A stretch of 64,000 nt of DNA, taken from Haladaptatus pallidirubidus. Its GTDB lineage: Archaea > Halobacteriota > Halobacteria > Halobacteriales > Haladaptataceae. Shown here in pieces: positions 1-64,000 of the stretch. The first letter of the stretch is position 1, and the number at the start of each line of letters is the position of its first letter. The DNA is taken from assembly GCF_020700235.1 (NCBI RefSeq), contig NZ_CP085307.1, forward strand, positions 248,001 to 312,000. Direction: 5' to 3'. The notes under the pieces were generated by a model, which saw nothing but the letters and a program-made list of their open reading frames with translations, did not search any database and was not told where the DNA came from. A program made the position numbers and the translations under genes.

Positions 1-1
1 C

Positions 2-181
2 GTGGTCTACACCTTCCCAGCGCTCGTCGGATGGTACAATACCGTGCTGATTCAGCGATCGCTTTATCTATCAGGGCTTCGCAAAACATTCCTGTTCGCG
101 CTTTTGGCGATGACTCTCCTCCTCATGGGAACTTTAATTAGCTATATTATTCGGAATACGTACGCCGAAGTAACACGGTAG
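2..181 (+). CDS. C-terminal end of a membrane protein (partial)
   Basis: The frame is open at the left edge and ends at a TAG after 59 codons. It shows two hydrophobic stretches, one around VVYTFPALVGWY and one around LLAMTLLLMGTLISYII, separated by a short polar and basic linker, so at least one C-terminal membrane helix is clear. The tail YAEVTR is short and polar. No family could be recognised from this fragment, and substrate or role cannot be given. The gene lies on the plus strand, pointing towards the convergent MlrC-type gene that ends at 515. Confidence 0.6.
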   Translation: MVYTFPALVGWYNTVLIQRSLYLSGLRKTFLFALLAMTLLLMGTLISYIIRNTYAEVTR

Positions 182-514
182 AAAGACTGTGATTCACTTT
201 AAATTATGTTACGGATCTATATTCCAGAATATAATCCATTGAAAGCGATCAGTGACAATGGCGATCGCAGAATTATAAGAGGCTTCTCAGTCGCCTTTAC
301 AGATGTGGTCGTTTCAACGATATTTATCCATATTGACAGAGAGGGAATGCTGTGACGATGCACGGATGTTTCGATGAGCGACCGCAAGGTGGTTGGGTAA
401 TTTGCCTAGATATTTTGTCTCGAATCACATATCCTCGAATAGATTAATCTGGACAGATAGAAGTAGCCAAAGACTGCCAATCTACTGAAACTCGGCCATC
501 TTTTCTCCCGAAAT
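182..514. other. Intergenic stretch between convergent genes, nothing recognised
   Basis: About 330 A/T-rich bases separate the partial membrane gene from the convergent M81-type gene. I see no convincing reading frame, RNA gene or strong hairpin here. Confidence 0.5.
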
Positions 515-2047
515 TCACCAATTTGGATACGTGTCATCTGCCATTTTGTCAAGCGGGAACTGAGGGCGCGAAATTCGCGTAAACTCGTACTTTCGTGGGT
601 CCATCGCTACGAGACCGATGCTGTTGATGGGTATGTTTGTTGAACACATTGGCTCGTAGTCAGCCCGGTAGTGGTTCGTGGACTTGACGACCAATACGTT
701 GAGACGTTCGGGTTGGATACCCACGTGCCGCCAAATTTCAGCGTCAAGAGGTTGCATCCGGTTCTCAGTCACAATGACGCTGACACCATCGTCCTGGCCG
801 CACTCAACGAGCACTGTCCGCCCGAGGTGGTTCTCGCCGCCGGTTCCCATCGGTCCGGTGTTGCGGAATTCACCATCGGTGACGGCCTTTACGTACACGT
901 TGAGATCGGCGATGGGGTCGCCATGGAAATCGTCGGTCTTGCCTCCGAGATTCACAATCGTGCGCTCGCCGACACCCGCATCGACACACTGAGCTACCGT
1001 TTCCGGGTCGCGAACAATAGCGAATCCAGCATTCGTAAGTTCTTGGTCGATCATCTCACGGAGAACCGTCGTACCGTCCGCCGCACCGCCACCACCAGGG
1101 TTGTCACCCACGTCAGCCATCAGGACGAATCCGTCCTCTGGGTCAAGGTCTGCAGCAAGCCGCTTTGCCTCTGTGACGGCCTCCGGCGGTTCAGGATAGT
1201 CGCTGACAAAGTCTTCGCGGCGGTCCCAAATATACTCGGCGAGTTCGCGTGAAACCTCTCGTGCCGCATCGGAATTGGAGTCGGCGATGACCGGAATTGA
1301 CCACCCCATTGAAGGGATGTCGGCCTGGTGAAAACCGGGAAAGACACTAACTTTGACGATGTTGTCGTGCTCCTCGTACTCACGGGCTTTCGCCATTACA
1401 TCAGCCATTGGTCCCTCCCGGGTATTTTGCTTGGGACCCATAGCGAGAACGGGCGGGCGCTCAATGTGGATCACTGGGTCGATGTCGCTCTGAATCGTCC
1501 GGATGAGTTCACGCATCCCAGTGCGACCGGTGTCTGCCATATCCGTATGAGGGTATGACTCAAAGCCAATGAGAACGTCCGACTTAGTAACCATTTCGTC
1601 GGTGATGTTTCCGTGGAGATCAAGCGTCACCGCGATGGGAACATTCTCGCCTACGATTTCTCGTACGCTCGAAATCAACGGTCCCTCGCCGTCATCCAGT
1701 CCTTCGGGCACCATAGCACCATGAAGACACAGCATCACGCCATCTAGGTCGGCGGCGTGCTCTCGAACTCCGTCGAGAATCTGCTCACAATAAAACTCAT
1801 AGACGTCGGCTTCGACGAGTCCACTCGGTGTCGCAGTGGCCGCAACCGTATGAATCAGCTCCACGGAGTTGTTTTCGGCCACGTCGATGACACCGCCAAC
1901 TTGCGTATTAGTTCCTTGGAGCTTTTTGGGGATCTCGTCGCCGAAGTACTCGCGGCGCTCCTTAAACAAATCTCTGCCTGTCTTGGAGGTTAAGAACGTG
2001 TTTGTTTCATGGGCAAAGTTCCCCACGAGAACGGTTTTGTCTGCCAT
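515..2047 (-). CDS. M81 family metallopeptidase (MlrC-like)
   Basis: A 510-residue protein of the MlrC/M81 family, zinc-dependent amide or peptide hydrolases named for the microcystin-degradation protein MlrC. The zinc site is visible as D143 and H145 in TLDLHGN and H167 in YPHTD; the spacing between these ligands equals that of Asp167, His169 and His191 in MlrC. The N-terminal VGNFAHETNTF and the DNPGGGGAADGTT segment are also typical. No signal peptide is present, so it should be cytoplasmic. It is divergent from the N-acyl-D-amino-acid deacylase at 2239 with a 191-base shared promoter region, and a second deacylase copy and a carbamoylase remnant follow, which suggests a role in turnover of modified amino acids or small peptides. 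The substrate is not deducible. Confidence 0.88.
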   Translation of the reverse strand: MADKTVLVGNFAHETNTFLTSKTGRDLFKERREYFGDEIPKKLQGTNTQVGGVIDVAENNSVELIHTVAATATPSGLVEADVYEFYCEQILDGVREHAADLDGVMLCLHGAMVPEGLDDGEGPLISSVREIVGENVPIAVTLDLHGNITDEMVTKSDVLIGFESYPHTDMADTGRTGMRELIRTIQSDIDPVIHIERPPVLAMGPKQNTREGPMADVMAKAREYEEHDNIVKVSVFPGFHQADIPSMGWSIPVIADSNSDAAREVSRELAEYIWDRREDFVSDYPEPPEAVTEAKRLAADLDPEDGFVLMADVGDNPGGGGAADGTTVLREMIDQELTNAGFAIVRDPETVAQCVDAGVGERTIVNLGGKTDDFHGDPIADLNVYVKAVTDGEFRNTGPMGTGGENHLGRTVLVECGQDDGVSVIVTENRMQPLDAEIWRHVGIQPERLNVLVVKSTNHYRADYEPMCSTNIPINSIGLVAMDPRKYEFTRISRPQFPLDKMADDTYPNW

Positions 2048-2238
2048 GTGAACAACTACCTACTAAACTTGTTTAAAGTAACACCCGTTCATGCTCAGTC
2101 CCAACTGAGCAAATTTATTTTCCAGATAATTCTCACGTACGAACGAATACCTCTAATGATAAGGTGTGTTGTTAACATACCCTACGCGAATGAAAAGCAT
2201 ATGCGAAAGTCACAAACGACGTTCTTCGAGGTATTCCG

Positions 2239-3837
2239 ATGAATATCGACCTACTGTTAAAGAACGCCCAAATCGTGGACGGGACGGGCGCACCGTGGTT
2301 CTGCGGGAGCGTAACGGTGCAGAACGGCGAAATATCGAATATCATCCGGGGCGACACGAGTGACGTAGATGCACAGAAAATGATTGATGTCAAGGGCGCA
2401 GTGGTTGCGCCCGGTTTCATCGACACTCATAGTCACTCTGACCTCCAGTTATTCGATAGCCCTTCACTTGCACCAAAGATACACCAAGGGATTACGACAG
2501 AGATTCTGGGACAGGACGGTTTTTCGATGGCGCCGATGCATCGCGACGGTGGTGCCAAAGAATGGCAACGCCACCTCTCAGGTCTCGCTGGTGACGTAAC
2601 ACTCGACTGGTCGTGGGGCGATACCGCCTCATATCTCGACGCAATTGAGGAGAACGGCGTCGCTCCGAACGTCGCAATGTTGGTGGGTCATGGCACGGTA
2701 CGATACAACGTGCTGGGGATGTCTGACCGCGCCCCTACCGAAGCAGAACTAAACAAAATGGCTGATTTGGTGACTACTGCGCTCAATGACGGTGCCATTG
2801 GCTTCTCAACTGGTCTGGTGTATTCGCCGCAGGTGAACGCCTCTACCCACGAGGTTCAGACGCTGGCCGCCCAACTTGCTCCGTACGGACGTCCATTCGT
2901 GGCGCACATTCGAAGCGAAGGGGACATGATGTGGGAAGCACTCGATGAATTCATCGATATTGGTGCCGAGGAAGACGTTCCGCTCCATCTCTCACACTAT
3001 AAGGTCATCGGAGGCGCGAAAAAGGGACACGCTGACCGCGCAAACCATCTACTTGAGTCGGCGCGCGAACGCGGCGTCGACATCACCGCCGAACAATATC
3101 CGTATCTCGCCGGTAACACGCTCCTATCAGCGGTTCTGCCACCATGGGTTCACGCCGACGGGCCAGACAGAGCGCTTGAATATCTCGCCGATGATGAGAG
3201 CCGGGAGCGTATCCGAAAGGATATCGAAGAGTGGCGTATCGATGGCTGGGAGAATCAGGGACCCCGCACCGGCTGGGAAAATATTGACGTTCGGAACCTC
3301 AACACTGACGTATGGACGGACTACGAAGGCGCAAGCGTCGCCGCTATCGCCGATGAGCGCGACCAAAACCCAGTCGAGACCGTTTGCGATCTGCTGTACG
3401 ATGAGAACCTCACACCCTCGATGATTTTACACACGCTGAATGAGAACGACGTGCGTAAAATCATGCAGTACGAGCGAGTGAGTATCGCCACGGATGGTCT
3501 GTTCGGAGCCGAGCCCCACCCGCGAACATACGGCACGTACCCCCGCGTCCTCGGACGGTACGTCCGTGAGGAGGGAGTTCTCTTACTTGAGGAGGCGATC
3601 CGAAAGATGACCTCACTGCCTGCACGAGTTATGGATCTCGACTCGAAGGGAGTAATCCGACCCGGCATGGATGCTGACCTCGTGGTGTTCGATCCCGCGT
3701 TTATCACCGATACTGCAACGTATGACCGTCCGCGACAGCATCCTCGTGGTGTCCAACACGTTATTGTTAACGGTGAGTTCGTAGTTAAGGACAGCGAGAC
3801 CACCAGCGCCACTCCTGGTGACGTAATTCGGGCATGA
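2239..3837 (+). CDS. N-acyl-D-amino-acid deacylase (amidohydrolase superfamily), copy 1
   Basis: A 532-residue member of the D-aminoacylase branch of the amidohydrolase superfamily, which hydrolyses N-acyl-D-amino acids to a D-amino acid and a carboxylate. Metal and catalytic residues are visible: H64 and H66 in GFIDTHSHSD, H223 in VAHIRSE, H250/H253 in LHLSH, and D419 in SIATDGLFG. Where classical D-aminoacylases have a zinc-bridging Cys (GNCG), this protein has GQDGFS near residue 92, a variant seen in part of the family. There is no signal peptide. A purine-rich GAGGT precedes the ATG by about 10 bases. It is convergent with a second 532-residue copy (3997-5595) and shares long, nearly identical blocks with it. 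The exact acyl substrate is unknown; dihydroorotase- or hydantoinase-like activity is an alternative. Confidence 0.88.
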   Translation: MNIDLLLKNAQIVDGTGAPWFCGSVTVQNGEISNIIRGDTSDVDAQKMIDVKGAVVAPGFIDTHSHSDLQLFDSPSLAPKIHQGITTEILGQDGFSMAPMHRDGGAKEWQRHLSGLAGDVTLDWSWGDTASYLDAIEENGVAPNVAMLVGHGTVRYNVLGMSDRAPTEAELNKMADLVTTALNDGAIGFSTGLVYSPQVNASTHEVQTLAAQLAPYGRPFVAHIRSEGDMMWEALDEFIDIGAEEDVPLHLSHYKVIGGAKKGHADRANHLLESARERGVDITAEQYPYLAGNTLLSAVLPPWVHADGPDRALEYLADDESRERIRKDIEEWRIDGWENQGPRTGWENIDVRNLNTDVWTDYEGASVAAIADERDQNPVETVCDLLYDENLTPSMILHTLNENDVRKIMQYERVSIATDGLFGAEPHPRTYGTYPRVLGRYVREEGVLLLEEAIRKMTSLPARVMDLDSKGVIRPGMDADLVVFDPAFITDTATYDRPRQHPRGVQHVIVNGEFVVKDSETTSATPGDVIRA

Positions 3838-3996
3838 TAGATTACGATGAAATTCTGTTACGGCAGTACTGTTGATTTCGGTAAGGTGGTAGAAGAAAAC
3901 GCGGTCACAATCAATTAGACAGAATCCGCTTGGCTAAACACAAATTGGCTCCGATCTGAGAGACGATTTTGACTGCTCGGGTTCTCGCTCGACCGG

Positions 3997-5595
3997 CTAC
4001 TTCGTGACTGCCTTCCCTGGCAGATCACCAGTTGCCTCATTGTCTCGTACCGCGAACTCACCATTAACGAGAACGTGATCAATACCTTTCGGATAGCGAG
4101 AGGGGTTTTCGAACGTCGCGCGACTTTCAACGACCTCGGGCCGGAGGACAACGAGGTCGGCATCCATGCCGCGTTTGATGATCCCTTTTTCGTCCAAACC
4201 CATCGCACGGGCCGGGAGCGAGGTCATTTTCCGGATTGCCTCTTCCAATGTCATAACGTTTTCTTCACGGACGTACTTACCGAGGATTCTGGGATAGGTG
4301 CCATAGACGCGGGGATGGGGCTTACCACCGAATAGGCCATCCGACCCGATGCAGACTCGTTCGTATCCGAGGATATCTTGCACGTCGTCCTCGTCGAGCA
4401 TGTGAAGCGTCATGCTCACGCCTAGATTCTCCTCAACCAGTAGTTCGGCAATGGCTGTTATCGCATCGGTGCCGCGGTCAGCTGCGATTTCGGTGACGCT
4501 CATCCCCTCGTATTGGTTGTTCTCTTCACTTGGTACGTTGGCGATGACCACGTTGTTCCATCCCGAGAGCGCGCCGATGTTCTCCCAACCGTCGATACGC
4601 CACTCTTCGATATCCTTTCGGATACGATCACAAGCGTCCTCATCCTGCAAGTATTCGAGGATCCCTTCAGGACCTTCGGCGTGAACCCACGGCGGTAACA
4701 CCGCCGAGAGCATAGTGCTCCCCGCGGTGTAGGGGTACTGCTCGGCAGTGAAATCCACTCCCCGCTCGCGGGCAGCCTCGATGATACCGAACGCCTGCTC
4801 CGTTTTTCCGTGCTGAACCGGCCCACCCATCTTGAAATGCGAGAGATGGAGCGGAACGTCTTCCTCGGCACCAATATCGATGAATTCATCGAGCGCCTCC
4901 CAAATCCACCGACCTTCACTTCGGATGTGTGCCACGAACGGGCGCTGGTATGGCGCGAGTTGGGATGCAAGCGTCTGGACTTCATGGGTGGAGGCGTACG
5001 TACAGGGCGTGTAAATGAGACCCGTAGAGAGGCCAATAGCGCCACTGTCGAGTGCGGTGGTCACCAAGTCGGCCATTTCGTTTAGTTCTGCTTCGGTAGG
5101 GGCGCGGTCAGACATCCCCAGCACGTTGTATCGTACTGTACCGTGACCCACCAACATTGCGACGTTCGGAGCGACGCCGTTCTCCTCAACCGCTTCAAGG
5201 TAGTCTGCAGTCGAACCCCATGTCCATTCCTTATCAGAGCGCCCAGCGAGCGCCCCGAGCTGTTTCTGCCATTCTTCGGCGCCACCGTCGCGGTGCATCG
5301 GTGCCATCGAAAAACCGTCCTGTCCCAGAATCTCAGTTGTCACACCTTGTCGGAGTTTGGGTGCGAGCGTGGGATCCTCGAACAGTTCGATATCGGAATG
5401 ACTGTGAGTGTCGATGAAACCGGGCGCAACCACCGCGTCCTCAAGATTTATAATCTCGTCGGCGTCGAGATTGTGATCAATTTCGCGGACTATGTGAGAA
5501 ATTTTATCGTCTGTAACGCCGACCGCACCACGAAACCATGGGGCACCGGTACCGTCCACTATTTTCGCTCTCTCTAAGAGAAGGTCAATAGTCAT
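3997..5595 (-). CDS. N-acyl-D-amino-acid deacylase (amidohydrolase superfamily), copy 2
   Basis: This protein has the same length (532 residues) and layout as the plus-strand gene at 2239, with the same HTHSHSD metal motif near residue 64, GQDGFSMAPMHRDGG, VAHIRSEG, LHLSHFK and GSDGLFGG catalytic segments. It should perform the same reaction, deacylation of N-acyl-D-amino acids in the cytoplasm. Blocks such as GTVRYNVLGMSDRAPTEAEL are identical in protein and nearly so in DNA, while others (residues about 310-375) have diverged strongly, so the pair may have different substrate ranges. The two genes end 159 bases apart, tail to tail. The start codon lies just before a short spacer and the carbamoylase relic. 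Confidence 0.87.
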   Translation of the reverse strand: MTIDLLLERAKIVDGTGAPWFRGAVGVTDDKISHIVREIDHNLDADEIINLEDAVVAPGFIDTHSHSDIELFEDPTLAPKLRQGVTTEILGQDGFSMAPMHRDGGAEEWQKQLGALAGRSDKEWTWGSTADYLEAVEENGVAPNVAMLVGHGTVRYNVLGMSDRAPTEAELNEMADLVTTALDSGAIGLSTGLIYTPCTYASTHEVQTLASQLAPYQRPFVAHIRSEGRWIWEALDEFIDIGAEEDVPLHLSHFKMGGPVQHGKTEQAFGIIEAARERGVDFTAEQYPYTAGSTMLSAVLPPWVHAEGPEGILEYLQDEDACDRIRKDIEEWRIDGWENIGALSGWNNVVIANVPSEENNQYEGMSVTEIAADRGTDAITAIAELLVEENLGVSMTLHMLDEDDVQDILGYERVCIGSDGLFGGKPHPRVYGTYPRILGKYVREENVMTLEEAIRKMTSLPARAMGLDEKGIIKRGMDADLVVLRPEVVESRATFENPSRYPKGIDHVLVNGEFAVRDNEATGDLPGKAVTK

Positions 5596-5675
5596 ACGCG
5601 GTATTTATTGAGAAGAACGAAAAACACGCCCCCAATAATGAGAGGGAGTTACAAACCGCGACTACCCACCGTAGC

Positions 5676-5918
5676 CTACTCGTCTGCCTTCTCTAGCACT
5701 GCATTGTAGAGGACGTTCACACCAGCACGATGTCCTTCCACTCAGTGTACTCTTCTTCAACGTGGCTGATACCATCGACGCTCGGGACGAATATCATACT
5801 CGTCGGACAAATTGTGTTCAGATAGTTCGCATCATGGCCAGCACCGCTAACGAGGCGTATATACTCATCTTCTCCAACAGTTACCTGTGCTGCCTGCTCA
5901 AACTTCGACCGACGAGAC
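5676..5918 (-). pseudogene. C-terminal remnant of an M20-type carbamoylase/allantoate amidohydrolase
   Basis: Reading the minus strand gives [18 protein letters not shown] followed by [19 protein letters not shown], the hallmark C-terminal region of Zn-dependent hydantoinase/carbamoylase amidases (N-carbamoyl-L-amino-acid hydrolase, allantoate deiminase). A one-base frameshift near 5735 separates it from the expected tail [15 protein letters not shown], which ends in TAG at 5676. Nothing of the N-terminal two thirds remains; the similarity stops where the HTH_10 gene begins at 5919. It is dead both by truncation and by frameshift. It supports the idea that this island once handled carbamoyl- or acyl-amino acids. 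Confidence 0.8.
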
Positions 5919-6644
5919 TTAAACCGAGCTTAGCAGCTTCACCTCAGCCTTCCGGAGATGTTCGAGAAGTGTAGTCTTCGAGATGTCGATTTCGGTGGCA
6001 AGCTCGCTTGCGGACGTTTCTCGTGGCCACGAGTAATACCCCCGCCGCTGTGCAAGTTCGAACACTTCGCGCTGGCGCTCGGAAAGTTCTACTACCGGGG
6101 AACCATTTTGAGTATGAGTGTCTGGTGACTTCATTCCCTCAATCGATATTTCAGCGTTCATCTCTGAACGTATCTCGTCGAGTCGACGGCTGATTTCTGC
6201 ACGATCTTGCGTAATGATTACCGTCCAATACTCCCTACCGTCGTGGACGCGAATTTCCTCTTCCGGGATAAATCCACGTTCTATGAACGCATCATGAATG
6301 CTGTTACAGCTCTCATACTTAACGAGGAGTTCTTCGGTGGTATTGCCCGCGGCGGCATTTCCCCGTGCACGCAGATTGAAATATTCCTGAACACATTGGA
6401 TCTCGGTTGTAAGCGGTGACGACTTAATCTCGTCTATCAAACTATTGATGTGCTTTCGAGAGTCGGCATACGCGGTACAGCGTGCGTTCGTCACGCCTCC
6501 AGTGTGATACACACCGTGTGCAATAAGACCCGCATCAGTTGCTGCCGTTGTTTGAAGAGTCCAGCAATTAGGATGCCAGATACGCAACGTCAACTGTGAC
6601 GAATGGAGGTCATTGTGTCTAGTATCTTTACTTGCATGTTCCAT
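5919..6644 (-). CDS. HTH_10 (bacterio-opsin activator type) transcription regulator
   Basis: A 241-residue protein whose C-terminal 55 residues are a textbook HTH_10 domain: [20 protein letters not shown], then [26 protein letters not shown]. The N-terminal 180 residues form the usual variable sensor-like part of haloarchaeal Bat-type regulators, here with many Cys and His residues near the start ([24 protein letters not shown]). This resembles the haloarchaeal family in which that region may bind a ligand or metal; that is inference. The first Met (MEHASKD) is a plausible start but upstream signals are weak. Its stop codon abuts the carbamoylase relic, so it probably arrived by a recombination that truncated that gene. 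Confidence 0.85.
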
Positions 6645-7391
6645 GGTATCCTATCTCATTTTATCTGGTAAATACGTGTTGGTCGAGCAAGATAGCAATG
6701 AAACTTTTAACGAGACCGCAAGAGCGCTACAAAATTCTCATGGAATTGCGGCCACCGTAGCTCTTGATATCATCTTAAGGATCGTAAAAATACTCTCAGG
6801 AACTCGCTCGCCGGACAATGGATGCAATGCACGAACTCACGAAAAACCGGCTTGGGAAGACCAAACGCCAGCGCTCCAAGGACGGATTGAGCTATCAGGA
6901 AACGTGTCTCATCCTGAAAGCCAATGTGGAACTGCCCGGTGAGGTCGCGAACAAGAACACAGACGATAGTCCGACCATAGACGAGGGTGCCGGAGAGTAG
7001 CGTGGCCGGGACGAAATCACACCTGAGAGGGCGACACCTCTGACACGAATCCCTCCACGAACGCGGAATTGGACGCCCCGAATTGATACAGTTCAGGGCA
7101 GACGTCGTACGGTTACTCGTGAGTACGGCAGTTGTATCGGCGTCTATCGGCAAGGAACCAGCGGGAGGGGAGAGGTTGCACCGGCCACCGTATCTGTGGT
7201 TGGAAACACGTGGTCGAATCACTAGTCGCAAAGGAGACTGTTCGATACCCCGTGTTGCAGTAGCTCACCAGATGGAGGTCGTCGACGGACGTTGTGAACA
7301 AAAATCGACGACCACGCTATGAGCCATCGTTCGTATAGGTGGGAAATCGAGAGTAGCTTTAAGCTGGTTCGACAGGAAATTACAAGTTAGT
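6645..7391. other. 747-base stretch without a recognisable gene
   Basis: The region between the HTH_10 gene and the nucleotidyltransferase operon carries several open frames on both strands, the longest a 153-codon minus-strand frame at 6770-7231. None has a start signal or a family signature I recognise, and Arg/Cys-rich composition argues against them. It may hold degraded coding sequence. The last part (7330-7391) probably contains the promoter of the downstream operon. Confidence 0.4.
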
Positions 7392-7429
7392 TGGTCGCTA
7401 AGAGCGACCATGGTAGCTAAGAGCGACCA
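7392..7429 (+). promoter_or_regulatory. Two abutting 19-base palindromic operators over the nucleotidyltransferase start
   Basis: Bases 7392-7410 read TGGTCGCTAAGAGCGACCA, a perfect inverted repeat with 8-base arms and a 3-base centre. Bases 7411-7429 repeat it with one change (TGGTAGCTAAGAGCGACCA). The ATG of the nucleotidyltransferase (7410-7412) straddles the junction. The encoded protein has an N-terminal winged helix, so autoregulation through these sites is the natural reading, but that is inference. Confidence 0.75.
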
Positions 7430-8090
7430 CTTGACTGGGACTGCAATCGAGCTTTCGCTCCCTGTCGCAAATGGGAGACTCTTCCGGCATGCTGCAACGA
7501 GTGATATCCTCGATCTCCTTGCCGCCAATCCACACACCGCATTCAGTGTTCGCGACCTCCGCCGCGTGACCGACCAGAGCGCAAGTAGTGTTACGGACGC
7601 TGTCGATCTCCTCGACGAGACAGATCTCATCACGATTACATACGATGGCAATCGGAAACTCGTTCAAATCAACCGAAAGCGACTCTCTCATCCTGATGAC
7701 CCATTGCTCCAAATTCCACAGACAGAGTTTCGTGATCCTGTGCGAACGATTGTTGATCGAATAACGCAGGAACTCGCCGATGTCAGAGGAATTGTTCTCT
7801 TCGGCAGTGTCGCTCGAGGCGAGGCTGATCGACGAAGCGACATCGACTGCTTCGTCCTCGTTGACGACGAACAAGCGCGTGCACAGCAGACGGCCCACGA
7901 GATTGCCTCGGAACTGAGCGAGCAACGATTTGACGGCGACCGGTTCAAATTCCAGGTACTCGTGGAGTCGACGGACACAGCACCCCGATATGGCGACCGC
8001 CTGCGCGATATCTTTGCGTCCAGTCTCACTCTCGTTGATTCCGAGGTGCTTCAGGCGCTCAAATCGGAGGTGCTCACGAATGGACGGTAG
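7410..8090 (+). CDS. Nucleotidyltransferase with N-terminal winged helix (MNT-type antitoxin)
   Basis: A 226-residue protein. Residues about 28-90 form a winged helix (SDILDLLAANPHTAFSVRDL and onward). Residues 125-210 are a minimal nucleotidyltransferase domain with the DNA polymerase-beta signature GSVARGEADRRSDID at 132-146 (G132, S133, D144, D146). In the known HEPN-MNT type VII toxin-antitoxin systems the MNT protein neutralises the HEPN RNase by AMPylation or similar modification. The next gene, overlapping by 11 bases at 8080, is a HEPN protein, which fits that pairing. Two tandem palindromes cover the start codon and point to self-regulation. All catalytic acidic residues needed for the fold signature are present, so this partner appears intact. 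Confidence 0.85.
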   Translation: MVAKSDHLTGTAIELSLPVANGRLFRHAATSDILDLLAANPHTAFSVRDLRRVTDQSASSVTDAVDLLDETDLITITYDGNRKLVQINRKRLSHPDDPLLQIPQTEFRDPVRTIVDRITQELADVRGIVLFGSVARGEADRRSDIDCFVLVDDEQARAQQTAHEIASELSEQRFDGDRFKFQVLVESTDTAPRYGDRLRDIFASSLTLVDSEVLQALKSEVLTNGR

Positions 8091-8577
8091 CTACGTCGAA
8101 GACGCCCTCGACACAGCAGAACAGGCCTTTCAGGATACGCGTGGACAATTGAGTGAAACGGATTTGGATGTGTCCGACGAAGCGCTCGTTCAGCTCCGGA
8201 AGGCCTGCCGGTTACTCGAAGCTGCGCGAACACTTCGTTCGCAAAACGGCTATTACACCGTTGTCATCGAAGCGTCCTTCGTCGCCATCGAACGGAGTAT
8301 CCAGTTCTATCTCCTCCATCGAGGACAAGCGGCAGGTGAAGATCTTTGACACGAGCATACCGCTGTGTACCAACGTGGCGCAGAAGTCAACCTCTTCAGC
8401 GATTCGTTTGCAGCACGCTTGATCCAGTTGTGGCAGCAAAATCGGGCAGAAGTCTACTATCGTGAAACGGTTGCCAGTGCAGAACAGGCTGATGCAATGC
8501 TCCACTTGGCAGAGGATCTCCACCAGTATCTCCGAGAATTTGCGTCGTTACAGCACGAATGCGTCTGTTCGACGTAG
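8080..8577 (+). pseudogene. HEPN-domain toxin gene interrupted by an in-frame TGA
   Basis: From the ATG at 8080 (overlapping the end of the nucleotidyltransferase gene) the frame encodes an all-helical HEPN-type protein: MDGSYVEDALDTAEQAFQDT, then LVQLRKACRLLEAARTL and YYTVVIEASFVAIERSIQFY. A TGA at codon 90 (8347-8349) stops it, yet the same frame continues without gap to 8577, with a helical, protein-like sequence and a C-terminal R152-x6-H159 motif (REFASLQH). Rx4-6H is the catalytic motif of HEPN RNases, so the truncated product would lack its active site. A single C-to-T change from CGA would explain the stop. Restart at a downstream codon (GTG at about 8362) is possible but would lack the N-terminal helices. 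It is probably a dead toxin. Confidence 0.75.
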
Positions 8578-8759
8578 TCTATCGACGAATCAACGCATCG
8601 TTTTGAACTTCTCGGGGCGCAACGCATGCTATGGGATGAACACATCTCATCTATATGCCTTCAGTAGCTGATCCCAGAGAGACTGTCCCTAATCCACGAC
8701 TCCACCAATCCAAACTCTCTTTACCGATTATCTGTAAGCTGTAAACAACATCAACACTA

Positions 8760-9341
8760 ATGTCACACACTGCATCCCACGCCAATGGCGATGTGATTCG
8801 AGATTTCCTCTCGATCGCAAATCTCCTCGAAGAGCCACGATTAGCCCAACTATACGCATATCTCTCTCAACAGGGTCCAGCGACCGTCCAGGAACTCATG
8901 GACGCATTGGACCTCCCGCAAGGGACAGCTTACACATACGTGAAGCGGCTGGCTGATACGGGCGTTATCGAAGCGACCGACGACGAGCACCCCCGAACAT
9001 ACGTTGCTCATCCAATCGATCTCACGATCTCGGCTGGAGATGGAACGCGTGAGTATACGATCACCCCGATGCTGGTTGACGCTGTGAGCCGCCAATCTAC
9101 CAACGACGATATCGAGACATACATCACCCGCCACGGCATCGCCGGTCTAGCGACAGCACTCACCTATACAGTTGCATGTGAGCGTGGTGAGGTAACCCAC
9201 CGATTGATGGCACGCGATTTGGACATCTCTCCCCTTGCTGCAGAGATCATTCTCCAGGCTCTCCGTCCTGTCGTTCGCGATTACATCGACATCGAAGAAC
9301 CCGGTGCAGCGGGACCAAATCTTGGGCCAGACGACGAGTAA
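8760..9341 (+). CDS. Helix-turn-helix protein of the haloarchaeal DUF7437 type
   Basis: A 193-residue protein with a winged helix at residues about 20-80: LEEPRLAQLYAYLSQQGPAT, VQELMDALDLPQGTAYTYVK and RLADTGVIEA, an ArsR/TrmB-like arrangement. The C-terminal half (residues 85-193) is the alpha-helical part seen in a family common in haloarchaea, which I recall as DUF7437. In other haloarchaea this gene is followed by a small PIN-like gene; here the follower (9365) is broken. A role as antitoxin or repressor of that partner is likely by context. The ATG is preceded by CAACACTAA and no obvious ribosome site, as is common for leaderless haloarchaeal mRNAs. Confidence 0.72.
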   Translation: MSHTASHANGDVIRDFLSIANLLEEPRLAQLYAYLSQQGPATVQELMDALDLPQGTAYTYVKRLADTGVIEATDDEHPRTYVAHPIDLTISAGDGTREYTITPMLVDAVSRQSTNDDIETYITRHGIAGLATALTYTVACERGEVTHRLMARDLDISPLAAEIILQALRPVVRDYIDIEEPGAAGPNLGPDDE

Positions 9342-9364
9342 ACTGTGGAGACATCCGACGACAC

Positions 9365-9680
9365 GTGATCGACATTCATATCGCCGATTCGGGGATGTTC
9401 ATTGCTCTCGGTTAACCACAAACAATCGTTATCAGCACGTCAGAGCGTTTGCCCGCCAGAACGAGATTGTGTTTCTCCTTCCAGAGCGAGTCTGTGAAAA
9501 GATCGTGGTCCCGCTGCAGACACTGAGGAACCACCAATTGAGACCGCAATTGAAGAGGGATGGGCACACGTCGCTGATCCACTCGGGTATACAATTTCAA
9601 TCGTATCTCAAGCAATGGATGGCGTCGAGCGATACATCGTGAATGCTGATGCTCGACCCGCTGATGAACTCTCTCGGTGA
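9365..9680 (+). pseudogene. Frameshifted PIN-like (putative RNase toxin) gene
   Basis: The GTG at 9365 opens a frame VIDIHIADSGMFIALG, a PIN-like N-terminus with the first acidic residues. It stops at TAA 9413. Two further frames continue the protein: YQHVRAFARQNEIVFLLPER, then EEPPIETAIEEGWAHVADPL and YTISIVSQAMDGVERYIVNA. At least two frameshifts therefore break the gene, and the expected C-terminal part with later acidic residues is not found. The gene sits 23 bases downstream of the DUF7437-type HTH gene, the usual partner position. It cannot yield a functional nuclease. Confidence 0.72.
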
Positions 9681-9863
9681 GGACAAAGAAAAACAATTCA
9701 GTGGAGAACAGCCTACTGTTCGAATTAAAGCAAATACAGCCACGAGAACGACAGATGAGTGACCCGGCGCGTCGTTTTTGAAAAGCACCATCTTTTCGAT
9801 TCAGTAGACAACGGTCGAAATTATGAGTGTTGTTTCATTAGACATTGGGTTGAAGCAGTATCT

Positions 9864-10307
9864 ATGGACGAAACGGGGGTAGTATCTTACAAACACGTTT
9901 TGGTGCCGACGGATGGGAGCAAAGCGGCAAAACGCGCAACCGAACAAGCAGTAGAACTCGTAAAGGAGAGCAATGGAACAGTACACGCACTGTACGTGAT
10001 GGACATGGGGGACGCAGCTTTCGTCGCAGTCCCGAGCGACATCAAGGAAACACGGCAGCGACTAGAGAAAAAGGGACGCAAATTTGTAAACGAAGTAGAA
10101 GAAAAAGCCGAAGAAAGCGGAGTCGACTGTGTTGCCGTCATAAAATCCGGAATCCCGGAAGAAGAGATAGTTGAGTATGTCCATGAGCATGATGTCGATC
10201 TAGTAGTGATGGGAAGACGGGGACGGTCAGATCCTGACAAGCCACTCATTGGTTCGACGACGAAGCGTGTCCTTGGCCTATCTGACGTTCCAGTTCATGT
10301 GGTCTGA
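9864..10307 (+). CDS. Universal stress protein (UspA fold)
   Basis: A 147-residue single-domain universal stress protein, cytoplasmic. It starts VSYKHVLVPTDGSKAAKRA and ends with the ATP-binding signature GRRGRSDPDKPLIGST (G-x2-G-x9-G-S/T pattern), followed by VLGLSDVPVHVV, so it belongs to the nucleotide-binding type. I chose the ATG at 9864 (MDETG), because the longer frame from 9759 adds 35 residues that do not fit the family. It stands alone between the broken PIN-like gene and a nucleotidyltransferase fragment. A second, broken stress-protein gene lies at 17926. Confidence 0.88.
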   Translation: MDETGVVSYKHVLVPTDGSKAAKRATEQAVELVKESNGTVHALYVMDMGDAAFVAVPSDIKETRQRLEKKGRKFVNEVEEKAEESGVDCVAVIKSGIPEEEIVEYVHEHDVDLVVMGRRGRSDPDKPLIGSTTKRVLGLSDVPVHVV

Positions 10308-10346
10308 CATTCAGGATACTTCCAACTTGTGATTAACCTTGATTAG

Positions 10347-10481
10347 AAGTACGTGATCGAGGAGAGAGTTGACGATCTTCGGGATCTGGCGTACGATGTG
10401 CAACTCGACTACTCTGTAGTTGTATCCGTTCACGTCCAAACAACTGAACGATTCGCCGAGCGAAAGAATCATCCATTCATC
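10347..10481 (+). pseudogene. Fragment of a minimal nucleotidyltransferase
   Basis: The frame reads KYVIEERVDDLRDLAYDVQL, then DYSVVVSVHVQTTERFAE and NHPFI, which matches the C-terminal portion of haloarchaeal MNT nucleotidyltransferases (the part after the catalytic GSx..DxD site). The catalytic half is absent, a TAG precedes the fragment, and beyond 10481 the frame runs into unrelated sequence. It is a truncated relic, the third toxin-antitoxin-like trace within 3 kb. Confidence 0.6.
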
Positions 10482-11690
10482 ACCGTGACGTTATCCGCAT
10501 GGCCCATTCTCTTCCCGTTGGGTAGCGAGACTGCCCCTAACACGTGGTACTGTAGTTAGTATATTATTCTAACCACGAAAACAGACGTGAAGCAGCTACT
10601 GACGTTACACTGTTCCATGGATTCGTACAGAAGACGTGGAGAGTTAATTTGGCGTCACCATGAACGCGTCCCACGTCTATTAGTTACCTACAGTTGACAT
10701 CGAAGGCCGATAACTAACCTTCGACATTCTCCAATCGTCCTTGCTCTATTGTAAATATTGGGGCCAAATCTCGTGGTTATTACCATTACTATACAGGTTC
10801 GTTTACACAGTATACTAGAAGAGTACTGTATAAGGAAATAGACCATATACTGACGTTACACTGTATCTAATCTATGAAACAGAAGACATGGGGGGAAATT
10901 CATACCCGTGCATGTCACAGAACGTCGAAGTTACCGCCCTCCAAGGCAATTTTCTTCGACAATGTCTATAGCAACTGTCGCCGTTTAAAAATAACGGTTT
11001 CCACTGGTGTTACACTGTATATCGATTACAGGAGGGAGACGTGTGGAGTCTTGTGTTGAAGACTCCATTCGAGAGGAAACAGACGGTGCTGTTTCCATAA
11101 CTTGGGTGAGTCAGCCATCACATCGAACCACGTCTCATGACACCTCGTGACTGTCGAAGGTGATAACTACCTCCGACATTTTTCTATCGAATCTACACTT
11201 TATAAATATTGTGGCTAAATTTTTGTAATTATTGCCGCATCTACGTTTGTTCACACAGTATATGGAAAAAACACTGTATACTGACGTTATCCCATGTAAG
11301 AAAATAGACTATATACTGCTGTACCGACATAGCGCAATTCATTGGAACGGATGATGACGGAAGCAGCGTTTGGTTCCATCAGCAACGTCCCAATGGATAA
11401 GCCTGCGGTACACACCCAACTACAGATCCACATCCGTGATTCATCGAACGTAGGTGTTGGCGCACCTACAAACCACATCTACCTTTTTTATTGGTTTGAG
11501 ACGGCTACCTCGGACTCGGGCACCCATGCTCAACTAAGAATGGCCAGATCAACTTTGCTAATGAGTAAAGTAGTCCATCATAGTCGTTTTTCCACTTACT
11601 GTCCTACGTAGCACCAGATTCATCGGACACGTGGTGTACTCACATGACGACTGATCGTAAGCTACTCACGGTAGATACCTTTGCCTTTGC
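10482..11690. other. 1.2-kb gene-free stretch holding a duplicated noncoding block
   Basis: Apart from the repeats at 10598-11325 I see no gene here. Frames of up to 89 codons occur around 11342-11611 but have no recognised family, and base composition is A/T-rich and noncoding in feel. Confidence 0.5.
10598..11325. repeat. Duplicated noncoding block with recurring ACTGACGTTACACTGT motif
   Basis: The 16-base motif ACTGACGTTACACTGT occurs at 10598-10613 and 10849-10864, with a two-mismatch form at 11003-11018 and a partial form at 11280. Between these marks the two blocks (10598-10864 and 11003-11325) match in order: a TCGAAGG-TGATAACTA-CTTCGACATT-like segment, a TAAATATTG-GGC-AAAT segment, a GTTTACACAGTATA segment with an imperfect inverted copy (ACTGTATA), and TAAGGAAATAGACCATATACTG against TAAGAAAATAGACTATATACTG. 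The blocks are diverged direct repeats. They could be a mobile element pair without genes, an RNA-encoding repeat or a binding-site array. Confidence 0.7.
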
Positions 11691-12013
11691 TTAACCGAAC
11701 GACGACAAACTTGACTCAGTATACTGCCCTAACTCCTCCTCAATATCCGATTCACGCCATCTAAGCGGCGATACCCCCTCGCTGCCGCACGAACCACCAA
11801 CTCCCGATACAACCCAACATCGTACTCACTCAGTCCCTCACTTGCCAACATCACTCGCTCTCGCGAGTCTTTCGTATCGTCAACCATTACATATGACACA
11901 CTCTGGCCAAGGGTACGCCCCAATCTCAAATCAGCCGCTCGCTCCAGTGCTACCATACTCCGCGTCGATTTCGTATACTCCTCACAGGTCTTGAGACAGT
12001 GGGTGATAAAATG
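11691..12013 (-). pseudogene. C-terminal remnant of a family B DNA polymerase
   Basis: The minus strand reads KTCEEYTKSTRSMVALERAA, then LGQSVSYVMVDDTKDSRERV and SEGLSEYDVGLYRELVVRAA, which I recognise as the C-terminal palm/thumb end of haloarchaeal PolB-type polymerases. Near 11755 a frameshift moves the expected SPLRWRESDIEEELGQYTE into another frame, which ends SSLSSFG at the TAA 11691-11693. No polymerase or exonuclease catalytic region is present. Extra PolB genes in haloarchaea are often carried by plasmids and proviruses, so this relic probably marks a lost mobile element. Confidence 0.72.
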
Positions 12014-12058
12014 TAGTAATATTACATATTCGATGTTGTCAGTTCCTCAAGCTAAATT

Positions 12059-13690
12059 TCAATCCGCTGCAGTTATTGGGCCGAGCGGGCCACCGTAGAG
12101 GCCACCACCACCGCTGCCGTCGTAGACGCGAATCGCGAGCACGTTCTCGCCGCCGAAGTTAATGTTCTCCGGCTGAACCGTGTAGCGCCGGGTCTGCGAC
12201 CAAGCGGTCTCGTAACCGTTCTCCGGGAACGTTCCGGTTTGCCCAATTTTCGCCCCGTTGAGAAACGTCTCGTCCACGTCATCGATCTTTCCGACCGGGA
12301 TTTCAAGTGCGTGCCCTTTCCACTCCGCTGGCACGGTGAAGTGCTTACGGAACCACCCGTAAACCGGATTCTCGGTGTGATCAGAGTGGTCTTCCCAGTT
12401 AGCGGGTAACGTGACCGTTTCCCACTCACTGTCGTCGAGACCCGGGGCTTTCCACGACAAATTATCACTGCGATGGAACAACCACTTGCCAGCGAGCGAA
12501 ATCTGTGGCACCGTCAGCAAGCGCGGTGGGAGGTCGTCTACGGTCACCTCGAAGATTCCGGCGACCCCAATGTTCCGCTCGAAGGAGACGCGGGTTTTCG
12601 TTCCGGGTTGCAGCGAGACCGTCTCCGTTGCGACCACCTCGCCGTCGATTTTCAGCGGAACGTTGATTTCCGCCGGATCGCCGCTCGTGTTTCGAACGAC
12701 CGCGCTCACGTCGAGCTGCCCGGTGTCTACGTCAAAATCGACCGTAAGATCGCCAAACGTATCCACGCTTGCGAACGCGTACGGTAGATTGCGACGCGAG
12801 AGTTCCATCGGTGACTCCTCATCAGTTATCGGACGGAGACCAACCACGAACGAGAACGGGCCGTCTGGAACGACTCGGTACTCAGGGAGTGTCTGGATCG
12901 GCGTTCCGCCCACGCCAGTGACACTATGGTCGAGATTGAGCGTTACGGTGTCCCCGTCCTCAATTTGGTAATTAAACAGCGCCCGGTCGAGGTTTTCAGG
13001 AGATATATGGTGGGCGCTGACGTTCAGACTCGGATGCCCGAACGCGGCGAGGCCGCTGCTCCTACTTGTGAGGGTCGCCCACTGGACGTCCGTCTTGTTC
13101 CCGTAGTCCTGCGGGCGGACGTAGGGGATGTACTGTTCTTCAACCGTGCCGCTGTGGACGCCGACTTTCGTCCCGGTCTTCCGGTCGGGATACGTCTCCT
13201 GCGGCCCGCGCCCGTACCAGTTGAACTGCCGGAGTGAATCCTGAAGCCTGAGTTGAACGCCCATGCGACCGATCCAGCTCGAAATCGCCTGCTTTAGGGC
13301 GCCGTTCGGTGTCGCGCGGACTCCCAGCAGGATGTCGCCGGTTCCGAGCACGTGATAGAGGTAGTTAGTCGCGAACGACGCGTCCTTACCGGGAGCGGAG
13401 ACTGTTGTCTCGAATTGGATGCGCGTCACCTGGTCGGCGATCGACTCGACCGAGACCGACTCGACCGTGTGTTCGAGTTGATCGAGCCCAGCATCACGCC
13501 ACTCCTCGACCTCGGCTGACCCCCAGTCGACGTTCTCGTTCGAGATTGGCGTCCGCCAGACATTCAACCGGGGGCCGCTCGCGAGCAGTTCCTCCTCGTC
13601 GCATTTCATCGACGTGAGCCTCCCCTTCACCCTGTCGAACGTGTACTCGAATCCTGATCCACTGACCGTAATTGTGTCTGATGGGCTCAT
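12059..13690 (-). CDS. Beta-galactosidase small-chain domain with C-terminal jelly-roll domain
   Basis: A 543-residue protein. Residues about 5-290 match the Bgal_small_N domain (domain 5 of LacZ), with FEYTFDRVKGRLTSMKCDEE, the RLNVWRTPISNENVDWG loop, QFNWYGRGPQETYPDRKTGT and a C-terminal YRVVPDGPFSFVVGLRPI. Then comes a CARDB-like beta segment (about 305-395) and a GH2-type sugar-binding jelly roll (about 400-543; SLAGKWLFHRSDN, YGWFRKHFTVPAEW). It has no catalytic glutamates of its own, and no signal peptide. It follows the large chain by 46 bases on the same strand, so the two should act together as a heteromeric enzyme, as LacL/LacM do in lactobacilli. How it leaves the cell is unclear, since only the large chain has a Tat signal. 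Confidence 0.8.
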   Translation of the reverse strand: MSPSDTITVSGSGFEYTFDRVKGRLTSMKCDEEELLASGPRLNVWRTPISNENVDWGSAEVEEWRDAGLDQLEHTVESVSVESIADQVTRIQFETTVSAPGKDASFATNYLYHVLGTGDILLGVRATPNGALKQAISSWIGRMGVQLRLQDSLRQFNWYGRGPQETYPDRKTGTKVGVHSGTVEEQYIPYVRPQDYGNKTDVQWATLTSRSSGLAAFGHPSLNVSAHHISPENLDRALFNYQIEDGDTVTLNLDHSVTGVGGTPIQTLPEYRVVPDGPFSFVVGLRPITDEESPMELSRRNLPYAFASVDTFGDLTVDFDVDTGQLDVSAVVRNTSGDPAEINVPLKIDGEVVATETVSLQPGTKTRVSFERNIGVAGIFEVTVDDLPPRLLTVPQISLAGKWLFHRSDNLSWKAPGLDDSEWETVTLPANWEDHSDHTENPVYGWFRKHFTVPAEWKGHALEIPVGKIDDVDETFLNGAKIGQTGTFPENGYETAWSQTRRYTVQPENINFGGENVLAIRVYDGSGGGGLYGGPLGPITAAD

Positions 13691-13736
13691 GGCTTCCTCC
13701 GTGTGCTGTATGTGTCGTTCATCGTCAGATGTGATG

Positions 13737-16700
13737 TCATTCGTTCACCGAGATAGTCGACATTTCTGAGACTAGTTCAAGTGTGGGAGTTGGGACGTCG
13801 AACGGCACTTCGAACTGCTCGAAGGCAACCTCATGGCCCACATCGGCATACCATGTATCCTCGGCGAGGTGGAAACTGACGACCAGCCAGTAGTCCGCGC
13901 CGGGTTCGAATTCTGGTTGGTCGAAGGGGATTTCGACCGTGGTCGTGTCGTTTGGTTCGAGTGCGACATCAAGTGCCCCCTGCTGGAGGACGTCACCACC
14001 TTCGCACAGCTCCCAGTGCACGTCGAGTGCAGAGAGATCCGTGAAGTTGTAGTGATTCGTGACCTCCACGAGGCCTGCGGTAAGGTTGGCCCCGCGCAAC
14101 CGAATTGGCTGATGAGCTTTCTTTAACTGCCAGAGTTCGGGTTGGGGCACACGGTCTGCGTCGACAAGACCATTACAACAGAATGGATCGACGCCGTACG
14201 AACGGAATGTTCCGTCGGTTTCGAACACCTCGAAGTCGAGCCAGAGCACGGTACTCTCATCAGGTCTAGAACGATTTAATCGGAGTTCATCGGCCACAAA
14301 GCCACGGTCGTGGATGGCTGCCCGTCGATATCGGGCATTCGAGAGCCAGCCGTCCCAGTTTGCCCGGTGTTTGTCTGCATTCCGGCCGACGTTGACCGGC
14401 TGTGGGTTATGATTGATGCTGCCGTCGTGTGGGGTGGATGCTAACTGCTTCCCGTCCACGTAGAGCTGTAATTCGCTCCCGGTGTGGACGCCGACGACGT
14501 GATGCCAGTTCCCGTACCAATCATCGGGGACAGTCGATTCGACGGTAACCCATTCCTCTTCGGGGTCGTAAATGAAGAACTGGAGTGTCGACTCGTCGCT
14601 CATTTTCAACCCGTACTGGTGATCACCCTTCGTAAGGAAAGCGTCCGAGCCAGTCCACGGCTGCCGGGGCTGAACCTCAACCTCGAGCGTTAGCCCGGGT
14701 TCGGTGATGTCAAGGCTCGGGTCGCGGTAGAATTCAATCCAGTCGTCGAGTCCTGAAAGCTCGATTGCGGGGTCTCCCGCATCCGTGTTGACAACCGTAG
14801 GTTCACCGTGGAAAACACCGTCGTTGCCGTATTCAGTGGCATCGGGTGTGATAGTGTAGTCCTCGTCAAGTCGCTGGTTCACCCAGTCCCAGATAAAACC
14901 GCCCTGCAACTGGTCGTGTTCTTCAATGACCTCCCAGAACCGCTCAACGAGACCGAGGCTGTTGCCCATCGCGTGGTTGTACTCGCCCATGACAGCCGGG
15001 CGTTGCTCATCTTCATCCTCGGCAATGTCGACGAGGTCGGACGGGCTGACATACCGTGGTCCGATGACGTCTGCGTAGGGAGCAACGCCGCCGTTGTTCG
15101 CCTGATGGTATAAGAACCTCGTCGGATCGACGCCCGCACCCGCATCGCCGTCGCCGTCCACATCGCCACCCTCGATGTATTCGGCCATGTGAAAGTGTGC
15201 TGGGCCGAGACCGGCTTCATTCCCCGTACTCCACATGAAAATGCTGGCCTGGTTCTTCCACTGCTGAACCATTCGCCTGAAGCGATTCATAAATTGAGTG
15301 TGGAACGCCGGATACTCATTGACGAGGTCAGGGTTCTGATGGGTCTCGGCGTTGACTTCGTCGCACACGTAGAAGCCAAATTCGTCCGCGAACTCGTAGA
15401 ACTCGGGGCCGCGCGGATAATGCGAGTTCCGAAGTGCGTTGACGTTGAATTGCTTCAGACGCTCGAACTCCTCGCGTCGCAGGTTTTCGGCCATGGTGCG
15501 GCCGAATTTGGGATGGTGTTCGTGGAGATTGACGCCCTTGAAGTTGACCGGTTCACCGTTAACGTGGATCTGACCGTCAATAATCTCGTATTTGCGAAAC
15601 CCGAATTTTGCGAGCTGGGCTTCGGTGGCCGACTGCGATCCAGACTGGCGAAGTTCGAACCCGACGCGATACAAATTCGGATATTCTGCAGACCATTTCG
15701 CCGGCGAGGCGACGTCGATCGAGAAGGAGACGCCAGCGCTATCGTCCGCCGGCACGTCGACGGTTTTCGACGCCGTCTTCACGGGCTGATAGTCGGGGTC
15801 AAAGAGGTAGGTTTGAAGCTCGTACGTGTCCGCGCTGTCGCCGTAATTCGCGATTTCGGCGTCCACGTGGAGCGCCCCGTTCTTGTAGTTGCTGTCGAGA
15901 CTGGGTTGGAGGAAGTAATCGCGGAGGTGAGCGTTCGGCGTTGAGTAAAGTGAGACGTCGCGAAAGATTCCCGCAAAATGCCACATATCCTGGTTCTCCA
16001 AGTAGCTTCCGTCGGACCATCGAAAGACCTGTACGCCGATTTCGTTCGCGCCGGGCTGGAGATTGTCAGTTACGTCGAACTCCGCAGCCGTCATCGATCC
16101 TTTGTCGAAGCCGACATATTCGCCGTTAATCCACACGAAGTACGCGGATTTCACGCCGTCGAAGCGGAGGAACGTCCGGCGGCCTTCCGTCCAGCTATTT
16201 GGCACCGTGAACGTCCGTTGGTACGTTCCGACAGGGTTGATGTCGTTGGGGACGTTCGGCGGGTCGTACGGGTAGAGGTCGAGAGTGATGTTGCGGTACA
16301 TCGCGTGGCCGAAGCCATCAGCCTGCCAGACTCGGGGAACCGTGACGGTGTCCCACAAATCCGTTCCGTCGAATTCGCTGGGCGCGTTCGCTGGATTAAG
16401 CGCCCAGTGGAAGTTCCAGTCACCGTTCAGTGACTCGAAATGCGGGGATTGTCGCCACCGTTGGAGCGGTGATTTGTTCACTCGGTCTTGGTTGAGCGCC
16501 GATTTAACCGAGGGATACGGAATCGTGGGGACATGCCCAGGTTCCTGGTTCTCTTCAACCAACTCGGGGTTCTCAATGTACTTGTCAAGGGGAACGTCGC
16601 CGGGCGTCATAGATTGGATCACCGAAGTCGTTGCTGATGCCGTCCTCTGGTCGCTCAGTCCGGGGAGGAGTGCAATACTACCGGTCGCCAGGAACGTCCG

Positions 16701-16763
16701 ACGCAACACGTTGAGCGTCGAGCGTCTTGTGGAATCGTCAGTGGTCGGATTAGTTTCACTCAT
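13737..16763 (-). CDS. GH2 beta-galactosidase large chain, Tat-exported, with inserted LamG domain
   Basis: A 1008-residue GH2 enzyme. A twin-arginine signal (LRRTFLATGSIALLPGL) sits at residues 20-36. The sugar-binding domain (about 110-275), immunoglobulin-like domain (about 280-395) and TIM barrel follow. The acid/base is E516 in WSTGNEAGLG and the nucleophile E594 in VMGEYNHAMGNS. Between WDWVNQ (625-630) and CCNGLVDADR (about 862) lies a concanavalin-like LamG insert (about 660-846) with WHHVVGVHTGSELQLYVDG. Domain 4 ends the chain; domain 5 is encoded by the next gene (13690-12059). It should hydrolyse beta-galactosides outside the cell. The upstream leader holds an A/T-rich box (TTATAAATA on the minus strand near 16855). 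Substrate may be a polysaccharide rather than lactose. Confidence 0.88.
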   Translation of the reverse strand: MSETNPTTDDSTRRSTLNVLRRTFLATGSIALLPGLSDQRTASATTSVIQSMTPGDVPLDKYIENPELVEENQEPGHVPTIPYPSVKSALNQDRVNKSPLQRWRQSPHFESLNGDWNFHWALNPANAPSEFDGTDLWDTVTVPRVWQADGFGHAMYRNITLDLYPYDPPNVPNDINPVGTYQRTFTVPNSWTEGRRTFLRFDGVKSAYFVWINGEYVGFDKGSMTAAEFDVTDNLQPGANEIGVQVFRWSDGSYLENQDMWHFAGIFRDVSLYSTPNAHLRDYFLQPSLDSNYKNGALHVDAEIANYGDSADTYELQTYLFDPDYQPVKTASKTVDVPADDSAGVSFSIDVASPAKWSAEYPNLYRVGFELRQSGSQSATEAQLAKFGFRKYEIIDGQIHVNGEPVNFKGVNLHEHHPKFGRTMAENLRREEFERLKQFNVNALRNSHYPRGPEFYEFADEFGFYVCDEVNAETHQNPDLVNEYPAFHTQFMNRFRRMVQQWKNQASIFMWSTGNEAGLGPAHFHMAEYIEGGDVDGDGDAGAGVDPTRFLYHQANNGGVAPYADVIGPRYVSPSDLVDIAEDEDEQRPAVMGEYNHAMGNSLGLVERFWEVIEEHDQLQGGFIWDWVNQRLDEDYTITPDATEYGNDGVFHGEPTVVNTDAGDPAIELSGLDDWIEFYRDPSLDITEPGLTLEVEVQPRQPWTGSDAFLTKGDHQYGLKMSDESTLQFFIYDPEEEWVTVESTVPDDWYGNWHHVVGVHTGSELQLYVDGKQLASTPHDGSINHNPQPVNVGRNADKHRANWDGWLSNARYRRAAIHDRGFVADELRLNRSRPDESTVLWLDFEVFETDGTFRSYGVDPFCCNGLVDADRVPQPELWQLKKAHQPIRLRGANLTAGLVEVTNHYNFTDLSALDVHWELCEGGDVLQQGALDVALEPNDTTTVEIPFDQPEFEPGADYWLVVSFHLAEDTWYADVGHEVAFEQFEVPFDVPTPTLELVSEMSTISVNE

Positions 16764-17291
16764 GTGTAGAGTTCTGTGGCTCTATGCCAATAGTTAACTC
16801 GAAACTATCGAAGTTAAACATTACTATCTCCATAATAATAATTCATTGCCGAATTTATTTATAATTGGGAAGCTGAGAGAATATCGGTTGTAACGTCCGT
16901 TAAAGCGCTGGTTGACTGGATATCATATCCCAGATCCGCTTTTCGTCTATCATCGACGAAGAGACAGCCAAACTGGCGATAGTGCACGAGTCAAAGCTGG
17001 CAAAGAAGAACTCAAAGACTAACACGGCGAGGATACTGAGATCCGCGGCTATCACATTTAAAGGCAAAACCAGGTCTCAGAGTTGTTCTTCGAACAAAAC
17101 ATTGGGGAACCCAATCACAGATTACTCAGATCTTTCCGAGCAGTGGACTTTGTGAATCTCATTTAACAGTCATCAATGCATTGCGAGTAGCAACCGGAAC
17201 TTCTGCACAAACTAAAAGTTGAGATTACAGCCAGAAAACAGAATAGAAAATTTGTACGGTTTCTAATCGAGTCGAGATAGTATTGAATATA
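16764..17291. other. Intergenic stretch with likely beta-galactosidase promoter and one copy of a 32-base repeat
   Basis: About 530 bases. Minus-strand TTATAAATA near 16855 is a plausible TATA box for the beta-galactosidase operon, and the leader at 16793-16815 contains an imperfect inverted repeat of TTAACT and AGTTAA. At 17199-17230 lies the first copy of a 32-base motif that recurs at 17558. No gene was recognised. Confidence 0.4.
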
Positions 17292-17589
17292 TTAATTATT
17301 TAGTATCGTACGATATCCAATGATACCAAGGACGACACAGGCTATGCCAGCGACCCACGAAATGAGTTTATCAGGATTAAGCCCAATAACCATGATCGCA
17401 AATCCAGCTCCGACAATGCCTAAGAAGAGCGCGAGGTGGCCATATGATCGCAGGATTATATTACTCATGATGATCTTGTTTTCGATTTCATCTCAATTCA
17501 TATAGATCTTTAGATTCCTCGAATACGTTCGCTCATGAATTGGACGAATCAGTCTCAACTTTTGCACAAACTGGAAGATGAGACTACAG
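17199..17589. repeat. Pair of 32-base direct repeats flanking the 58-residue gene
   Basis: Bases 17199-17230 and 17558-17589 agree at 27 of 32 positions and share the core TGCACAAACT. A weaker third relative lies at 29929-29970 (TCTCAACTCGGCACAAGCTC followed by TTTGATGCGTGG). The second copy sits about 175 bases beyond the stop of the transposase relic at 17763, so these may be worn insertion-sequence ends. Confidence 0.5.
17292..17468 (-). CDS. Small two-helix membrane protein, 58 residues
   Basis: The minus strand encodes MSNIILRSYGHLALFLGIVG and onward, with two hydrophobic segments (LALFLGIVGAGFAIMVIGL and WVAGIACVVLGIIGY) joined by the short polar loop NPDKLIS, ending RTILNN. This layout, with a clean start and stop and no internal rare patterns, looks like a genuine small membrane protein. 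No family is recognised and no function is proposed. It is flanked on both sides by copies of a 32-base direct repeat (17199-17230 and 17558-17589), so it may have been carried by a mobile element. Confidence 0.6.
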   Translation of the reverse strand: MSNIILRSYGHLALFLGIVGAGFAIMVIGLNPDKLISWVAGIACVVLGIIGYRTILNN

Positions 17590-17762
17590 GGGTTTAACGG
17601 TGCCGTGATGCGTGATTTCGAGGGATCGGCGATGGGAAACTGCTTCAAATCAGCTCTTGAGCGCCCATTCCAGTCATACTGACAACTACGCCGGGGAATT
17701 TCTGAGTCTGCTACCAGCGTTGCCACTCAGAGCTTCGTCGTTCGTTCGGACTGAGCGGCTTT

Positions 17763-17918
17763 CTACCCAATCCCCGTCTCCTTCTTCAGCAGCGTCAGCG
17801 TATTGTCGGCCGTCACGATCGGTGCGTGCTCGTACTCACCAGTTAACTCGACTTGGACAAGCAGATCAACCGCTCGCCAGATCGAGTACAGCAGGCAGGC
17901 GAACGCGAAGTAGACCCG
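17763..17918 (-). pseudogene. C-terminal relic of a haloarchaeal DDE transposase
   Basis: The minus strand reads VYFAFACLLYSIWRAVDLLV, then QVELTGEYEHAPIVTADNTL and a terminal LLKKETGIG stop. The same C-terminus appears in a longer relic at 32100-32705 and again at 49197-49286, so all three derive from one insertion-sequence family (IS4-like DDE type by its HRWEIESGYRSIK motif in the longer copy). Only about 50 codons are left. The remnant meets the truncated stress-protein gene at 17926, so a past insertion probably cut that gene. Confidence 0.72.
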
Positions 17919-17925
17919 ATCAGAA

Positions 17926-18248
17926 GTGACTGTTCTTCACGTCGTAGGTGCAACGACGTTCCTGGGAGAAGCAACGAGTCTCGCACTCGCGGATGATCCC
18001 GGATCGGCTGCTGAAGAACGCGCCGAGAAAGTGTTCGATCGTGCCCGTGAGATCACTGCGGATTACGACACCGAATTCGAGACCGTCGTCAAGGTTGGAA
18101 GCCGACGAAAGCGATATTCACGTGTGCAACGGAGTTCAATACGCTCGTCCTCGGAAGTCACGGAAGCGACCTGGTCGAACGGATTCTCATTGGAAACGTC
18201 GCAAAAACGGTCGTCCGTCGATCCCCTGTGCCTGTGACGGTCGTATAA
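17926..18248 (+). pseudogene. Truncated and frameshifted universal stress protein gene
   Basis: The frame from 17926 encodes TVLHVVGATTFLGEATSLAL and then AEKVFDRAREITADYDTEFE, typical of the middle of a UspA-fold protein. Near 18100 a frameshift moves the rest, FNTLVLGSHGSDLVERILIG followed by NVAKTVVRRSPVPVTVV, into another frame ending at TAA 18246-18248. The N-terminal strand with the VPTDGS motif is missing where the sequence meets the transposase relic. The ATP-binding G-x2-G region survives only out of frame, so no functional protein is expected. Confidence 0.75.
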
Positions 18249-18702
18249 CGGGTTGTGCGTACTCTTCAGCCGCGAGCAATCCGAGCAATTCAGAGGAGGT
18301 GTTAAACAGGATCCATGAGCCCTGTCTTTGCTTGCCGGTTTTAGATTATCAATTCTATTACAATCAACATCGCTTCATCAGCATTAAACCGTAAACGCTC
18401 CAGAGGCACTCAACAAACCTGTGACAAATCACCGACTATACCAAAAGCTAGTTGAAATATAATTTTCAGTGACATCTATTGCCTTGGATGTCGTTTTTAC
18501 TTCCTTGGGGGGAGAGAGACGATACCACCCCCTGGGTCGCTCTTCCGGCCTGCGGTGGCATCGACCCGGTCACACGTCGCCTTCCCCCTAGAGGAGGAGG
18601 GCTTACGGTGATGCAGAGGCGGTGGGGAGAAGCAACTGTTCGGCCAAAGCCGATACGATCCATTCCTTCTGTCGCCAATCAACCAATCCAAGGAGAATTC
18701 AC
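18249..18702. other. Intergenic stretch with a G/C-rich hairpin-prone block
   Basis: Bases 18479-18640 are strikingly G/C-rich compared with the A/T-rich flanks and contain facing purine and pyrimidine runs (CCTTCCCCCTAGAGGAGGAGG near 18580-18600) able to fold. It resembles the hairpin-bearing ends of IS200/IS605-like elements, but no TnpA or TnpB sequence was recognised. An AGGAG at 18691 is the ribosome site of the next gene. Confidence 0.35.
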
Positions 18703-19902
18703 ATGTCCAACGAACCTGAAATCGAACCATTCAGCATCGACGTTCCTGAAGAGGAACTTGACGACCTCAGTCGGCGCATCGCCGCCACGCGGTGGCCCGA
18801 CGAGGAAACCGTCACAGATCAATCGCAAGGCGTCCAGCTCGCTACAATTCAGGAACTCGCGCGCTATTGGGAGACAGAGTACGATTGGCGCACGTGCGAG
18901 GCGAAACTGAACGACCTGCCGCAATTCATGACCGAGATCGACGGACTAGATATCCATTTCATTCACGTTCGTTCAGACCATGAAGAGGCGTTGCCGCTCA
19001 TCCTCACGCACGGATGGCCCGGCTCGATCCTCGAGTTCCTGAAGATCATCGACCCACTGACCGATCCCACGGCGCACGGGGGGAGTGCATCGGACGCGTT
19101 CCATCTGGTGATTCCGTCAATGCCGGGCTACGGGTTTTCAGGCAGACCGACCGAGACCGGTTGGGATCCCGGTCGCATCGCGCGTGCCTGGGTCGAGCTG
19201 ATGAAGCGCCTGGGATATTCGGAGTTTGTAGCCCAAGGCGGTGATTGGGGGGCGGCTATTTGCGACGTGATGGCTATGCAGGAACCGCCGGAATTGCTCG
19301 GCATTCACTCCAATATGCCCTCTACTGTTCCACCCGACGTGTCAAAGGCGCTTGTGCGCGGCGATCTGGCACCATCTGATCTCTCGGCCGACGAAAGTCG
19401 GGCGTACGAGCGGCTGAACGAGTTTTTCACGAAGGACATAGGTTATGCAATCGAAATGGGGACACGTCCACAGACGCTCTACGGATTGGCGGATTCTCCC
19501 ATCGACCTAGCAGCGTGGATGCTTGACCACGACATCCGTAGTTACGAGCGAATCGCTGGCCTCTTCGACGGGCAACCGTTCGGCGCCATCACCCGAGACG
19601 ACATCCTCGACAACATCACGCTCTACTGGCTGACGAACACGGGGATTTCTTCGGCTCGTCTCTATTGGGATACTCTTTACGAAGGAGAGGGCCGCTTCTT
19701 CGATGCTGTCGACGTCTCCATCCCGGCTGCCGTGAGCATCTTCCCTGACGAGATCCATCCAGCCCCGCGGAGTTGGACAGAGCAGGCGTATCACGACCTG
19801 ATCTATTACAACGAGCTCGACGAAGGCGGGCACTTTGCGGCCTGGGAAGTACCAGAGCGGTTCACGTCCGAGGTCCAAGCGGGATTCAGACCACTCCGCT
19901 AG
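18703..19902 (+). CDS. Epoxide hydrolase family protein (alpha/beta hydrolase with EHN domain)
   Basis: A 399-residue alpha/beta hydrolase of the microsomal epoxide hydrolase type. The N-terminal EHN lid region is present (IEPFSIDVPEEELDDLSRRI, then RWPDE and ARYWETEYDWR). The oxyanion motif HGWPGS is at 103-108, the nucleophile D181 in QGGDWGAAI and the catalytic His H377 in GGHFAAWE. It should add water to epoxides through an alkyl-enzyme intermediate; natural substrates in haloarchaea are unknown. I chose the ATG at 18703, 7 bases after AGGAG, rather than an upstream in-frame Met at 18622 that adds unlike sequence. It is a single gene; a remnant of a related gene lies at 30567. Confidence 0.88.
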   Translation: MSNEPEIEPFSIDVPEEELDDLSRRIAATRWPDEETVTDQSQGVQLATIQELARYWETEYDWRTCEAKLNDLPQFMTEIDGLDIHFIHVRSDHEEALPLILTHGWPGSILEFLKIIDPLTDPTAHGGSASDAFHLVIPSMPGYGFSGRPTETGWDPGRIARAWVELMKRLGYSEFVAQGGDWGAAICDVMAMQEPPELLGIHSNMPSTVPPDVSKALVRGDLAPSDLSADESRAYERLNEFFTKDIGYAIEMGTRPQTLYGLADSPIDLAAWMLDHDIRSYERIAGLFDGQPFGAITRDDILDNITLYWLTNTGISSARLYWDTLYEGEGRFFDAVDVSIPAAVSIFPDEIHPAPRSWTEQAYHDLIYYNELDEGGHFAAWEVPERFTSEVQAGFRPLR

Positions 19903-20182
19903 TCAGAGAGAACGTCGAGCCCAGCACGTTCCCGTATTCTTTCGCCAGACACGATAACATCGATGCCACAACAGAACAAGTGATTTCACTGGGCATGGGA
20001 GCCGGCCCGCTAACGGTTGTGGCGAGTATCGATCCGGCGCACGACCGGTTCGGAGAAACGACAATTTGACTAGGGGTTTTAAGTATTTCCTCGCTTGTGT
20101 GGGTCGTCTTCGCCACGCGATTCCTCTTCAAGAGCAGCCGCCGATACTCTTGATCGGATACTTTTCCGAATTGATGCCCGGC

Positions 20183-20950
20183 CTAGGCATATATTCTGAT
20201 GATGAGGAATGTTACAAGGAAGCCGACTACCGTAATCAGCCCGATAAACGGTTGCGCATCCGCGAAAGCTTCCGGAATCATGGACTCGGCGAGCATGGCC
20301 AACACCGCGCCCGCCGCGAATGCGAGGATCGTGGCGAGAATTGCCGGGTCCCCAGTGCCTAGCAAGAGGTAACCGGCGGCCGCCGCCATTCCGCTGATCA
20401 GCCGAATCCCGGTTCAGAGGCTGAAGATGTATCTGCTGGAACGGCCCGCTTTCTTCATGCCGGAAGGACTTGAGAGTCCTTGCAGGACGTTCGAGAGGAA
20501 GAAACCGGCGACCAGTCCAAGGCCAATTTCCTCTCCGGCTAGAGCGACAACCCAATCACGAGGGACTCCGGAATACCGTCGAGGGCGGCGCCTACCGCGA
20601 TCGCCAGTCCACTCCCTTCGTGCTCCGCCTCGGATGGTTGCTCGACGCACTCGCCGCAGCGATTGCGGTGCCTGGCCTCATTCTGCGCCAGACGCAAGTT
20701 GATGGTGCTGAATGCAGTTGCACCCAATAAGAAGCCCATTGAGGCCACCATGGGGCCGCCGTCATCATATGCCGATTCCATCAGATGGATGGTTAGCACG
20801 GCAATGAGCACGCCTCCGTCGAAGCCCATATTAGCAGCAATGAATCGATGGGATAAGCGACCGTCGAAGACGACAGCGACCACTGCGCCGAGTAGGAGCC
20901 CGGAGCCTGCGAGCAGAACTCTTAGTAGCGCATCCCATATGCATTGAGAA
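20183..20950 (-). pseudogene. ZIP-family metal transporter broken by frameshifts
   Basis: Three consecutive minus-strand frames together encode a ZIP-type permease: VLIAVLTIHLMESAYDDGGP and GLAIAVGAALDGIPESLVIG (TM4-type motif with DGIPES), then EEIGLGLVAGFFLSNVLQGL (TM5-type EE motif), then ATILAFAAGAVLAMLAESMI and the C-terminal helix. The frame changes near 20540 and again near 20405. No in-frame start was found near 20950. ZIP proteins import zinc or other divalent metals; this copy cannot make a full transporter. Two independent shifts argue against a single sequencing error. Confidence 0.75.
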
Positions 20951-21047
20951 GACCAGTTTCAACTATGGGATTGGAGCAGCGATCTCCTCTTCGAGACAGT
21001 ACCGAACCTCCCACGAGCGACGTTGTAGCAGCGATACTCAGCGGTAG

Positions 21048-22013
21048 TTAGCGGAGTTCCGGAGTCCACACGGACGAACAAAGCGAGAGCCGTGCTTCGC
21101 GGGAGTGAACCCACCACGCGATGGTTACCGTTCCGACGACGATAGCGCCGACGCCGAGGAGACCCGCCTCGGGGCCAAACAGTCCACCGGTAAACACGCG
21201 CGGACCGACCTGTTCGGTCGCGACGACGGTCACAGGGAGACGAAGTCCGCTGACCGAAAAGCCGTAGACGCTCGTCTGAAAGAGATTCCACGAGACGTGT
21301 AACCCGATAGAAAGCCCCAGTTCGCCGGTCAGCAGGTAGCCAAAGGCGAGCATGATTCCGGCGAGGACGATGACGAACGTGCTCGTGAGCGTCGCGTTCG
21401 GGTTGAACACGTGCCCGATACCGAAGAGGACCGACGAACAGAGCGTCGCAATCGCAACCGCAGCGTCGCCGGATAGCCATCGGAACCCCTCGGCGAGGTT
21501 CGTGAGGAGATAGCCGCGTACCAACAATTCCTCGCTGATGCCGACGAAGAGGAAGAGCAGGACAGACGTGCAGAAGACGAGGACGAACGACAGGCCCGAC
21601 ACCGTCTGGAAGGTCCCGGTGACGCGAATCCATCCGAGCGCGAGTTCGATCAGAAAAATCGCGGTCATGAGCGCCGCACCGAGGGCCAGACCGAACCCGA
21701 AGTCGAGCCACCACGACCGCGACAGGTGAAGGCCGAAGTCGGCGAATCGACGCCGGTCGATGAACCGCCCGACGAGGTACGTGAACAGGACCACGACGAC
21801 GAGTTGGAGCGATGTTTGAAACAGCAGTGTGCCGAGACGCCCGAACGACGCGAACTGGAGTCCGACGAAGACGGACACTAACACCGGACGAAGCGAAAAC
21901 GCCGCCGCGAGCGAGACGATTCCGAACACGATTGCGGCGACGACGAACCGCCACGGGAGACGCAGGCGTCGGTCCGCCGCGTTCCAAAAGACATTCTTTA
22001 TCGAAGTGCGCAC
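21048..22013 (-). CDS. CPBP-family intramembrane glutamic endopeptidase
   Basis: A 321-residue polytopic membrane protein with about eight hydrophobic helices. The CPBP (Abi/Rce1-like) motifs are present: EELLVRGYL with the paired glutamates and Arg, FGIGHVFNP with the conserved His, and GLHVSWNLF. These residues form the active site of Rce1-type proteases that cleave within or near the membrane. In haloarchaea the substrates are not established. It stands alone on the minus strand; the adjacent ZIP relic is on the same strand but unrelated. A long antisense frame exists here but is Arg-rich and rejected. Confidence 0.85.
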   Translation of the reverse strand: MRTSIKNVFWNAADRRLRLPWRFVVAAIVFGIVSLAAAFSLRPVLVSVFVGLQFASFGRLGTLLFQTSLQLVVVVLFTYLVGRFIDRRRFADFGLHLSRSWWLDFGFGLALGAALMTAIFLIELALGWIRVTGTFQTVSGLSFVLVFCTSVLLFLFVGISEELLVRGYLLTNLAEGFRWLSGDAAVAIATLCSSVLFGIGHVFNPNATLTSTFVIVLAGIMLAFGYLLTGELGLSIGLHVSWNLFQTSVYGFSVSGLRLPVTVVATEQVGPRVFTGGLFGPEAGLLGVGAIVVGTVTIAWWVHSREARLSLCSSVWTPELR

Positions 22014-22557
22014 TACGAGGGTCTACGACGAGGCGGCTTGTCAAACCCCGAGTGGTATTTGTCCGACGAAGAGTTACAGTCGATACGATTCGGTTACACA
22101 CACAGCAAGGCCAGCAGTCCGCCATCGAATTGCGAGGTGCAGAGTCGCCGTTGGACGCTGAAATCGAAGACATCTGGATTGATAGCCATCCGATCGGTAT
22201 CATGCTCCAGAACGCGAAGAACCGTGACAAGATGAGGAGAAGAACGCACGAGTTCGGGCATCGATATCTCGACTAATCAATCTCGTGCGAGATTAAGAGG
22301 CTGAAGAGAGCGTTGACGACGGCTCGTCGAATCTCGTCGCGAAAGCATCGAATACAGCTCGGCAACTCTTCGAGACGGTCCAGCTCTCAGAACAGAATAC
22401 CGAACTGGTCAATTATAAAGAGGCTGATTGTGTAGACTGGACTACGTTAGTTCAAGCTACATTCACTACCACCATCACTTTCGAGATACCAAACATCGAG
22501 GCCACTCAGTATCATCCTCGGGACCTTCGAGAAAGTTACTACCAAAGAGTAACCTCG
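22014..22557. other. Gene-poor stretch with a possible degraded reading frame
   Basis: A plus-strand frame ending at TAA 22276 reads QQGQQSAIELRGAESPL, then DAEIEDIWIDSHPIGIML and HEFGHRYLD; another frame just upstream reads NPEWYLSDEELQSIRFGYT. They look like pieces of one protein split by a frameshift, but no family was recognised. Bases 22277-22557 show nothing. Confidence 0.3.
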
Positions 22558-22794
22558 CTATTCAGCCCCGTAATCAGTGAGCCGGAGCTTCCCCTCAACC
22601 TCGTAGAGATAGCCCTTCATGTAGAGTCGTTCGATGATATCCTCGGCAGCGGGTTGTCCCAGATCCTCTTCCTCATCCAAAATCGTATAGGCGTGCTCGT
22701 AGGTGAGCTCTCTCTCATCTGGGAGTCTCCTCGCGAGTGCCTCAAGAGCGTCTTGCGCAAGTGGGGTGAGTGGTGATTTCCCATTTGGACCCAT
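22558..22794 (-). CDS. Small conserved-looking haloarchaeal protein, winged-helix-like
   Basis: A 78-residue protein from the ATG at 22794 (MGPNGKSPLTPLAQDALEAL), with ARRLPDERELTYEHAYTIL in the middle and IERLYMKGYLYEVEGKLRLT near the end. The pattern of helices followed by a beta hairpin suggests a winged-helix fold. I recall similar short haloarchaeal proteins beginning with SPLTP-AQ, but no function is known. An in-frame ATG nine codons upstream (22821) is possible. It stands alone. Confidence 0.6.
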   Translation of the reverse strand: MGPNGKSPLTPLAQDALEALARRLPDERELTYEHAYTILDEEEDLGQPAAEDIIERLYMKGYLYEVEGKLRLTDYGAE

Positions 22795-22821
22795 ACGTAC
22801 TCTCAAATTCAACCACTTCAC

Positions 22822-23092
22822 AGGTAAATCCTCGGTCGGGGTTTATACGTGCCGCTATCTCGTGCGTTGTAGTAAGGGGAATGAGCACGCGATATGGGGG
22901 AGGATGGGTTTTGGGATGAACACAAGACCCCCACATCACTTACTGGGATATGCTCACTGCATTCCATTCTTTGGACGCCATGGATAAAGTCTTCAGCCAA
23001 CCAGAGCGGAAGTGAAACTGAATGCAGTGGGAGAAGCCATGTTCTCATCAACACTGCTGCACCAAGAGCGCGACTGACGAGGCGAACACTCT
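22822..23092. other. Intergenic, nothing recognised
   Basis: About 270 bases upstream of the palindrome at 23093. I see no supported gene. Confidence 0.4.
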
Positions 23093-23117
23093 TAGGTTAG
23101 TATAATATACTAACCTA
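23093..23117. promoter_or_regulatory. Perfect 25-base palindrome just before a short reading frame
   Basis: Arms TAGGTTAGTATA (23093-23104) and TATACTAACCTA (23106-23117) are exact inverted copies around a single A. The following ATG begins only three bases later, at 23120. Such a site is typical of a dimeric repressor acting at the start of its own transcript; it also contains a TATA-like core. Confidence 0.75.
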
Positions 23118-23119
23118 CA

Positions 23120-23380
23120 ATGCCCACCACAATCAAATGCTCCGGCGATGGCCTTGCTCTCTAGGTCATGAAACCCGCACGGGCAGCTGGACTCGTTGAA
23201 GAGACTGACGACGAGCCCACCCGCTGTGCAAATATTCGCGTGTTCGCATTCGACGATCTCCTCATAGTCATCGATATCGACCGTATTACAGACGAGAATG
23301 TCGTCGAGCTCACGACCTCCGCAGCCTTAGACACGGTCTCGATCCACCGAGTTGCAAACATTTCACTCTCCACTGTTTGA
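23120..23380 (+). pseudogene. Short unknown gene interrupted by an in-frame TAG
   Basis: From the ATG at 23120 the frame reads MPTTIKCSGDGLAL, a TAG at 23162-23164, then continues in the same frame as VMKPARAAGLVEETDDEPTR and onward to a TGA at 23378, ending VANISLSTV. Removing the stop gives an 86-codon acidic protein. I do not recognise the family. Internal restart at ATG 23168 would give 70 residues (MKPARAAG...). The perfect palindrome directly upstream suggests that it was an autoregulated small regulator or antitoxin. Confidence 0.5.
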
Positions 23381-23519
23381 AGGACTGCTGGGATCTTCGT
23401 GTCTAACTGTTTCCCTTAGTGAGACTCCCCGAGTCCAAAACAGTCAAGGTTTGTAGAAATAAAGTTGGTGAAAGGAATATTATAGTGACGATTCTTTGAA
23501 CTACTCCGCAAACAGTTCT

Positions 23520-23543
23520 ATGATAATAGTTGACTATTATCAT
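23520..23543. promoter_or_regulatory. Perfect 24-base palindrome upstream of the CUT2 binding-protein gene
   Basis: ATGATAATAG (23520-23529) and CTATTATCAT (23534-23543) are exact inverted copies with a TTGA centre. The element lies 24 bases before the likely start at 23568 and downstream of an A/T box (AATATTATA near 23478), a position suited to a repressor that blocks the sugar transporter operon. Confidence 0.7.
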
Positions 23544-23567
23544 TCCGTAGGCGGTAGTTCGTCCTGT

Positions 23568-24788
23568 ATGGTGTCACAAAACAAAGAGAGGTCGTACATA
23601 GGTCGACGCTCGTACTTAAGAGGCGTTGGTGGTGTGACCGCTCTGGGAATGGCGGGGCTTTCGGGGTACACGAGCCAGGACGGATCGCTCACAGTCGGTC
23701 TCTCGACACATTTCACGTCCGGAGCGTGGGTAACCGCGGTTGTCGAAGCGACACAATTCTACGCGCAAGACCAGGGATTCAACTACAACCTGTTCACCAC
23801 CGGCGGTGAGAGTCAGAAACAGATTACTGACATCCGTCAGATGGTCAACCAGAATTACGACGGAATCGTCCTGATTCCATTTAATTCGCAGGCAATTGGA
23901 TCAGTCGTTGAGGAAGCGACGAATGCTGGCGTCCCCGTTTTCACCGTCGATATTGATGCTGCAACTGGTGCTGACAAGATGCACTTCTCGTGGGATGACG
24001 AAGCCGCGACACGCCGTGCCGGTGAGATGTTAGTCGAGAATCTCCGACAACAGAAACCGAACCAAGACCAGTACCAAGTACTCGAAGTACGCGCACCACC
24101 AGGCCGCGATATTGCTCGTCTCCGACACGAGCCGTTCGTGAACCTCATAGAACAAACTGATGACGTCATTGTTGCCGGGACGGTCGTCGGTGACTGGGTA
24201 CGGGAGACGTCCAAACAGCGTACCCCGGAGTGGATCAACGCCAACCAACCACCGGACGCGATCTACTCGGCGAACTTCCTGATGAGTCTTGGCGCTCTGT
24301 CGGCGCTCCAGGAGATGGATTTAGCCGTTCCGCGTGGAGAGGATGGTCACATCGTGATGACGCAACTCGATGGGTCACAAAACACTCACGAGATGATCAT
24401 GGAGGGATTCATTGATGGAGCCGTCGACCAGCCGAACTACTACTACGGCCCACTCGCGCTGGCGTATCTCGAACGCTTCGTCAACCAGGGTGAATCGGCA
24501 CTCCCGTCGCAAGGGTCGACTGTGACCTCGACGAAAGAGCCAGTCACTGGAACAGGCAATCAAACTACAACGACCGCAAACGGTGGGGGCGGGCAGACGG
24601 TCACCATTGAACCTGCTCAGCACCGCGGTGTCGAACTCTGGCAAGCGCCGATTTGGTCACCAGCAACCATCAGACAAGCGTTTAACCACCGCCAGTTCGT
24701 CACGAGTCACGTCGAAATCACCGAGGAAAACGCAGACGCACCGTATTTGTGGGGGAACATCTGGGGTCCAGACGCGTCGATCCAGTGA
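23568..24788 (+). CDS. Sugar ABC transporter substrate-binding protein (RbsB-like), Tat-exported
   Basis: A 406-residue periplasmic-binding-protein type I (RbsB/CUT2-like). The chosen start MVSQNKERSYIGRRSYLRG gives a twin-arginine signal (RRSYLRG, residues 13-19) and a hydrophobic stretch; a longer frame from 23496 would place the upstream palindrome inside the gene and is less likely. The mature part shows the alternating fold: TVGLSTHFTSGAWVTAVVEA, IVLIPFNSQAIGSVVEEATN, GVPVFTVDIDAA. A Thr/Gly-rich linker (about residues 318-345) precedes the last 60 residues, which is unusual. It heads the operon SBP-permease-ATPase-aldehyde dehydrogenase. It should capture a monosaccharide outside the cell; which one is unknown. 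Confidence 0.85.
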   Translation: MVSQNKERSYIGRRSYLRGVGGVTALGMAGLSGYTSQDGSLTVGLSTHFTSGAWVTAVVEATQFYAQDQGFNYNLFTTGGESQKQITDIRQMVNQNYDGIVLIPFNSQAIGSVVEEATNAGVPVFTVDIDAATGADKMHFSWDDEAATRRAGEMLVENLRQQKPNQDQYQVLEVRAPPGRDIARLRHEPFVNLIEQTDDVIVAGTVVGDWVRETSKQRTPEWINANQPPDAIYSANFLMSLGALSALQEMDLAVPRGEDGHIVMTQLDGSQNTHEMIMEGFIDGAVDQPNYYYGPLALAYLERFVNQGESALPSQGSTVTSTKEPVTGTGNQTTTTANGGGGQTVTIEPAQHRGVELWQAPIWSPATIRQAFNHRQFVTSHVEITEENADAPYLWGNIWGPDASIQ

Positions 24789-24818
24789 CGACCCCCTCCG
24801 ATTCGAAGATCCATACTC

Positions 24819-25829
24819 ATGAGTACGATCAACGTCGTTAGACGCTCGGTAGATATCGACGAGTTCCTACTGCGGGTGCTCGAGAACATGATTTGGCCGA
24901 TACTGCTGGTGATGTCGTTAGCGATTTGGCTGGCCGTTCCGCGGACGTTCACGAATTTTCGTTCGTTCGAGTTCATTCTCCATGGTTCGGTCGGACTCGG
25001 CTTCGTTGCACTCGCGGAAGCAGTTTGTCTCATCTCCGGTCACTTCGACCTGTCCGTCGGGTCGATCGCCGGGTTCTCTGCGATGTTGGCGGGACTCATT
25101 GTCTCGGCAAACAAGTGGGCTCTCGTCTCTGATCCGTTCGTTGGTGTGCTCGTCATTCTTACAATCGGGCTGGCCGTCGGGCTTATGAACGGGGTAATGG
25201 TTGGGAAGGTGGGTATCAATCCATTCCTCCAGACGCTCGCGTTCTTGATCATTCTCCAAGGCGCAAAGCTGAGCTTGAGTACGATTACCGTCACCGGCTT
25301 GCCGGAGGGGTACGTCGAAATCGGGAATTCCCCCGAGATTTCGGTCGGCCTCCTCGTGCTCACATTCGTCCTCGTCGGGTTCGTGATGAAATACACCACG
25401 TTCGGGCAAGCCATCTACGTCGTCGGGAGTGATAAGGAGGCGGCGCGGGCAGTCGGTATCAACACCGAATGGATGATAATCGCGGTATACGGTATCAGTG
25501 GCGTGCTCTCCGCTGCTGGTGGGTTGATGCTCACCGGTTTCATCAGTGTCGTCCCGCCGACAATCGGTGACGAACTTGTCTTCCCAGCGTTCGCTGCTGC
25601 CGTCATCGGTGGTGTCAGTCTCTTCGGTGGACGTGGCAAGGTCACCGGTGCACTTGGTGGAGTCCTACTCCTCGGAGTGATTCAGGCTGCACTCAATATC
25701 AGCGGCACCCCGCCTGAACAGGTGACGCTGGTAAACGGCCTCGTCCTCTTCGGTGCGATTTTGCTGTACAGCTCGCGGCGTCGGCTGCGCGAACGAATCC
25801 TTTCACGGCAGGTGAAACCACGTGACTAA
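24819..25829 (+). CDS. Sugar ABC transporter permease (RbsC-like)
   Basis: A 336-residue permease of the BPD_transp_2 (RbsC/LivH) family with about nine membrane helices. It shows the typical GHFDLSVGSIAGFSAMLAG loop and GLMNGVMVGKVGINPFLQTL, the family's conserved segment contacting the ATPase, and the C-terminal GGVSLFGGRGKVTGALGGVL. It forms the membrane channel of a CUT2-type transporter with the binding protein 30 bases upstream; its end overlaps the ATPase start by 8 bases, indicating translational coupling. Confidence 0.9.
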   Translation: MSTINVVRRSVDIDEFLLRVLENMIWPILLVMSLAIWLAVPRTFTNFRSFEFILHGSVGLGFVALAEAVCLISGHFDLSVGSIAGFSAMLAGLIVSANKWALVSDPFVGVLVILTIGLAVGLMNGVMVGKVGINPFLQTLAFLIILQGAKLSLSTITVTGLPEGYVEIGNSPEISVGLLVLTFVLVGFVMKYTTFGQAIYVVGSDKEAARAVGINTEWMIIAVYGISGVLSAAGGLMLTGFISVVPPTIGDELVFPAFAAAVIGGVSLFGGRGKVTGALGGVLLLGVIQAALNISGTPPEQVTLVNGLVLFGAILLYSSRRRLRERILSRQVKPRD

Positions 25830-26619
25830 GGACGATAGTCTCGAAACGACCACAACGGATGTGCGCGACGACCAGATAGAGAAAGCCCGCTTCGAGGACG
25901 TTACCAAACAGTTCGGACGGGTGATCGCCGTCGAAGATGTGACGCTGCCGATTTACGAGAACGAAATCCTCGCGGTCGTTGGAGATAATGGCGCAGGAAA
26001 ATCGACACTGATGAACATGCTTTCGGGCGTCTACCAGCCGACTGCCGGTCGTGTCATCTTTGACGGCGAGCAAGTGCAATTTTCGAACCCAAGTGAGGCT
26101 CGCGAGCGGGGTATCGAGACTGTTTATCAGGATCTGGCATTAATGGACGATCTCGACATCGCGACGAACATCCACATCGGGAAGTTTCCGAAACGACTCG
26201 ATATCGGACCGGTCGACGTCATCGACTGGCGCCAAACGTACGAGAATACGACCAAGATACTGGAGTTCCTGCAGCAAGATCTTCGCCCGACCACAGAGGT
26301 GGCGTTCCTCTCCGGTGGCCAACGCCAACTCGTCGCAGTGGGGCGGTCGCTTTTGTTTGACCCGGAAGTCCTCATCCTTGACGAACCGACGAGTGCCCTC
26401 TCCGTCGCAGGAGCCGAGTTGGTTCATGACACGATGCATCGGCTGAAAGCGGAGGGGCACACGCAAATCGTCGTAAGTCACAATTTAGAGGACGTATTCA
26501 ATCTCGCAGATCGCATTGCCGTGATGTATCGTGGACAGTTGGTAGCGACCGTCAACCCAGAACAGACGGACAAGGAGACGGTGACTGACTTGCTTACCAG
26601 CGGAACTCCGTCGTCGTAG
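25822..26619 (+). CDS. Sugar ABC transporter ATP-binding protein (single-domain RbsA-like)
   Basis: A 265-residue ABC ATPase starting at a GTG (25822) inside the permease gene. Walker A is GDNGAGKST, the signature LSGGQRQ, Walker B VLILDEPTSAL and the switch His appears in VVSHNLEDV. Unlike bacterial RbsA, which has two ATPase domains in one chain, it carries one, so it should act as a homodimer. It energises uptake by the preceding permease and binding protein. The next gene is an aldehyde dehydrogenase with its own probable TATA box near 26655. Confidence 0.9.
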   Translation: MTKDDSLETTTTDVRDDQIEKARFEDVTKQFGRVIAVEDVTLPIYENEILAVVGDNGAGKSTLMNMLSGVYQPTAGRVIFDGEQVQFSNPSEARERGIETVYQDLALMDDLDIATNIHIGKFPKRLDIGPVDVIDWRQTYENTTKILEFLQQDLRPTTEVAFLSGGQRQLVAVGRSLLFDPEVLILDEPTSALSVAGAELVHDTMHRLKAEGHTQIVVSHNLEDVFNLADRIAVMYRGQLVATVNPEQTDKETVTDLLTSGTPSS

Positions 26620-26689
26620 GCTCGTTGTGGATTGTGCCCTATTTCTCCAGAGGGCTTATATCTGGCAACGAGTGATGGTAACACGAACC

Positions 26690-28213
26690 ATGACTGATGA
26701 AGGGAGCGTGTCATCGACCGATTTGGAAGACGGATCGATGTCGTTTATGATGTACATCGCTGGTGAACCGACAGTAAGCGAAAGCGGTGAGACCTACACA
26801 GTCACGAATCCTGCAACTGGCAAGGCCCTCGGCGAAATGCCTGCCGGGACGAGAACGGACGCCCAACGAGCAATCGATGCGGCACGAGAGGTCAAAGAAG
26901 ACCTTGAGTTCATGACGGCGTTCGAACGCGCTGAACTCTGTCACGAACTTGCCGACACCATCGAATCGAGCCGTGACTCGCTCGCCGAATGGCTGACAAG
27001 AGATCAAGGAAAGCCACTCACTGAAGCGAAGGTGGAGGTCGACCTCTGTGCAAAGGAGTTCCGTAACGCGGCTGAGGACGTCAAACGCGATGAAACAGAC
27101 GTGATCCCATCAGAAGACTCCGGGAAGCACATCTACACCATCCGCAAACCACACGGCGTCCTTGGCGTCATCACCCCGTGGAACTTCCCGTTGAACATCC
27201 CAGCAGAGTATATCGCACCTGGCCTTGCCGCTGGCAACAGTATCGTCTGGGTGCCGGCGCCAACCACCTCAGTCATTGCGATCAAACTGTTGGAGGTGTT
27301 CTCGGACACGTCATTGCCTGATGGCGCACTCAATCTCGTCACTGGCGAAGGGCCGGTCGTTGGGAACGAACTCGTCGTCAACGACGGTACTGATGTGATC
27401 GGATTCACAGGGAGTCCCGAGACGGGCGAAGCGATTGCACGAGACGCTGGAACGAAACCGACGCTTCTCGAACTCGGGGGGAATGGCCCCGTCATAATCC
27501 TCGATGACGCCAACCTCGACGCAGCGGTCGAATGCACATCCTCTGGGTGTTTCAACAACACTGGCCAAATTTGTTCAGCAAGCGAGCGTATCCTCGTCCA
27601 CGAAGATGTCCACGATGAATTTGTCGACCACATTGCCGACCACGCACAACAGTTGACACTCGGTGACCCCACAGCAGAAGAAACCGATCTCGGGCCGCTC
27701 AACAACGATGGTGTTGCCGACAAGATGGATCACCACATCGAAGACGCGACCGAACAGGGTGCGACGGTCGTCACAGGAGGTGGTCGGGCGGACAATATGC
27801 CGACGGATCGCTACTACCAGCCGACGGTTCTCGACGATGTAACGACTGAGATGACGGTGAATTGGGAGGAGTCGTTCGGGCCAATTGCACCGATCATCAC
27901 GTTCAGTAGCTACGACGAAGCAATTGCGATTGCCAACGAAATCGACCTCGGACTCACATCGAGTGTGTTCACCAGTAACATCGAACTAATGTACTACTTC
28001 GCTGAGCGTGTTGAGACCGGTATTGTCAACATCAACGATAGCAGTGCATACTGGGAGATTCACACACCGTTCGGGGGGTACAGTGGCAAAAACAGTGGCA
28101 ATGGTCGAATCGGTGGGAAGTACTCGCTTGAACAACTCTCGCAAGTCAAGACGATTGCCGTCGATTACGAGAACGCCGCGTCACCACTCAACCGGGAGAA
28201 TGAGAGAGAATAG
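26690..28213 (+). CDS. NAD(P)-dependent aldehyde dehydrogenase
   Basis: A 507-residue aldehyde dehydrogenase oxidising an aldehyde to the acid. Motifs: VITPWNFPLNIPA, FTGSPETGEAIA, general base E261 in LLELGGNGP and the nucleophile C295 in NNTGQICSAS. At the cofactor site the usual Lys (VWKPA- or VVKPS-like) is replaced: WVPAPTTS at 187-194, which may change cofactor preference. The ATG at 26690 is preceded by a TATA-like CTTATAT near 26655, fitting a leaderless or short-leader transcript; an upstream in-frame start at 26627 is less likely. In context it could be a 2,5-dioxopentanoate, glycolaldehyde or lactaldehyde dehydrogenase in sugar use; substrate not deducible. Confidence 0.87.
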   Translation: MTDEGSVSSTDLEDGSMSFMMYIAGEPTVSESGETYTVTNPATGKALGEMPAGTRTDAQRAIDAAREVKEDLEFMTAFERAELCHELADTIESSRDSLAEWLTRDQGKPLTEAKVEVDLCAKEFRNAAEDVKRDETDVIPSEDSGKHIYTIRKPHGVLGVITPWNFPLNIPAEYIAPGLAAGNSIVWVPAPTTSVIAIKLLEVFSDTSLPDGALNLVTGEGPVVGNELVVNDGTDVIGFTGSPETGEAIARDAGTKPTLLELGGNGPVIILDDANLDAAVECTSSGCFNNTGQICSASERILVHEDVHDEFVDHIADHAQQLTLGDPTAEETDLGPLNNDGVADKMDHHIEDATEQGATVVTGGGRADNMPTDRYYQPTVLDDVTTEMTVNWEESFGPIAPIITFSSYDEAIAIANEIDLGLTSSVFTSNIELMYYFAERVETGIVNINDSSAYWEIHTPFGGYSGKNSGNGRIGGKYSLEQLSQVKTIAVDYENAASPLNRENERE

Positions 28214-28231
28214 CCCAAACTGATCGGTGAG

Positions 28232-28800
28232 TCACGTTTCGGCGGTCATTTGCTCGTGAATCTCCTGGAGGATTTCTGTCAGCGCATCACAGAGCTGGTC
28301 GAAAAGCCGCTCTCCTTTGTCTGCACTCGAAATTTGGGGTCACCGATCGCGCCTGACGACGAGTACGCCGTGAACGGTCGATAAACGGACAGTGGGCCGC
28401 CTTCCACCAAGTCGACTGAAGCCTGTTCGTATAGTTCATCGGGATACTCACCTTCAATGCGGTCTTCGCGAACGGGGTCGGGCTAAAGATATAAAACCAG
28501 AGAAATTTCGAACTCTCCACCTTGCGCCATCCCGCCGATATCGCTCTCGCGGATGTCGTCAACGAACGATGTGGCGAGATCGAAGTACGCCAGGCTGAGG
28601 ATTTCGTGGTCTGGATGTGCGACGCCGATAGTGCTGATTGTGTCATCGACGAACGACGCATTCCCGTCGTGGCCGTTGACCAACAGGAGCGCGTCGAAGC
28701 CGTTTTCCAATGCAGAATCAGCTATCTAGGACGTGATGGAGTGTCTCATTGTCGAAGAAGATTCGCTCGCGCCGTTCTCCCTCGCTGGACTGTCGAGTCG
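28232..28800 (-). pseudogene. Creatininase-family amidohydrolase broken by several frameshifts
   Basis: Pieces in different minus-strand frames add up to a creatininase-family protein: ENGFDALLLVNGHDGNASFV (the metal-site NGHGGN motif as NGHDGN), DIRESDIGGMAQGGEFEISL (the HAGxxET-like region, here with QGGEFE), DRIEGEYPDELYEQASVDLV, then GAIGDPKF and ADKGERLFDQLCDALTEILQ. At least two frameshifts (near 28485 and 28325) and loss of the N-terminus make it nonfunctional. It lies on the same strand just behind the nucleoside hydrolase, so it was probably in that operon, as creatininase-like enzymes often accompany nucleobase or amide catabolic genes. Confidence 0.75.
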
Positions 28801-28806
28801 GTCCGA

Positions 28807-29775
28807 TTATAGGGATGCTGTCGGCGACGATTCGAACAGCATGTCCTTGAACATCTGGTGGAACGCGGCGGTATCGAACGATTCAATCACGGTCGTTCTG
28901 GCCTCGCCGTCCGTGATGTCGTCCTCGTCCACTAAGGTGTATCCGCGAGTCAGTCCTTCGCGCTCGTCGACGTCGACGTGATACGTCACGGCCGATTCGA
29001 TGAGATCCGGTTCGATGAGCGCCGCCATCAGGCCCGCGTCCGGTTGCGTCGTCATGTCCCGTCCCTGTGACTCCTTGTTGAACTCGCGGACGGGAGCCGT
29101 TATCTCCGTGAAGAACGATGCGAGTTCGGTATCAGGACCGTCGTCGATTTCGGCCAGTAGTTCGGCATCGAATACGGTGTCTCGGACGGTGACCCCCCAA
29201 TCGAAGAGAACGATATCCAGCTCACGGATCGCCCGCTTCGCGGCGTCGGGATCGACCCAGAAGTTGAATTCCGCGGCGGGAGTGACGTTGCCAAGGCAAT
29301 TAACGTTTCCACCCATCACCCACACTTCATCGAGCAATTCGTTCAGGTTCGGTTCTTTTTGAAGTGCGAGCGCGACGTTCGTCAGCGGCGCAATGCAGGC
29401 GAGCGTGATTTCACCCGGATTTTTGCGGGCCATTTCGACGATGTAGTCCGCGCCGTGGCGGTCGCCGGAGGGGATTCCGGTATCCGGGAACAGGTTGCCG
29501 CCGAGTCCGCCTTCGCCGTGAACGTAATCGGCGTATTCGTGCGTCTTCACAAGCGGCGTTCGTGCGCCTTCGTAGACGGTAACGTCTTCGGCGGTGCCTA
29601 CCATATCTAGCGTGTACTTAGCGTTCTCCACCATGTACTCGAATTCGACGTTTCCGGTACAGATGGTAACGCCCTCGACTTCGATGTCGTTGGCGGTCGC
29701 TGCGAGGAGGAGTGCCTGCGTGTCGTCGCCCGCCGTATCGGTATCGATAATCACCCGTCGCGTGTCCTCGTTCAT
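28807..29775 (-). CDS. Nucleoside hydrolase (inosine-uridine preferring type)
   Basis: A 322-residue nucleoside hydrolase that splits the N-glycosidic bond of ribonucleosides to ribose and base. The calcium-binding N-terminus is VIIDTDTAGDDTQALLLA (family DTDxGxDD), followed by LACIAPLTNVALAL and VWVMGGNVNCLGNVTPAAEF with the substrate-binding Asn and Glu, and FNFWVDPDAA. The ATG at 29775 begins MNEDTRRV; a longer frame upstream adds Cys-rich, unlikely sequence. No signal peptide. It is convergent with the sugar ABC transporter-aldehyde dehydrogenase operon and followed by a creatininase relic, which together suggest use of nucleosides or ribose. Confidence 0.88.
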   Translation of the reverse strand: MNEDTRRVIIDTDTAGDDTQALLLAATANDIEVEGVTICTGNVEFEYMVENAKYTLDMVGTAEDVTVYEGARTPLVKTHEYADYVHGEGGLGGNLFPDTGIPSGDRHGADYIVEMARKNPGEITLACIAPLTNVALALQKEPNLNELLDEVWVMGGNVNCLGNVTPAAEFNFWVDPDAAKRAIRELDIVLFDWGVTVRDTVFDAELLAEIDDGPDTELASFFTEITAPVREFNKESQGRDMTTQPDAGLMAALIEPDLIESAVTYHVDVDEREGLTRGYTLVDEDDITDGEARTTVIESFDTAAFHQMFKDMLFESSPTASL

Positions 29776-30046
29776 GAAAACGAGTACGGACAGGCCTTTC
29801 AAGTAAGTGCTGACCAGATTCGTCGCGGACGATGACACGACATATACAATCGAATAGCGAAAACAGTGGGCAAAATACTGCCGACAGCCAAAGAAACACA
29901 TCATCGGTGACTTCGCGCTCGCAGTGTAATCTCAACTCGGCACAAGCTCGAAGGGGTGATTTGATGCGTGGCTTTATTCCGTTGTGAGCTGGGTCGAATC
30001 GGCCATTCAGTAAGAACGCGAATTTTGCAAAGTCAATGGTGTGCAT

Positions 30047-30466
30047 TCACTCTATCTCGAATTGTGGATTCCAGACCACTTCCCAGAGGTGATCGTCTGG
30101 ATCCTTGAAGTGACCCGAGTATCCGCCCCATTCACGGTCACGCGGCGGGTCGGTGATTTCCGCCCCTGCTTGCTCTGCTGTTTCGATCACGTCATCGACG
30201 TCTTCTTTCGACGCGACGTTGTGGCCGATGGTGAACTCCGCAGGACTCGATGGAGTTTCGTCGACATTCGCGTCTTCCACAATCTGCTGTTTCGGATAGA
30301 GAGCAAGCTGCAAGCCCTTGTTTAACGGGAAAAAGGCAACAGCGCCGCCCTCAAATTCAGTGCCAACGATGCCCTCCGTCGACCATCCCAAGCCATCGCG
30401 GTAAAACTTGAGTGATTGTTCTAGGTCGCTAACTCCTAATGTAATGACGTTGATTCGTGGTTCCAT
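30047..30466 (-). CDS. VOC-family (glyoxalase-like) protein
   Basis: A 139-residue vicinal oxygen chelate protein: ITLGVSDLEQSLKFYRDGLG at the N-terminus, VAFFPLNKGLQLALYP, and the C-terminal HFKDPDDHLWEVVWNP, the two beta-alpha-beta-beta-beta modules of the fold. The His and Glu at the metal positions (H in GHNVAS is unusual, E in LWEVVW is standard) allow metal binding. Such proteins act as lyases, isomerases, dioxygenases or resistance proteins, and the reaction cannot be told. It stands alone on the minus strand. Confidence 0.85.
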   Translation of the reverse strand: MEPRINVITLGVSDLEQSLKFYRDGLGWSTEGIVGTEFEGGAVAFFPLNKGLQLALYPKQQIVEDANVDETPSSPAEFTIGHNVASKEDVDDVIETAEQAGAEITDPPRDREWGGYSGHFKDPDDHLWEVVWNPQFEIE

Positions 30467-30566
30467 GACTGAATGATATCCTTTTGGCAGATGAGTTTCT
30501 GACCCTGAGTATAGATTCGTCTGGATGCGACCTATAGCTACCGTTAAGAGGATTTGCTTCTGGATA

Positions 30567-30700
30567 GCTGAGCGGGCCGATGATATCTAGAAACCCCACG
30601 AATGACCTAGGCCACCCGCGGGTAATAATCAATGGAAGGGCATCAGGCTGCTCGGAGTGGATGGGTTGGCCATCAATTTCAGACGATACACAGATTGCCA
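30567..30700 (-). pseudogene. Internal fragment of an EHN-type epoxide hydrolase
   Basis: The minus strand reads EIDGQPIHSEQPDALPLIIT, then RGWPRSFVGFLDIIGPLS. This aligns with the oxyanion region of the intact enzyme at 18703 (TEIDGLDIHF, LPLILTHGWPGS, EFLKIIDPLT). The HGWPGS motif is decayed to RGWPRS and both ends are lost. It is a short relic. Confidence 0.65.
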
Positions 30701-31031
30701 GTGCCCTTCGTGAGTTGGGGATTGCCGTCACAGAAACATACGATTGGGAACTTCCGACGCCTGATTATACAGTTCACAAGCACCCTCTCCAGGCCGAGCT
30801 GGTGGTGAAGACCGACGCGGGAAGGCTGATAGCCACTGTTGATGATTCCCTTTCAGTCCTGACGATTCAGAGTACGACGAACGTTTCCACTTAATATCAT
30901 CACGTTTACCCCGCAGTCCGTCGGTGATCATTCCCGTTAAAATAGCCTGGCTCGCAACTGAGCCATCTCCACACACCAATGGCAACATGTTGACCACAAT
31001 GTCCATGCTAATAGTGGTAATAGAATGAGTT
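30701..31031. other. Gene-free stretch before the SnoaL-like gene
   Basis: A plus-strand frame (30580-30894) runs through here but overlaps the epoxide hydrolase relic antisense and has no recognised family. The last 60 bases probably hold the promoter of the SnoaL-like gene. Confidence 0.35.
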
Positions 31032-31451
31032 ATGCCAACATCCGAGGACGCTCTCACTCGGCTGTACGAAGACATCTGGAACGGTTCAAACCTGGATACA
31101 GCGGACGAATTAGTACACGAAGAGTACATCATCCACGACCGCGAACTGGCTACGGAAATGCAGGGACCTGAGTTGTACACCGCACTTGCGAGCCGAACGC
31201 GCGAGATCTTCCCCGATATGAAGTTCGAGATAGAAGACATGATCGCTGCTGGTGAGAAGATTGCAATCCGATGGACAATGACAGGGACTCATCAAGGACC
31301 AATGTCTGATATCGAGCCGACTGGGCGACAGGTAGAACTTACAGCTATCGAAATCAATCGCTTTGAGGATGGGAAACTCATTGAGACGTGGACTCAGAGC
31401 GACCAGGTCGGACTCATGCAACAATTGGGAGTTGACATGGGAGACATGTGA
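31032..31451 (+). CDS. SnoaL-like ester cyclase/NTF2-fold protein
   Basis: A 139-residue protein of the SnoaL-like polyketide-cyclase family: LTRLYEDIWNGSNLDTADEL, VHEEYIIHD, IRWTMTGTHQGPMSDIEPTG and RFEDGKLIETWTQSDQVGLM. These are the standard signatures of the NTF2-like cone fold; many haloarchaeal members are of unknown function. No signal peptide. It is followed after 19 bases by an HTH_10 regulator on the same strand, so the two are likely cotranscribed and the regulator may sense a compound handled by this protein. Confidence 0.87.
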   Translation: MPTSEDALTRLYEDIWNGSNLDTADELVHEEYIIHDRELATEMQGPELYTALASRTREIFPDMKFEIEDMIAAGEKIAIRWTMTGTHQGPMSDIEPTGRQVELTAIEINRFEDGKLIETWTQSDQVGLMQQLGVDMGDM

Positions 31452-31470
31452 ATAACAGTCGGTTGGAGCT

Positions 31471-32091
31471 ATGCCACAGGCTACACTGAAACTCAAGTCC
31501 AACGAGGCGCTCGTTGCCCTATCAGAGCGCCACCCAAAAACTGAGTTCGTGGTTCTTGGCGGATGGCCGACCGCTGGAAAATTACGGGTGCTCATCGAGA
31601 CGTCAACGATCTCGCTGCCATCACTTCAAAAGACGCTTTCAGCTCTCCCTCGGCTAACCGATGTTGAAATCAGACACGCAGCAGATGAGACTGTCCTTTT
31701 TGAGGTGAGTACACCGACGCCAGCACCACACGGAGCAATGGCCGAATCAGGGATTGTCCCGTCATTTCCGTTACGCCTGGAGAATGGATGGTTTGTCGGC
31801 GACCTCACTGCTTCTCAGGAGCGACTCACTGCCTTCCGTGACGAACTGGACGCGGCGGAGATAGAATACCAACTCATCCAGATCTCGGGGAGAGACGGAA
31901 TGTCGGATGAGCTCACTGCTCGGCAACAGGAGGTTGTCGAACTAGCAATTAAACACGGATATTACGAGTCTCCTCGCCGGTGTACGTTGACGGATCTCGC
32001 TGAACTTTTGGACGTGAACAAATCGGTTGTCAGTCGAATCCTCCAGCGGGTAGAGGGCCATATCATCACCACTTACTATTCTTTTTGCTGA
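31471..32091 (+). CDS. HTH_10 (bacterio-opsin activator type) transcription regulator
   Basis: A 206-residue regulator. The C-terminal HTH_10 domain is LTARQQEVVELAIKHGYYES, then RRCTLTDLAELLDVNKSVVS and RILQRVEGHI. The N-terminal 150 residues (MPQATLKLKSNEALVALSER, FEVSTPTPAPHGAMAESG) form the Bat-like input domain. It follows the SnoaL-like gene closely. The sequence just beyond its stop is a transposase relic, so its 3' flank was remodelled by an insertion. Confidence 0.87.
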   Translation: MPQATLKLKSNEALVALSERHPKTEFVVLGGWPTAGKLRVLIETSTISLPSLQKTLSALPRLTDVEIRHAADETVLFEVSTPTPAPHGAMAESGIVPSFPLRLENGWFVGDLTASQERLTAFRDELDAAEIEYQLIQISGRDGMSDELTARQQEVVELAIKHGYYESPRRCTLTDLAELLDVNKSVVSRILQRVEGHIITTYYSFC

Positions 32092-32099
32092 ATAGGACC

Positions 32100-32705
32100 C
32101 CTGTCGTCAGGGCTCACTATTAACCCATGGTCGCTCTCAGTCGATGTTGCTGTGTCCAAACTTTCCTCGTTGACAACGTGCTGATGGACCGTGAGTTCGA
32201 CAGCCAGCACGTTCTTGACGCAATCAGCTGGCGTGGATTCACGTACGTCGTACTAAAGCGGATGCGGACCTGCGAGAAAGCGCAAGCGAAACGTCTCCTC
32301 CAGGGGAATCAGGATCACTACGTAACTGAGCAACAACTCCATCTCGGCAGCAACGAGTGACACGAGACGACGCTGATCTACCGCCGGAAGGAAGACTCCG
32401 AACACACTGTTCATCATCAGTATTCAGTGTTCATGTCGAACTAAGGAGAGGGGTATCTCAGCGAGTATGTTCATCGCTGGGAGATCGAAAGCGGCTATCG
32501 GAGTATCAAGCGGTTCATGGCCGCTACAACGTCGAAGACCTTCTTTTTACGATTCTTCTACTTCGCGTTCGCCTGTCGATTGTACCCGATTTGGTGAGCC
32601 GTCGGTCTGCTCGTTCAGGTTGAGCTGATTGACGAGTACGAGCATGCGCCGATTGTGACGGCAAACACGGTTCTCACGTTGCTAAAACAGACTGGCATCG
32701 GTTAG
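32100..32705 (+). pseudogene. Degraded DDE transposase (longest of three relics)
   Basis: Successive frames give DREFDSQHVLDAISWRGFTY, VVLKRMRTCEKAQAKRLLQG, LHLGSNE, then after a shift TTLIYRRKEDSEHTDHHQYS, SEYVHRWEIESGYRSIKRFM (the YREK-like DDE signature region with the catalytic Glu), and FYFAFACRLY followed by QVELIDEYEHAPIVTANTVL and LLKQTGIG ending in TAG near 32705. The N-terminal third is absent and several stops and shifts occur. It is IS4-like in its signature and is the fullest of three related copies in the window (others at 17763 and 49197). Confidence 0.75.
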
Positions 32706-32784
32706 AACCGAGTGTCGAGTTTGATGGGGGTTATTGATTTCACTCCGTGACAGACCGATATCGGTCGTTTCACGAGTAGGTTTT

Positions 32785-32905
32785 TTAAGATGGTTCGTCG
32801 AGGCGACGAGTATCCTCCAGCAGCAACTGAAACGGGCGGTCAGTGACTGCATCTTTCTTCGAGATTGCGACCAATAAATCACCGACGAACTTTCCGTGAT
32901 CAGTC
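32785..32905 (-). pseudogene. Unidentified C-terminal coding fragment
   Basis: The minus strand directly behind the symporter gene reads GKFVGDLLVAISKKDAVTD, then RPFQLLLEDTRRLDEPS before a TAA at 32785. The sequence looks coding and protein-like but I cannot name the family. It probably is the tail of a gene lost when the insertion sequence arrived. Confidence 0.4.
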
Positions 32906-34513
32906 GTCGTCTGGGTGATTACTCATCGTGATCGCTGGTGACGATACGTCTCCTCCACGGATTCGTCCAAGATCTAAGATCTCCTGCATGTCCCGATTGA
33001 GGTCGTCATAGCTGTTCGTCGAGGTGACAAGGGAGACGACGACGAACACGAGGACACCGATCACGGTTGCTAACTGGCCACCTAGGATCCCCATCGGAAG
33101 ACTCAGTCCGAGGTACTCCACACCGTAGGCCAGAACGAGCGTAAGACCGAGACCTAGACCCCCGCCCCAGAGTGCACCCTCGGTAGTTGCGCCTTTCCAA
33201 TTATAGGCGATAGCGACACATGGGAAGATGACCGCCGCAAAGATTGCCCAGCCCGCGGCCCCAAGCACGAAAATAAGGCCCGGGAACGTCGCAGCGAGCA
33301 CACCAGCAGCAATCAGGATGGCCACTGTAGTGATCCGTCCATACAGAACCTGCTGGCGATCCGAGAGATCCTTGTCTCGATATCCGATGAAGTAATCATG
33401 AACCACCGCCGCTGAGCTCATATTGAGGAATCCATTGCTTGTCGACATGATGGCAGCGATGACTGCAGTTAGAACAAATGCAACGACAATATCCGGAGCG
33501 AACTCAACGAGTGCGAGCGGGAGTGTCGCGTCCGGATTCCCTGGATCAGGAATGGTCCCCTCGATGATTCCCGCGCGTACGAACGGGGCAGCGACCCAGT
33601 ACAACGCGGTCAGCATGTAGCTGGCTGCAGTGATGAGTGCACCCCAGCGCAGTAGCGAAACGTCCTTGATCATATAGAACTTCGTGGTAGCGTGAGGCTG
33701 TCCAGGAACTGTTAACTGAATGACTACCACTGAGAGAACAAGCCCAAGCGCCCCAAGCCCGTCCATTCCGAGGAGGGTAAAGTCGAAGAAAGCCGGCTGG
33801 CTAGTCGAGATGGACGAAATCATCCCGCTAACACCACCCGGGAACCCTGTGATAATGTAGTACGATGAAAGAAGTGATCCGACGATCATCATCACTCCCT
33901 GTACCGCATCAGACCAGATCGCTGCAAGCATTCCACCGATGACAGTATAGAACCCAACGATAGCGAGACCGATTAACAGCGCCTCGAAGAAGTTGACCGG
34001 GAGGATGAGTGCGCCGATAATACCGAGTGCTGCATACTGTGCAGCGAGGTAGCCCATGCTACCCAAGAGCACCGATATAGCTCCGAGGAGACGGACACGT
34101 TCGTCCTGGAATCGGTGATACATCGCATCGGGCGCCGTTATTGCATCGCGTAGCTCGCCGAGCATACGCATCTTCCGACCGAGCAACCAGTAGGATAGTA
34201 CGAACCCTAGTGGTGTACCCACAGCAACGAGGATCAGGTATTCGACGCCGATGACTGATCCGGTTCCCGTCACACCAATCATCCCCCATCCGCTTTGAAT
34301 AGAGGCAAACATGGACAAGGCGATGACGAAGATCCCACCGCGTCGACCAGCTGCGAAGTACTCCTCTTGATCCGTTTGGAACCGGGCAGCCACAATACCG
34401 ATTCCGATCATCAGCAGCGAAAACACTACGAGGAACATGACCGCGGCTGGCGAGTTGTACTCAATACCGAGATTGCCGCCCCACGACTGCAGGGGAAACA
34501 CTAAATTAATCAT
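32900..34513 (-). CDS. Sodium:solute symporter family protein (SSS)
   Basis: A 537-residue membrane protein with about thirteen hydrophobic helices, a member of the SSS family that uses the sodium gradient for uptake. Typical features: EEYFAAGRRGGIFVIALSMF at the start of the core, GFYTVIGGMLAAIWSDAVQG in TM5-TM6, VPGQPHATTKFYMIKD, and AAIMSTSNGFLNMSSAAVVH in TM9. Solutes of the family range from sugars and amino acids to organic acids; the one here is unknown. A 57-residue membrane protein gene overlaps its start by 4 bases, so the two are translationally coupled. The flavin/Fe-S oxidoreductase gene is upstream on the same strand. Confidence 0.9.
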   Translation of the reverse strand: MINLVFPLQSWGGNLGIEYNSPAAVMFLVVFSLLMIGIGIVAARFQTDQEEYFAAGRRGGIFVIALSMFASIQSGWGMIGVTGTGSVIGVEYLILVAVGTPLGFVLSYWLLGRKMRMLGELRDAITAPDAMYHRFQDERVRLLGAISVLLGSMGYLAAQYAALGIIGALILPVNFFEALLIGLAIVGFYTVIGGMLAAIWSDAVQGVMMIVGSLLSSYYIITGFPGGVSGMISSISTSQPAFFDFTLLGMDGLGALGLVLSVVVIQLTVPGQPHATTKFYMIKDVSLLRWGALITAASYMLTALYWVAAPFVRAGIIEGTIPDPGNPDATLPLALVEFAPDIVVAFVLTAVIAAIMSTSNGFLNMSSAAVVHDYFIGYRDKDLSDRQQVLYGRITTVAILIAAGVLAATFPGLIFVLGAAGWAIFAAVIFPCVAIAYNWKGATTEGALWGGGLGLGLTLVLAYGVEYLGLSLPMGILGGQLATVIGVLVFVVVSLVTSTNSYDDLNRDMQEILDLGRIRGGDVSSPAITMSNHPDDD

Positions 34514-34683
34514 TCGTTCACTCCCGTTCTGATTTCATCGTCATCCTCACGCCGATACTCCTCAATTCCAACACTTTCGAACCGTAGCCCGAAGTACGTC
34601 GCGAATCCGAGGACAAAACAGACGAGAATTACAAGAACCTCGATCACTGGAGATGGAAACCCCAATAGGTACATCGGTATCAT
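34510..34683 (-). CDS. Small membrane protein coupled to the symporter, 57 residues
   Basis: The minus strand encodes MIPMYLLGFPSPVIEVLVIL and onward: one membrane helix (VIEVLVILVCFVLGFATYF), then an acidic cytoplasmic tail (FESVGIEEYRREDDDEIRTG). GAGGG lies 7 bases before the ATG at 34683; a second Met three codons in is possible. Its TGA overlaps the symporter ATG (ATGA), the mark of tight coupling. Small partner proteins accompany several bacterial and archaeal SSS transporters, so an accessory subunit role is likely; that is inference from position. Confidence 0.75.
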   Translation of the reverse strand: MIPMYLLGFPSPVIEVLVILVCFVLGFATYFGLRFESVGIEEYRREDDDEIRTGVNE

Positions 34684-34946
34684 CGCAAATCCCTCCGTGA
34701 GATCGTCCCGTTTGACTCCTGGTGTTGATTATCACGGTATAGTCTAGCTGTCCTCATACGATACGTACTTCCTAATCATTCATCATAAATACTATCAAAG
34801 TTGTATTATTTATTACTTGTTTGGAGGATGTAACCGAGAAAGCATGTGAGCAAGACATATTCGCTCCCAACTTCTCTCAGTAGTCTGTTGGTGCCCCCAG
34901 TTTCGCATTCGAATTATGGAGCAGTATCAGCGCGATCTCGAATCTC
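34684..34946 (-). promoter_or_regulatory. Probable promoter region of the small-protein/symporter operon
   Basis: The minus strand carries an A/T box (TATTTATGATG, near 34787-34795) about 105 bases before the 34683 start, in an A/T-rich stretch after the end of the oxidoreductase gene. It suggests that the symporter pair can be transcribed independently of the oxidoreductase. Confidence 0.35.
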
Positions 34947-37016
34947 TCAGCCGAGCATCCGACGTACAGCCCGTTCGCCTTCGTGGATCGCCTCCATGAT
35001 GGTTCGTGGGGCTGCAGCATCTCCGATCAGTTCAACCGACCGACCATCGATCGCATGCCAGAGATCGTCGTTTGCACGGTGAAATCCTGCGAGGACGATA
35101 GTGTCCACGTTTGAAATCCGTTGCTCCTGACCTTGTTCATCGAGGACGACGTCAGGCCACTCGATCTCACTCACTGTTGCGAACATGTGAAGATCAACCG
35201 GATTGTCGAGAGAAAACAGATCCGCCTGAAGCTTCGACTTGGTTGGCCCCGTGAGATCGCCTCCCGGATCGGCTCCTGGCATTACGAAATGAACATCATG
35301 GCCGCCTTCAGCAAGCGTCTTCGCCGTACCGATTCCCTTCCAATGATCTTCACCGTCGTCGATGACGACGACCCGCTCGCCAAGATCGGTCGAAGTGCCG
35401 CTCCCGTTGCCAAGGATCTCTGCACTTGTGAGGATCGTCGCTTCATCCCATCCAGGAACATCTTCTCGCCGAATCCCAAAGCTCTGATAGCCTCGTGGGA
35501 ATTCTGGCGGAGAAGCTCCCGTCGCGATGACCACCGCATCAGGATCACGATCCTCGATTAACTCTGGAGTCACCTCGACACCGGTTTTGACGGTGACACC
35601 CTCACGGCTCAGAGCTTCTTCGAGCCATAGAAGCGGTTTCTCGAACTCACCTCGGTTGGAGATCTCCTTTGCTGCTCTAACCTGCCCACCGAGTTGCTCG
35701 TCGCGTTCGTAGAGGGTCACATCGTGACCCATCCGCGCGGCGACCTCTGCCGCTTTCATGCCACCAGAACCACCGCCGACGATGAGAACCGAGCGAGGCT
35801 CGTCCGTCTCGGGAAGTGTGTCCATACCGAGTTCGTTCTCGAATCCAGTCGCCGGATTGAGCACACACCGACACTCCGCACCGTTGTAGATCCGCTCGAT
35901 ACAGCCTTGGTTACAGCCCATACACTCGATGAGTTCGTTGAGCTGACCCGCTTGGGCTTTCTTCGCGATCGCCGGATCGGCGATATGGCCACGAGTCATC
36001 GCAACGAGGTCGATGCTATCCGCTGCCAGCAGGCGGTCGGCATCTCGTGGATCAGTGACCCGACCCACTGTAGCGATAGTGACATCCGGATTTTCGGCTT
36101 TGACGCTCTCACCGATCTCCTGTGCCAGCGGTGCATACAGCTCCTGCTCATGTTGCATGTCTGGGATGATGTAATCCTGTCTGAGATAGGTTCCGGCTTT
36201 CACGACGAGGTAGTCGACATGTCCGGTAGCAGCGAGTCGCTTCGCGACCTCCTGATACTCGTCGACGTCCATACCACCGGGTGCGAAGTCCTTTGCATTG
36301 ACTTGGAGTCCGATGACGAACTCGTCACCGACCCGTTCACGTGTTGCTTCGAGTGTCTCCCGGACGATCCGCAGTCGATTGTCTAAACTACCACCGTATT
36401 CGTCGTCGCGGTCGTTCGAGTAGGGGGAGATGAACTGCGAAAGGAAGTATCCACCATATCCCGAATGGATCTCGACGCCGTCGAATCCACTCTTCTGAAT
36501 GACTCTCGACGTGTGGGCGTACGCATCAACGATCTCCTCGATCTCCTCACCCGTCAACTCGTGTGGCATTTCTCCGTTGACAGGCCCTGGGATGTCGCTT
36601 GCGGAAAGCACCGGCTCCTCGCTTTTTAGACTCGTGATCTGCCGTCCGTAATGGAGGTTCTGGCAGATTATCTTCGCCCCGGCATCGTGCACTGCATCGG
36701 TGAGCTGTTGGAGCTGTGGCACCATCGTCTCGTCGTCCCAACCACAGATTGCACTCCCACTCATCGTCGAAGGATGGTTGGCGAGATACGCCATCACAAT
36801 GAGGCCAATTCCCCCCTTGGCCCGTTCGACATAGTAATCGATGAGCTTGTCGGTGATCTCTTTCCCGCTGGCGTAGTTCGTCGTGTGACCTGTCATCATC
36901 AACCGGTTCCGGAGGTCGACGTTCCCAATAGACGTTGGTTCGAACAGGTGCGTGAACGAGTACTCGTTCGGATCAGTATCGGCTAAGATCGCTTGTTCCT
37001 TGTTCATCGTTCTCAT
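34947..37016 (-). CDS. FMN/Fe-S/FAD oxidoreductase (2,4-dienoyl-CoA reductase / trimethylamine dehydrogenase family)
   Basis: A 689-residue flavoenzyme. Residues about 20-350 form an old-yellow-enzyme barrel (LFEPTSIGNVDLRNRLMMTG, GFDGVEIHSGYGGYFLSQFI, EYGGSLDNRLRIVRE). A 4Fe-4S cluster is bound by C365, C368, C372 and C384 (CMGCNQGC pattern, CX2CX3CX11C). Residues 405-689 form an NAD/FAD-binding domain (VLIVGGGSGGMKAAEVA). The architecture is that of FadH and of trimethylamine and dimethylamine dehydrogenases. The substrate could be an enoyl thioester, a methylamine or a xenobiotic enone. The ATG at 37016 (MRTMNKEQ) or at 37007 could be used. It shares orientation with the downstream symporter pair, which may import its substrate. 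Confidence 0.85.
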   Translation of the reverse strand: MRTMNKEQAILADTDPNEYSFTHLFEPTSIGNVDLRNRLMMTGHTTNYASGKEITDKLIDYYVERAKGGIGLIVMAYLANHPSTMSGSAICGWDDETMVPQLQQLTDAVHDAGAKIICQNLHYGRQITSLKSEEPVLSASDIPGPVNGEMPHELTGEEIEEIVDAYAHTSRVIQKSGFDGVEIHSGYGGYFLSQFISPYSNDRDDEYGGSLDNRLRIVRETLEATRERVGDEFVIGLQVNAKDFAPGGMDVDEYQEVAKRLAATGHVDYLVVKAGTYLRQDYIIPDMQHEQELYAPLAQEIGESVKAENPDVTIATVGRVTDPRDADRLLAADSIDLVAMTRGHIADPAIAKKAQAGQLNELIECMGCNQGCIERIYNGAECRCVLNPATGFENELGMDTLPETDEPRSVLIVGGGSGGMKAAEVAARMGHDVTLYERDEQLGGQVRAAKEISNRGEFEKPLLWLEEALSREGVTVKTGVEVTPELIEDRDPDAVVIATGASPPEFPRGYQSFGIRREDVPGWDEATILTSAEILGNGSGTSTDLGERVVVIDDGEDHWKGIGTAKTLAEGGHDVHFVMPGADPGGDLTGPTKSKLQADLFSLDNPVDLHMFATVSEIEWPDVVLDEQGQEQRISNVDTIVLAGFHRANDDLWHAIDGRSVELIGDAAAPRTIMEAIHEGERAVRRMLG

Positions 37017-37640
37017 GGAATCTCACCCCATCAATCATAAGGATTGTGGATCCTGAAATCTATTCATTGTGTTCGTTGAACCATTGAAATCGTGCATTCT
37101 GAGGTGACTATCACCTGTGCAGTCTCATCTTTTGACTGGAGAAAGATACGTTCAATGCATGAACAGATAGCTACACTCCGAGTTTGAGATCGGACGTGGA
37201 GTGCAATACCTCTGAAAATAAGTTACCAAATTAGAGCTTATAATTTAAAGAATATTATAAGAAGTATGATGGGACAAATTACACATCCGACTGACAGTAG
37301 CAGGCACAGTTAGTATTCCGTCTCTCAGGTATGCGTAATCGTAGTAGCTGGAGGCAACTAGGTCAAATATTGTTGTCTGGAATGGCAAGCGATCCAACAC
37401 CAATCCAATCAAGTTTTTTATATTTCAAGCTATAGTATTCTCCATAAGATTCGGATGATTATAGGTTCTAGCTTAACCCCGAGAGCGCTGCTATGTCCTC
37501 TCCGAAACAAAATTATCCTCGCTTGATTGATTTGTTCCCTCTATTTACTCTTCAGCAATGGCTAGAATAGTGACTGTGGAGGAATTGACTTCGTGCGGTA
37601 CAGCATGAACATCTTTGTCCGAACGCGTATACGGAGGAGT
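37017..37640. other. Intergenic stretch between divergent genes, nothing recognised
   Basis: About 620 A/T-rich bases separate the oxidoreductase from the HTH_10 gene. Promoters for both should lie here. I found no reading frame, hairpin or repeat that I can support. Confidence 0.45.
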
Positions 37641-38345
37641 ATGAACCCGGATCTGAGCGCCGAATTTCGCCTCTCTTCATCGTCTCTCGCACTGACCGGC
37701 CTTGCTGCGTCCATCCCAAATGCCCGCATCAAACTCGATGAGGTCGTGGGAGTAGATCACTCGGTGCTCCTCTGCTGGATCGAAGCAGAGTCCTACGACA
37801 CTGTCGAGGCGGCACTTGACGCTAAGGCGTCGATTGCGGCATGGACACTACTTGAAGCCGCGACAAAGCGGCGGCTGTATCGACTTCGAATGGCCGAGCC
37901 GATCGAGGTGCAGGTCGCAATTCCCGAGGAATTTATCAAGCGCGGCACGACGCCGATCCATGCAATGATTACGAGGGATGGCTGGCTCATGCGAGCTCGC
38001 TTCCCCGATCGAACCACCCTCACGGAGTACCGCGAAGCCTGCCATCAACGGGGAATATCGTTCACTCTCGAAGGGCTCTATCAACCGACGACAGACCCCG
38101 AGGGCGAGGGATTGTCTCTCGCTGGGTTGACGCCAAAACAGCGTGAGGCACTACTACTCGCGTACGAAGAGGGATATTACGATCTCCCGCGAGGAACGAA
38201 GCTTACCGACCTGAGCGACCGCCTCGGCATCTCCCGGCGGTCGATGTCCGACCGTCTTCGCCGGGCGGAGCGAGAGATCGTTGCAACCGCAATCACGAAC
38301 GAACGGATAGCTCCTCGGAATACCAATTCCACAGACCACCAATAG
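37641..38345 (+). CDS. HTH_10 (bacterio-opsin activator type) transcription regulator
   Basis: A 234-residue regulator. The start at 37641 is preceded by GGAGG 5 bases away; a frame 16 codons longer exists but lacks such a site. The C-terminal domain reads LTPKQREALLLAYEEGYYDL, then GTKLTDLSDRLGISRRSMSD and RLRRAEREIV. The N-terminal input region (MNPDLSAEFRLSSSSLALTG) matches the haloarchaeal Bat-like layout. It is the third such regulator in the window. It is divergent from the flavin/Fe-S oxidoreductase and upstream of the VOC and MFS genes, either of which it might control. Confidence 0.88.
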   Translation: MNPDLSAEFRLSSSSLALTGLAASIPNARIKLDEVVGVDHSVLLCWIEAESYDTVEAALDAKASIAAWTLLEAATKRRLYRLRMAEPIEVQVAIPEEFIKRGTTPIHAMITRDGWLMRARFPDRTTLTEYREACHQRGISFTLEGLYQPTTDPEGEGLSLAGLTPKQREALLLAYEEGYYDLPRGTKLTDLSDRLGISRRSMSDRLRRAEREIVATAITNERIAPRNTNSTDHQ

Positions 38346-38528
38346 CAGAAGGCGAGTGCCCGCAAATGCGGTTGCAGAATGGCCTACGTAAATTGTGGAA
38401 TTGATCTTGTATACGCACAGCACGCTCCACACGGGTGGTTGTGATTTTCTCATTATAAAGACACTCCGCGAGGAGAGATACCCTGATTCGATCTTCCAAC
38501 CAAAAACGAGTATGCAATGGAGAGTACC

Positions 38529-38912
38529 ATGAGCACGGTCGTTGTTCGTTACATAGTCGACGATGTCGATGCGGCGGTCGACTTCTATACTGACCATCTG
38601 AAGTTCGAGGTGCAGATGCGCCCAGCACCGGGATTCGCGGCGCTCGAACGCGGCAGGCTTCGCCTGTTGCTGAATGCCCCCGGTGTTGGAGGAAGCGGTC
38701 AGGCCATGCCTGACGGAACCCTCCCCGAGCCCGGGGGGTGGAACCGCTTCCAAATCGAGGTCGAGGATTTGGCCGCCACTGTCGAGCGATTGAAAGACCA
38801 GGAAGCCAGCTTCCGGAACGAAATTGTAGCCGGGAAGGGTGGCAAGCAGATCTTGCTCGAAGATCCAGCCGGCAACGTGGTCGAACTCTTCGAACCACCG
38901 GTGGAATCGTAG
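38529..38912 (+). CDS. VOC-family (glyoxalase/bleomycin-resistance-like) protein
   Basis: A 127-residue vicinal oxygen chelate protein: VVVRYIVDDVDAAVDFYTDH, FEVQMRPAPGFAALERGRL, RFQIEVEDLAATVERLKDQE and ILLEDPAGNVVELFEP. The pattern fits the two-module fold with a metal-binding Glu in the last strand. A start four codons earlier (38517, MEST) is equally possible. Function may be detoxification or resistance. It lies 51 bases before the MFS carrier on the same strand, which would fit a resistance pair. Confidence 0.87.
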   Translation: MSTVVVRYIVDDVDAAVDFYTDHLKFEVQMRPAPGFAALERGRLRLLLNAPGVGGSGQAMPDGTLPEPGGWNRFQIEVEDLAATVERLKDQEASFRNEIVAGKGGKQILLEDPAGNVVELFEPPVES

Positions 38913-38963
38913 GGATCGATAGATGATTCACAAACACGGATTCAGCGAGCTGAGGGCCGCCGG

Positions 38964-40214
38964 ATGAGCCACGAGTCGGCGCTTCCCCACCCCCGACTCG
39001 CCCAGGCGACGCTGTTGCTCGCCAGCATGCTGACCATCATGGCGGGGGCGACGATTGCCCCAGCGTTACCCGCCATTCAGCGGGAGTTTACGACTGCACC
39101 GAACGCAGTGGTCCTCGTCGGGCTCGTGCTCACCATGCATGGACTGTTCATCGCGGTCGGAGCGCCCGTCATCGGTGCACTCGCCGACCGATACGGCCGT
39201 CGGTGGTTGTTGCTCGTCTCAACAATGGTCTACGCGCTCGCCGGTGGCTCGGGGTTCGTTCTCGATTCGCTGATGGCTATTCTCGCCGGCCGAGCTGTGC
39301 TAGGGTTGGCTGTCGCAGGTGTGATGGTGACGGTGACCGCACTGATTACCGACTACTACGAAGATAACCGCTGCGAGACGGTCCTCGGGAGACAGGCCGC
39401 TTTCACGTCGTTTGGTGGCGTCATGTTGTTACCGCTCGCGGGTGTGCTTGCCGATATCGACTGGCGGGTTCCCTTCCTCGTCTACACGGTCGCGTTGCTC
39501 CTCTTACCGGCAATGGCGTTCGCGTTGCCGGAGCCTGACCGTAGAGAACCAACCGGAGACCGCCCGACGAGCATCGACGAGCTCCGCTGCACACTCGCTC
39601 GCTTCCCGCTCGGGTCGCTCGCGCTCATCTTCGCGCTCGGACTCGTCGGCCAGCTCATCTTCTACATGACCCCCGTGCAACTTCCGTTCTATCTCGAATC
39701 GCAAACAGGAGCGAGCGCGACACTGGTCGGTGCTGCACTGGCAACGATGACATTCAGCGGCGGGGTCGTGTCCCTGTTCTACGGGCGCATTCGACGCTCT
39801 GTAGGCGTGATCGCACTTGTCGCGCTCACGTTTTCCTTCATGAGCGTCGGATACGTCGTCATCGGGATCAGTGAGACATTGCTCGGTATCCTCGCCGGAT
39901 TGGCTCTTACAGGGGCTGGCATCGGATTTCTCTTGCCAAATCTCAATACGTGGATCGCGGCGGTCACTCCAGAAGCCGTTCGCGGCCGGGCACTTAGCGG
40001 GTTGACGAGCGCGATTTTCATCGGGCAGTTCCTCTCGCCGATCGTGACACGTCCGGTGAGCGAGACCGTCGGGCTTGGTGCGACGTTTCTCGGTGTCGGT
40101 GTGGTGTTGGCGGGTGGGGCAGTAGCGTTCGCTCTCGCAACGGTGTACGTTACGCCACCGACCGAGTCCGAACCCGAGGTTGAACCAAACCCTGCCGACC
40201 GACCAACCCAATGA
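38964..40214 (+). CDS. Major facilitator superfamily transporter
   Basis: A 416-residue carrier with twelve hydrophobic helices. It shows the loop-2 signature GALADRYGRRWLLLVSTMVY and the drug-efflux-type start LASMLTIMAGATIAPALPAI, which resembles the DHA (drug:proton antiporter) branch. The C-terminal tail is acidic and Pro-rich (PPTESEPEVEPNPAD). It probably exports a drug or metabolite. It follows a glyoxalase-like gene and an HTH_10 regulator in the same direction. Confidence 0.87.
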   Translation: MSHESALPHPRLAQATLLLASMLTIMAGATIAPALPAIQREFTTAPNAVVLVGLVLTMHGLFIAVGAPVIGALADRYGRRWLLLVSTMVYALAGGSGFVLDSLMAILAGRAVLGLAVAGVMVTVTALITDYYEDNRCETVLGRQAAFTSFGGVMLLPLAGVLADIDWRVPFLVYTVALLLLPAMAFALPEPDRREPTGDRPTSIDELRCTLARFPLGSLALIFALGLVGQLIFYMTPVQLPFYLESQTGASATLVGAALATMTFSGGVVSLFYGRIRRSVGVIALVALTFSFMSVGYVVIGISETLLGILAGLALTGAGIGFLLPNLNTWIAAVTPEAVRGRALSGLTSAIFIGQFLSPIVTRPVSETVGLGATFLGVGVVLAGGAVAFALATVYVTPPTESEPEVEPNPADRPTQ

Positions 40215-40662
40215 AGTGATGGTGGTGCTCCTGTGATACTGGTGTACCTTCAGGAGATATCTCGTCGTCTATTTTCAAGAGAATTGTTGCATACCTCGTT
40301 CGTGTATCTGTCTGTTGATTTCTGTAGTCCTCATCAGTTCGTCGCTCAGGTAATTTAGTGGAGTGGCTTCCCGTCATGTGTTTGCCTCCTCGATCAAATC
40401 CTACAAGAGGAATAATGGCCCCTTATTTAAGTGAGCCGAATATCTCCGGCGGCGAATCCATGCTCCATTGGTTCTCGTTTATTGGTAGAACTAAACGATC
40501 TATGACGAAACAGACCATCCAATTTGACACAGGGCTGTTCGGCAGCGTCGGAACTGACCTCCGCTACTTCGCTATAAATGCGACGGTGGGGAGGGATAGA
40601 TACGCTTCAATCGATGTTTCGGTAACGCACTTTCAAAAGAGCATGGGCATGGGAGACTGATC
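40215..40662. other. Intergenic stretch, nothing recognised
   Basis: About 450 bases between the MFS carrier and a small membrane gene. Open frames exist (40358-40660) but do not resemble any protein I know. Confidence 0.4.
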
Positions 40663-41139
40663 ATGGGAGACGCAATACCTTCTGCAAGAAGTACCGAGAG
40701 ACAAGAGCCCATTTCTCTATCCCGACTGTGGTGGGTCGGGCCTATAGTAATCGCCACGTCAGTGGTCGCTAACATTGCAATACGTGAGTTCTCGTTGGTG
40801 ATATTCAATATCTCACCTTCATTCCATCATTTGATGTGGGGACACCTCATTACGGTCACTATTATCGCTGTCAGTGTGGCTGTCCTCACCTTTGTGGTGG
40901 TAGCTCGGTATAGTCAAAATCCCATCTCCCTTTACCGTCAGATAGCCGTTGTAGCCCTCACCCTCTCGATAATTCCAGATGTTGCAATGTTGTACGGGAG
41001 TGGGCCGGGACACACCCCTGCCGCGATCATCACCTTGATCAGTATTCACATAGTTGACGCCGCAATATGCGTTATATTACTTTCTATATTAACTAGTATA
41101 AATATTAATATTTTCTTAGATAAGTTAGTAACTATGTGA
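40663..41139 (+). CDS. Four-helix membrane protein of DUF6069-like type
   Basis: A 158-residue protein with four predicted helices: LWWVGPIVIATSVVANIAI, LITVTIIAVSVAVLTFVVVA, IAVVALTLSIIPDVAMLY and IHIVDAAICVILLSILTSI. The RLWWVGP start, the helix layout and the His in the last helix resemble the DUF6069 family found in actinobacteria and haloarchaea. Function is unknown. It starts at ATG 40663, shortly after GGGAGAC, and has no clear operon partner. Confidence 0.65.
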   Translation: MGDAIPSARSTERQEPISLSRLWWVGPIVIATSVVANIAIREFSLVIFNISPSFHHLMWGHLITVTIIAVSVAVLTFVVVARYSQNPISLYRQIAVVALTLSIIPDVAMLYGSGPGHTPAAIITLISIHIVDAAICVILLSILTSININIFLDKLVTM

Positions 41140-41423
41140 ATCAAATGCTGAAACAGCCTATCCTCCGAAACTGTGGCCAGGTACATTCTCGGAGAATGAT
41201 TTTAATGCGTGCCTCTCTTTCCCAACCCGCCAGAGCGAACCAACCGCTCAGTGGAGTGCTTATTGACCACGTCCGACAATAGAACCACCTACTGTCAATC
41301 CAGTTCCACTGATGAGGAGATGCCCCTTAATTTCTTCTGAAACAATCCGAATATTTACGGATGCGTAGCCGAGAAGCGATTGCTGGATGCCCAAGAGTAT
41401 CTCTCTAATCCCGTTATACGCGT

Positions 41424-41600
41424 TCAAGTTATCTTTTTCTTTGGCTTAGCTGCCTGATATGCGACACCGGCACCTGCTCCGAGGACGAGTCCTGCACCAG
41501 TCATTCCAGCGGCTGCGCCGATTGCCATGCCTAACCCTGCCCCAATTGCTATCCACTCGATATCGTTGTCAGATTCCTCGTCAGTGTCGCTCTTCGCCAT
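41424..41600 (-). CDS. Small glycine-rich membrane protein, 58 residues
   Basis: The minus strand encodes an acidic N-terminus (MAKSDTDEESDNDIEW), one glycine-zipper helix (IGAGLGMAIGAAAGMTGAGL and VLGAGAGVAYQA) and a basic tail (KPKKKIT). GxxxG spacing suggests tight helix packing or oligomer formation in the membrane. It is similar in style to small haloarchaeal membrane proteins of unknown function. Start and stop are clean. Flanking sequence (41140-41423) shows no gene. Confidence 0.65.
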   Translation of the reverse strand: MAKSDTDEESDNDIEWIAIGAGLGMAIGAAAGMTGAGLVLGAGAGVAYQAAKPKKKIT

Positions 41601-41845
41601 ACAACTACTATGTTGATACGGACGATAACCATGGTGATTCCTCTTACCTTATTCTTTCAATATCCACTTGTTCTATGGTTCTCTACGCCGCAAATATGAC
41701 ATGCATCAAATCCACCCTCTGAGATTGTGGTACGATTTCGCTCACCACAAAAGTTGAAATCAGTACTCTCAATGTATAGGATCTCAACATTCTCTACTCG
41801 TTTAATCAGGTTCCGACAAAACAGCTATCACATGAACTCTGTGTA

Positions 41846-43204
41846 TCACTCGATCGTTACGCGATCTGGAGATGGCAGCTCACGAAGCTCTGGATTCACA
41901 AGCACATACAAAGCCAATGAGATGGCTGCGACCCCGAGTGCAGCCATCGCAGCTTGTGGGCTGACCCAGCCAGCGAAGATTCCCCCAGCTAGCGAACCAA
42001 TCGGAATCATGGATGCTGACGCCGAACCGTAAATACTACTCACTCGTCCAACCTTCTCTGCTGGCGGTGCGGCTTGAAACACTGTGGTTACATACACGGA
42101 AACAATCCCGATAGGGATGTTAGTCAGGGCAAAGAGCAAGGCCGTCAAAGGGAGCCAATTAGCGAGGAGTGCACAGCTCCAAAGTACTCCCGCAATGGTG
42201 TATCCAACGATCATGCTCCATCCCAATGGACGTGTCGCAACGAAATTTGAGGCGAGCGCCCCGACAAAGCCGCCGGCTGCGATTGATCCCATGAGGATCC
42301 CATACGTGCCAGCTGCACCAATCTGACTCAACACTCCAGGAACGACAAGAGAGTCAGCGTACGCAGGCGTCGCTGCCAGCATCATCCCAACAGAAAAGTT
42401 GGCAACTACTGCCCCGGCAAGTAACAGCACAAGGGGTGTGCCACGAAGAACGGCCACTCCTTCGCGCATACGCGTCAGGTAGGAGTCGGAGTCTTCGGCT
42501 CTCGTGTGTGAACCGTCACCGTCTGTAACAATGGAATTACCGCTGTCCTTAGCTTGCCGCTCGTCATCTGGCAACGTCGAGAATTCTTCGGACTCGTTGT
42601 CATCCGGTACCGTATTTGTAGATGGAATCGAGACAGTTGCAAACACGATTGCAGCGACCCCGAACGTAATGGCGTCAAGTACAAACAATGCAATTGCACT
42701 GAAAAGACCGATAAGGACACCACCAACCCCATTCGCTACCATGTCGAACCCCTGGTAGGCGACCGAGAACGCTGAATTGGCTGCGACCAGTTCTTCTTTT
42801 TCGAGGATACGTGGGAGTGCGGTACTCTGCGCCGGATACACTAATTGGTTGAGTGCCGAAAGGACTGGCATTACGAGGAGCACTAACTCAACGGTAAGGA
42901 ATCCGAAAACATGGGCTATCGGAATCACTGAGACGACAACCGCCTGAATAAGTTGTGTGCCGACGAGCGTTCGTCGAATCGACCACCGATCAACCAGTGG
43001 TCCTGCGAGAAATTGAAACACCTGCGGGATCATTGTTACGAATCCCGCGATACCCGTGTAGACAGGATCGTTGGTCAAACTGTAAACGAGCCACATCGCG
43101 GCGACAAGGTAGAAGCTGTCGCCAACATTGGTTATTACACGGCCTATAAACAATCGACGAAACGTTCGATTCTGAAAGGCACCACGCATATCCTGATCAA
43201 TCAC
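41846..43204 (-). CDS. MFS transporter of the MFS_3 (enterobactin exporter-like) type
   Basis: A 452-residue carrier with twelve helices split by an acidic central loop (about residues 200-240, with DDNESEEFSTLPDDERQAKD). Its N-terminus FQNRTFRRLFIGRVITNVGD and LAGPLVDRWSIRRTLVGTQL match the MFS_3 efflux branch, and GRVSSIYGSASASMIPIGSL is typical of the C-terminal half. It likely exports a drug, siderophore or metabolite. It is followed upstream (43469) by an ArsR-type regulator on the same strand, 264 bases away, that could control it. Confidence 0.85.
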   Translation of the reverse strand: MIDQDMRGAFQNRTFRRLFIGRVITNVGDSFYLVAAMWLVYSLTNDPVYTGIAGFVTMIPQVFQFLAGPLVDRWSIRRTLVGTQLIQAVVVSVIPIAHVFGFLTVELVLLVMPVLSALNQLVYPAQSTALPRILEKEELVAANSAFSVAYQGFDMVANGVGGVLIGLFSAIALFVLDAITFGVAAIVFATVSIPSTNTVPDDNESEEFSTLPDDERQAKDSGNSIVTDGDGSHTRAEDSDSYLTRMREGVAVLRGTPLVLLLAGAVVANFSVGMMLAATPAYADSLVVPGVLSQIGAAGTYGILMGSIAAGGFVGALASNFVATRPLGWSMIVGYTIAGVLWSCALLANWLPLTALLFALTNIPIGIVSVYVTTVFQAAPPAEKVGRVSSIYGSASASMIPIGSLAGGIFAGWVSPQAAMAALGVAAISLALYVLVNPELRELPSPDRVTIE

Positions 43205-43468
43205 ACGGTGAGGCCATAAATATAATTAGAATGATATTTCTGTTACGAGTTGTACAGAAGTTTTGTTCTATATTCCATTTGGCAACTCAATCGAGTTTGA
43301 TCTCACGAAGAGAATCAACATAATAGCGTCAAGTGGTTTCCACCACATCACGGCGATAAGAACGGCAAGTCTGTTTGACGACCAGCGGAGCCGATTCTTC
43401 AATACGTGTGGAGAGATTCCGTGCTGAGAATACCGTTTTGGTCGGTAGATGACTCGAACAGCGTCAAG

Positions 43469-44377
43469 TTATGTGTCAATATCGATGATGTCGAACGTTT
43501 CGTCAACGACAACGCTAAGGATGGAGTCCTCAACTCGGAACGTTACATTCAATTGGAGTGGACTTTGGCTTTCGATATTTACTCTGACGGGACTGAGTTC
43601 AGATAACTCCCAGATAAAACGTTCCTGAACAATAATTTCATTCTCGCAATAAAAACTGGCAACGAGAGGATCAGTGAGCAGGAGTGCATGGTTTAACGCG
43701 ACTTGCGACTGGGTACCACACTGTTGGCAATCAAATAGAATTACTGGATCGAGAGGTCGTCTACTCGGGTTTTCAGACTCATTCTCTGATGATCGATCTC
43801 CATCCATCGTATCAAAAAGTTCTACAGTTGGCTTCATCTGCCCATTACAGAACGGGCAGAAGCCATTGATGACCTGTTGGACTTTCGTCCGGAAATATTG
43901 ACTCACAGCTTCCGGAATCTCATCCCGGTCGTACCCGGTAAATACAGCAGGTGGAATGGGTGCCTCCCAACCGGATGGACATGATGAACAGGAATCACAC
44001 CCGATGCGGACAGTTTCATTTTCATACCGTAACGTTAGAGGTTCGCCACTATTTTGACACAAGTGATTCAACACGATCGGATCGAGAGTCTCGTGCGCCG
44101 TGTACATCCCCGACGCAATGGCCCCGTTCACGTGCTTGCCCGCTTGTGTCAGCCGATATCCGCCATCGGTCTTGATGACGAATTGTCCTATGAGCTTGTC
44201 AAGGTGGTAGTTGAATTGACCTGGGTCGCGCATTCCGACGGCCCGACGTAACTCGGAAAACGGTACTGTTTGAACATCGGATTTCCAGAGTACCTGCAGG
44301 ATCCTGAGGCGTGTCTCGTCGGAGAGAGCAGCAAACGCCTCCTCAGGCTCGATCTGTTGGACGAACTGGTCACTCAT
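43469..44377 (-). CDS. ArsR-like winged-helix regulator with zinc-binding C-terminal part
   Basis: A 302-residue protein. Residues about 10-85 form an ArsR-like winged helix (FAALSDETRLRILQVLWKSD, FSELRRAVGMRDPGQFNYHL, GYRLTQAG). The remainder contains several Cys pairs: CDSCSSC, CPFCNGQ, CQQC, likely two zinc ribbons. This haloarchaeal architecture is common; the ligand is unknown. No Cys pair typical of metal-sensing ArsR helix is seen in the DNA-binding domain. The MFS_3 carrier downstream is the likely target by position, which is inference. Confidence 0.82.
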   Translation of the reverse strand: MSDQFVQQIEPEEAFAALSDETRLRILQVLWKSDVQTVPFSELRRAVGMRDPGQFNYHLDKLIGQFVIKTDGGYRLTQAGKHVNGAIASGMYTAHETLDPIVLNHLCQNSGEPLTLRYENETVRIGCDSCSSCPSGWEAPIPPAVFTGYDRDEIPEAVSQYFRTKVQQVINGFCPFCNGQMKPTVELFDTMDGDRSSENESENPSRRPLDPVILFDCQQCGTQSQVALNHALLLTDPLVASFYCENEIIVQERFIWELSELSPVRVNIESQSPLQLNVTFRVEDSILSVVVDETFDIIDIDT

Positions 44378-44898
44378 GTCTCTTTCTTAGAGACGTTTTG
44401 CCATAGGCATACCGGGAATTGCGTGATGCACAGTCTCGGCACTCACCGATACATGAGTCTCCGAAACTGTGATATTCTAGGGAGAGACAAATGTTGATGT
44501 TGGCTCTCTTAATGCATACTATTCCCCTCAATAGTCGTTGACAGCCAGAATCCAGTGATGTTGCGACACTAAACCACTATAATGTAGTTCGCGTTAACTC
44601 AGCTCTGAGAGATCGAGCGTGTCTATTGTCTAGTCGTTGTGCTGGGAAGTGGGTAGAGAATTCCGTACCAGAGCCTGTAAAGCACCGTTCCAATCGCGCT
44701 ACCACACGATCTTCCTGGCCTCGGTGTTACATACAGGCCGTATAGCTAACAGAATGACGAAGTCCCCACCGTCACTACCGGCTGCCGGTCATTCGGAAGG
44801 GAGTGAATTTGAATCGAGGGGGCCATTGATAATGTATCGCATGACGCCTGGCGAATTCTTCGCCGAAAATCAGCTCGATTGGGTAGTGTTCCGGTCTA
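44378..44898. other. Intergenic stretch, nothing recognised
   Basis: About 520 bases between the ArsR-type gene and the chimeric gene at 44899. The open frame at 44637-44930 has no family resemblance and overlaps the next gene antisense. Confidence 0.4.
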
Positions 44899-45264
44899 TC
44901 AGACCATCTCGACCACGTATGAGTCGATAGACTTGATGTTTGCGTCCTTCATGTGCCCCTCGAATTTGAACACTTCACAAAATGCGTGGGTGTCTCCATT
45001 GTCGGGGGTTATGACACCGTTCACAGCTGCCATATCACCGTGGAGAATGATGTTTTCGACCGTTATCTCGGAAATCCCATCGTAGAAGAGATTCGTCGAG
45101 TCATCGACAGTAGCTGCGAACTGTCGGTATCCCTCCGCCTGCATCTCGGTGTGACGGTCCAGGAGCAAAGTTTTGGTAAGGTGCGTCCGAAGCTGCTTCA
45201 AGACGGGTAATCCGTGGAGCCAGTCGTCTTCGGTTTCTAATTCGACTATCGACACATCGGCCAT
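44899..45264 (-). CDS. Chimeric small protein: GNAT-like N-terminus joined to SnoaL-like C-terminus
   Basis: A 121-residue reading frame. Residues 1-50 (VELETEDDWLHGLPVLKQLR, MQAEGYRQFA) look like the first strand and helices of a GNAT acetyltransferase. Residues 52-121 (VDDSTNLFYDGISEITVENI, AVNGVITPDNGDTHAFCEVF) look like the second half of an NTF2/SnoaL-like protein. Neither domain is complete: the acetyl-CoA loop of GNAT and the N-terminal helices of SnoaL are missing. The frame could be a fusion made by deletion, and may encode nothing functional. A start upstream at 45336 is possible but adds unlikely sequence. Confidence 0.45.
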   Translation of the reverse strand: MADVSIVELETEDDWLHGLPVLKQLRTHLTKTLLLDRHTEMQAEGYRQFAATVDDSTNLFYDGISEITVENIILHGDMAAVNGVITPDNGDTHAFCEVFKFEGHMKDANIKSIDSYVVEMV

Positions 45265-45437
45265 GCCAGACCGAGATATAGCTGACCGGACAATAAACAT
45301 GCTACTGAGCTCGGCCGAACAAGGTTCGAACCACACTACTATCCAATATTTGCACGACGACGACTAACATCGAGTATGAATTGCAGATTTGGCTCGGGTC
45401 ATCTCAGCCACCATACGTTAACACGGATGGGGAGACA

Positions 45438-46376
45438 ATGAAGCAGTCGCGTGTCATCGTCCTGTTCGTCTTTTTGGTAACGGTCTGGGGCGCGGGCTTC
45501 GTGGCGGTGAAAGCCGGGCTCTCGACCATACCACCAGTGCTCTATGCGGTTTTCCGCTTCGGGATCGGCGCGGTGATCATGCTCGGATACACAGTGTTTC
45601 TTACCGATTATCAGTATCCGGTCGGCCGTCGCGACTGGCTGGCTGTCAGCGCAAACGGGTTATTCATGTTCACGATCTACCCGATCGCGCTCTTCCTGGG
45701 CCAGCAGTACGTTTCCGGTGCGATTGCCGCCGTAGTATCCGCGTTGATTCCGTTGCTTACCCCGGGATTGACGCTTGCGTTGCTACCGAGTGAGCGCTTG
45801 CGGGCACGCGACCTCTTCGGCGTCACCCTCGGATTCGTCGGCGCAGTCCTCGTCGTCCACCCGTCGCCATCGAATCTCTTCGGGGCGCGGACGTACGGAC
45901 TCGCGCTACTCGTACTGTCAGCCCTCATGTTCGCGCTGGGCGGTATCGTCGTCAAGCGTATCCAGGCACCGCTTCCGAGCGAAACCCTCGTGGCGTGGTC
46001 GATGGGAATCGGCGTTCTTCCGCTTATCGCTGTCAGTGCCGTCCGGGGCGAGCGGTCAATTGCCTCAATCCAGTGGACTGGTGAAGCGATCTTCGCAACG
46101 CTGTTTCTCGGCGTCATCGTGACCGGCGTGGGATACTTTGTCTACTTCGAGCTGCTCGATCACCTCAGTCCGCTGGAAGTCAACGTCGGCGGGTATCTCA
46201 TGCCGGTGACCGCGGCGATCACCGGGTGGCTCTGGCTAGACGAAATAATCACCTTAGTCACGATGGTTGGATTCCTCGTGATCTTCATCGGCTTCTATCT
46301 GATGAAGGCGGACGAGTTGAAACGTGAGATTGCGAAGATTCGAACGGCAGACATCGAGCCTGTGACTGATGATTGA
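45438..46376 (+). CDS. EamA/DMT-superfamily transporter
   Basis: A 312-residue carrier with ten helices in two EamA repeats: VIVLFVFLVTVWGAGFVAVK, VLYAVFRFGIGAVIMLGYT, SALIPLLTPGLTLALLPSER in the first half and LALLVLSALMFALGGIVVKR, PVTAAITGWLWLDEIITLVT in the second. The start MKQSRVIVL at 45438 follows GGAG by 5 bases. EamA carriers export metabolites such as amino acids or nucleosides. An HxlR-type regulator follows 105 bases downstream on the same strand and may be linked to it. Confidence 0.88.
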   Translation: MKQSRVIVLFVFLVTVWGAGFVAVKAGLSTIPPVLYAVFRFGIGAVIMLGYTVFLTDYQYPVGRRDWLAVSANGLFMFTIYPIALFLGQQYVSGAIAAVVSALIPLLTPGLTLALLPSERLRARDLFGVTLGFVGAVLVVHPSPSNLFGARTYGLALLVLSALMFALGGIVVKRIQAPLPSETLVAWSMGIGVLPLIAVSAVRGERSIASIQWTGEAIFATLFLGVIVTGVGYFVYFELLDHLSPLEVNVGGYLMPVTAAITGWLWLDEIITLVTMVGFLVIFIGFYLMKADELKREIAKIRTADIEPVTDD

Positions 46377-46481
46377 TGCTCGCCAGCGTGAACGACCGAG
46401 ACCACCCACTCCCCCTGACGAGCACGGTACTGCTCGAATCACGTGCAACTATAATTCGATGCAAGACGTATTGGCTACCCA

Positions 46482-46763
46482 ATGACGCGAAATGAATGGA
46501 CCGGCGTGTGGGAAGTACTCGGGTGCGAGTGGACCTTTCCCATCTTACGTCACTTGGAGAACGATGGCTTACATTTTAATGAACTAAAACGGCAACTCGA
46601 AGACGCACCGCCGAGTACCGTCTCGCTCCGACTACAGCAGCTGGAGGAAGAAGATCTCATCATTCGGACGGTCGAGCGAACATCGCCGAAGCTAGTCCGA
46701 TATGAACTCACCGACCGCGGGAACGAATTACGCCGGATTCTCGCTGAACTCGCTACGGTCTGA
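46482..46763 (+). CDS. HxlR-family winged-helix regulator
   Basis: A 93-residue protein with the HxlR core: EVLGCEWTFPILRHLENDGL, HFNELKRQLEDAPPSTVSLR, LQQLEEEDLIIRTVE and VRYELTDRGNELRRIL. It is a typical small DNA-binding regulator acting as a dimer, responding to oxidative, electrophilic or other signals in known cases. It lacks the N-terminal Cys of aldehyde-sensing HxlR; C14 in GCEW is in the first helix and might serve. It faces another HxlR-type gene, 49 bases between the two stops. Confidence 0.87.
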   Translation: MTRNEWTGVWEVLGCEWTFPILRHLENDGLHFNELKRQLEDAPPSTVSLRLQQLEEEDLIIRTVERTSPKLVRYELTDRGNELRRILAELATV

Positions 46764-46812
46764 ACATCAGCACTCTCCTTTTTCCTATAAACCGTTCAGA
46801 GAAGGACGGCAA

Positions 46813-47148
46813 TTACAGCTGCTCGATTTGGTCGATGATTTCGACGACGCGCCGCCCGCGTGACGTGAGCGCGTAAATCACGTGCGGCGGTGCCCCATCT
46901 TCAATCGTTCTCGTGATGAGCTGTTCTGCTTCCAGTTCAGAGAGTCGGTCTGACAGCGTATTCGACGGGGCACTGCCGATCGCGCGTTTCAAATCGTTAA
47001 ACCGGAGGTCGCTCTCACTGAGTGCGACAAGCGCAGAAAGTGCCCACTTCGACCGGAAAAGCTCCATCACGCGGGTTTCTTCGACAACCTCTCCGTCTTC
47101 CTTTTCCATGAAGGAACGTATTCGAGCCTCGGTTAAACAGATTTCCAC
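46813..47148 (-). CDS. HxlR-family winged-helix regulator
   Basis: A 111-residue protein with the HxlR core ELFRSKWALSALVALSESDL, FNDLKRAIGSAPSNTLSDRL, SELEAEQLITRTIE and VIYALTSRGRRVVEIID. Translation may start at 47148 or at the Met 13 codons later (MEKEDGE). It converges with the HxlR-type gene at 46482; the two are distant paralogs (both SAPS/DAPPST in the recognition region). Its target is unknown. Upstream lies only a GNAT relic on the other strand. Confidence 0.85.
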   Translation of the reverse strand: MEICLTEARIRSFMEKEDGEVVEETRVMELFRSKWALSALVALSESDLRFNDLKRAIGSAPSNTLSDRLSELEAEQLITRTIEDGAPPHVIYALTSRGRRVVEIIDQIEQL

Positions 47149-47412
47149 ACTTGATTCCGAGAGTCATTGCTCCGCTTTGGTCGGATAGGCCCGAGATATA
47201 ATGCTGGGTACTGTCCAGAGAAACCGTCCTGGCAAGTATTCAGCCTCGAACTATGACAGTCTCTACTACGTTCAAACGACACTACTGCCGAGTTTATCAC
47301 AAAACGGCTCGTAGCGTACATATGAGCGCTTATTTCGGCCAGACAGAGCCAGACGGGCCTGATGAAGCATCGAACCCGTAATTACCGACACATATTACCG
47401 ACACATTTTCGT

Positions 47413-47583
47413 CGAAGTCGGAACCTCCGGCGAGTGAGCGCACAGGTCGGGAGCGTTAACGAGGCGTCAATCGAGCTTCTGGAATCACTTGGGTTTGAAC
47501 ATGAGGGAACTCTGCGGGAGGCCACGTGGTTTCAGGGTGAATATCATGATATGCTTTGGTACGGACTCTTACGCGAAAATTGA
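47413..47583 (+). pseudogene. C-terminal remnant of a GNAT (RimJ-type) acetyltransferase
   Basis: The frame reads LRRVSAQVGSVNEASIELLE, then SLGFEHEGTLREATWFQGEY and HDMLWYGLLREN before TGA. This is the last part of a RimJ/RimL-type N-acetyltransferase. The acetyl-CoA-binding half is not present upstream, where two copies of ACCGACACAT flank the join. It is a truncated relic. Confidence 0.75.
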
Positions 47584-48013
47584 CGGACAATGGATCGAAG
47601 GTGACCTCCGGAATACAACAATTTCGTGACTTAACGCCCTCCAAACAGAACTCAATTGGTGGTATTACCATATCTCAGATAAGACGTGAATGTACAACAG
47701 GTGTTGTCCTACAACAGCTATTGTTAATAAAATTGACAAGTATTATCTCCTCTCCTCACCTACCAACTCTTGCAATGGCTTGGGAACATCGCCGAAATTT
47801 CTCGAACGAAGAACAAGAAAACCAAGAACCACGCGCTGGCACTAAGTGGTGGTTCATTGCCGGTGTTGCCTCTGCAGCAGGCACCGGATAAGCACACATA
47901 CCAGCGCACTAAGGCACACTGGAAAGAGCAGCTTAAAGACAGGAACGTTGCAACCGCTCCTGTAGATACACTCGACAATTCAGATTTAGCTACGTACCTC
48001 GTACAGACCGATT
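47584..48013. other. Intergenic stretch with a possible very short peptide
   Basis: A 38-codon frame at 47776-47891 (MAWEHRRNFSNEEQENQEPR, then WWFIAGVASAAGTG) could encode or be the start of a small membrane protein cut by a frameshift, as a second frame continues past it towards the TrmB gene. Neither is recognised. Confidence 0.35.
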
Positions 48014-49093
48014 ATGGAAACCGGTGAACTCATTTCAGTACTAAAAGACGCTGGGTTGTCCCCTTATCAGGCCAGGGCCTACGTTACACTACTTGAACTC
48101 GGAGCAGCGTCGGCGAGCGAGATAGCGACCGCAAGTGGTGTTCCAGGACCACGTATCTATGATGTCCTCCGTGACCTGGAAGATGACGGGTACGTCGTCA
48201 CGTACGAACAAGACCAGTTATACGCCCGTGCACCCGATCCGGCAGATGCGCTCGGAAGCCTCAGAAATCGTGTCGGGCGCTTCGAATCTGGCATTGAGGA
48301 GATCGAATCTCGCTGGCAGCAGCCGGAGACTCATGATCATGAAATCACCATCGTCCGGCGATTCACGACGATCTTCGAGCAAACTAGACGAGATATTCGT
48401 GATGCCGAACATCATGTTCTCATGTCGTTGACTCCCGTTCAGTTTCAGAAACTCCGACCGACGCTTCGCGAGGCGTACGAACGTGGTGTCTATACCAGTG
48501 TCGTGATCCATCCACGGCCGGATGAAGAATTTTCGCTTGACACGGAGGATTTCGAAGGAATATGCACGGAGGCACGCCGGACGGTCTCCTGCTGGGGAAA
48601 GCCTTTCGCCGCCCTAATCGACCACCAGAAAGTCGGCTTCGCCTTGTACATCGGTTCAGCCGACGAGTACGGTATCCTTGTTGACGATCCGCTCCATGAA
48701 TTCGTGTTCTGGTTCTATCTTGCGGGTTTAGCGGAAATCGCTGAGCCGTTACACCAGGATTCGACGCAACTGCCGATTGTTTTCGGAGAAATACGCGACT
48801 GCATTCGAATGGTTGAACCACTATTACGCGATGATGCAACTGTGATTGCTCAAATTCACGGTCGGTGGACTCACACGAAACGCGCGTGTGAGTTTTCAGG
48901 ACAACTCATTGACATCCAATATGCTGGCGAACCAGCCACTGATGGACCGGCATCCGTATTTCATTTGATCGGGCAGGCTACGCTTGTCATTGAGACGGAT
49001 GATGAACACTATACGATTGGCGGTCATGGTGCAACTCTCGAAGATATTGAGGTAGACCGAGTCATCATTGAGGACATTACATTTCTCAATTGA
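48014..49093 (+). CDS. TrmB-family transcriptional regulator
   Basis: A 359-residue regulator. The winged helix lies at residues 5-75 (LISVLKDAGLSPYQARAYVT, ASEIATASGVPGPRIYDVLR), followed by a coiled segment (LGSLRNRVGRFESGIEEIES) and the PLD-like middle domain of TrmB proteins (HHVLMSLTPVQFQKLRPTLR, IHPRPDEE). The last 110 residues form the sugar- or ligand-binding tail found in TrmB and TrmBL regulators. Known members repress or activate sugar transport and metabolism in archaea. Its target could be the sugar loci nearby; no binding site was identified. Confidence 0.88.
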   Translation: METGELISVLKDAGLSPYQARAYVTLLELGAASASEIATASGVPGPRIYDVLRDLEDDGYVVTYEQDQLYARAPDPADALGSLRNRVGRFESGIEEIESRWQQPETHDHEITIVRRFTTIFEQTRRDIRDAEHHVLMSLTPVQFQKLRPTLREAYERGVYTSVVIHPRPDEEFSLDTEDFEGICTEARRTVSCWGKPFAALIDHQKVGFALYIGSADEYGILVDDPLHEFVFWFYLAGLAEIAEPLHQDSTQLPIVFGEIRDCIRMVEPLLRDDATVIAQIHGRWTHTKRACEFSGQLIDIQYAGEPATDGPASVFHLIGQATLVIETDDEHYTIGGHGATLEDIEVDRVIIEDITFLN

Positions 49094-49196
49094 GCTAATA
49101 TTTATCAGACTGTTTTAATATCCATCATCTGGTTGTATCTGTGTTGAATTATAGCAAACTGAACCTAAAACTTACTATCATCTCAATCTGACGCGC

Positions 49197-49286
49197 CGTC
49201 AATCTCTTGGTTTAGATCGAATTGACAGGTGAGTACGAGCAGTCACCGATTGTAACGGCAATATACGCTAGAATCGCTTAACTAGA
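49197..49286 (+). pseudogene. Short relic of the same DDE transposase
   Basis: In the sequence just before the membrane gene, IELTGEYEQSPIVTA and nearby bases (CAGGTGAGTACGAGCA) match the C-terminal part of the transposase relics at 17763 and 32100. Only about 30 codons remain with stops. Confidence 0.6.
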
Positions 49287-49318
49287 CAGTGCCGAACCAG
49301 TAATGAGATCGGCTGTAA

Positions 49319-49747
49319 TTAATATAAAATAGTACGAACTTTTCGGAGAAAGAGGCCATACAGGTGTGCTCCAGTCCCTATCACAACGAGGACCCCAGCA
49401 AAGGCGAGGAATATGAGCGACGTTGGGGAGTCAGTACTGGGTGGGAAGACAAAATGATAGCCGAGTAAATACACGAAGAGACCACTAACTGGCCCTAATG
49501 CGAGGAAAATTGCCGTTTTGATGTCTTGACCGTCTAACGATGCGTAGAAGGAACTTACTCCGACGACGAGAAGGACACCAGCCATGACAAAGGCGGGGAG
49601 TTCTCCAAGTGACTGACCAGTGGTTTCATACAAGAATCGATCAGTTCCGAACGTTAGCAGTGTTATCACTCCCAAAATCGCAGAGAAGATACGATAGCCA
49701 ATTCGAGGAGGGTTCCCTGTCTTATGGAGGGGATTTAGGGCGTCCAT
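49319..49747 (-). CDS. Four-helix membrane protein of unknown family
   Basis: A 142-residue protein with four membrane helices: IFSAILGVITLLTFGTDRFL, LPAFVMAGVLLVVGVSSFYA, TAIFLALGPVSGLFVYLLGY and LIFLAFAGVLVVIGTGAHLY. The N-terminus (MDALNPLHKTGNPPRIGYR) is cytoplasmic-like and basic. No family is recognised. It is an isolated minus-strand gene beside a transposase relic. Confidence 0.7.
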   Translation of the reverse strand: MDALNPLHKTGNPPRIGYRIFSAILGVITLLTFGTDRFLYETTGQSLGELPAFVMAGVLLVVGVSSFYASLDGQDIKTAIFLALGPVSGLFVYLLGYHFVFPPSTDSPTSLIFLAFAGVLVVIGTGAHLYGLFLRKVRTILY

Positions 49748-50075
49748 ATGCCGAAGATGATATCTTATTGACTATATGTCTTAGGGTGGTTCAGGCTGAA
49801 TTCTCAAAAGTGGGCTCGGTCAGAAGTTGCGACTGGCGATTCGAGCTTCTATACATTCAGGGCCTCACCAATGGTGGAATAACGGGAGTTGGAATGTAGC
49901 TGGCCTTGCTATTAAAACAGATGACAACAAAATGGCTCAAGATTCACCGATATCAGTGGCAGAAAGCTGGACGGACTATGAAACTTGTGGGGTGTTCTTA
50001 GAGGTAGGACCAGATTGGGTTCAGAATGCAGAAGTGACCTGTGCTTCGGTCACCATCGTTTGGCCCGAACTCGAC
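49748..50075. other. Intergenic stretch, nothing recognised
   Basis: About 330 bases between the four-helix membrane gene and the SMP-30 gene. No supported gene was found. Confidence 0.4.
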
Positions 50076-50963
50076 CTACTCAGTCACGACTCTAGAATGG
50101 TACTCTGGAACACCACCTACTGGAAGTCCAGTTACTCGAAAGAGAGCTCCGGCACCGTCACCCTCTTTTGATCGGCAACCACCTTCCCCAAGTGCGGTTG
50201 TCACATAAAGATCTTTGAAGTCTGGGCCGCCGAAGACGACGCTTGACACTTTGCGAGCCGGAAATTCAATTTCGTCGATGGAGTTCCCATTTTGGTCGTA
50301 CCGTACGGCGACGCCACCATTCCACCGTGCTGACCATACACAACCGTCGGCGTCAACAGTCATTCCGTCGGGAATACCGTTATCCGCCGGTGTTTGGACG
50401 AACGTTCGACGAGAGGAAAGTTCTCCGCTTTCACGGGAATAGTCGAACATATAAATACGCCGGGCGTTCGATTCAGTGAAATAAAATGTTTTTTCGTCGG
50501 CGGTAAACCCCATGCCATTGGCGATATTGATGTCCGAAAGGACGGTTGTCACAGATCCGTTTCTGTCGAGTCTATAGAGTGAACCAAGATGGTTCTCGGT
50601 CGGCATTGACCCGCAGAATACCCGTCCCTCGGGCGTGGCAATAACATCGTTGAATCGGCCATTTGCTTCCCTGTCGATGCCATCAACGACGACAGTCGTC
50701 CTAGACGTCGCCGGTTCCCATTTAGTTATGTGACCACCAGCCCCGAAGAGCAATAGTGCCCCATCCTCTTCGATAGTGAATCCTCCAATGGCGGACGCGT
50801 CAGGCGTCTCGTAGGCGAGTTCGTTTGAATCTGTTTTGGGATCATAGCAATAGAGTTTCCCCGGCGGAATATCGAGCCAGTAGAGCCGTTTCTCGTCTGG
50901 ATGCCACAGCGGATTTTCGCCGGTTTCGGCGTGCACGTCTGCGACACGTTCAATTCGTACCAT
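50076..50963 (-). CDS. SMP-30/gluconolactonase-family sugar lactonase
   Basis: A 295-residue six-bladed beta-propeller hydrolase of the SMP-30/gluconolactonase family. Metal-site segments: GENPLWHPDEKRLYWLDI with the Glu ligand, NGRFNDVIATPEGRVFCGSM with the Asn ligand, NGMGFTADEKTFYFTES and IPDGMTVDADGCVWSARWNG with the Asp. It opens sugar lactones formed by a sugar 1-dehydrogenase. In this locus it would hydrolyse a pentonolactone such as arabinonolactone, giving the acid that the dehydratase at 56750 uses; this is inference from neighbours. Start chosen at MVRIERV (50963); two further codons upstream are possible. It is the last gene of the minus-strand transporter group. Confidence 0.85.
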   Translation of the reverse strand: MVRIERVADVHAETGENPLWHPDEKRLYWLDIPPGKLYCYDPKTDSNELAYETPDASAIGGFTIEEDGALLLFGAGGHITKWEPATSRTTVVVDGIDREANGRFNDVIATPEGRVFCGSMPTENHLGSLYRLDRNGSVTTVLSDINIANGMGFTADEKTFYFTESNARRIYMFDYSRESGELSSRRTFVQTPADNGIPDGMTVDADGCVWSARWNGGVAVRYDQNGNSIDEIEFPARKVSSVVFGGPDFKDLYVTTALGEGGCRSKEGDGAGALFRVTGLPVGGVPEYHSRVVTE

Positions 50964-51054
50964 GGGCAATTTTCATCCTGAAACCACATCAAGATACTCT
51001 TTGAATCTAACTAAGCGTACACCTGGAATTATAATCCATGATTGACTTCTTCCG

Positions 51055-51687
51055 TTATGGATCACCGTTTTGGGCGATTTGCGATACATTGGTCTGGACG
51101 ACTTCTAAATGAAAGCTAAATAAAATTGCAGGGATTATGACGACTAGCCCGACGATCGAAATGATACCAATTAGGAGGAGAACACCCGAAGTTAGCATGA
51201 TCATCATAGAAAGTAGTGGATTGTGGATTACCCAGCCGTAGCTATCTTTTACTGCTTCTACGAACGTGCACCCATCGGAAAGGCGGACAAATGTTGTAAG
51301 TGATATGAGCAAGAGAAATGCGAACAGATACACACCACCAATAGCGAAGACGATATAAAAAGTGGAATTTGTTACAATATATTGGTGAAAGTAAATAGCT
51401 GTGATTATGCCGACGATGATGGGAACAAAGCCTAAAAGAGTCGCATTGAGGCCATGACGACGCAGTGTTCGACGAATCATCCTCGTCTCAATCCGGTCGC
51501 CATTTCGGATCGAATGTATTGCCGAGTACGCGCCAAGTGTGGCCGGACCAGATGTTACAAGGGGAAGCGAGCCAACAAACCAGCAAATGCTTATTATCAC
51601 GAGAGATATGCTATGTTGGAAGATAAAAGTCCCAGTCCGCTGAAACGAGCGGCGAAAATGATCCATACTCGTGGTTGTGGTGGTCAT
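51055..51687 (-). CDS. DUF624 (YesL-like) membrane protein
   Basis: A 210-residue membrane protein with about five helices: SISLVIISICWFVGSLPLVT, LGFVPIIVGIITAIYFHQYI, FYIVFAIGGVYLFAFLLLIS and VLLLIGIISIVGLVVIIPAI. It matches the DUF624/YesL family, usually found in operons of oligosaccharide ABC transporters in Firmicutes. The ATG at 51687 overlaps the permease TGA by 4 bases (ATGA), so it is co-translated with it; a longer upstream frame is antisense-like and rejected. Function is unknown; the family is always linked to sugar import, so an assembly or regulatory role is likely. Confidence 0.78.
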   Translation of the reverse strand: MTTTTTSMDHFRRSFQRTGTFIFQHSISLVIISICWFVGSLPLVTSGPATLGAYSAIHSIRNGDRIETRMIRRTLRRHGLNATLLGFVPIIVGIITAIYFHQYIVTNSTFYIVFAIGGVYLFAFLLLISLTTFVRLSDGCTFVEAVKDSYGWVIHNPLLSMMIMLTSGVLLLIGIISIVGLVVIIPAILFSFHLEVVQTNVSQIAQNGDP

Positions 51688-52544
51688 CCGGTTGTCCCTT
51701 GGAACTTCACCGCTTCGATGATGCGATCCTGTAATAGTAAGAACAATATAAACAACGGTAGCGCGGCGATGACCCCGGAAGCCATGATAAGGCCCGGCTG
51801 GAACGTGAAAGTATCTCGGAGCACAACCAATCCGAGCGGGAGAGTGAACGAACTCTGACTCTGGAGCACCACCACGGGCCAAACGAATTGATTCCAGTTG
51901 AAGACGAATACGAAGATGGCCAGGGCAGAAAGGATCGGTTTCGAAATCGGGAGGATAATACGGGTATAGATTTGGAAGCTCGAGAACCCGTCTAGTCGAG
52001 CGGCCTCGTCGTACTCGTCGGGGATGTCACGGAAAAACTGATAAAGTAAGAAGACTCCAAGCGGATTCGCCACTGCAGGAAGGATTACGCCGAGTAAGTC
52101 ACTAACGAGACCCAGATCAGCCACGATGATAAACAGCGGCACCAGATTCACGTAGAAAGGGACAAGGAAACTGGCAACGATGATGCTCAACAATACCGAT
52201 TGGCCAGGCCAATCCAACCGCGTGAGCGAGAAGGCGATCATCGAATCGACGATCAGGACGAGTACTGTCGCAACCGTTGCGACGACAAAGGTGTTGATCA
52301 CCCACGGGATAATCATTGAACTAGAGATTAATTCCGAGTAGTTCGCGAAAGTGATCTCGGGCGGAATGAAATGAGGTGTCGAACTGATCGCGATGCTCTC
52401 GGGCTGGAGGGATAGCGAAATCATATAGAGGTACGGCAACACGAACAGAAGTGCAACGCCGTACAACCCAACATGGATTGCTATCGTACGCAGCATATTG
52501 TCATTACTGATACCACTGATTCGACTGACGGTGGAATTACTCAT
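51684..52544 (-). CDS. Carbohydrate ABC transporter permease (MalG-like)
   Basis: A 286-residue permease with six helices and the ATPase-contacting EAA loop: EYDEAARLDGFSSFQIYTRI, then ILPISKP. The N-terminal LYGVALLFVLPYLYMISLSL is typical of the MalG subgroup of CUT1 transporters. It forms the channel with the MalF-like protein, whose gene overlaps it by 4 bases upstream; downstream it overlaps the DUF624 gene by 4 bases. The likely cargo is an arabino-oligosaccharide or other pentose oligomer. Confidence 0.9.
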   Translation of the reverse strand: MSNSTVSRISGISNDNMLRTIAIHVGLYGVALLFVLPYLYMISLSLQPESIAISSTPHFIPPEITFANYSELISSSMIIPWVINTFVVATVATVLVLIVDSMIAFSLTRLDWPGQSVLLSIIVASFLVPFYVNLVPLFIIVADLGLVSDLLGVILPAVANPLGVFLLYQFFRDIPDEYDEAARLDGFSSFQIYTRIILPISKPILSALAIFVFVFNWNQFVWPVVVLQSQSSFTLPLGLVVLRDTFTFQPGLIMASGVIAALPLFILFLLLQDRIIEAVKFQGTTG

Positions 52545-53464
52545 GCTGAATCACTCCCGATGTACCGATAGTTGATGTACGAAACGCCGACGAGAATAGC
52601 GAATAGCAGATAGCCGATTGCTGCGGCGTAGCCGAACCGCTGTTGGCTAAATGCCGCATTATAAAGATAGAAGACGAGCGTCATAGTGGCGTTGTTGGGC
52701 CCACCGTTCGTCATCACGTACGGCTGACCGAACACCTGAAACTGCTGTATAAACTGAATGATGACGACGAACGCGATCGCGTTGCGCATCTGTGGAAGCG
52801 TGATGTCTCGAAACGCTCGCCACGTACCTGCTCCATCAAGCTTGGCTGCTTCGTACAGTCGTTGTGGAACGTTTTGGCGTGCAGCGAGTAAGATGACAAA
52901 ATTGAAGCCGAGAAGCCACCAGTCGGTGACCAGGGCGAGCACTGGCATCGCCAACGTTGGAGAACCGAGCCAATCAGGTGGACTATCCATTATGAACCCG
53001 AGATAATAATTGAGAGGGCCGAATCCGGTCATCAAGAACAGCGACCAGACGATTCCAACAATTGAGACGGTCAGGATATACGGACTAAAGTATATCGTCT
53101 GTAGGTGCCGCCAACCGAACACCTTCTTGTTGACTCCGAGGGCAAGCGCTAAACTCAAAATTACCATCGTCGGTACAGTGAGGACGACGAAATACACGGT
53201 GTTCCATAACGCATTCCAAAACGCTGGATCCTGGAACATTGAGACGTAGTTCTGTATGCCGATGAACTGTGACTGTGAGGGAAAGAGTGGATCCCACTCG
53301 AAGAGGCTCATATAGAGTCCTTGTAACAATGGATACAGGAGGAATAAACAGAAAAAAGCGAGATACGGGAGAGAAAACAGAATACCATCAATCGTCTCTC
53401 GCTGTCGAAGAATCTTTCTTATACGGTGCTGTCTGTCCCAACCGAATCGATCTTTAATTGACAT
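52541..53464 (-). CDS. Carbohydrate ABC transporter permease (MalF-like)
   Basis: A 307-residue permease with six helices and the EAA loop RLYEAAKLDGAGTWRAFRDI, then TLPQMRNAIAF. The N-terminal LFSLPYLAFFCLFLLYPLLQ is typical of MalF/UgpA-type CUT1 subunits. Its ATG lies within the end of the binding-protein gene (overlap of 11 bases), and its end overlaps the MalG-like gene by 4 bases, so all are one operon. Confidence 0.9.
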   Translation of the reverse strand: MSIKDRFGWDRQHRIRKILRQRETIDGILFSLPYLAFFCLFLLYPLLQGLYMSLFEWDPLFPSQSQFIGIQNYVSMFQDPAFWNALWNTVYFVVLTVPTMVILSLALALGVNKKVFGWRHLQTIYFSPYILTVSIVGIVWSLFLMTGFGPLNYYLGFIMDSPPDWLGSPTLAMPVLALVTDWWLLGFNFVILLAARQNVPQRLYEAAKLDGAGTWRAFRDITLPQMRNAIAFVVIIQFIQQFQVFGQPYVMTNGGPNNATMTLVFYLYNAAFSQQRFGYAAAIGYLLFAILVGVSYINYRYIGSDSA

Positions 53465-54782
53465 CGTTGATTAACTTCTGAATGCTGTTTACTCCTCGCT
53501 GTATTCCCTTTTGAGGAGGTACGTTGTGCGCGTAGATATCAGGGAAAAAGCTCCACGTTGAATCGTTGTTGACATTGAATGGGGTTCGTGGTAGGTAGGC
53601 AAACTGATCGTCGTTCGCCATCTCAGAGAACTTGGCCAGTGATTTAGGCCACAGTGGTGAATTGCGTAAAGCCTGAGAATTCAACGCGTCGGTTGCCGCT
53701 GGTAAATGTCCCGCTCGAGTTCCCCAAACAGGGTTCTTCTGCGTAATCCATTCGGCGACGTTGACCGCGGCCTGTGTTTTTTGCTCGTTCCGATTTGGAT
53801 TTCGGGGTAACACGATAGTGTGGCTTCCTGATTCGGTATACCCTTGCTTTTTTCCTGGTGCGACGAACGGCTTGAACATGCTCCATTCGAAACCCTCGAG
53901 TGACTCCAGGACAGCCGCGTACCAAGTGCCGTTTATCGTCATTGCTAATTTGTTATCCTGGAACGCAATATCTGCTCTATTCTCCGACGCGTTTGGGATA
54001 TCCCAACCGTACTTTCCGGTTATGTCGCTAAATAATTCCGCTACTCTCATACCGGCCTTATCATCGAACGTGGCTTTCGTTAAAGAATCGTTGAACAGTT
54101 CTCCACCGCGCTGATGGGTGAAAGCGATAAACGTTCTAAGCATCCCAATGGGATCGAGATACGGAGTTGGAGCGAACGCGTGAGCATTAGTTTTGTTCAC
54201 GATCATATTACAGGCTTTTTTAAACTCCCGGAAATTTGTGGGAGGAGACTGTGGATCAAGACCGGCCTTTTCGAAAATCTTCGGGTTATAGTACACTCCG
54301 ATCGGATGAGCATCCAGCGGGAGCGCTAACTGGTCATCGCCGAAACGCATGCGATTCCATAACGTAGAAACATATTTTTTCTCGGTGGATTCGCTTAGAT
54401 ACTTATTGAATGGGACAAGCATTCGCTGAAATCGTCCCATTAGGGCCTGATGCATGATTGCAATATCCGGACCCTTGTCCGCAACCAGAGCGGTGTACAA
54501 CTTCGTATAGTATCTATTCCAAGGGATTCGTTGTCGTTCGATCCAGACATCCCCCAGCGGTTGTTGTTCATTGAATCGATCTACGATCGATGCCATCGTC
54601 GCTCCGTCGCCACCGCCGAAAAGCGTCCAGAATTGAATCGTTGTTTTGGCGCTTTTCTTTGCCTGGCCGACGATTCCGTTGTATGAATTACAACCGGCCA
54701 ATCCCGCGGTACCAACTACACCGGCACCACCGAGAAACTGTCTTCTTGACAGGGTATTATTTCCTACACCGGTAGTTACCAT
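53454..54782 (-). CDS. Carbohydrate ABC transporter substrate-binding lipoprotein
   Basis: A 442-residue solute-binding protein of family 1 (MalE/UgpB-like). It has a twin-arginine signal with lipobox: RRQFLGGAGVVGTAGLAGC, with R13, R14 and the lipid-anchor C31. The mature chain shows TIQFWTLFGGGDGATMASIV and VADKGPDIAIMHQALMGRFQ, and later typical MalE-like segments (KLAMTINGTWYAAVLESLEG). It should bind an oligosaccharide at the outer face and deliver it to the permeases just downstream. The gene is first of the minus-strand transporter operon; 157 bases upstream is the ATPase gene's end. Confidence 0.9.
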   Translation of the reverse strand: MVTTGVGNNTLSRRQFLGGAGVVGTAGLAGCNSYNGIVGQAKKSAKTTIQFWTLFGGGDGATMASIVDRFNEQQPLGDVWIERQRIPWNRYYTKLYTALVADKGPDIAIMHQALMGRFQRMLVPFNKYLSESTEKKYVSTLWNRMRFGDDQLALPLDAHPIGVYYNPKIFEKAGLDPQSPPTNFREFKKACNMIVNKTNAHAFAPTPYLDPIGMLRTFIAFTHQRGGELFNDSLTKATFDDKAGMRVAELFSDITGKYGWDIPNASENRADIAFQDNKLAMTINGTWYAAVLESLEGFEWSMFKPFVAPGKKQGYTESGSHTIVLPRNPNRNEQKTQAAVNVAEWITQKNPVWGTRAGHLPAATDALNSQALRNSPLWPKSLAKFSEMANDDQFAYLPRTPFNVNNDSTWSFFPDIYAHNVPPQKGIQRGVNSIQKLINDVN

Positions 54783-54939
54783 GTTAACAAACAGCGAGAC
54801 ACACTGTGTTAAATGTTTTGGTAAGAAATATATTATAAAATTATTCTATAAAGAAGTATGATGTTGTTATCTGGAATACAATTCTATGTAGAGTCTACAG
54901 ACGTAGGAGACTGCACGGGACGGTGATCCTTACGGGAAC

Positions 54940-56076
54940 TCACTTTGTCTGTGTCGTTGCGTCGGAAGTGACGATGCTGGTGGAATCAGTCAACAAGATG
55001 TTCTCCCCCGTCGAATGGTCAAAAATATGTGCGTCGGATTCCTCGAACGAGACGTGGATATTGTCACCTTCCGAGCAGTCGATCTGACCCAAGACACGCA
55101 TCTTGAACTCAGTATCGCCACTTCGTAGGTACAAATAATTGTCATCCCCGATTGGTTCCCGCACTTCGAGCACTGCTTTGATCCCGTTGGAAGTACTTTC
55201 ATCCGCGAACGACATATGTTCAGGCCGAATTCCAAGAATTAGTTTGTCGTTCGTACTCTGTTTCCGAATGCGACCAGCAAAAGATTCCGATAGTGAATAC
55301 GCAATGTCGGAACCAGTAAGTGTCGAATCCAGCAACTGCACATCGAAGAAATTCATCGAAGGACTTCCAATGAATTCGGCAACGAACGTATTTTTCGGTT
55401 CGGAAAACACCTCTCTCGGCGTGCCAACTTGCTGGAGTTCTCCGTGGTTTAAAATTACAACTTGATCGCTCATCGTCATTGCTTCCTCCTGATCGTGTGT
55501 CACGTAAACCGTGGTCGTATTGAGTTCTTCTTGGATTCGTTGGAGTTCGGTACGCATGTGAGCTCGGAGTTTCGCATCGAGATTTGAGAGCGGTTCGTCC
55601 ATTAGAAAGACGGATGGATCACGGACGATTGCGCGACCAGTTGCGACGCGCTGTTGCTGGCCGCCGGAGAGTTCGCTAGGCCTTTTGTCCAATTGTTCTT
55701 CGATCCCCATCATTTCTGCAGCTTCCCTCACTCCTTTCTCGATCTGTTCGTTTGACCGATCCGAATTGAGTTTTAATCCATAGGACATATTCTGTTCGAC
55801 GGTCATATGGGGATAGAGTGCGTAATTTTGGAACACCATGGCTATGTCACGATCCTGAGGTTGAACATCGTTGATTCGCTGGTTGCCGATGTAAATCGCA
55901 CCCTCAGTAATATCTTCGAGCCCGGCTATCATTCGGAGGATCGTTGATTTTCCCGATCCAGATGGTCCTACGATAGTAACGAATTCGCCATCATCGATAT
56001 CCAAATTGAAATCGTCCACCGCGACGATATTCCCGCTATATCGTTTTCTAACGTCTTCCAAACGTATCCTGCTCAT
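54940..56076 (-). CDS. Sugar ABC transporter ATP-binding protein (MalK/UgpC-like)
   Basis: A 378-residue ATPase: Walker A GPSGSGKST, Q-loop MVFQNYALYPHMTVEQNM, signature LSGGQQQRVATG, Walker B VFLMDEPLSNLDAKLRAHMR and the switch VTHDQEEAMTMSDQVV. The C-terminal TOBE/OB domain (LGIRPEHMSFADESTSNGIK, VGTPREVF) is the regulatory half of the MalK/UgpC type. Start MSRIRLEDVRKR at 56076; three codons upstream are possible. It energises the permease pair (51684-53464). Haloferax has two such ATPases for its xylose/arabinose transporter; a relic of another lies at 60265. Confidence 0.9.
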   Translation of the reverse strand: MSRIRLEDVRKRYSGNIVAVDDFNLDIDDGEFVTIVGPSGSGKSTILRMIAGLEDITEGAIYIGNQRINDVQPQDRDIAMVFQNYALYPHMTVEQNMSYGLKLNSDRSNEQIEKGVREAAEMMGIEEQLDKRPSELSGGQQQRVATGRAIVRDPSVFLMDEPLSNLDAKLRAHMRTELQRIQEELNTTTVYVTHDQEEAMTMSDQVVILNHGELQQVGTPREVFSEPKNTFVAEFIGSPSMNFFDVQLLDSTLTGSDIAYSLSESFAGRIRKQSTNDKLILGIRPEHMSFADESTSNGIKAVLEVREPIGDDNYLYLRSGDTEFKMRVLGQIDCSEGDNIHVSFEESDAHIFDHSTGENILLTDSTSIVTSDATTQTK

Positions 56077-56365
56077 AGTTAACAAGATTATCGTTTCTGA
56101 TGTTTATATCTTTCCTAAGAAGATATATAATTTACCAATAAAAATTGATTAGTTTGAATATTGGCAATGAAGACGAGAGACGATGCAAACTCGACGGTTA
56201 GAATTCCGTCGTCGATCGAACTTTCGAATTTTTCAGCTTCAAATTCGTTGGAATGGTCGGCATCGACTTCCGTATCAACGTCTGAATTCGAAAACAGCAC
56301 CTTCGCATCAACATTCTTCGAATCCGGCGATCTCCTTTCGAGGGTAATAATGGATGCTATCCTCG

Positions 56366-56584
56366 CTAGAGGCGTTCAACGATGTTCCGTACGAGTTCGC
56401 CGCGCTCTCCATCGAGATCGAGTAGGTCAACCAGATGGAGATAGAGTTCGACTACTTCGCCGACCGCGAGCTCGGCAACGCCAATGTCTTCGCCGACGGC
56501 GAGCACGGGCTGGTTGACATGCGGACCATCTGAGCCATCCACGAGGCGGCCGAGACCGGCCGGCCGGTCGAGGTATCGGAATAG
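56366..56584 (+). pseudogene. C-terminal remnant of a Gfo/Idh/MocA-family dehydrogenase with two in-frame stops
   Basis: A single plus-strand frame reads LEAFNDVPYEFAALSIEIE, a TAG, VNQMEIEFDYFADRELGNAN, VFADGEHGLVDMRTI, a TGA, then AIHEAAETGRPVEVSE and a normal stop. FADGEHGLVDMRTI and AIHEAAETGRPVEV are typical of the C-terminus of Gfo/Idh/MocA sugar dehydrogenases. The NAD-binding half is absent. The haloarchaeal xylose dehydrogenase belongs to this family, so this could be the ghost of the first enzyme of the pentose pathway. Confidence 0.72.
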
Positions 56585-56749
56585 CCCGATCTGGCGGTTG
56601 CTGTCGGATTCGCCTCGACTCGGCGGTCGAGCGGTCGGAGTGACATGGGCGACGGTGGCGAGAATCAGGAAATATCGGCAGCGGAAACGCGGTGTCGCGG
56701 AAAACAACGGTACGGGGGGACAGACGCTGTCAGAAGCTACGTGCCTGCC

Positions 56750-57925
56750 TTACCGCATATCGACCTCCCGCTTCTCCCAGTCCTTCTCGAAGAGGTTGAT
56801 GGTGTGAACCCGGTCCTCGGTGTACTCGTGCTCGGCGACGATGTCCTCGTCGAGTTCGATACCGAAGCCGGGCCCCTCCGGAATCTCGAGGAAGCCGTCC
56901 TCGACCCGGATCGGCTCGATCAAGAGGTCGTCGACCCACTCGACGTCGTAAGTCTGGAACACCTCCTGAATCATGAAGTTCGGGACGGTCGAGCAGAGGT
57001 GGGCGTAGATGGCCGACGCGACCGGACCCTGCGGGTTGTGGGGCGCGAAGCTCACGTGGTCGGCCTCCGCGAGGGCGGCAATCTTCTTGCCCTCGGTGAG
57101 GCCGCCGGTGTTCATCAGGTCGGGCTGAATGATGTCGACCTCCGTGCGGGTGACAAGTTCGAAGAACTCGTGTTTCGTCATGTGGCGCTCGCCCGTTGCG
57201 ACCGGAATCGGGGACTTGTCGGCCACCTCCCGAAGGCTATTGATGGAATCTGGCGGGCACGGCTCCTCCAACCAGGTAGGGTCGAACTCGTCGAGTTTCC
57301 GTGCAACATTGACGGCCTGCCCGGCAGTGAAGCGGCCGTGGCACTCGATAAGTAGGTCGATGTCGGGGCCGACCGCCTCGCGAACCGCCCGGACGATGTC
57401 GACGGCGTGGTTGAGATCCTTCTTCGGCATCCGCTCCCACGCGGTGCCGAAGGGGTCGAACTTCATCGCGTCGTAGCCGTCGTCGACAACACCTTCGGCC
57501 GCGCGTGCGAACCCTTCGGGCTCGCCATCCGTGTCGGTGTACCAACCGTTTGCGTACGCACGCAGCCGGTCACCGTGGATCTTCCCGCCGAGGAGTTCGT
57601 AGACCGGTTTGTCGAGGAGTTTGCCCTTAATGTCCCAGCACGCCATGTCGACAGCTGAGCAGACCGTAGTGTTGATGACGTTTTTCGAGAACCACTCGTC
57701 GCGATACATCTCCAACCAGATTTGCTCGGTGTCAAAGGGATCCTTGCCGATGAAGTAATCTGACATTTCCTCAATCGCTTGCACGACAGTTCGAGGCTTG
57801 TCATGGATCGTCGCTTCGGCAAGTCCGGTGACACCGGCGTCCGTCTTGAGCCGAACGAACACCCACGGTTTCCACGGATTTGCGACAATATACGTTTCTA
57901 CGTCAGTGATACTCACATCGGACAT
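56750..57925 (-). CDS. Enolase-superfamily sugar-acid dehydratase (galactonate/xylonate dehydratase type)
   Basis: A 391-residue protein of the mandelate racemase/muconate lactonizing group. Catalytic and metal residues: K155 and D157 in MKFDPFG, E194 and H196 in LLIECHGRF, E220/E221 in WLEEPCPP, E246 in ATGERH and H296 in APHNPQGP. DPFG and ECHGRF are marks of galactonate-dehydratase-like members. Such enzymes remove water from aldonic acids to 2-keto-3-deoxy acids; in Haloferax a relative acts on xylonate and arabinonate. Start at MSDVSITDVE (57925); seven codons upstream are possible. It is divergent from the IclR gene, with an inverted repeat between. Confidence 0.85.
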   Translation of the reverse strand: MSDVSITDVETYIVANPWKPWVFVRLKTDAGVTGLAEATIHDKPRTVVQAIEEMSDYFIGKDPFDTEQIWLEMYRDEWFSKNVINTTVCSAVDMACWDIKGKLLDKPVYELLGGKIHGDRLRAYANGWYTDTDGEPEGFARAAEGVVDDGYDAMKFDPFGTAWERMPKKDLNHAVDIVRAVREAVGPDIDLLIECHGRFTAGQAVNVARKLDEFDPTWLEEPCPPDSINSLREVADKSPIPVATGERHMTKHEFFELVTRTEVDIIQPDLMNTGGLTEGKKIAALAEADHVSFAPHNPQGPVASAIYAHLCSTVPNFMIQEVFQTYDVEWVDDLLIEPIRVEDGFLEIPEGPGFGIELDEDIVAEHEYTEDRVHTINLFEKDWEKREVDMR

Positions 57926-57961
57926 CGTTTGTATTCGGCAAGCCACCTAATATTAAGTTTG

Positions 57962-57992
57962 TCGATAGAGAGAGAGAGAGTAACTCTCTATC
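57962..57992. promoter_or_regulatory. Perfect inverted repeat between divergent dehydratase and IclR genes
   Basis: TCGATAGAGAG (57962-57972) and CTCTCTATCGA (57982-57992) are exact inverted copies with a 9-base centre AGAGAGTAA. The element sits in the 103-base gap between the start of the sugar-acid dehydratase (57925) and the IclR gene (58029). An IclR dimer binding here could control both genes; this is inference from position. Confidence 0.75.
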
Positions 57993-58028
57993 GAACGGAG
58001 TCCGATATAATCGGATGATTAATGAGGG

Positions 58029-58811
58029 ATGAACTTAGGTCTATCACACATGCACACCGACCACGACCTACCGATCAAATCAACCGCCCTCAGCTTCGAT
58101 ATCCTCGAGACAGTCCACGACCTCGATGGAGCGACGCTCCCTGAGATCGCCGACTACTTCTCGAAGCCCAAGAGCACGGTTCACGACCACCTGAAAACGC
58201 TTGTTAACATAGGGTATCTCGTGCAGGACGGCCGGACGTACCGAGTCAGCATAAAGTTCCTCAACCTCGGTGGTAGGGCACGAATCAAGTCGCCACTCTT
58301 CCAAGTCGCCGAGCGCGAGATCCAGCAGTTGGCCGACGACATGGGCGAACACGCCAATCTCATGGTCGAGGAGAACGGTCTCGGCATCTTCCTATACAAG
58401 GTGAAGGGCTCGCAGTCGGTGAATCTCGACACGTACGAAGGGATGGAAGTGTACCTCCACACGACGGCCATGGGGAAGGCTATTCTCGCCGAATTCTCCG
58501 AGGAGCGACGTGATCAAATTATTGACCAGTACGGACTGCCAGCGGTGACCGAGAACACGATTACGGACCGCGACCAGCTTGACGAGGAACTCCGGATGAT
58601 CCGCGACCGGGGATACGCCGTCGACAACGAGGAACGCGTGGAGGGCGTCCGGTGCGTCGCCGCCCCCATCATGTCTGGCAGTGACGTTGTCGGTGCGGTA
58701 AGTATCTCTGCACCTCGAAGTCGGATGAGCGGAAAGAAGTTCGAGGACGACATCCCCACTGAGGTACTCAGCACAGTGAATGTCATCGAAGTCAACATAC
58801 AACATCGGTGA
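58029..58811 (+). CDS. IclR-family transcriptional regulator (XacR-like by context)
   Basis: A 260-residue regulator. The N-terminal winged helix (residues about 18-75) reads ALSFDILETVHDLDGATLPE, then FSKPKSTVHDHLKTLVNIGY. The effector-binding domain follows (FQVAEREIQQLADDMGEHAN, YLHTTAMGKAILAEFSEERR, VAAPIMSGSDVVGAVSISAP). Start at 58029 (MNLGL) or at the Met seven codons on. In Haloferax the IclR-type XacR controls xylose and arabinose genes; the neighbours here (dehydratases, arabinofuranosidases, CUT1 transporter) make the same role likely. A hairpin overlaps its stop codon. Confidence 0.87.
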   Translation: MNLGLSHMHTDHDLPIKSTALSFDILETVHDLDGATLPEIADYFSKPKSTVHDHLKTLVNIGYLVQDGRTYRVSIKFLNLGGRARIKSPLFQVAEREIQQLADDMGEHANLMVEENGLGIFLYKVKGSQSVNLDTYEGMEVYLHTTAMGKAILAEFSEERRDQIIDQYGLPAVTENTITDRDQLDEELRMIRDRGYAVDNEERVEGVRCVAAPIMSGSDVVGAVSISAPRSRMSGKKFEDDIPTEVLSTVNVIEVNIQHR

Positions 58812-58821
58812 TCCGATGTTG
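58800..58821 (+). terminator. Hairpin overlapping the IclR stop codon
   Basis: CAACATCGG (58800-58808), TGAT and CCGATGTTG (58813-58821) form a perfect 9-base stem around the TGA stop. It could end the transcript or stabilise its 3' end; no T-run follows directly, so the terminator call is tentative. Confidence 0.4.
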
Positions 58822-59132
58822 TCGGACACCGAGTTCGGTAGTGATCCATTCGAGCCAATGAACAATCCCGCTCGGTGGACTTCTATTACAAATCTATGAT
58901 TGTAATAGGAGATGGCTTCTTGCCGAAGACGGTCGACAACGGAAAGGAGGCGAGGAATAGACTGTTCACGGCCAGAACGGAGGAGAAGCATATTTTCTCC
59001 ATTGATATAACAGTAGATTAGTAGCAGGATGACCGCGGACGACGATATCCGATAATACCGAATAGGCTGTTTTGGAACCGGAACGCTGGACGCAGCAGAA
59101 GATATTAATACGATCTTCGTTAGGTTATTCAT
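58822..59132. other. Intergenic stretch before the dehydratase gene
   Basis: About 310 bases. An A/T box (AGATATTAATACG near 59100) lies roughly 30 bases before the ATG at 59133, fitting a leaderless transcript. No gene was recognised. Confidence 0.4.
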
Positions 59133-60005
59133 ATGCGATACTATCGCATAGAACAGAATAATTCCGTCTCCCTCATCGTGGAGACAAACGAATCGACGAC
59201 GTATAACCTAACCGCGACCGAGCAGGGGCCCACGTCTTTCATGGAACTAGCTTCGGCCGCCGCGTTGACCAATGGTACCGTCGACGACGTCTCGCGGTCG
59301 CTGCTCGACAACGCGCCGACGATCGAACTCACGACTGTCCGGGAGCACCTCGTCCGACCATTCGACCCGGACGAGGTATGGGGCGCGGGCGTGACCTACG
59401 CCATTAGTCAGGAGTCACGCGAGGGAGAAGGAGGGCTGGCCGAATCGTACGTCAACGCCTATGAGGGCGAGCGACCAGAGGTGTACTTCAAGGCTACGCC
59501 GAGCCGAACGGTCGGTCCGCGCGAGGCGGTAGGCATCCGGGGCGATTCGGAGTGGGACGTTCCCGAACCGGAACTTACTATCGTGCTCTACGATGGGAAG
59601 ATCGTCGGCTACACCGTCGGCAACGACATGTGTAGTCGAGATATCGAGCGCGAGAACCTCCTCTACCTCTCGCAGAGCAAGATCTACTCCAAGAGCTGCG
59701 CCATCGGGCCGTGCATCTCGACCGACGAGACGGTCGGCGACCCGCTCGACGTGGAGATGCAGATGCAGATTGACCGCGACGGCGATATCGTCTTCGAGGA
59801 TTCGACCTCAACCAGTGAAATGGTTCGGACGTGCGAGGAGCTCGTCGACTACTTCGCACGGTACAACGAGGTACCGAAGTCAACGGCGCTGCTCACCGGA
59901 ACCTCCATTATCCCGCCGGATGACGTTACCTTGCGAGCGGGCGACACAGTGCGAATCGACATCGAGAAAATTGGAACGCTTGAGAACACCGTCGAACAGC
60001 TCTGA
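59133..60005 (+). CDS. Fumarylacetoacetase-family dehydratase/hydrolase (2-keto-3-deoxypentonate dehydratase candidate)
   Basis: A 290-residue protein with the FAH C-terminal fold: WGAGVTYAISQESREGEGGL, PEVYFKATPSRTVGPREAVG, metal ligands E145 and E147 in VPEPELTIV and D165 in VGNDMCSRDIE, and SKSCAIGPCISTDETVGDPL. Family members hydrolyse or dehydrate beta-diketo and 2-keto-3-deoxy acids. In haloarchaeal xylose and arabinose degradation the 2-keto-3-deoxypentonate dehydratase is of this type, yielding 2,5-dioxopentanoate. Next to the aldonate dehydratase and arabinofuranosidases this is the most likely role, though a 2,4-diketo-3-deoxy-sugar hydrolase is an alternative. Confidence 0.85.
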   Translation: MRYYRIEQNNSVSLIVETNESTTYNLTATEQGPTSFMELASAAALTNGTVDDVSRSLLDNAPTIELTTVREHLVRPFDPDEVWGAGVTYAISQESREGEGGLAESYVNAYEGERPEVYFKATPSRTVGPREAVGIRGDSEWDVPEPELTIVLYDGKIVGYTVGNDMCSRDIERENLLYLSQSKIYSKSCAIGPCISTDETVGDPLDVEMQMQIDRDGDIVFEDSTSTSEMVRTCEELVDYFARYNEVPKSTALLTGTSIIPPDDVTLRAGDTVRIDIEKIGTLENTVEQL

Positions 60006-60264
60006 GCGGATGGGAAATCGCGTTGGCAGACGGAGTAGTGACCTCTGACTCCGAAGGTACCGTACGTTCACCGAGACCACACCTTTTCGCAAGTTCGTAG
60101 AATTTCCCGTTGGTCTCGTACCGAGATACGGCGACAAGCAATTATTCCGCTAGATGCCTTGCTAATTTAGTCCTAGGATAGATTAGAGATTTTATTCCAG
60201 CCACTGTCGATTGCTTTGGATGGCTCCGCGTATATTCCAATATTTGGACCAATTATTATAATAT

Positions 60265-60581
60265 GATGACGGCATCTCGGATACGGTCGCGACCTTCGGG
60301 ATCCGTCCCAAAGACATGACGCTCGTGGCGCTACAGGAGGGCGACTTCACAGCCAAAGTCACTGTCTTCGAGTAGGTCGGCTCGTTTAAATTGTTCACCT
60401 CGATTTCGGCGAGGGCGAGGACGAATTACTCGCACAGGTGCCGGGGTCGCAACACTTCGACCACGGCCAAACAGTCGGCGTCTCTATTGACCCGGATAGG
60501 GCCAATCTGTTCGACGAGACCGGGGACGCCGTGTACAACCCACTGCTCCACACCGAGCAACAAGTCATACAGATCGGATAG
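60265..60581 (+). pseudogene. C-terminal (TOBE) remnant of a MalK/UgpC-type ABC ATPase
   Basis: The frame reads DGISDTVATFGIRPKDMTLV, ALQEGDFTAKVTVFE and a TAG at about 60373. After a shift it continues HLDFGEGEDELLAQVPGSQH, FDHGQTVGVSIDPDRANLFD and TGDAVYNPLLHTEQQVIQIG to a TAG at 60579-60581. GIRPKDM and the rest are the OB/TOBE domain of sugar ABC ATPases. The nucleotide-binding half is gone. The intact ATPase at 54940 belongs to the same family, so this is a lost second ATPase of the locus. Confidence 0.75.
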
Positions 60582-60704
60582 CTCCCTTTACCGTTAAGAG
60601 GGGAGCGTCCGATATTACTATTCGCACTGGACGTGAATCATATCTGGCAGACCACGGGAATGGAACGGTCGACCGAACCGACGACAACCCATCAATGAGA
60701 TACT

Positions 60705-62627
60705 ATGAGTGGATACAAGCCGACGACAGACAAGATAGCGCTTTCAGACGTCGAAATTGACGATCAGTTCTGGTCACCTCGGGTAACTCAGAACCGGGAG
60801 GTGACTATTGAGTACCAGTACAAACAGCTTGAGGAGTCAGGAACGCTGGAGAACTTCCAACGGGCCCGCGACGGGAAGAACGGCGGCTTCCAAGGGATGT
60901 GGTTCCAGGACAGCGACGCATACAAGTGGCTCGAAGCGGCGAGCTACGAGCTCACGAAGGCCAACGACACCGATCTCCGAGAGCGGGTCGACGAAGTGAT
61001 TGACCTCGTCGCCGCTGCACAGGAGGATTCCGGCTACCTCAACACGTATTTCAAACTCGTCGAGCCGGAGATGACGTGGACGAACCTCAACATCATGCAC
61101 GAGCTGTACTGCGGCGGCCACCTGATCGAGGCGGCCGTCGCTCACTACGAGGCCACCGGCGAGGAGTCACTGCTCGATGTGGCCGTCGACTTCGCCGACC
61201 ACGTAGACGACGTCTTCGACGACCAGATAGACGGCATTCCGGGACACGAGGAGATTGAGCTCGCGCTCGTCAAACTGTACCGGATCACGGGCGAGGAACG
61301 CTATCTCGACCTCGCGCAGTACTTTGTTAACCTTCGGGGCCACGACGACCGATTCAAATGGGAACTCGAACACTCGGACGAGATCGGCGGCCACTCGTGG
61401 GACGACGGCGCACTCATCCCTGCCGAGGGTGGGGGTAGACTCTTTCTCGACGAAGATGGTGAGTACGTCGGCACATACGCGCAGGCCCACGCTTCCATCC
61501 GGGAGCAGGAGAAAGTCGAGGGCCACTCGGTGCGAGCGATGTACCTCTTCGCGGGGGCTACTGACCTCGTCGCAGAGACCGGTGACGAGGAGCTGTTCGA
61601 CGCAATGGAGCGCCTCTGGGAAAACATGACTACGAAGCGGATGTACGTGACTGGAGGCATCGGCCCTGAGCGCGAACACGAGGGCTTCACGGAGGACTAC
61701 GACCTCCGAAATGAGGATGCTTACGCCGAGACGTGTGCTGCCATCGGGAGCATCTTTTGGAATCAGCGAATGCTCGAACTCACGGGCGGGGCAAAGTACG
61801 CAAATCTGATCGAGCGTACGATGTACAACGGATTCCTTGCCGGAATCTCGCTCGACGGTACACGGTTCTTCTACGAGAACCCGCTGGAGAGCTCCGGTGA
61901 TCACCATCGGAAAGGGTGGTTCACGTGCGCCTGCTGTCCGCCAAATGCCGCGCGCCTGTTCGCGTCGCTCGGGAAGTACGTATACTCGAACATCGACGGA
62001 GTGCTCACCGTCAACCAGTACGTCGGCAGTACCGTGACGACCACGATCGATGGGTTCGACGTCGAACTCACCCAGTCGAGTTCGCTGCCCTGGTCCGGAG
62101 AGGTCACGCTCACTGTCGACGCCGACGGGCCGGTTCCGATCCGACTTCGGATCCCAGAGTGGGCGACCGACGTCTCCATCTCAGTTGACGGGGAAGACGT
62201 TGAGCAGAACGACGACTACGTCGAACTCGACGGCGAGTGGAGCGACGATACGATCGACGTCCACTTCGAACTGGACACTAAACTGATTCGTGCCCACCCC
62301 GCAGTAAAGAGCGATGCGGGCCGCGTCGTCGTCGAACGGGGGCCGCTCGTCTACTGTGCTGAGGCAGTCGACAACGACCGACCGATTCATCAATACACAC
62401 TCTCTTTGGAAGCCGTAATCGACGAAGAGCACCGTGACGATCTGCTCGATGGAGTGACCGTCCTCCAAGCGGACGCCGAGGTGCCGTCGCTCGACGGGTG
62501 GAACGGGTCGCTATACCGCCCGGACGAGGAGACGGACATCCAGTCCGTACAGCTCACGATGGTGCCCTACTACGCGTGGGACAACCGGGAACCCAGCGAG
62601 ATGCATGTGTGGACTCGCGTTAAGTAG
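60705..62627 (+). CDS. GH127 beta-L-arabinofuranosidase
   Basis: A 640-residue glycoside hydrolase of family 127 (DUF1680, HypBA1-like), which frees L-arabinofuranose from beta-linked arabino-oligosaccharides. The zinc site is visible: E342 and C344 in DAYAETCA, C410 and C411 in FTCACCPPNAAR, the spacing seen in HypBA1 (Glu338, Cys340, Cys417, Cys418), where the first of the last two Cys is the nucleophile; E326 in HEGFTED lies where the acid/base Glu322 is expected. The N-terminal DDQFWSPRVTQN is typical. No signal peptide, so it acts on imported oligomers. It precedes a GH51 gene by 92 bases on the same strand. Confidence 0.88.
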   Translation: MSGYKPTTDKIALSDVEIDDQFWSPRVTQNREVTIEYQYKQLEESGTLENFQRARDGKNGGFQGMWFQDSDAYKWLEAASYELTKANDTDLRERVDEVIDLVAAAQEDSGYLNTYFKLVEPEMTWTNLNIMHELYCGGHLIEAAVAHYEATGEESLLDVAVDFADHVDDVFDDQIDGIPGHEEIELALVKLYRITGEERYLDLAQYFVNLRGHDDRFKWELEHSDEIGGHSWDDGALIPAEGGGRLFLDEDGEYVGTYAQAHASIREQEKVEGHSVRAMYLFAGATDLVAETGDEELFDAMERLWENMTTKRMYVTGGIGPEREHEGFTEDYDLRNEDAYAETCAAIGSIFWNQRMLELTGGAKYANLIERTMYNGFLAGISLDGTRFFYENPLESSGDHHRKGWFTCACCPPNAARLFASLGKYVYSNIDGVLTVNQYVGSTVTTTIDGFDVELTQSSSLPWSGEVTLTVDADGPVPIRLRIPEWATDVSISVDGEDVEQNDDYVELDGEWSDDTIDVHFELDTKLIRAHPAVKSDAGRVVVERGPLVYCAEAVDNDRPIHQYTLSLEAVIDEEHRDDLLDGVTVLQADAEVPSLDGWNGSLYRPDEETDIQSVQLTMVPYYAWDNREPSEMHVWTRVK

Positions 62628-62719
62628 CAGCCCGACGACGTCGGCGCAGCGCTGATGTGATTTACCAATTTAGGCAAACCAGTTAATTTATATTCTGTCC
62701 ACATAATATCGACTATTGT

Positions 62720-64000
62720 ATGACAGACGCTCGCATTACCGTCCACACAGAGGCGGGTATCGACCGTATCGAACCCGAGCTACACGGCCACTTCTCGGAG
62801 CACCTCGGGCGATGTATATACGACGGCATCTGGCACAGCCAAGAGAGTGACGACGAGTGGTTCCGTGAGGATGTCGTCTCGCTGCTCGACGACCTCAATA
62901 TGCCCGTCCTGCGCTGGCCCGGCGGCTGTTTCGCCGACGACTACCACTGGGAGGACGGCGTCGGTCCGCGCGAAGAGCGCCCGCGTCGGCGGAACCTCTT
63001 CTGGTCACAGGATCGCTCTGAGACCCCCGAGGAACCGAACACCTTCGGCACTCACGAATTCCTGGACCTGTGCGAACGTATCGGTACGGAACCCTACCTG
63101 GCCACCAACGTCGGCTCCGGTGACCCACAGGAAGCGGCCAACTGGGTCGAGTATACCTGCTACGACGGCGACACCGAGCTCGCCGACCGTCGTCGCGAGA
63201 ACGGTCGCGAGGAGCCATACGAGGTCCGGTACTGGGGACTGGGCAACGAGAACTGGGGCTGTGGTGGCCAGATGACGCCCGAACAGTACGCCCGGGAGTA
63301 CCGCCGGTTCGCGACCTACGTCGGGTCGATGGACAATCTGATGCTTGATCACGACCTCGAGCTGATTGCCTGTGGCTTCCAGAACCACACCTGGAACCGG
63401 CGCTTCATGGAGGAAATCGGGAACACGAACTGGGGCGTCGAGTTTCCCCTTGATCACCTCACGCTCCACCACTATTACGGACGTACGATGTCCGTCGCAG
63501 AGGCCGACGAGGAGAAGTACGACAAGTTCCTTATCGAGGCGCTGGAGATGGACGAACACATCGAGCGCATTGCTGCGGCGATCGACGCTGTGGCGACCAC
63601 CCGCGACATCGGCGTCATCATCGACGAGTGGGGGGCCTGGCACACTGAGGCCGTCGCCGAGAGCGGTCTCGAACAGCCCGGCACTGTCATTGACGCGCTC
63701 TCTGCCGCGGCCGTCCTCGATGTCTTCAACCACCACAGCGACGTCTTGACGATGTCTAACATTGCTCAGACTGTCAACGTACTCCAGTGCCTGGTCGAGA
63801 CAGAGGGCGATGAGGCATGGGCGCGACCAACCTACCGCGTCTTCGATCTTTATGCGCCGCACAAGGGCAACGAGGCAGTTCAGACGTCGATCGACACGCC
63901 CACGCGCGACGTCGACGACAACGAACTGTCGTTAGTTCGCGCCTCCGCCTCCGTCGATGACAAGGGCGAGACCTACATCACAGTGACCAACTTGGACTGC
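62720..64000 (+). CDS. GH51 alpha-L-arabinofuranosidase (partial, runs off the window)
   Basis: The first 427 codons are inside the window and the frame is open at the right edge. It is a GH51 retaining arabinofuranosidase: ELHGHFSEHLGRCIYDGIWH at the N-terminus, VLRWPGGCFADDYHWEDGVG, acid/base E177 in WGLGNENWGCGG and nucleophile E303 in IIDEWGAWH. It cleaves terminal alpha-L-arabinofuranosyl residues from arabinan or arabinoxylan oligomers. No signal peptide, so it should work in the cytoplasm beside the GH127 enzyme. A TATA-like TTATATT near 62687 lies about 30 bases before the ATG, giving an independent, nearly leaderless transcript. Confidence 0.9.
   Translation, partial: MTDARITVHTEAGIDRIEPELHGHFSEHLGRCIYDGIWHSQESDDEWFREDVVSLLDDLNMPVLRWPGGCFADDYHWEDGVGPREERPRRRNLFWSQDRSETPEEPNTFGTHEFLDLCERIGTEPYLATNVGSGDPQEAANWVEYTCYDGDTELADRRRENGREEPYEVRYWGLGNENWGCGGQMTPEQYAREYRRFATYVGSMDNLMLDHDLELIACGFQNHTWNRRFMEEIGNTNWGVEFPLDHLTLHHYYGRTMSVAEADEEKYDKFLIEALEMDEHIERIAAAIDAVATTRDIGVIIDEWGAWHTEAVAESGLEQPGTVIDALSAAAVLDVFNHHSDVLTMSNIAQTVNVLQCLVETEGDEAWARPTYRVFDLYAPHKGNEAVQTSIDTPTRDVDDNELSLVRASASVDDKGETYITVTNLDC

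Follow-up and report, generated by a model that had tools for sequence, protein, structure and literature searches.

The Repeat Block and Its Neighbors

The window (the whole stretch of 64,000 nucleotides that was analyzed) lies on contig NZ_CP085307.1 of Haladaptatus pallidirubidus, whose genome comprises 6.27 Mb, and it contains an AT-rich block of three tandem units, A, B, and C, arranged head to tail on the + strand. Unit A occupies positions 10598–10848, the shortened unit B positions 10849–11002, and unit C, which has an insertion within its first hairpin, positions 11003 to about 11310. Each is headed by the 16-mer ACTGACGTTACACTGT, which is exact in A (10598–10613, +) and in B (10849–10864, +) and has two mismatches in C (11003–11018, +). 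An earlier note on this DNA had described two direct repeats of about 270–320 bases. The similarity of A and C is indeed far above that of shuffled sequences (local alignment score 105; shuffled mean 23, maximum 38), but there are three units, of 251, 154, and about 308 nt. Unit B aligns with A at a score of 56 (shuffle maximum 33), and with C, when these two are aligned alone, at a score of 31 that is not above chance (shuffle maximum 36). Many small indels separate the copies. The recurring 16-mer that the note had placed at the repeat edges is thus real, with two exact sites and a third with two mismatches, as are its inner dyads, which lie at unit junctions (ACAGTA/TACTGT at 10807–10829 and CAGTATA/TATACTG at 11256–11283). 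The proposed extent of 10598–11325 falls inside the homologous block, but comparison with a related stretch of contig C1 extends the block from about 10560 to 11427. The note was also right that there is no gene here: between 10560 and 11420 the longest stop-free frame is 62 codons, and the ORF at 11342–11611 has no Pfam match.

The adjacent gene that had been taken for the relic of a DNA polymerase is not that of a replicative enzyme. It encodes (7410–8090, +) an HTH plus NTP_transf_2/Polbeta minimal nucleotidyltransferase of the Pol-beta superfamily, as identified by Pfam. The short ORF that follows it (7930–8349, +) has no Pfam match and resembles by eye a truncated HEPN partner, so that the segment 7410–8349 is perhaps a broken MNT/HEPN pair. 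On the other side of the block (12059–16763, −), an ORF with a beta-galactosidase small-chain domain (12059–13690) adjoins an ORF of 1008 amino acids (13737–16763); this pair may represent a single glycoside hydrolase divided between two ORFs. Two of the loci that bear units have a gene for a universal stress protein (Usp) as a neighbor, at 9759–10307 (+) in the window and at 5087–6019 (+) in locus L022, which is possibly a coincidence.

The repeated 16-mer and the dyads, embedded in AT-rich DNA, could suggest an array of DNA-binding sites, be it an operator, a partition site, or a replication origin, and there is one ORB-like 11-mer, CCAGTGGAAAC, at 10997–11007. We consider this reading very improbable. 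One ORB-like match was observed where 1.0 is expected by chance, no replication or partition gene was found among the 25 window ORFs scanned, and the GC-skew profile, which the earlier note had proposed as a check for an origin, has no clear signal at the block. An origin was specifically rejected, with its single chance-level box and no Pfam match to Orc/Cdc6 in the same 25 ORFs. An 18-base version of the 16-mer, allowing up to three mismatches, occurs in the whole genome only at the three sites of the block, and the copies on contigs C1, C2, and C3 lack the motif; hence, the 16-mer is not the conserved part of the family. The functional array that the note had offered as one possibility therefore fares unevenly: its RNA option is the better supported, by the compensatory changes in the first hairpin and by the position of a copy in Haladaptatus litoreus, but its origin option has no support.

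Related Units Elsewhere in the Host Genome

The search for dispersed copies that the earlier note had suggested returned four other loci in the host and one copy in H. litoreus. Within the host, C1 and C3 carry two units each, and C2 carries units at two places. In a DNA search of the host genome, the matches were confined to C3 and C1 and were all units, with 72–81% identity between the copies matched as DNA. The two places on C2 were added, with 70 and 39 bits, by the covariance model R1, which was built from six copies whose training sequences excluded the letters of the bulge and the insertion of unit C. This same model matches unit A at 10631–10784 with 142.6 bits and unit C at 11097–11236 with 106 bits, both units having been part of its training set. 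One of the C2 copies, C2b, is degenerate; C3:59922, a weak candidate with E = 0.5, is possibly another unit in decay.

The stretch 3173801–3173434 of C1 contains one unit flanked on the left and on the right as is the block in the window, and with its flanks it is homologous to the whole of 10560–11427 (+; left flank score 47, right flank score 61, shuffle maximum 29 each). Because C1 has these same outer flanks around a single unit, the array in the window is best read from the sequences as a duplicated locus that would have been expanded in tandem (or else C1 would represent a contraction), and not as the result of two insertions. On C3 the outer flanks common to the window and C1 are missing, so the homology breakpoints differ by locus. 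Between the two C3 units, a sequence, GGAATCCTTGCCCTTTAGGGCGGGTGAGAATGTCAA (L006 6376–6411), breaks up the tandem pair; it looks like the right-hand terminus of IS605/IS1341 elements from haloarchaea.

The note's idea of a mobile element inserted twice is thereby weakened, since, in addition to the shared flanks, neither inverted terminal repeats nor target duplications were identified and the edge motif is found nowhere else in the genome. A broader form of the idea nonetheless constitutes the main rival to the RNA reading that we prefer. On this view the units would be what is left of an old mobile repeat, now in decay and without a transposase, akin to the MITEs, PATEs, or SMRs of Haloquadratum, and their hairpins would once have been palindromes that a transposase recognized as DNA. 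Such elements are plentiful in haloarchaea (PMC3119063), and the copies, whose spread over four contigs makes past mobility conceivable, are AT-rich, gene-free, palindrome-rich, and patchily distributed between species, with the CAGTATA/TATACTG dyad at unit junctions. Against it are the variable breakpoints, the head-to-tail tandem arrangement, which is unusual for such elements, and the presence of one copy at the same position in another species. On balance we judge it somewhat unlikely.

The known elements offer a closer comparison. MITEs and SMRs of haloarchaea have, by definition, inverted terminal repeats (PMC3119063); the units are likewise short dispersed noncoding repeats, but no inverted terminal repeats were found at constant ends, and the sole inverted pair of at least 12 nt in 10000–12000 is internal. 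PATEs are palindrome-associated transposable elements with near-terminal palindromes related to IS605-type transposons (PMC3119063). The units resemble them in being short, gene-free, and palindromic and in lacking inverted terminal repeats and target duplications, but their hairpins lie inside tandem units. There was no IS605-type element among the genome matches of the unit, whether by DNA or by model, and no autonomous transposon with the same ends, the genome DNA search having returned only units.

Conserved Hairpins and Tests of Structure

A full unit consists, in order, of a hairpin H1 whose loop starts with GAGUYAG (GAGTYAG as DNA), a second hairpin H2, and downstream the motif TAAATATTG; these three elements are what the block has in common with the rest of the family. 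The consensus arms of H1 are AGACGTGG/CCACGTCT and those of H2 are TGTCGAAGG/CCTTCGACA, with a three-base bulge in some copies. Seven of the nine bases of TAAATATTG are invariant over eight aligned copies. In unit A (all features that follow are on the + strand), H1 pairs AGACGTGG (10632–10639) with CCACGTCT (10671–10678), as indicated by the sequence and by covariation across copies; H2 pairs TCGAAGG (10700–10706) with CCTTCGA (10718–10724), as indicated by the sequence and model R1; and TAAATATTG lies at 10752–10760. Unit B has H1 at 10885–10916 (GACATG/CATGTC), with a compensatory G-C to A-U change relative to the consensus, and, by folding, H2 at 10924–10960 (GTCGAAG/CTTCGAC) and a third hairpin, H3, at 10981–10997 (CCGTT/AACGG). 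H3 is clear in this unit and in the H. litoreus copy and is predicted in some others; it has no form common to the copies, and its conservation is not clear.

Unit C is the most elaborate. Its predicted H1 stem, GAGACGTG (11036–11043) with CACGTCTC (11129–11136), closes a multibranched domain, within which about 60 extra bases form two perfect 8-bp hairpins, GGAGTCTT/AAGACTCC (11045–11066) and GGAAACAG/CTGTTTCC (11075–11096). In the alignment this insertion is not present in the other copies, and the H1 stem stays closed around it. H2 of the unit (11152–11178) pairs TGTCGAAGG with CCTCCGACA in the fold, with one A-C mismatch, and TAAATATTG follows at 11203–11211.

When the H1 arms of ten copies were aligned by hand, five of the nine pairs exhibited compensatory change, which 0.04% of shuffles equalled. 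Of the 90 cells, 81 were paired (shuffled mean 74.7, maximum 80). H2, in the same kind of alignment, has no compensatory change. The model-fitted alignment has both-side changes in nine pairs versus 2.0 in shuffles, although this alignment favors the structure and includes a reverse-strand match and a misplaced H1 arm of unit C. When the eight closest copies are aligned with MAFFT, covariation does not exceed that of shuffles, because these copies vary little among themselves. Judged from the aligned sequences, H1 is preserved through compensatory changes across the copies.

The folding energies are more heterogeneous. Fold z is −3.1 to −4.6 for unit C, copy C1a, and the H. litoreus copy (−3.7 for 11003–11290 of unit C) and −2.5 to −3.4 for unit B (−3.4 over 10849–11002). 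Several copies fold no better than shuffles (z near 0 for C2a, C2b, and C3b), and the mean over copies is −1.7 on the + strand and −1.2 on the − strand. G-U counts are divided as to strand, H1 favoring + and H2 favoring −, and no terminator-like site was found when one was looked for.

Models built from the units find further copies; a covariance search for structured RNA had been proposed in the earlier note. Against Rfam 15, positions 9700–12100 of the window yield nothing at E values of up to 1, and six loci yield nothing at gathering scores. Scans for tRNA and tmRNA were also negative, readings as an H/ACA guide or a kink-turn were dropped by eye for want of a conserved motif, and a limited literature search returned no description of these repeats.

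Distribution beyond the Host

A family-level search with R1 revealed one copy in H. litoreus CGMCC 1.7737 (E = 5.5e-4), a genome whose copy had played no part in building that model; with R2, a model made from eight copies including this one, it scores 78 bits. The copy lies between purL, a neighbor named by eye from its sequence, and a small gene (MSLHHHP...), and the C1 pair of the host occupies the same position. Units were found in two of the nine Haladaptatus genomes. Genome G002, the nearest sister as judged by the small neighboring protein, has the purL site without a unit, and so, according to the model, does G001. In G002 (L026 1–1100), purL is cut near its start, close to the site of the C1 copies in the host, by an unrelated sequence that by eye is perhaps an integrase gene.

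Samples of 392 genomes from the class and 392 from the order, which overlap and were both scored with stricter filters, contained no further carrier genome. Plasmids had no blastn match to the block or to C1a, and phages had none to the block. Pattern scans of viral contigs were negative except for a single 16-mer match, in contig L069, which had no model match and was judged to be chance. The H1 pattern was matched four times in Halorubrum, at 18–19 bits, in G+C-rich sequence and with no H2, and these matches too were judged to be chance.

The absence of units from sister species, the high divergence implied by 72–81% identity, and the degenerate copies (C2b and perhaps C3:59922) are what one would expect of duplicated intergenic DNA without present function, once functional or always neutral, that drifts after local and inter-contig duplications. 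We regard this explanation as improbable, as conservation is concentrated in the stems and in fixed short motifs, and H1 has undergone compensatory change.

A Candidate Structured RNA Family

There is, in our estimation, about an even chance that the block is a tandem array in which a gene for a structured noncoding RNA occurs three times, and that this gene is part of a small Haladaptatus family. Slightly short of even is the fuller proposition that this is a new, genus-restricted family of multi-hairpin noncoding RNAs, which multiplies by tandem duplication and spread between contigs and accepts the insertion of hairpins into its stems. The RNA reading is supported by the H1 compensatory changes together with the H. 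litoreus copy at the position of the C1 pair; by the lack of an ORF, the many small indels, the further copies in the host genome, and the fold z of B, C, C1a, and the H. litoreus copy; and by the nature of the unit C insertion, itself two perfect hairpins within a stem that still closes. It is weakened by the restriction of the units to so few genomes of the genus, with no unit at the purL site of G002; by the copies that fold much as shuffles do, the MAFFT result, and the lack of compensation in H2; and by the divided strand signal, the want of a terminator-like site, and the poorly conserved H3.

If the RNA reading is correct, transcription of each unit would start at a putative promoter near the unit junction, with + as the likelier strand. 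The transcript, of about 120–210 nt, would fold into H1, with its GAGUYAG loop start, then H2, and then a 3′ segment that contains UAAAUAUUG, and might act through its conserved segments as a trans-acting intergenic sRNA or as a protein-binding RNA. A chromosomal locus adjacent to purL would have been duplicated to another contig and there expanded in tandem. The nearest functional likeness, by analogy, may be an intergenic sRNA such as sRNA154 of Methanosarcina mazei, which is conserved within its own genus (PMC5867862); sRNA132 of Haloferax volcanii is another archaeal intergenic sRNA (PMC6560208). The units are similarly intergenic and ORF-free with predicted hairpins, but they are RNA genes predicted from sequence and, unlike these two, occur in several tandem and dispersed copies.

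Should the units instead be a mobile repeat, this repeat would lack the termini by which the haloarchaeal kinds reported from Haloquadratum are defined. If they are transcribed, the structured RNA families of the haloarchaea would grow by one, and the units would provide a case of RNA genes multiplying in tandem within one lineage, in which birth, drift, and the tolerance of inserted hairpins could be read from the copies of a single genome.

What the first reader, a model, noticed from the sequence alone, without database searches (positions are those of the whole stretch)
12059..16763. Split beta-galactosidase in which only the large chain has an export signal
The large chain (domains 1-4, catalytic E516 and E594) has a Tat signal, while domain 5 is encoded as a separate 543-residue protein without any signal, fused to an additional GH2-type jelly roll. 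LacZ needs domain 5 to complete its active site, so the small chain must meet the large one. Folding together in the cytoplasm and co-export through Tat (hitchhiking) would fit, since Tat moves folded complexes.
Basis: inference. Interest (0 to 1): 0.6.

Follow-up and report, generated by a model that had tools for sequence, protein, structure and literature searches.

The report
Two-piece exported beta-galactosidase in haloarchaea
Some salt-loving archaea make a LacZ-like sugar-cutting enzyme as two separate proteins of which only the larger carries an export tag, so the smaller one probably leaves the cell by riding out, already folded, on its partner.

Summary
Two adjacent minus-strand genes encode a LacZ-type GH2 enzyme cut between domains 4 and 5: a 1008-aa chain with a Tat-type signal and all catalytic residues, and a 543-aa chain (domain 5, Ig-like linker, jelly roll) without any signal. 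It is no frameshift: nine distinct loci (Haladaptatus, Halocatena, Natrialbaceae) share the split; four public records annotate two CDS. The large chain has a Tat-type signal in eight of nine (the ninth is disturbed by an assembly artefact), the small chain in none. Split genes form one clade. They share a LamG insert with the 17 Tat-signalled single-chain relatives examined, which 8 of 9 signal-less relatives lack; the small chain's jelly roll otherwise occurs in Tat-type genes (7 of 7 places, two of them broken genes). Co-export of the folded pair is the best explanation; it is inferred, not shown. Each half has precedents (lactobacillal LacLM; Tat hitchhiking of redox enzymes, proposed also for haloarchaeal NarGH); I found no printed report of the combination in a glycoside hydrolase. 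One correction: the LacZ domain-5 residue W999 is absent from all these enzymes, so the catalytic need for domain 5 is open.

The parts
13737..16763 (-). Large chain, 1008 aa: GH2 domains 1, 2, TIM barrel and 4 with a LamG insert
   Evidence: 83% (Halocatena) to about 59-62% (Natrialbaceae) identical orthologues
16623..16763 (-). N-terminal Tat-type signal (residues 1-47; RR at 21-22, then an uncharged hydrophobic stretch; no lipobox Cys seen)
   Evidence: simple RR + hydrophobicity rule, not SignalP/TatFind; max 15-residue Kyte-Doolittle 1.38
15936..16439 (-). Domain 1 (Glyco_hydro_2_N, residues 109-276)
14820..15587 (-). TIM barrel (residues 393-648) with E516 and E594
14331..14720 (-). LamG/ConA-like insert (residues 682-811) between the W568-type and F601-type motifs
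   Evidence: in 8 of 8 split, 17 of 17 Tat single-chain and 1 of 9 signal-less relatives
13803..14069 (-). LacZ domain 4 (residues 899-987); the chain ends at residue 1008
13691..13736 (-). 46-bp gap between the genes; GGAGG just upstream of the small-chain ATG; frames not continuous
12059..13690 (-). Small chain, 543 aa, no export signal found
12845..13663 (-). LacZ domain 5 (Bgal_small_N, residues 10-282), loop GVGGTP in place of the W999 loop
12506..12793 (-). Ig-like (CARDB-like) linker, about residues 300-395; the name is my reading, no Pfam hit
   Evidence: many weak matches to this stretch in large haloarchaeal ORFs
12071..12502 (-). GH2/acetylesterase-type jelly roll, residues 397-540

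Best explanation
This is a two-subunit, LacZ-type GH2 beta-galactosidase-like enzyme made by cutting an exported single-chain enzyme between domains 4 and 5. The two chains are made from adjacent genes, fold and assemble in the cytoplasm, and leave as one folded complex through Tat on the large chain's signal (hitchhiking). Outside, the enzyme releases sugars that a neighbouring ABC importer takes up in several relatives. Shown from sequence: the split, the one-sided signal, its conservation, the pairing, the intact catalytic residues, purifying selection on both chains. Inferred: assembly before export, co-translocation, galactosidase activity and substrate.
For: (1) Nine distinct split loci; Tat-type signal on the large chain in 8 of 9 (in G186/L036 it sits in another frame beside an N/adapter assembly artefact), on the small chain in 0 of 9. 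(2) Pairing: of 391 Halobacteria genomes, the 6 with a split-type large chain (59% identity or more) are the same 6 with the small chain. (3) The 15 non-split places found by the large chain alone all have domain 5 on the same contig stretch in a long ORF. (4) The split enzymes have the architecture of the exported kind: LamG insert in 8 of 8 split, 17 of 17 Tat single-chain and 1 of 9 signal-less relatives; their domain 5 is closer to the exported relatives (mean 46% identity) than to the signal-less ones (38%). (5) The small chain's jelly roll lies elsewhere at 7 places: 5 in ORFs with a Tat-type signal, 2 in broken genes with a Tat-bearing ORF just upstream. (6) All 14 checked large-chain active-site positions are kept in 8 of 8 split enzymes; dN/dS of the small chain 0.14-0.29. 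(7) Split = one clade in the full tree (SH-aLRT 100) and in the domain-5 tree (99/94). (8) TatC is present in this genome. (9) Combined length, 1551 aa, lies within the range of the 17 single-chain Tat relatives, 1350-1734 aa. (10) Next to sugar ABC importers and a Gfo/Idh/MocA oxidoreductase in H. salinisoli and Natrialbaceae, in the latter also GH3 with CBM6. (11) Haloarchaeal NarGH is proposed to move the same way (PMC8301774, passages).
Against: No localisation or activity data. Tat signals were called by a simple rule. W999 is missing, so catalytic need for domain 5 is not shown. Positions conserved in single-chain relatives are kept slightly less in the split domain 5 (93%) than in the other GH2 domains (96-99%). 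The single-chain relatives were picked from a domain-5 search and not all were fetched. The window itself lacks the importer next to the pair. Trees place the split clade beside, not clearly inside, the Tat single-chain group, and the root is unknown. LacLM shows that such a split also exists in enzymes that are not exported.
Confidence: 0.72

Rival explanations
1. The large chain is exported and works alone; the small chain stays in the cytoplasm and does something else or is a relic.
For: The small chain has no signal; W999 is absent, so the active site may not need domain 5; slightly lower retention of conserved domain-5 positions.
Against: Pairing in 6 of 6 genomes with no orphans and domain 5 behind all 15 non-split large-chain relatives, adjacency in 9 of 9 loci, purifying selection on the small chain, tail module otherwise in Tat-type genes.
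Confidence: 0.13
2. The small chain leaves on its own by an unrecognised signal and meets the large chain outside.
For: The tail is of an exported type; a simple signal rule can miss unusual signals.
Against: No RR motif with a hydrophobic stretch in 8 of 8 tested and no hydrophobic N-terminus in 9 of 9 (max 15-residue hydropathy 0.63 or less against 1.2-2.1 for the large chains); in-frame stops shortly upstream.
Confidence: 0.07
3. The enzyme is a cytoplasmic LacLM-like heterodimer and the Tat-like N-terminus is not used.
For: LacLM has a comparable split and lactose hydrolysis there is intracellular (PMC6412629, passages).
Against: The Tat-type N-terminus is kept across 59-62% identical large chains; LamG architecture of the exported group.
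Confidence: 0.05
4. Sequencing frameshift or a decaying gene.
For: In Halocatena the two frames are continuous across one stop; a related single-chain gene in G395 is really broken into three ORFs.
Against: Nine loci, gaps of 12 to 118 bp in different frames, dN/dS well below 1, annotation as two CDS in four public records.
Confidence: 0.02

Closest known systems
LacLM heterodimeric GH2 beta-galactosidases of lactic acid bacteria
   Same: Two adjacent genes, a catalytic large chain and a small chain (LacL 628 aa, LacM 318 aa; PMC6412629 passages); that LacM corresponds to domain 5 is recalled.
   Different: Genes overlap and lactose hydrolysis is described as intracellular. Here: Tat-type signal on the large chain, LamG insert, domain 4 on the large chain, jelly-roll tail on the small chain. 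Whether LacL holds domain 4 was not tested.
Single-chain LacZ-type GH2 (best PDB matches Thermotoga maritima 6s6z/6sd0 and Bacteroides 3bga; E. coli LacZ)
   Same: Domains 1-5 and catalytic residues.
   Different: Split, with export signal and LamG insert; no W999 equivalent (also not seen in Bacteroides 3bga/3dec in the alignments).
Tat hitchhiker complexes (E. coli HybOC, formate dehydrogenase, PaoABC; haloarchaeal NarGH)
   Same: Only one subunit carries the Tat signal (PMC4273604, PMC10924467, PMC8301774; passages).
   Different: Those are cofactor-containing redox enzymes; this is a glycoside hydrolase.
Tat-signalled single-chain haloarchaeal GH2 enzymes with a LamG insert (e.g. Halocatena salina, Halostagnicola larsenii)
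   Same: Same domains 1-5, LamG insert, Tat-type signal.
   Different: One chain of 1350-1734 aa; not split.

Membership tests
GH2, LacZ type | Domains 1, 2, TIM barrel, 4 and 5 present | tested here: met
   over two chains
GH2, LacZ type | Catalytic acid/base and nucleophile Glu and further active-site residues | tested here: met
   8 of 8 split enzymes at 14 positions; E. coli numbering recalled
GH2, LacZ type | Domain-5 Trp (W999) at the active site | tested here: not met
   no Trp in the loop in all 34 haloarchaeal sequences; not universal in LacZ relatives either (3bga, 3dec)
GH2, LacZ type | Beta-galactosidase activity | not testable with these tools
   needs an enzyme assay
LacLM-type heterodimer | Small (domain-5) chain encoded by a separate adjacent gene | tested here: met
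LacLM-type heterodimer | Both chains form one complex | not testable with these tools
   pairing 6 of 6 is indirect
LacLM-type heterodimer | Intracellular enzyme without export signal | tested here: not met
   Tat-type signal on the large chain
Tat hitchhiker complex | Tat signal on one subunit only | tested here: met
   large 8 of 9 plus 1 artefact, small 0 of 9; simple rule, no trained predictor
Tat hitchhiker complex | Co-translocation that depends on the partner's signal | not testable with these tools
   needs fractionation of mutants

The most novel reading that the evidence does not exclude
A cofactor-free glycoside hydrolase that reaches the outside by Tat hitchhiking: a natural fission turned domain 5 into an obligate passenger, so that Tat would export only completed enzyme, and a second binding module (the jelly roll) is brought in on the passenger chain.
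Probability: 0.55. Interest if true: 0.65.

Novelty: new variant of a known kind. Interest (0 to 1): 0.52.

Why it matters
The Tat hitchhikers in the papers I saw are redox enzymes, in which cofactor loading is the usual reason for folded co-export. A split LacZ-type enzyme would show that hitchhiking also serves plain hydrolases, and in an assayable form: activity on either side of the membrane would directly report assembly and co-export. It would also mean that signal-peptide surveys of haloarchaeal secretomes miss passengers of this sort.

Tried and rejected
Frameshift or assembly error: rejected (nine loci, different gap lengths and frames). Hidden signal on the small chain from an upstream start: rejected, in-frame stops within 42 codons upstream and no hydrophobic segment. 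Fusion by readthrough: only Halocatena has continuous frames across its single stop; not general. A second split in G395: rejected, it is a frameshifted single-chain gene in three pieces. Structure of the small chain: AlphaFold with a three-sequence alignment gave mean pLDDT 31.6 (earlier collecting searches were still pending); discarded, no fold search run. Paper searches on omega-complementation of LacZ and on LacLM 'both subunits' gave nothing usable. A peptide-pattern search of the genome collection found only two relatives. Searches for a hitchhiking glycoside hydrolase or an exported split beta-galactosidase gave no relevant paper (one search gave two papers, passages of one seen).

Rows left out before counts: the tree and alignment hold 8 split loci (L113 not included; L084 and L052/L053 left out as duplicates) and 26 single-chain relatives. 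Left out were the broken L080, GH2 ORFs without domain 5 (in L040, L048, L049) and tail-only proteins (L081, L082, L086-L089, L095). Not all domain-5 places listed were fetched.

Full report
What is there. The window comes from a haloarchaeon of the genus that holds Haladaptatus salinisoli (G000, 6.27 Mb in 7 contigs; closest named relative the H. salinisoli plasmid, 90% over the small chain). Two minus-strand ORFs lie head to tail: large, 13737-16763, 1008 aa, and small, 12059-13690, 543 aa, with 46 bp between them and a GGAGG just before the small ATG. Pfam puts GH2 domains 1, 2, TIM barrel and LacZ_4 on the large chain, with a Laminin_G_3 domain inserted at 682-811, and Bgal_small_N (domain 5) plus a jelly roll on the small chain. 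PDB sequence matches of both chains are LacZ-type beta-galactosidases, best Thermotoga maritima LacZ for the large chain and Bacteroides 3bga for domain 5.

The split is old and conserved. In 391 Halobacteria genomes the full-length small chain occurs in 6; the other relatives that cover domain 5 at E below 1e-32 lie in ORFs of 1040 aa or more. Searches of the window's genus (9 genomes), of the genus of G192 (6), of the Halocatena genus (7) and of the Natrialbaceae family (125) added G394 (H. salinisoli), G397 (18 kb identical to G277, Halocatena marina) and G411 (Natrinema sp. SYSU A 869). The plasmid collection added Haloterrigena salifodinae (97.7% and 99.1% identical to G192). That makes nine distinct loci. 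In the four with public annotation that I viewed the pair is annotated as two CDS. Gaps are 12 to 118 bp and differ in frame. Large-chain orthologues at 59% identity or more occur in exactly the same six of 391 genomes. dN/dS over seven pairs is 0.10-0.23 (large) and 0.14-0.29 (small). Split enzymes form one clade in a tree of 34 rows (SH-aLRT 100) and in a domain-5 tree (99/94), with the same main division (Haladaptatus/Halocatena against Natrialbaceae).

Signals. With a simple rule (RR followed by an uncharged hydrophobic stretch), seven of eight distinct split large chains tested have a Tat-type signal. The eighth, G186, has it in another frame upstream of an N/adapter artefact. The ninth, H. 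salifodinae, has it by eye. No small chain has one (8 of 8; L113 by hydropathy); their N-terminal hydropathy peaks are 0.63 or less against 1.2-2.1 for the large chains, and in-frame stops lie within 42 codons upstream. TatC is present in the genome.

Why co-export is likely. First, relatives found by the large chain alone: all 15 non-split places have domain 5 in a long ORF at the same place, so an enzyme of this group without domain 5 was not seen. Second, of the 26 single-chain relatives in the tree (picked from the domain-5 searches, not all places fetched), 17 have a Tat-type signal and 9 none found. The LamG insert is in 8 of 8 split enzymes, 17 of 17 Tat single chains and 1 of 9 signal-less ones (L049, a long-branch row), and the split domain 5 resembles the Tat group (mean 46%) more than the signal-less group (38%). 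So the split enzyme belongs architecturally to the exported kind. Third, the small chain's jelly roll (E 1e-15 or better) lies at 13 places in 391 genomes: 6 split small chains and 7 others. Five of the 7 are in ORFs with a Tat-type signal (L087, L086, L089 by rule; L111 and L002 by eye); two are in broken genes with a Tat-bearing ORF just upstream (L112, L095; by eye). Two more in the genus (L081, L082) are Tat-type proteins too, annotated as GH97 in public records. Fourth, the combined 1551 aa are within the size of single-chain Tat relatives, 1350-1734 aa. Fifth, in H. salinisoli and in the Natrialbaceae loci viewed the pair sits beside a Gfo/Idh/MocA oxidoreductase and a sugar ABC importer, in Natrialbaceae also GH3 with CBM6; this suits an enzyme that feeds an importer from outside. 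The window itself lacks this arrangement next to the pair.

What does not fit or is not shown. In all 34 haloarchaeal sequences aligned that loop lacks Trp, mostly reading GVGGTP; Bacteroides 3bga and 3dec show none there either. All 14 large-chain positions checked are kept in 8 of 8. Catalytic need for the small chain is thus open, although the constant presence of domain 5 argues that the fold needs it. Conserved positions of single-chain relatives are kept a little less in the split domain 5 (93%) than in the other GH2 domains (96-99%). The trees do not place the split clade clearly inside the Tat single-chain group, and the root is unknown, so fission of an exported ancestor is inferred from architecture. 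A structure prediction of the small chain failed (pLDDT 31.6).

Known parallels. LacLM of lactic acid bacteria is a heterodimer of 628 and 318 aa, and lactose hydrolysis is described as intracellular (PMC6412629, passages). Tat hitchhiking is established for hydrogenases, formate dehydrogenases and PaoABC; the signal-bearing PaoA stayed inside when a partner was missing (PMC10924467 and PMC4273604, passages). It is proposed for haloarchaeal NarGH from the same one-sided signal (PMC8301774, passages). Haloarchaea are predicted to send 39-55% of their secreted proteins by Tat (PMC2945643, passages). I found no paper on a hitchhiking glycoside hydrolase or a split exported beta-galactosidase (searches; open-access library only, listings seen).

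Verdict. Observation confirmed; interpretation supported with one correction; a new variant that joins two known kinds, and directly testable by fractionation in Haloferax volcanii.

Noticed in passing
L002 (G000:C1:3517948-3521568), ORF 1480-2886 (-): A 468-aa Tat-type protein joins what looks like a GH97 N-terminal domain directly to the same jelly-roll tail; relatives of 1208-1222 aa (L081, L082, L089) look like full GH97 proteins, so this copy seems to have lost its catalytic part.
   Followed up: partly
L092, L093, L094: In these single-chain Tat-type relatives domain 5 itself is interrupted by a second LamG-like insert at about residue 100 of domain 5.
   Followed up: partly
L049:2954-6715 (-): The only signal-less single-chain relative with the LamG insert; no Tat motif was seen just upstream in any frame.
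   Followed up: partly
L080 (G395), 7493-11665: A Tat-type single-chain GH2 gene broken into three ORFs.
   Followed up: no
L036 (G186), about 5700-5900 and 8700-8800: Stretches with N and a typical adapter-derived peptide in the large-chain gene: an assembly artefact that shifts the frame of the Tat signal and alters the C-terminus.
   Followed up: yes
window 23496-28213 and 50076-62627: Sugar-related genes (a ribose-type ABC importer, later a second ABC importer, an enolase-superfamily dehydratase and a protein that looks like GH127); names are by eye, no family search was run.
   Followed up: no
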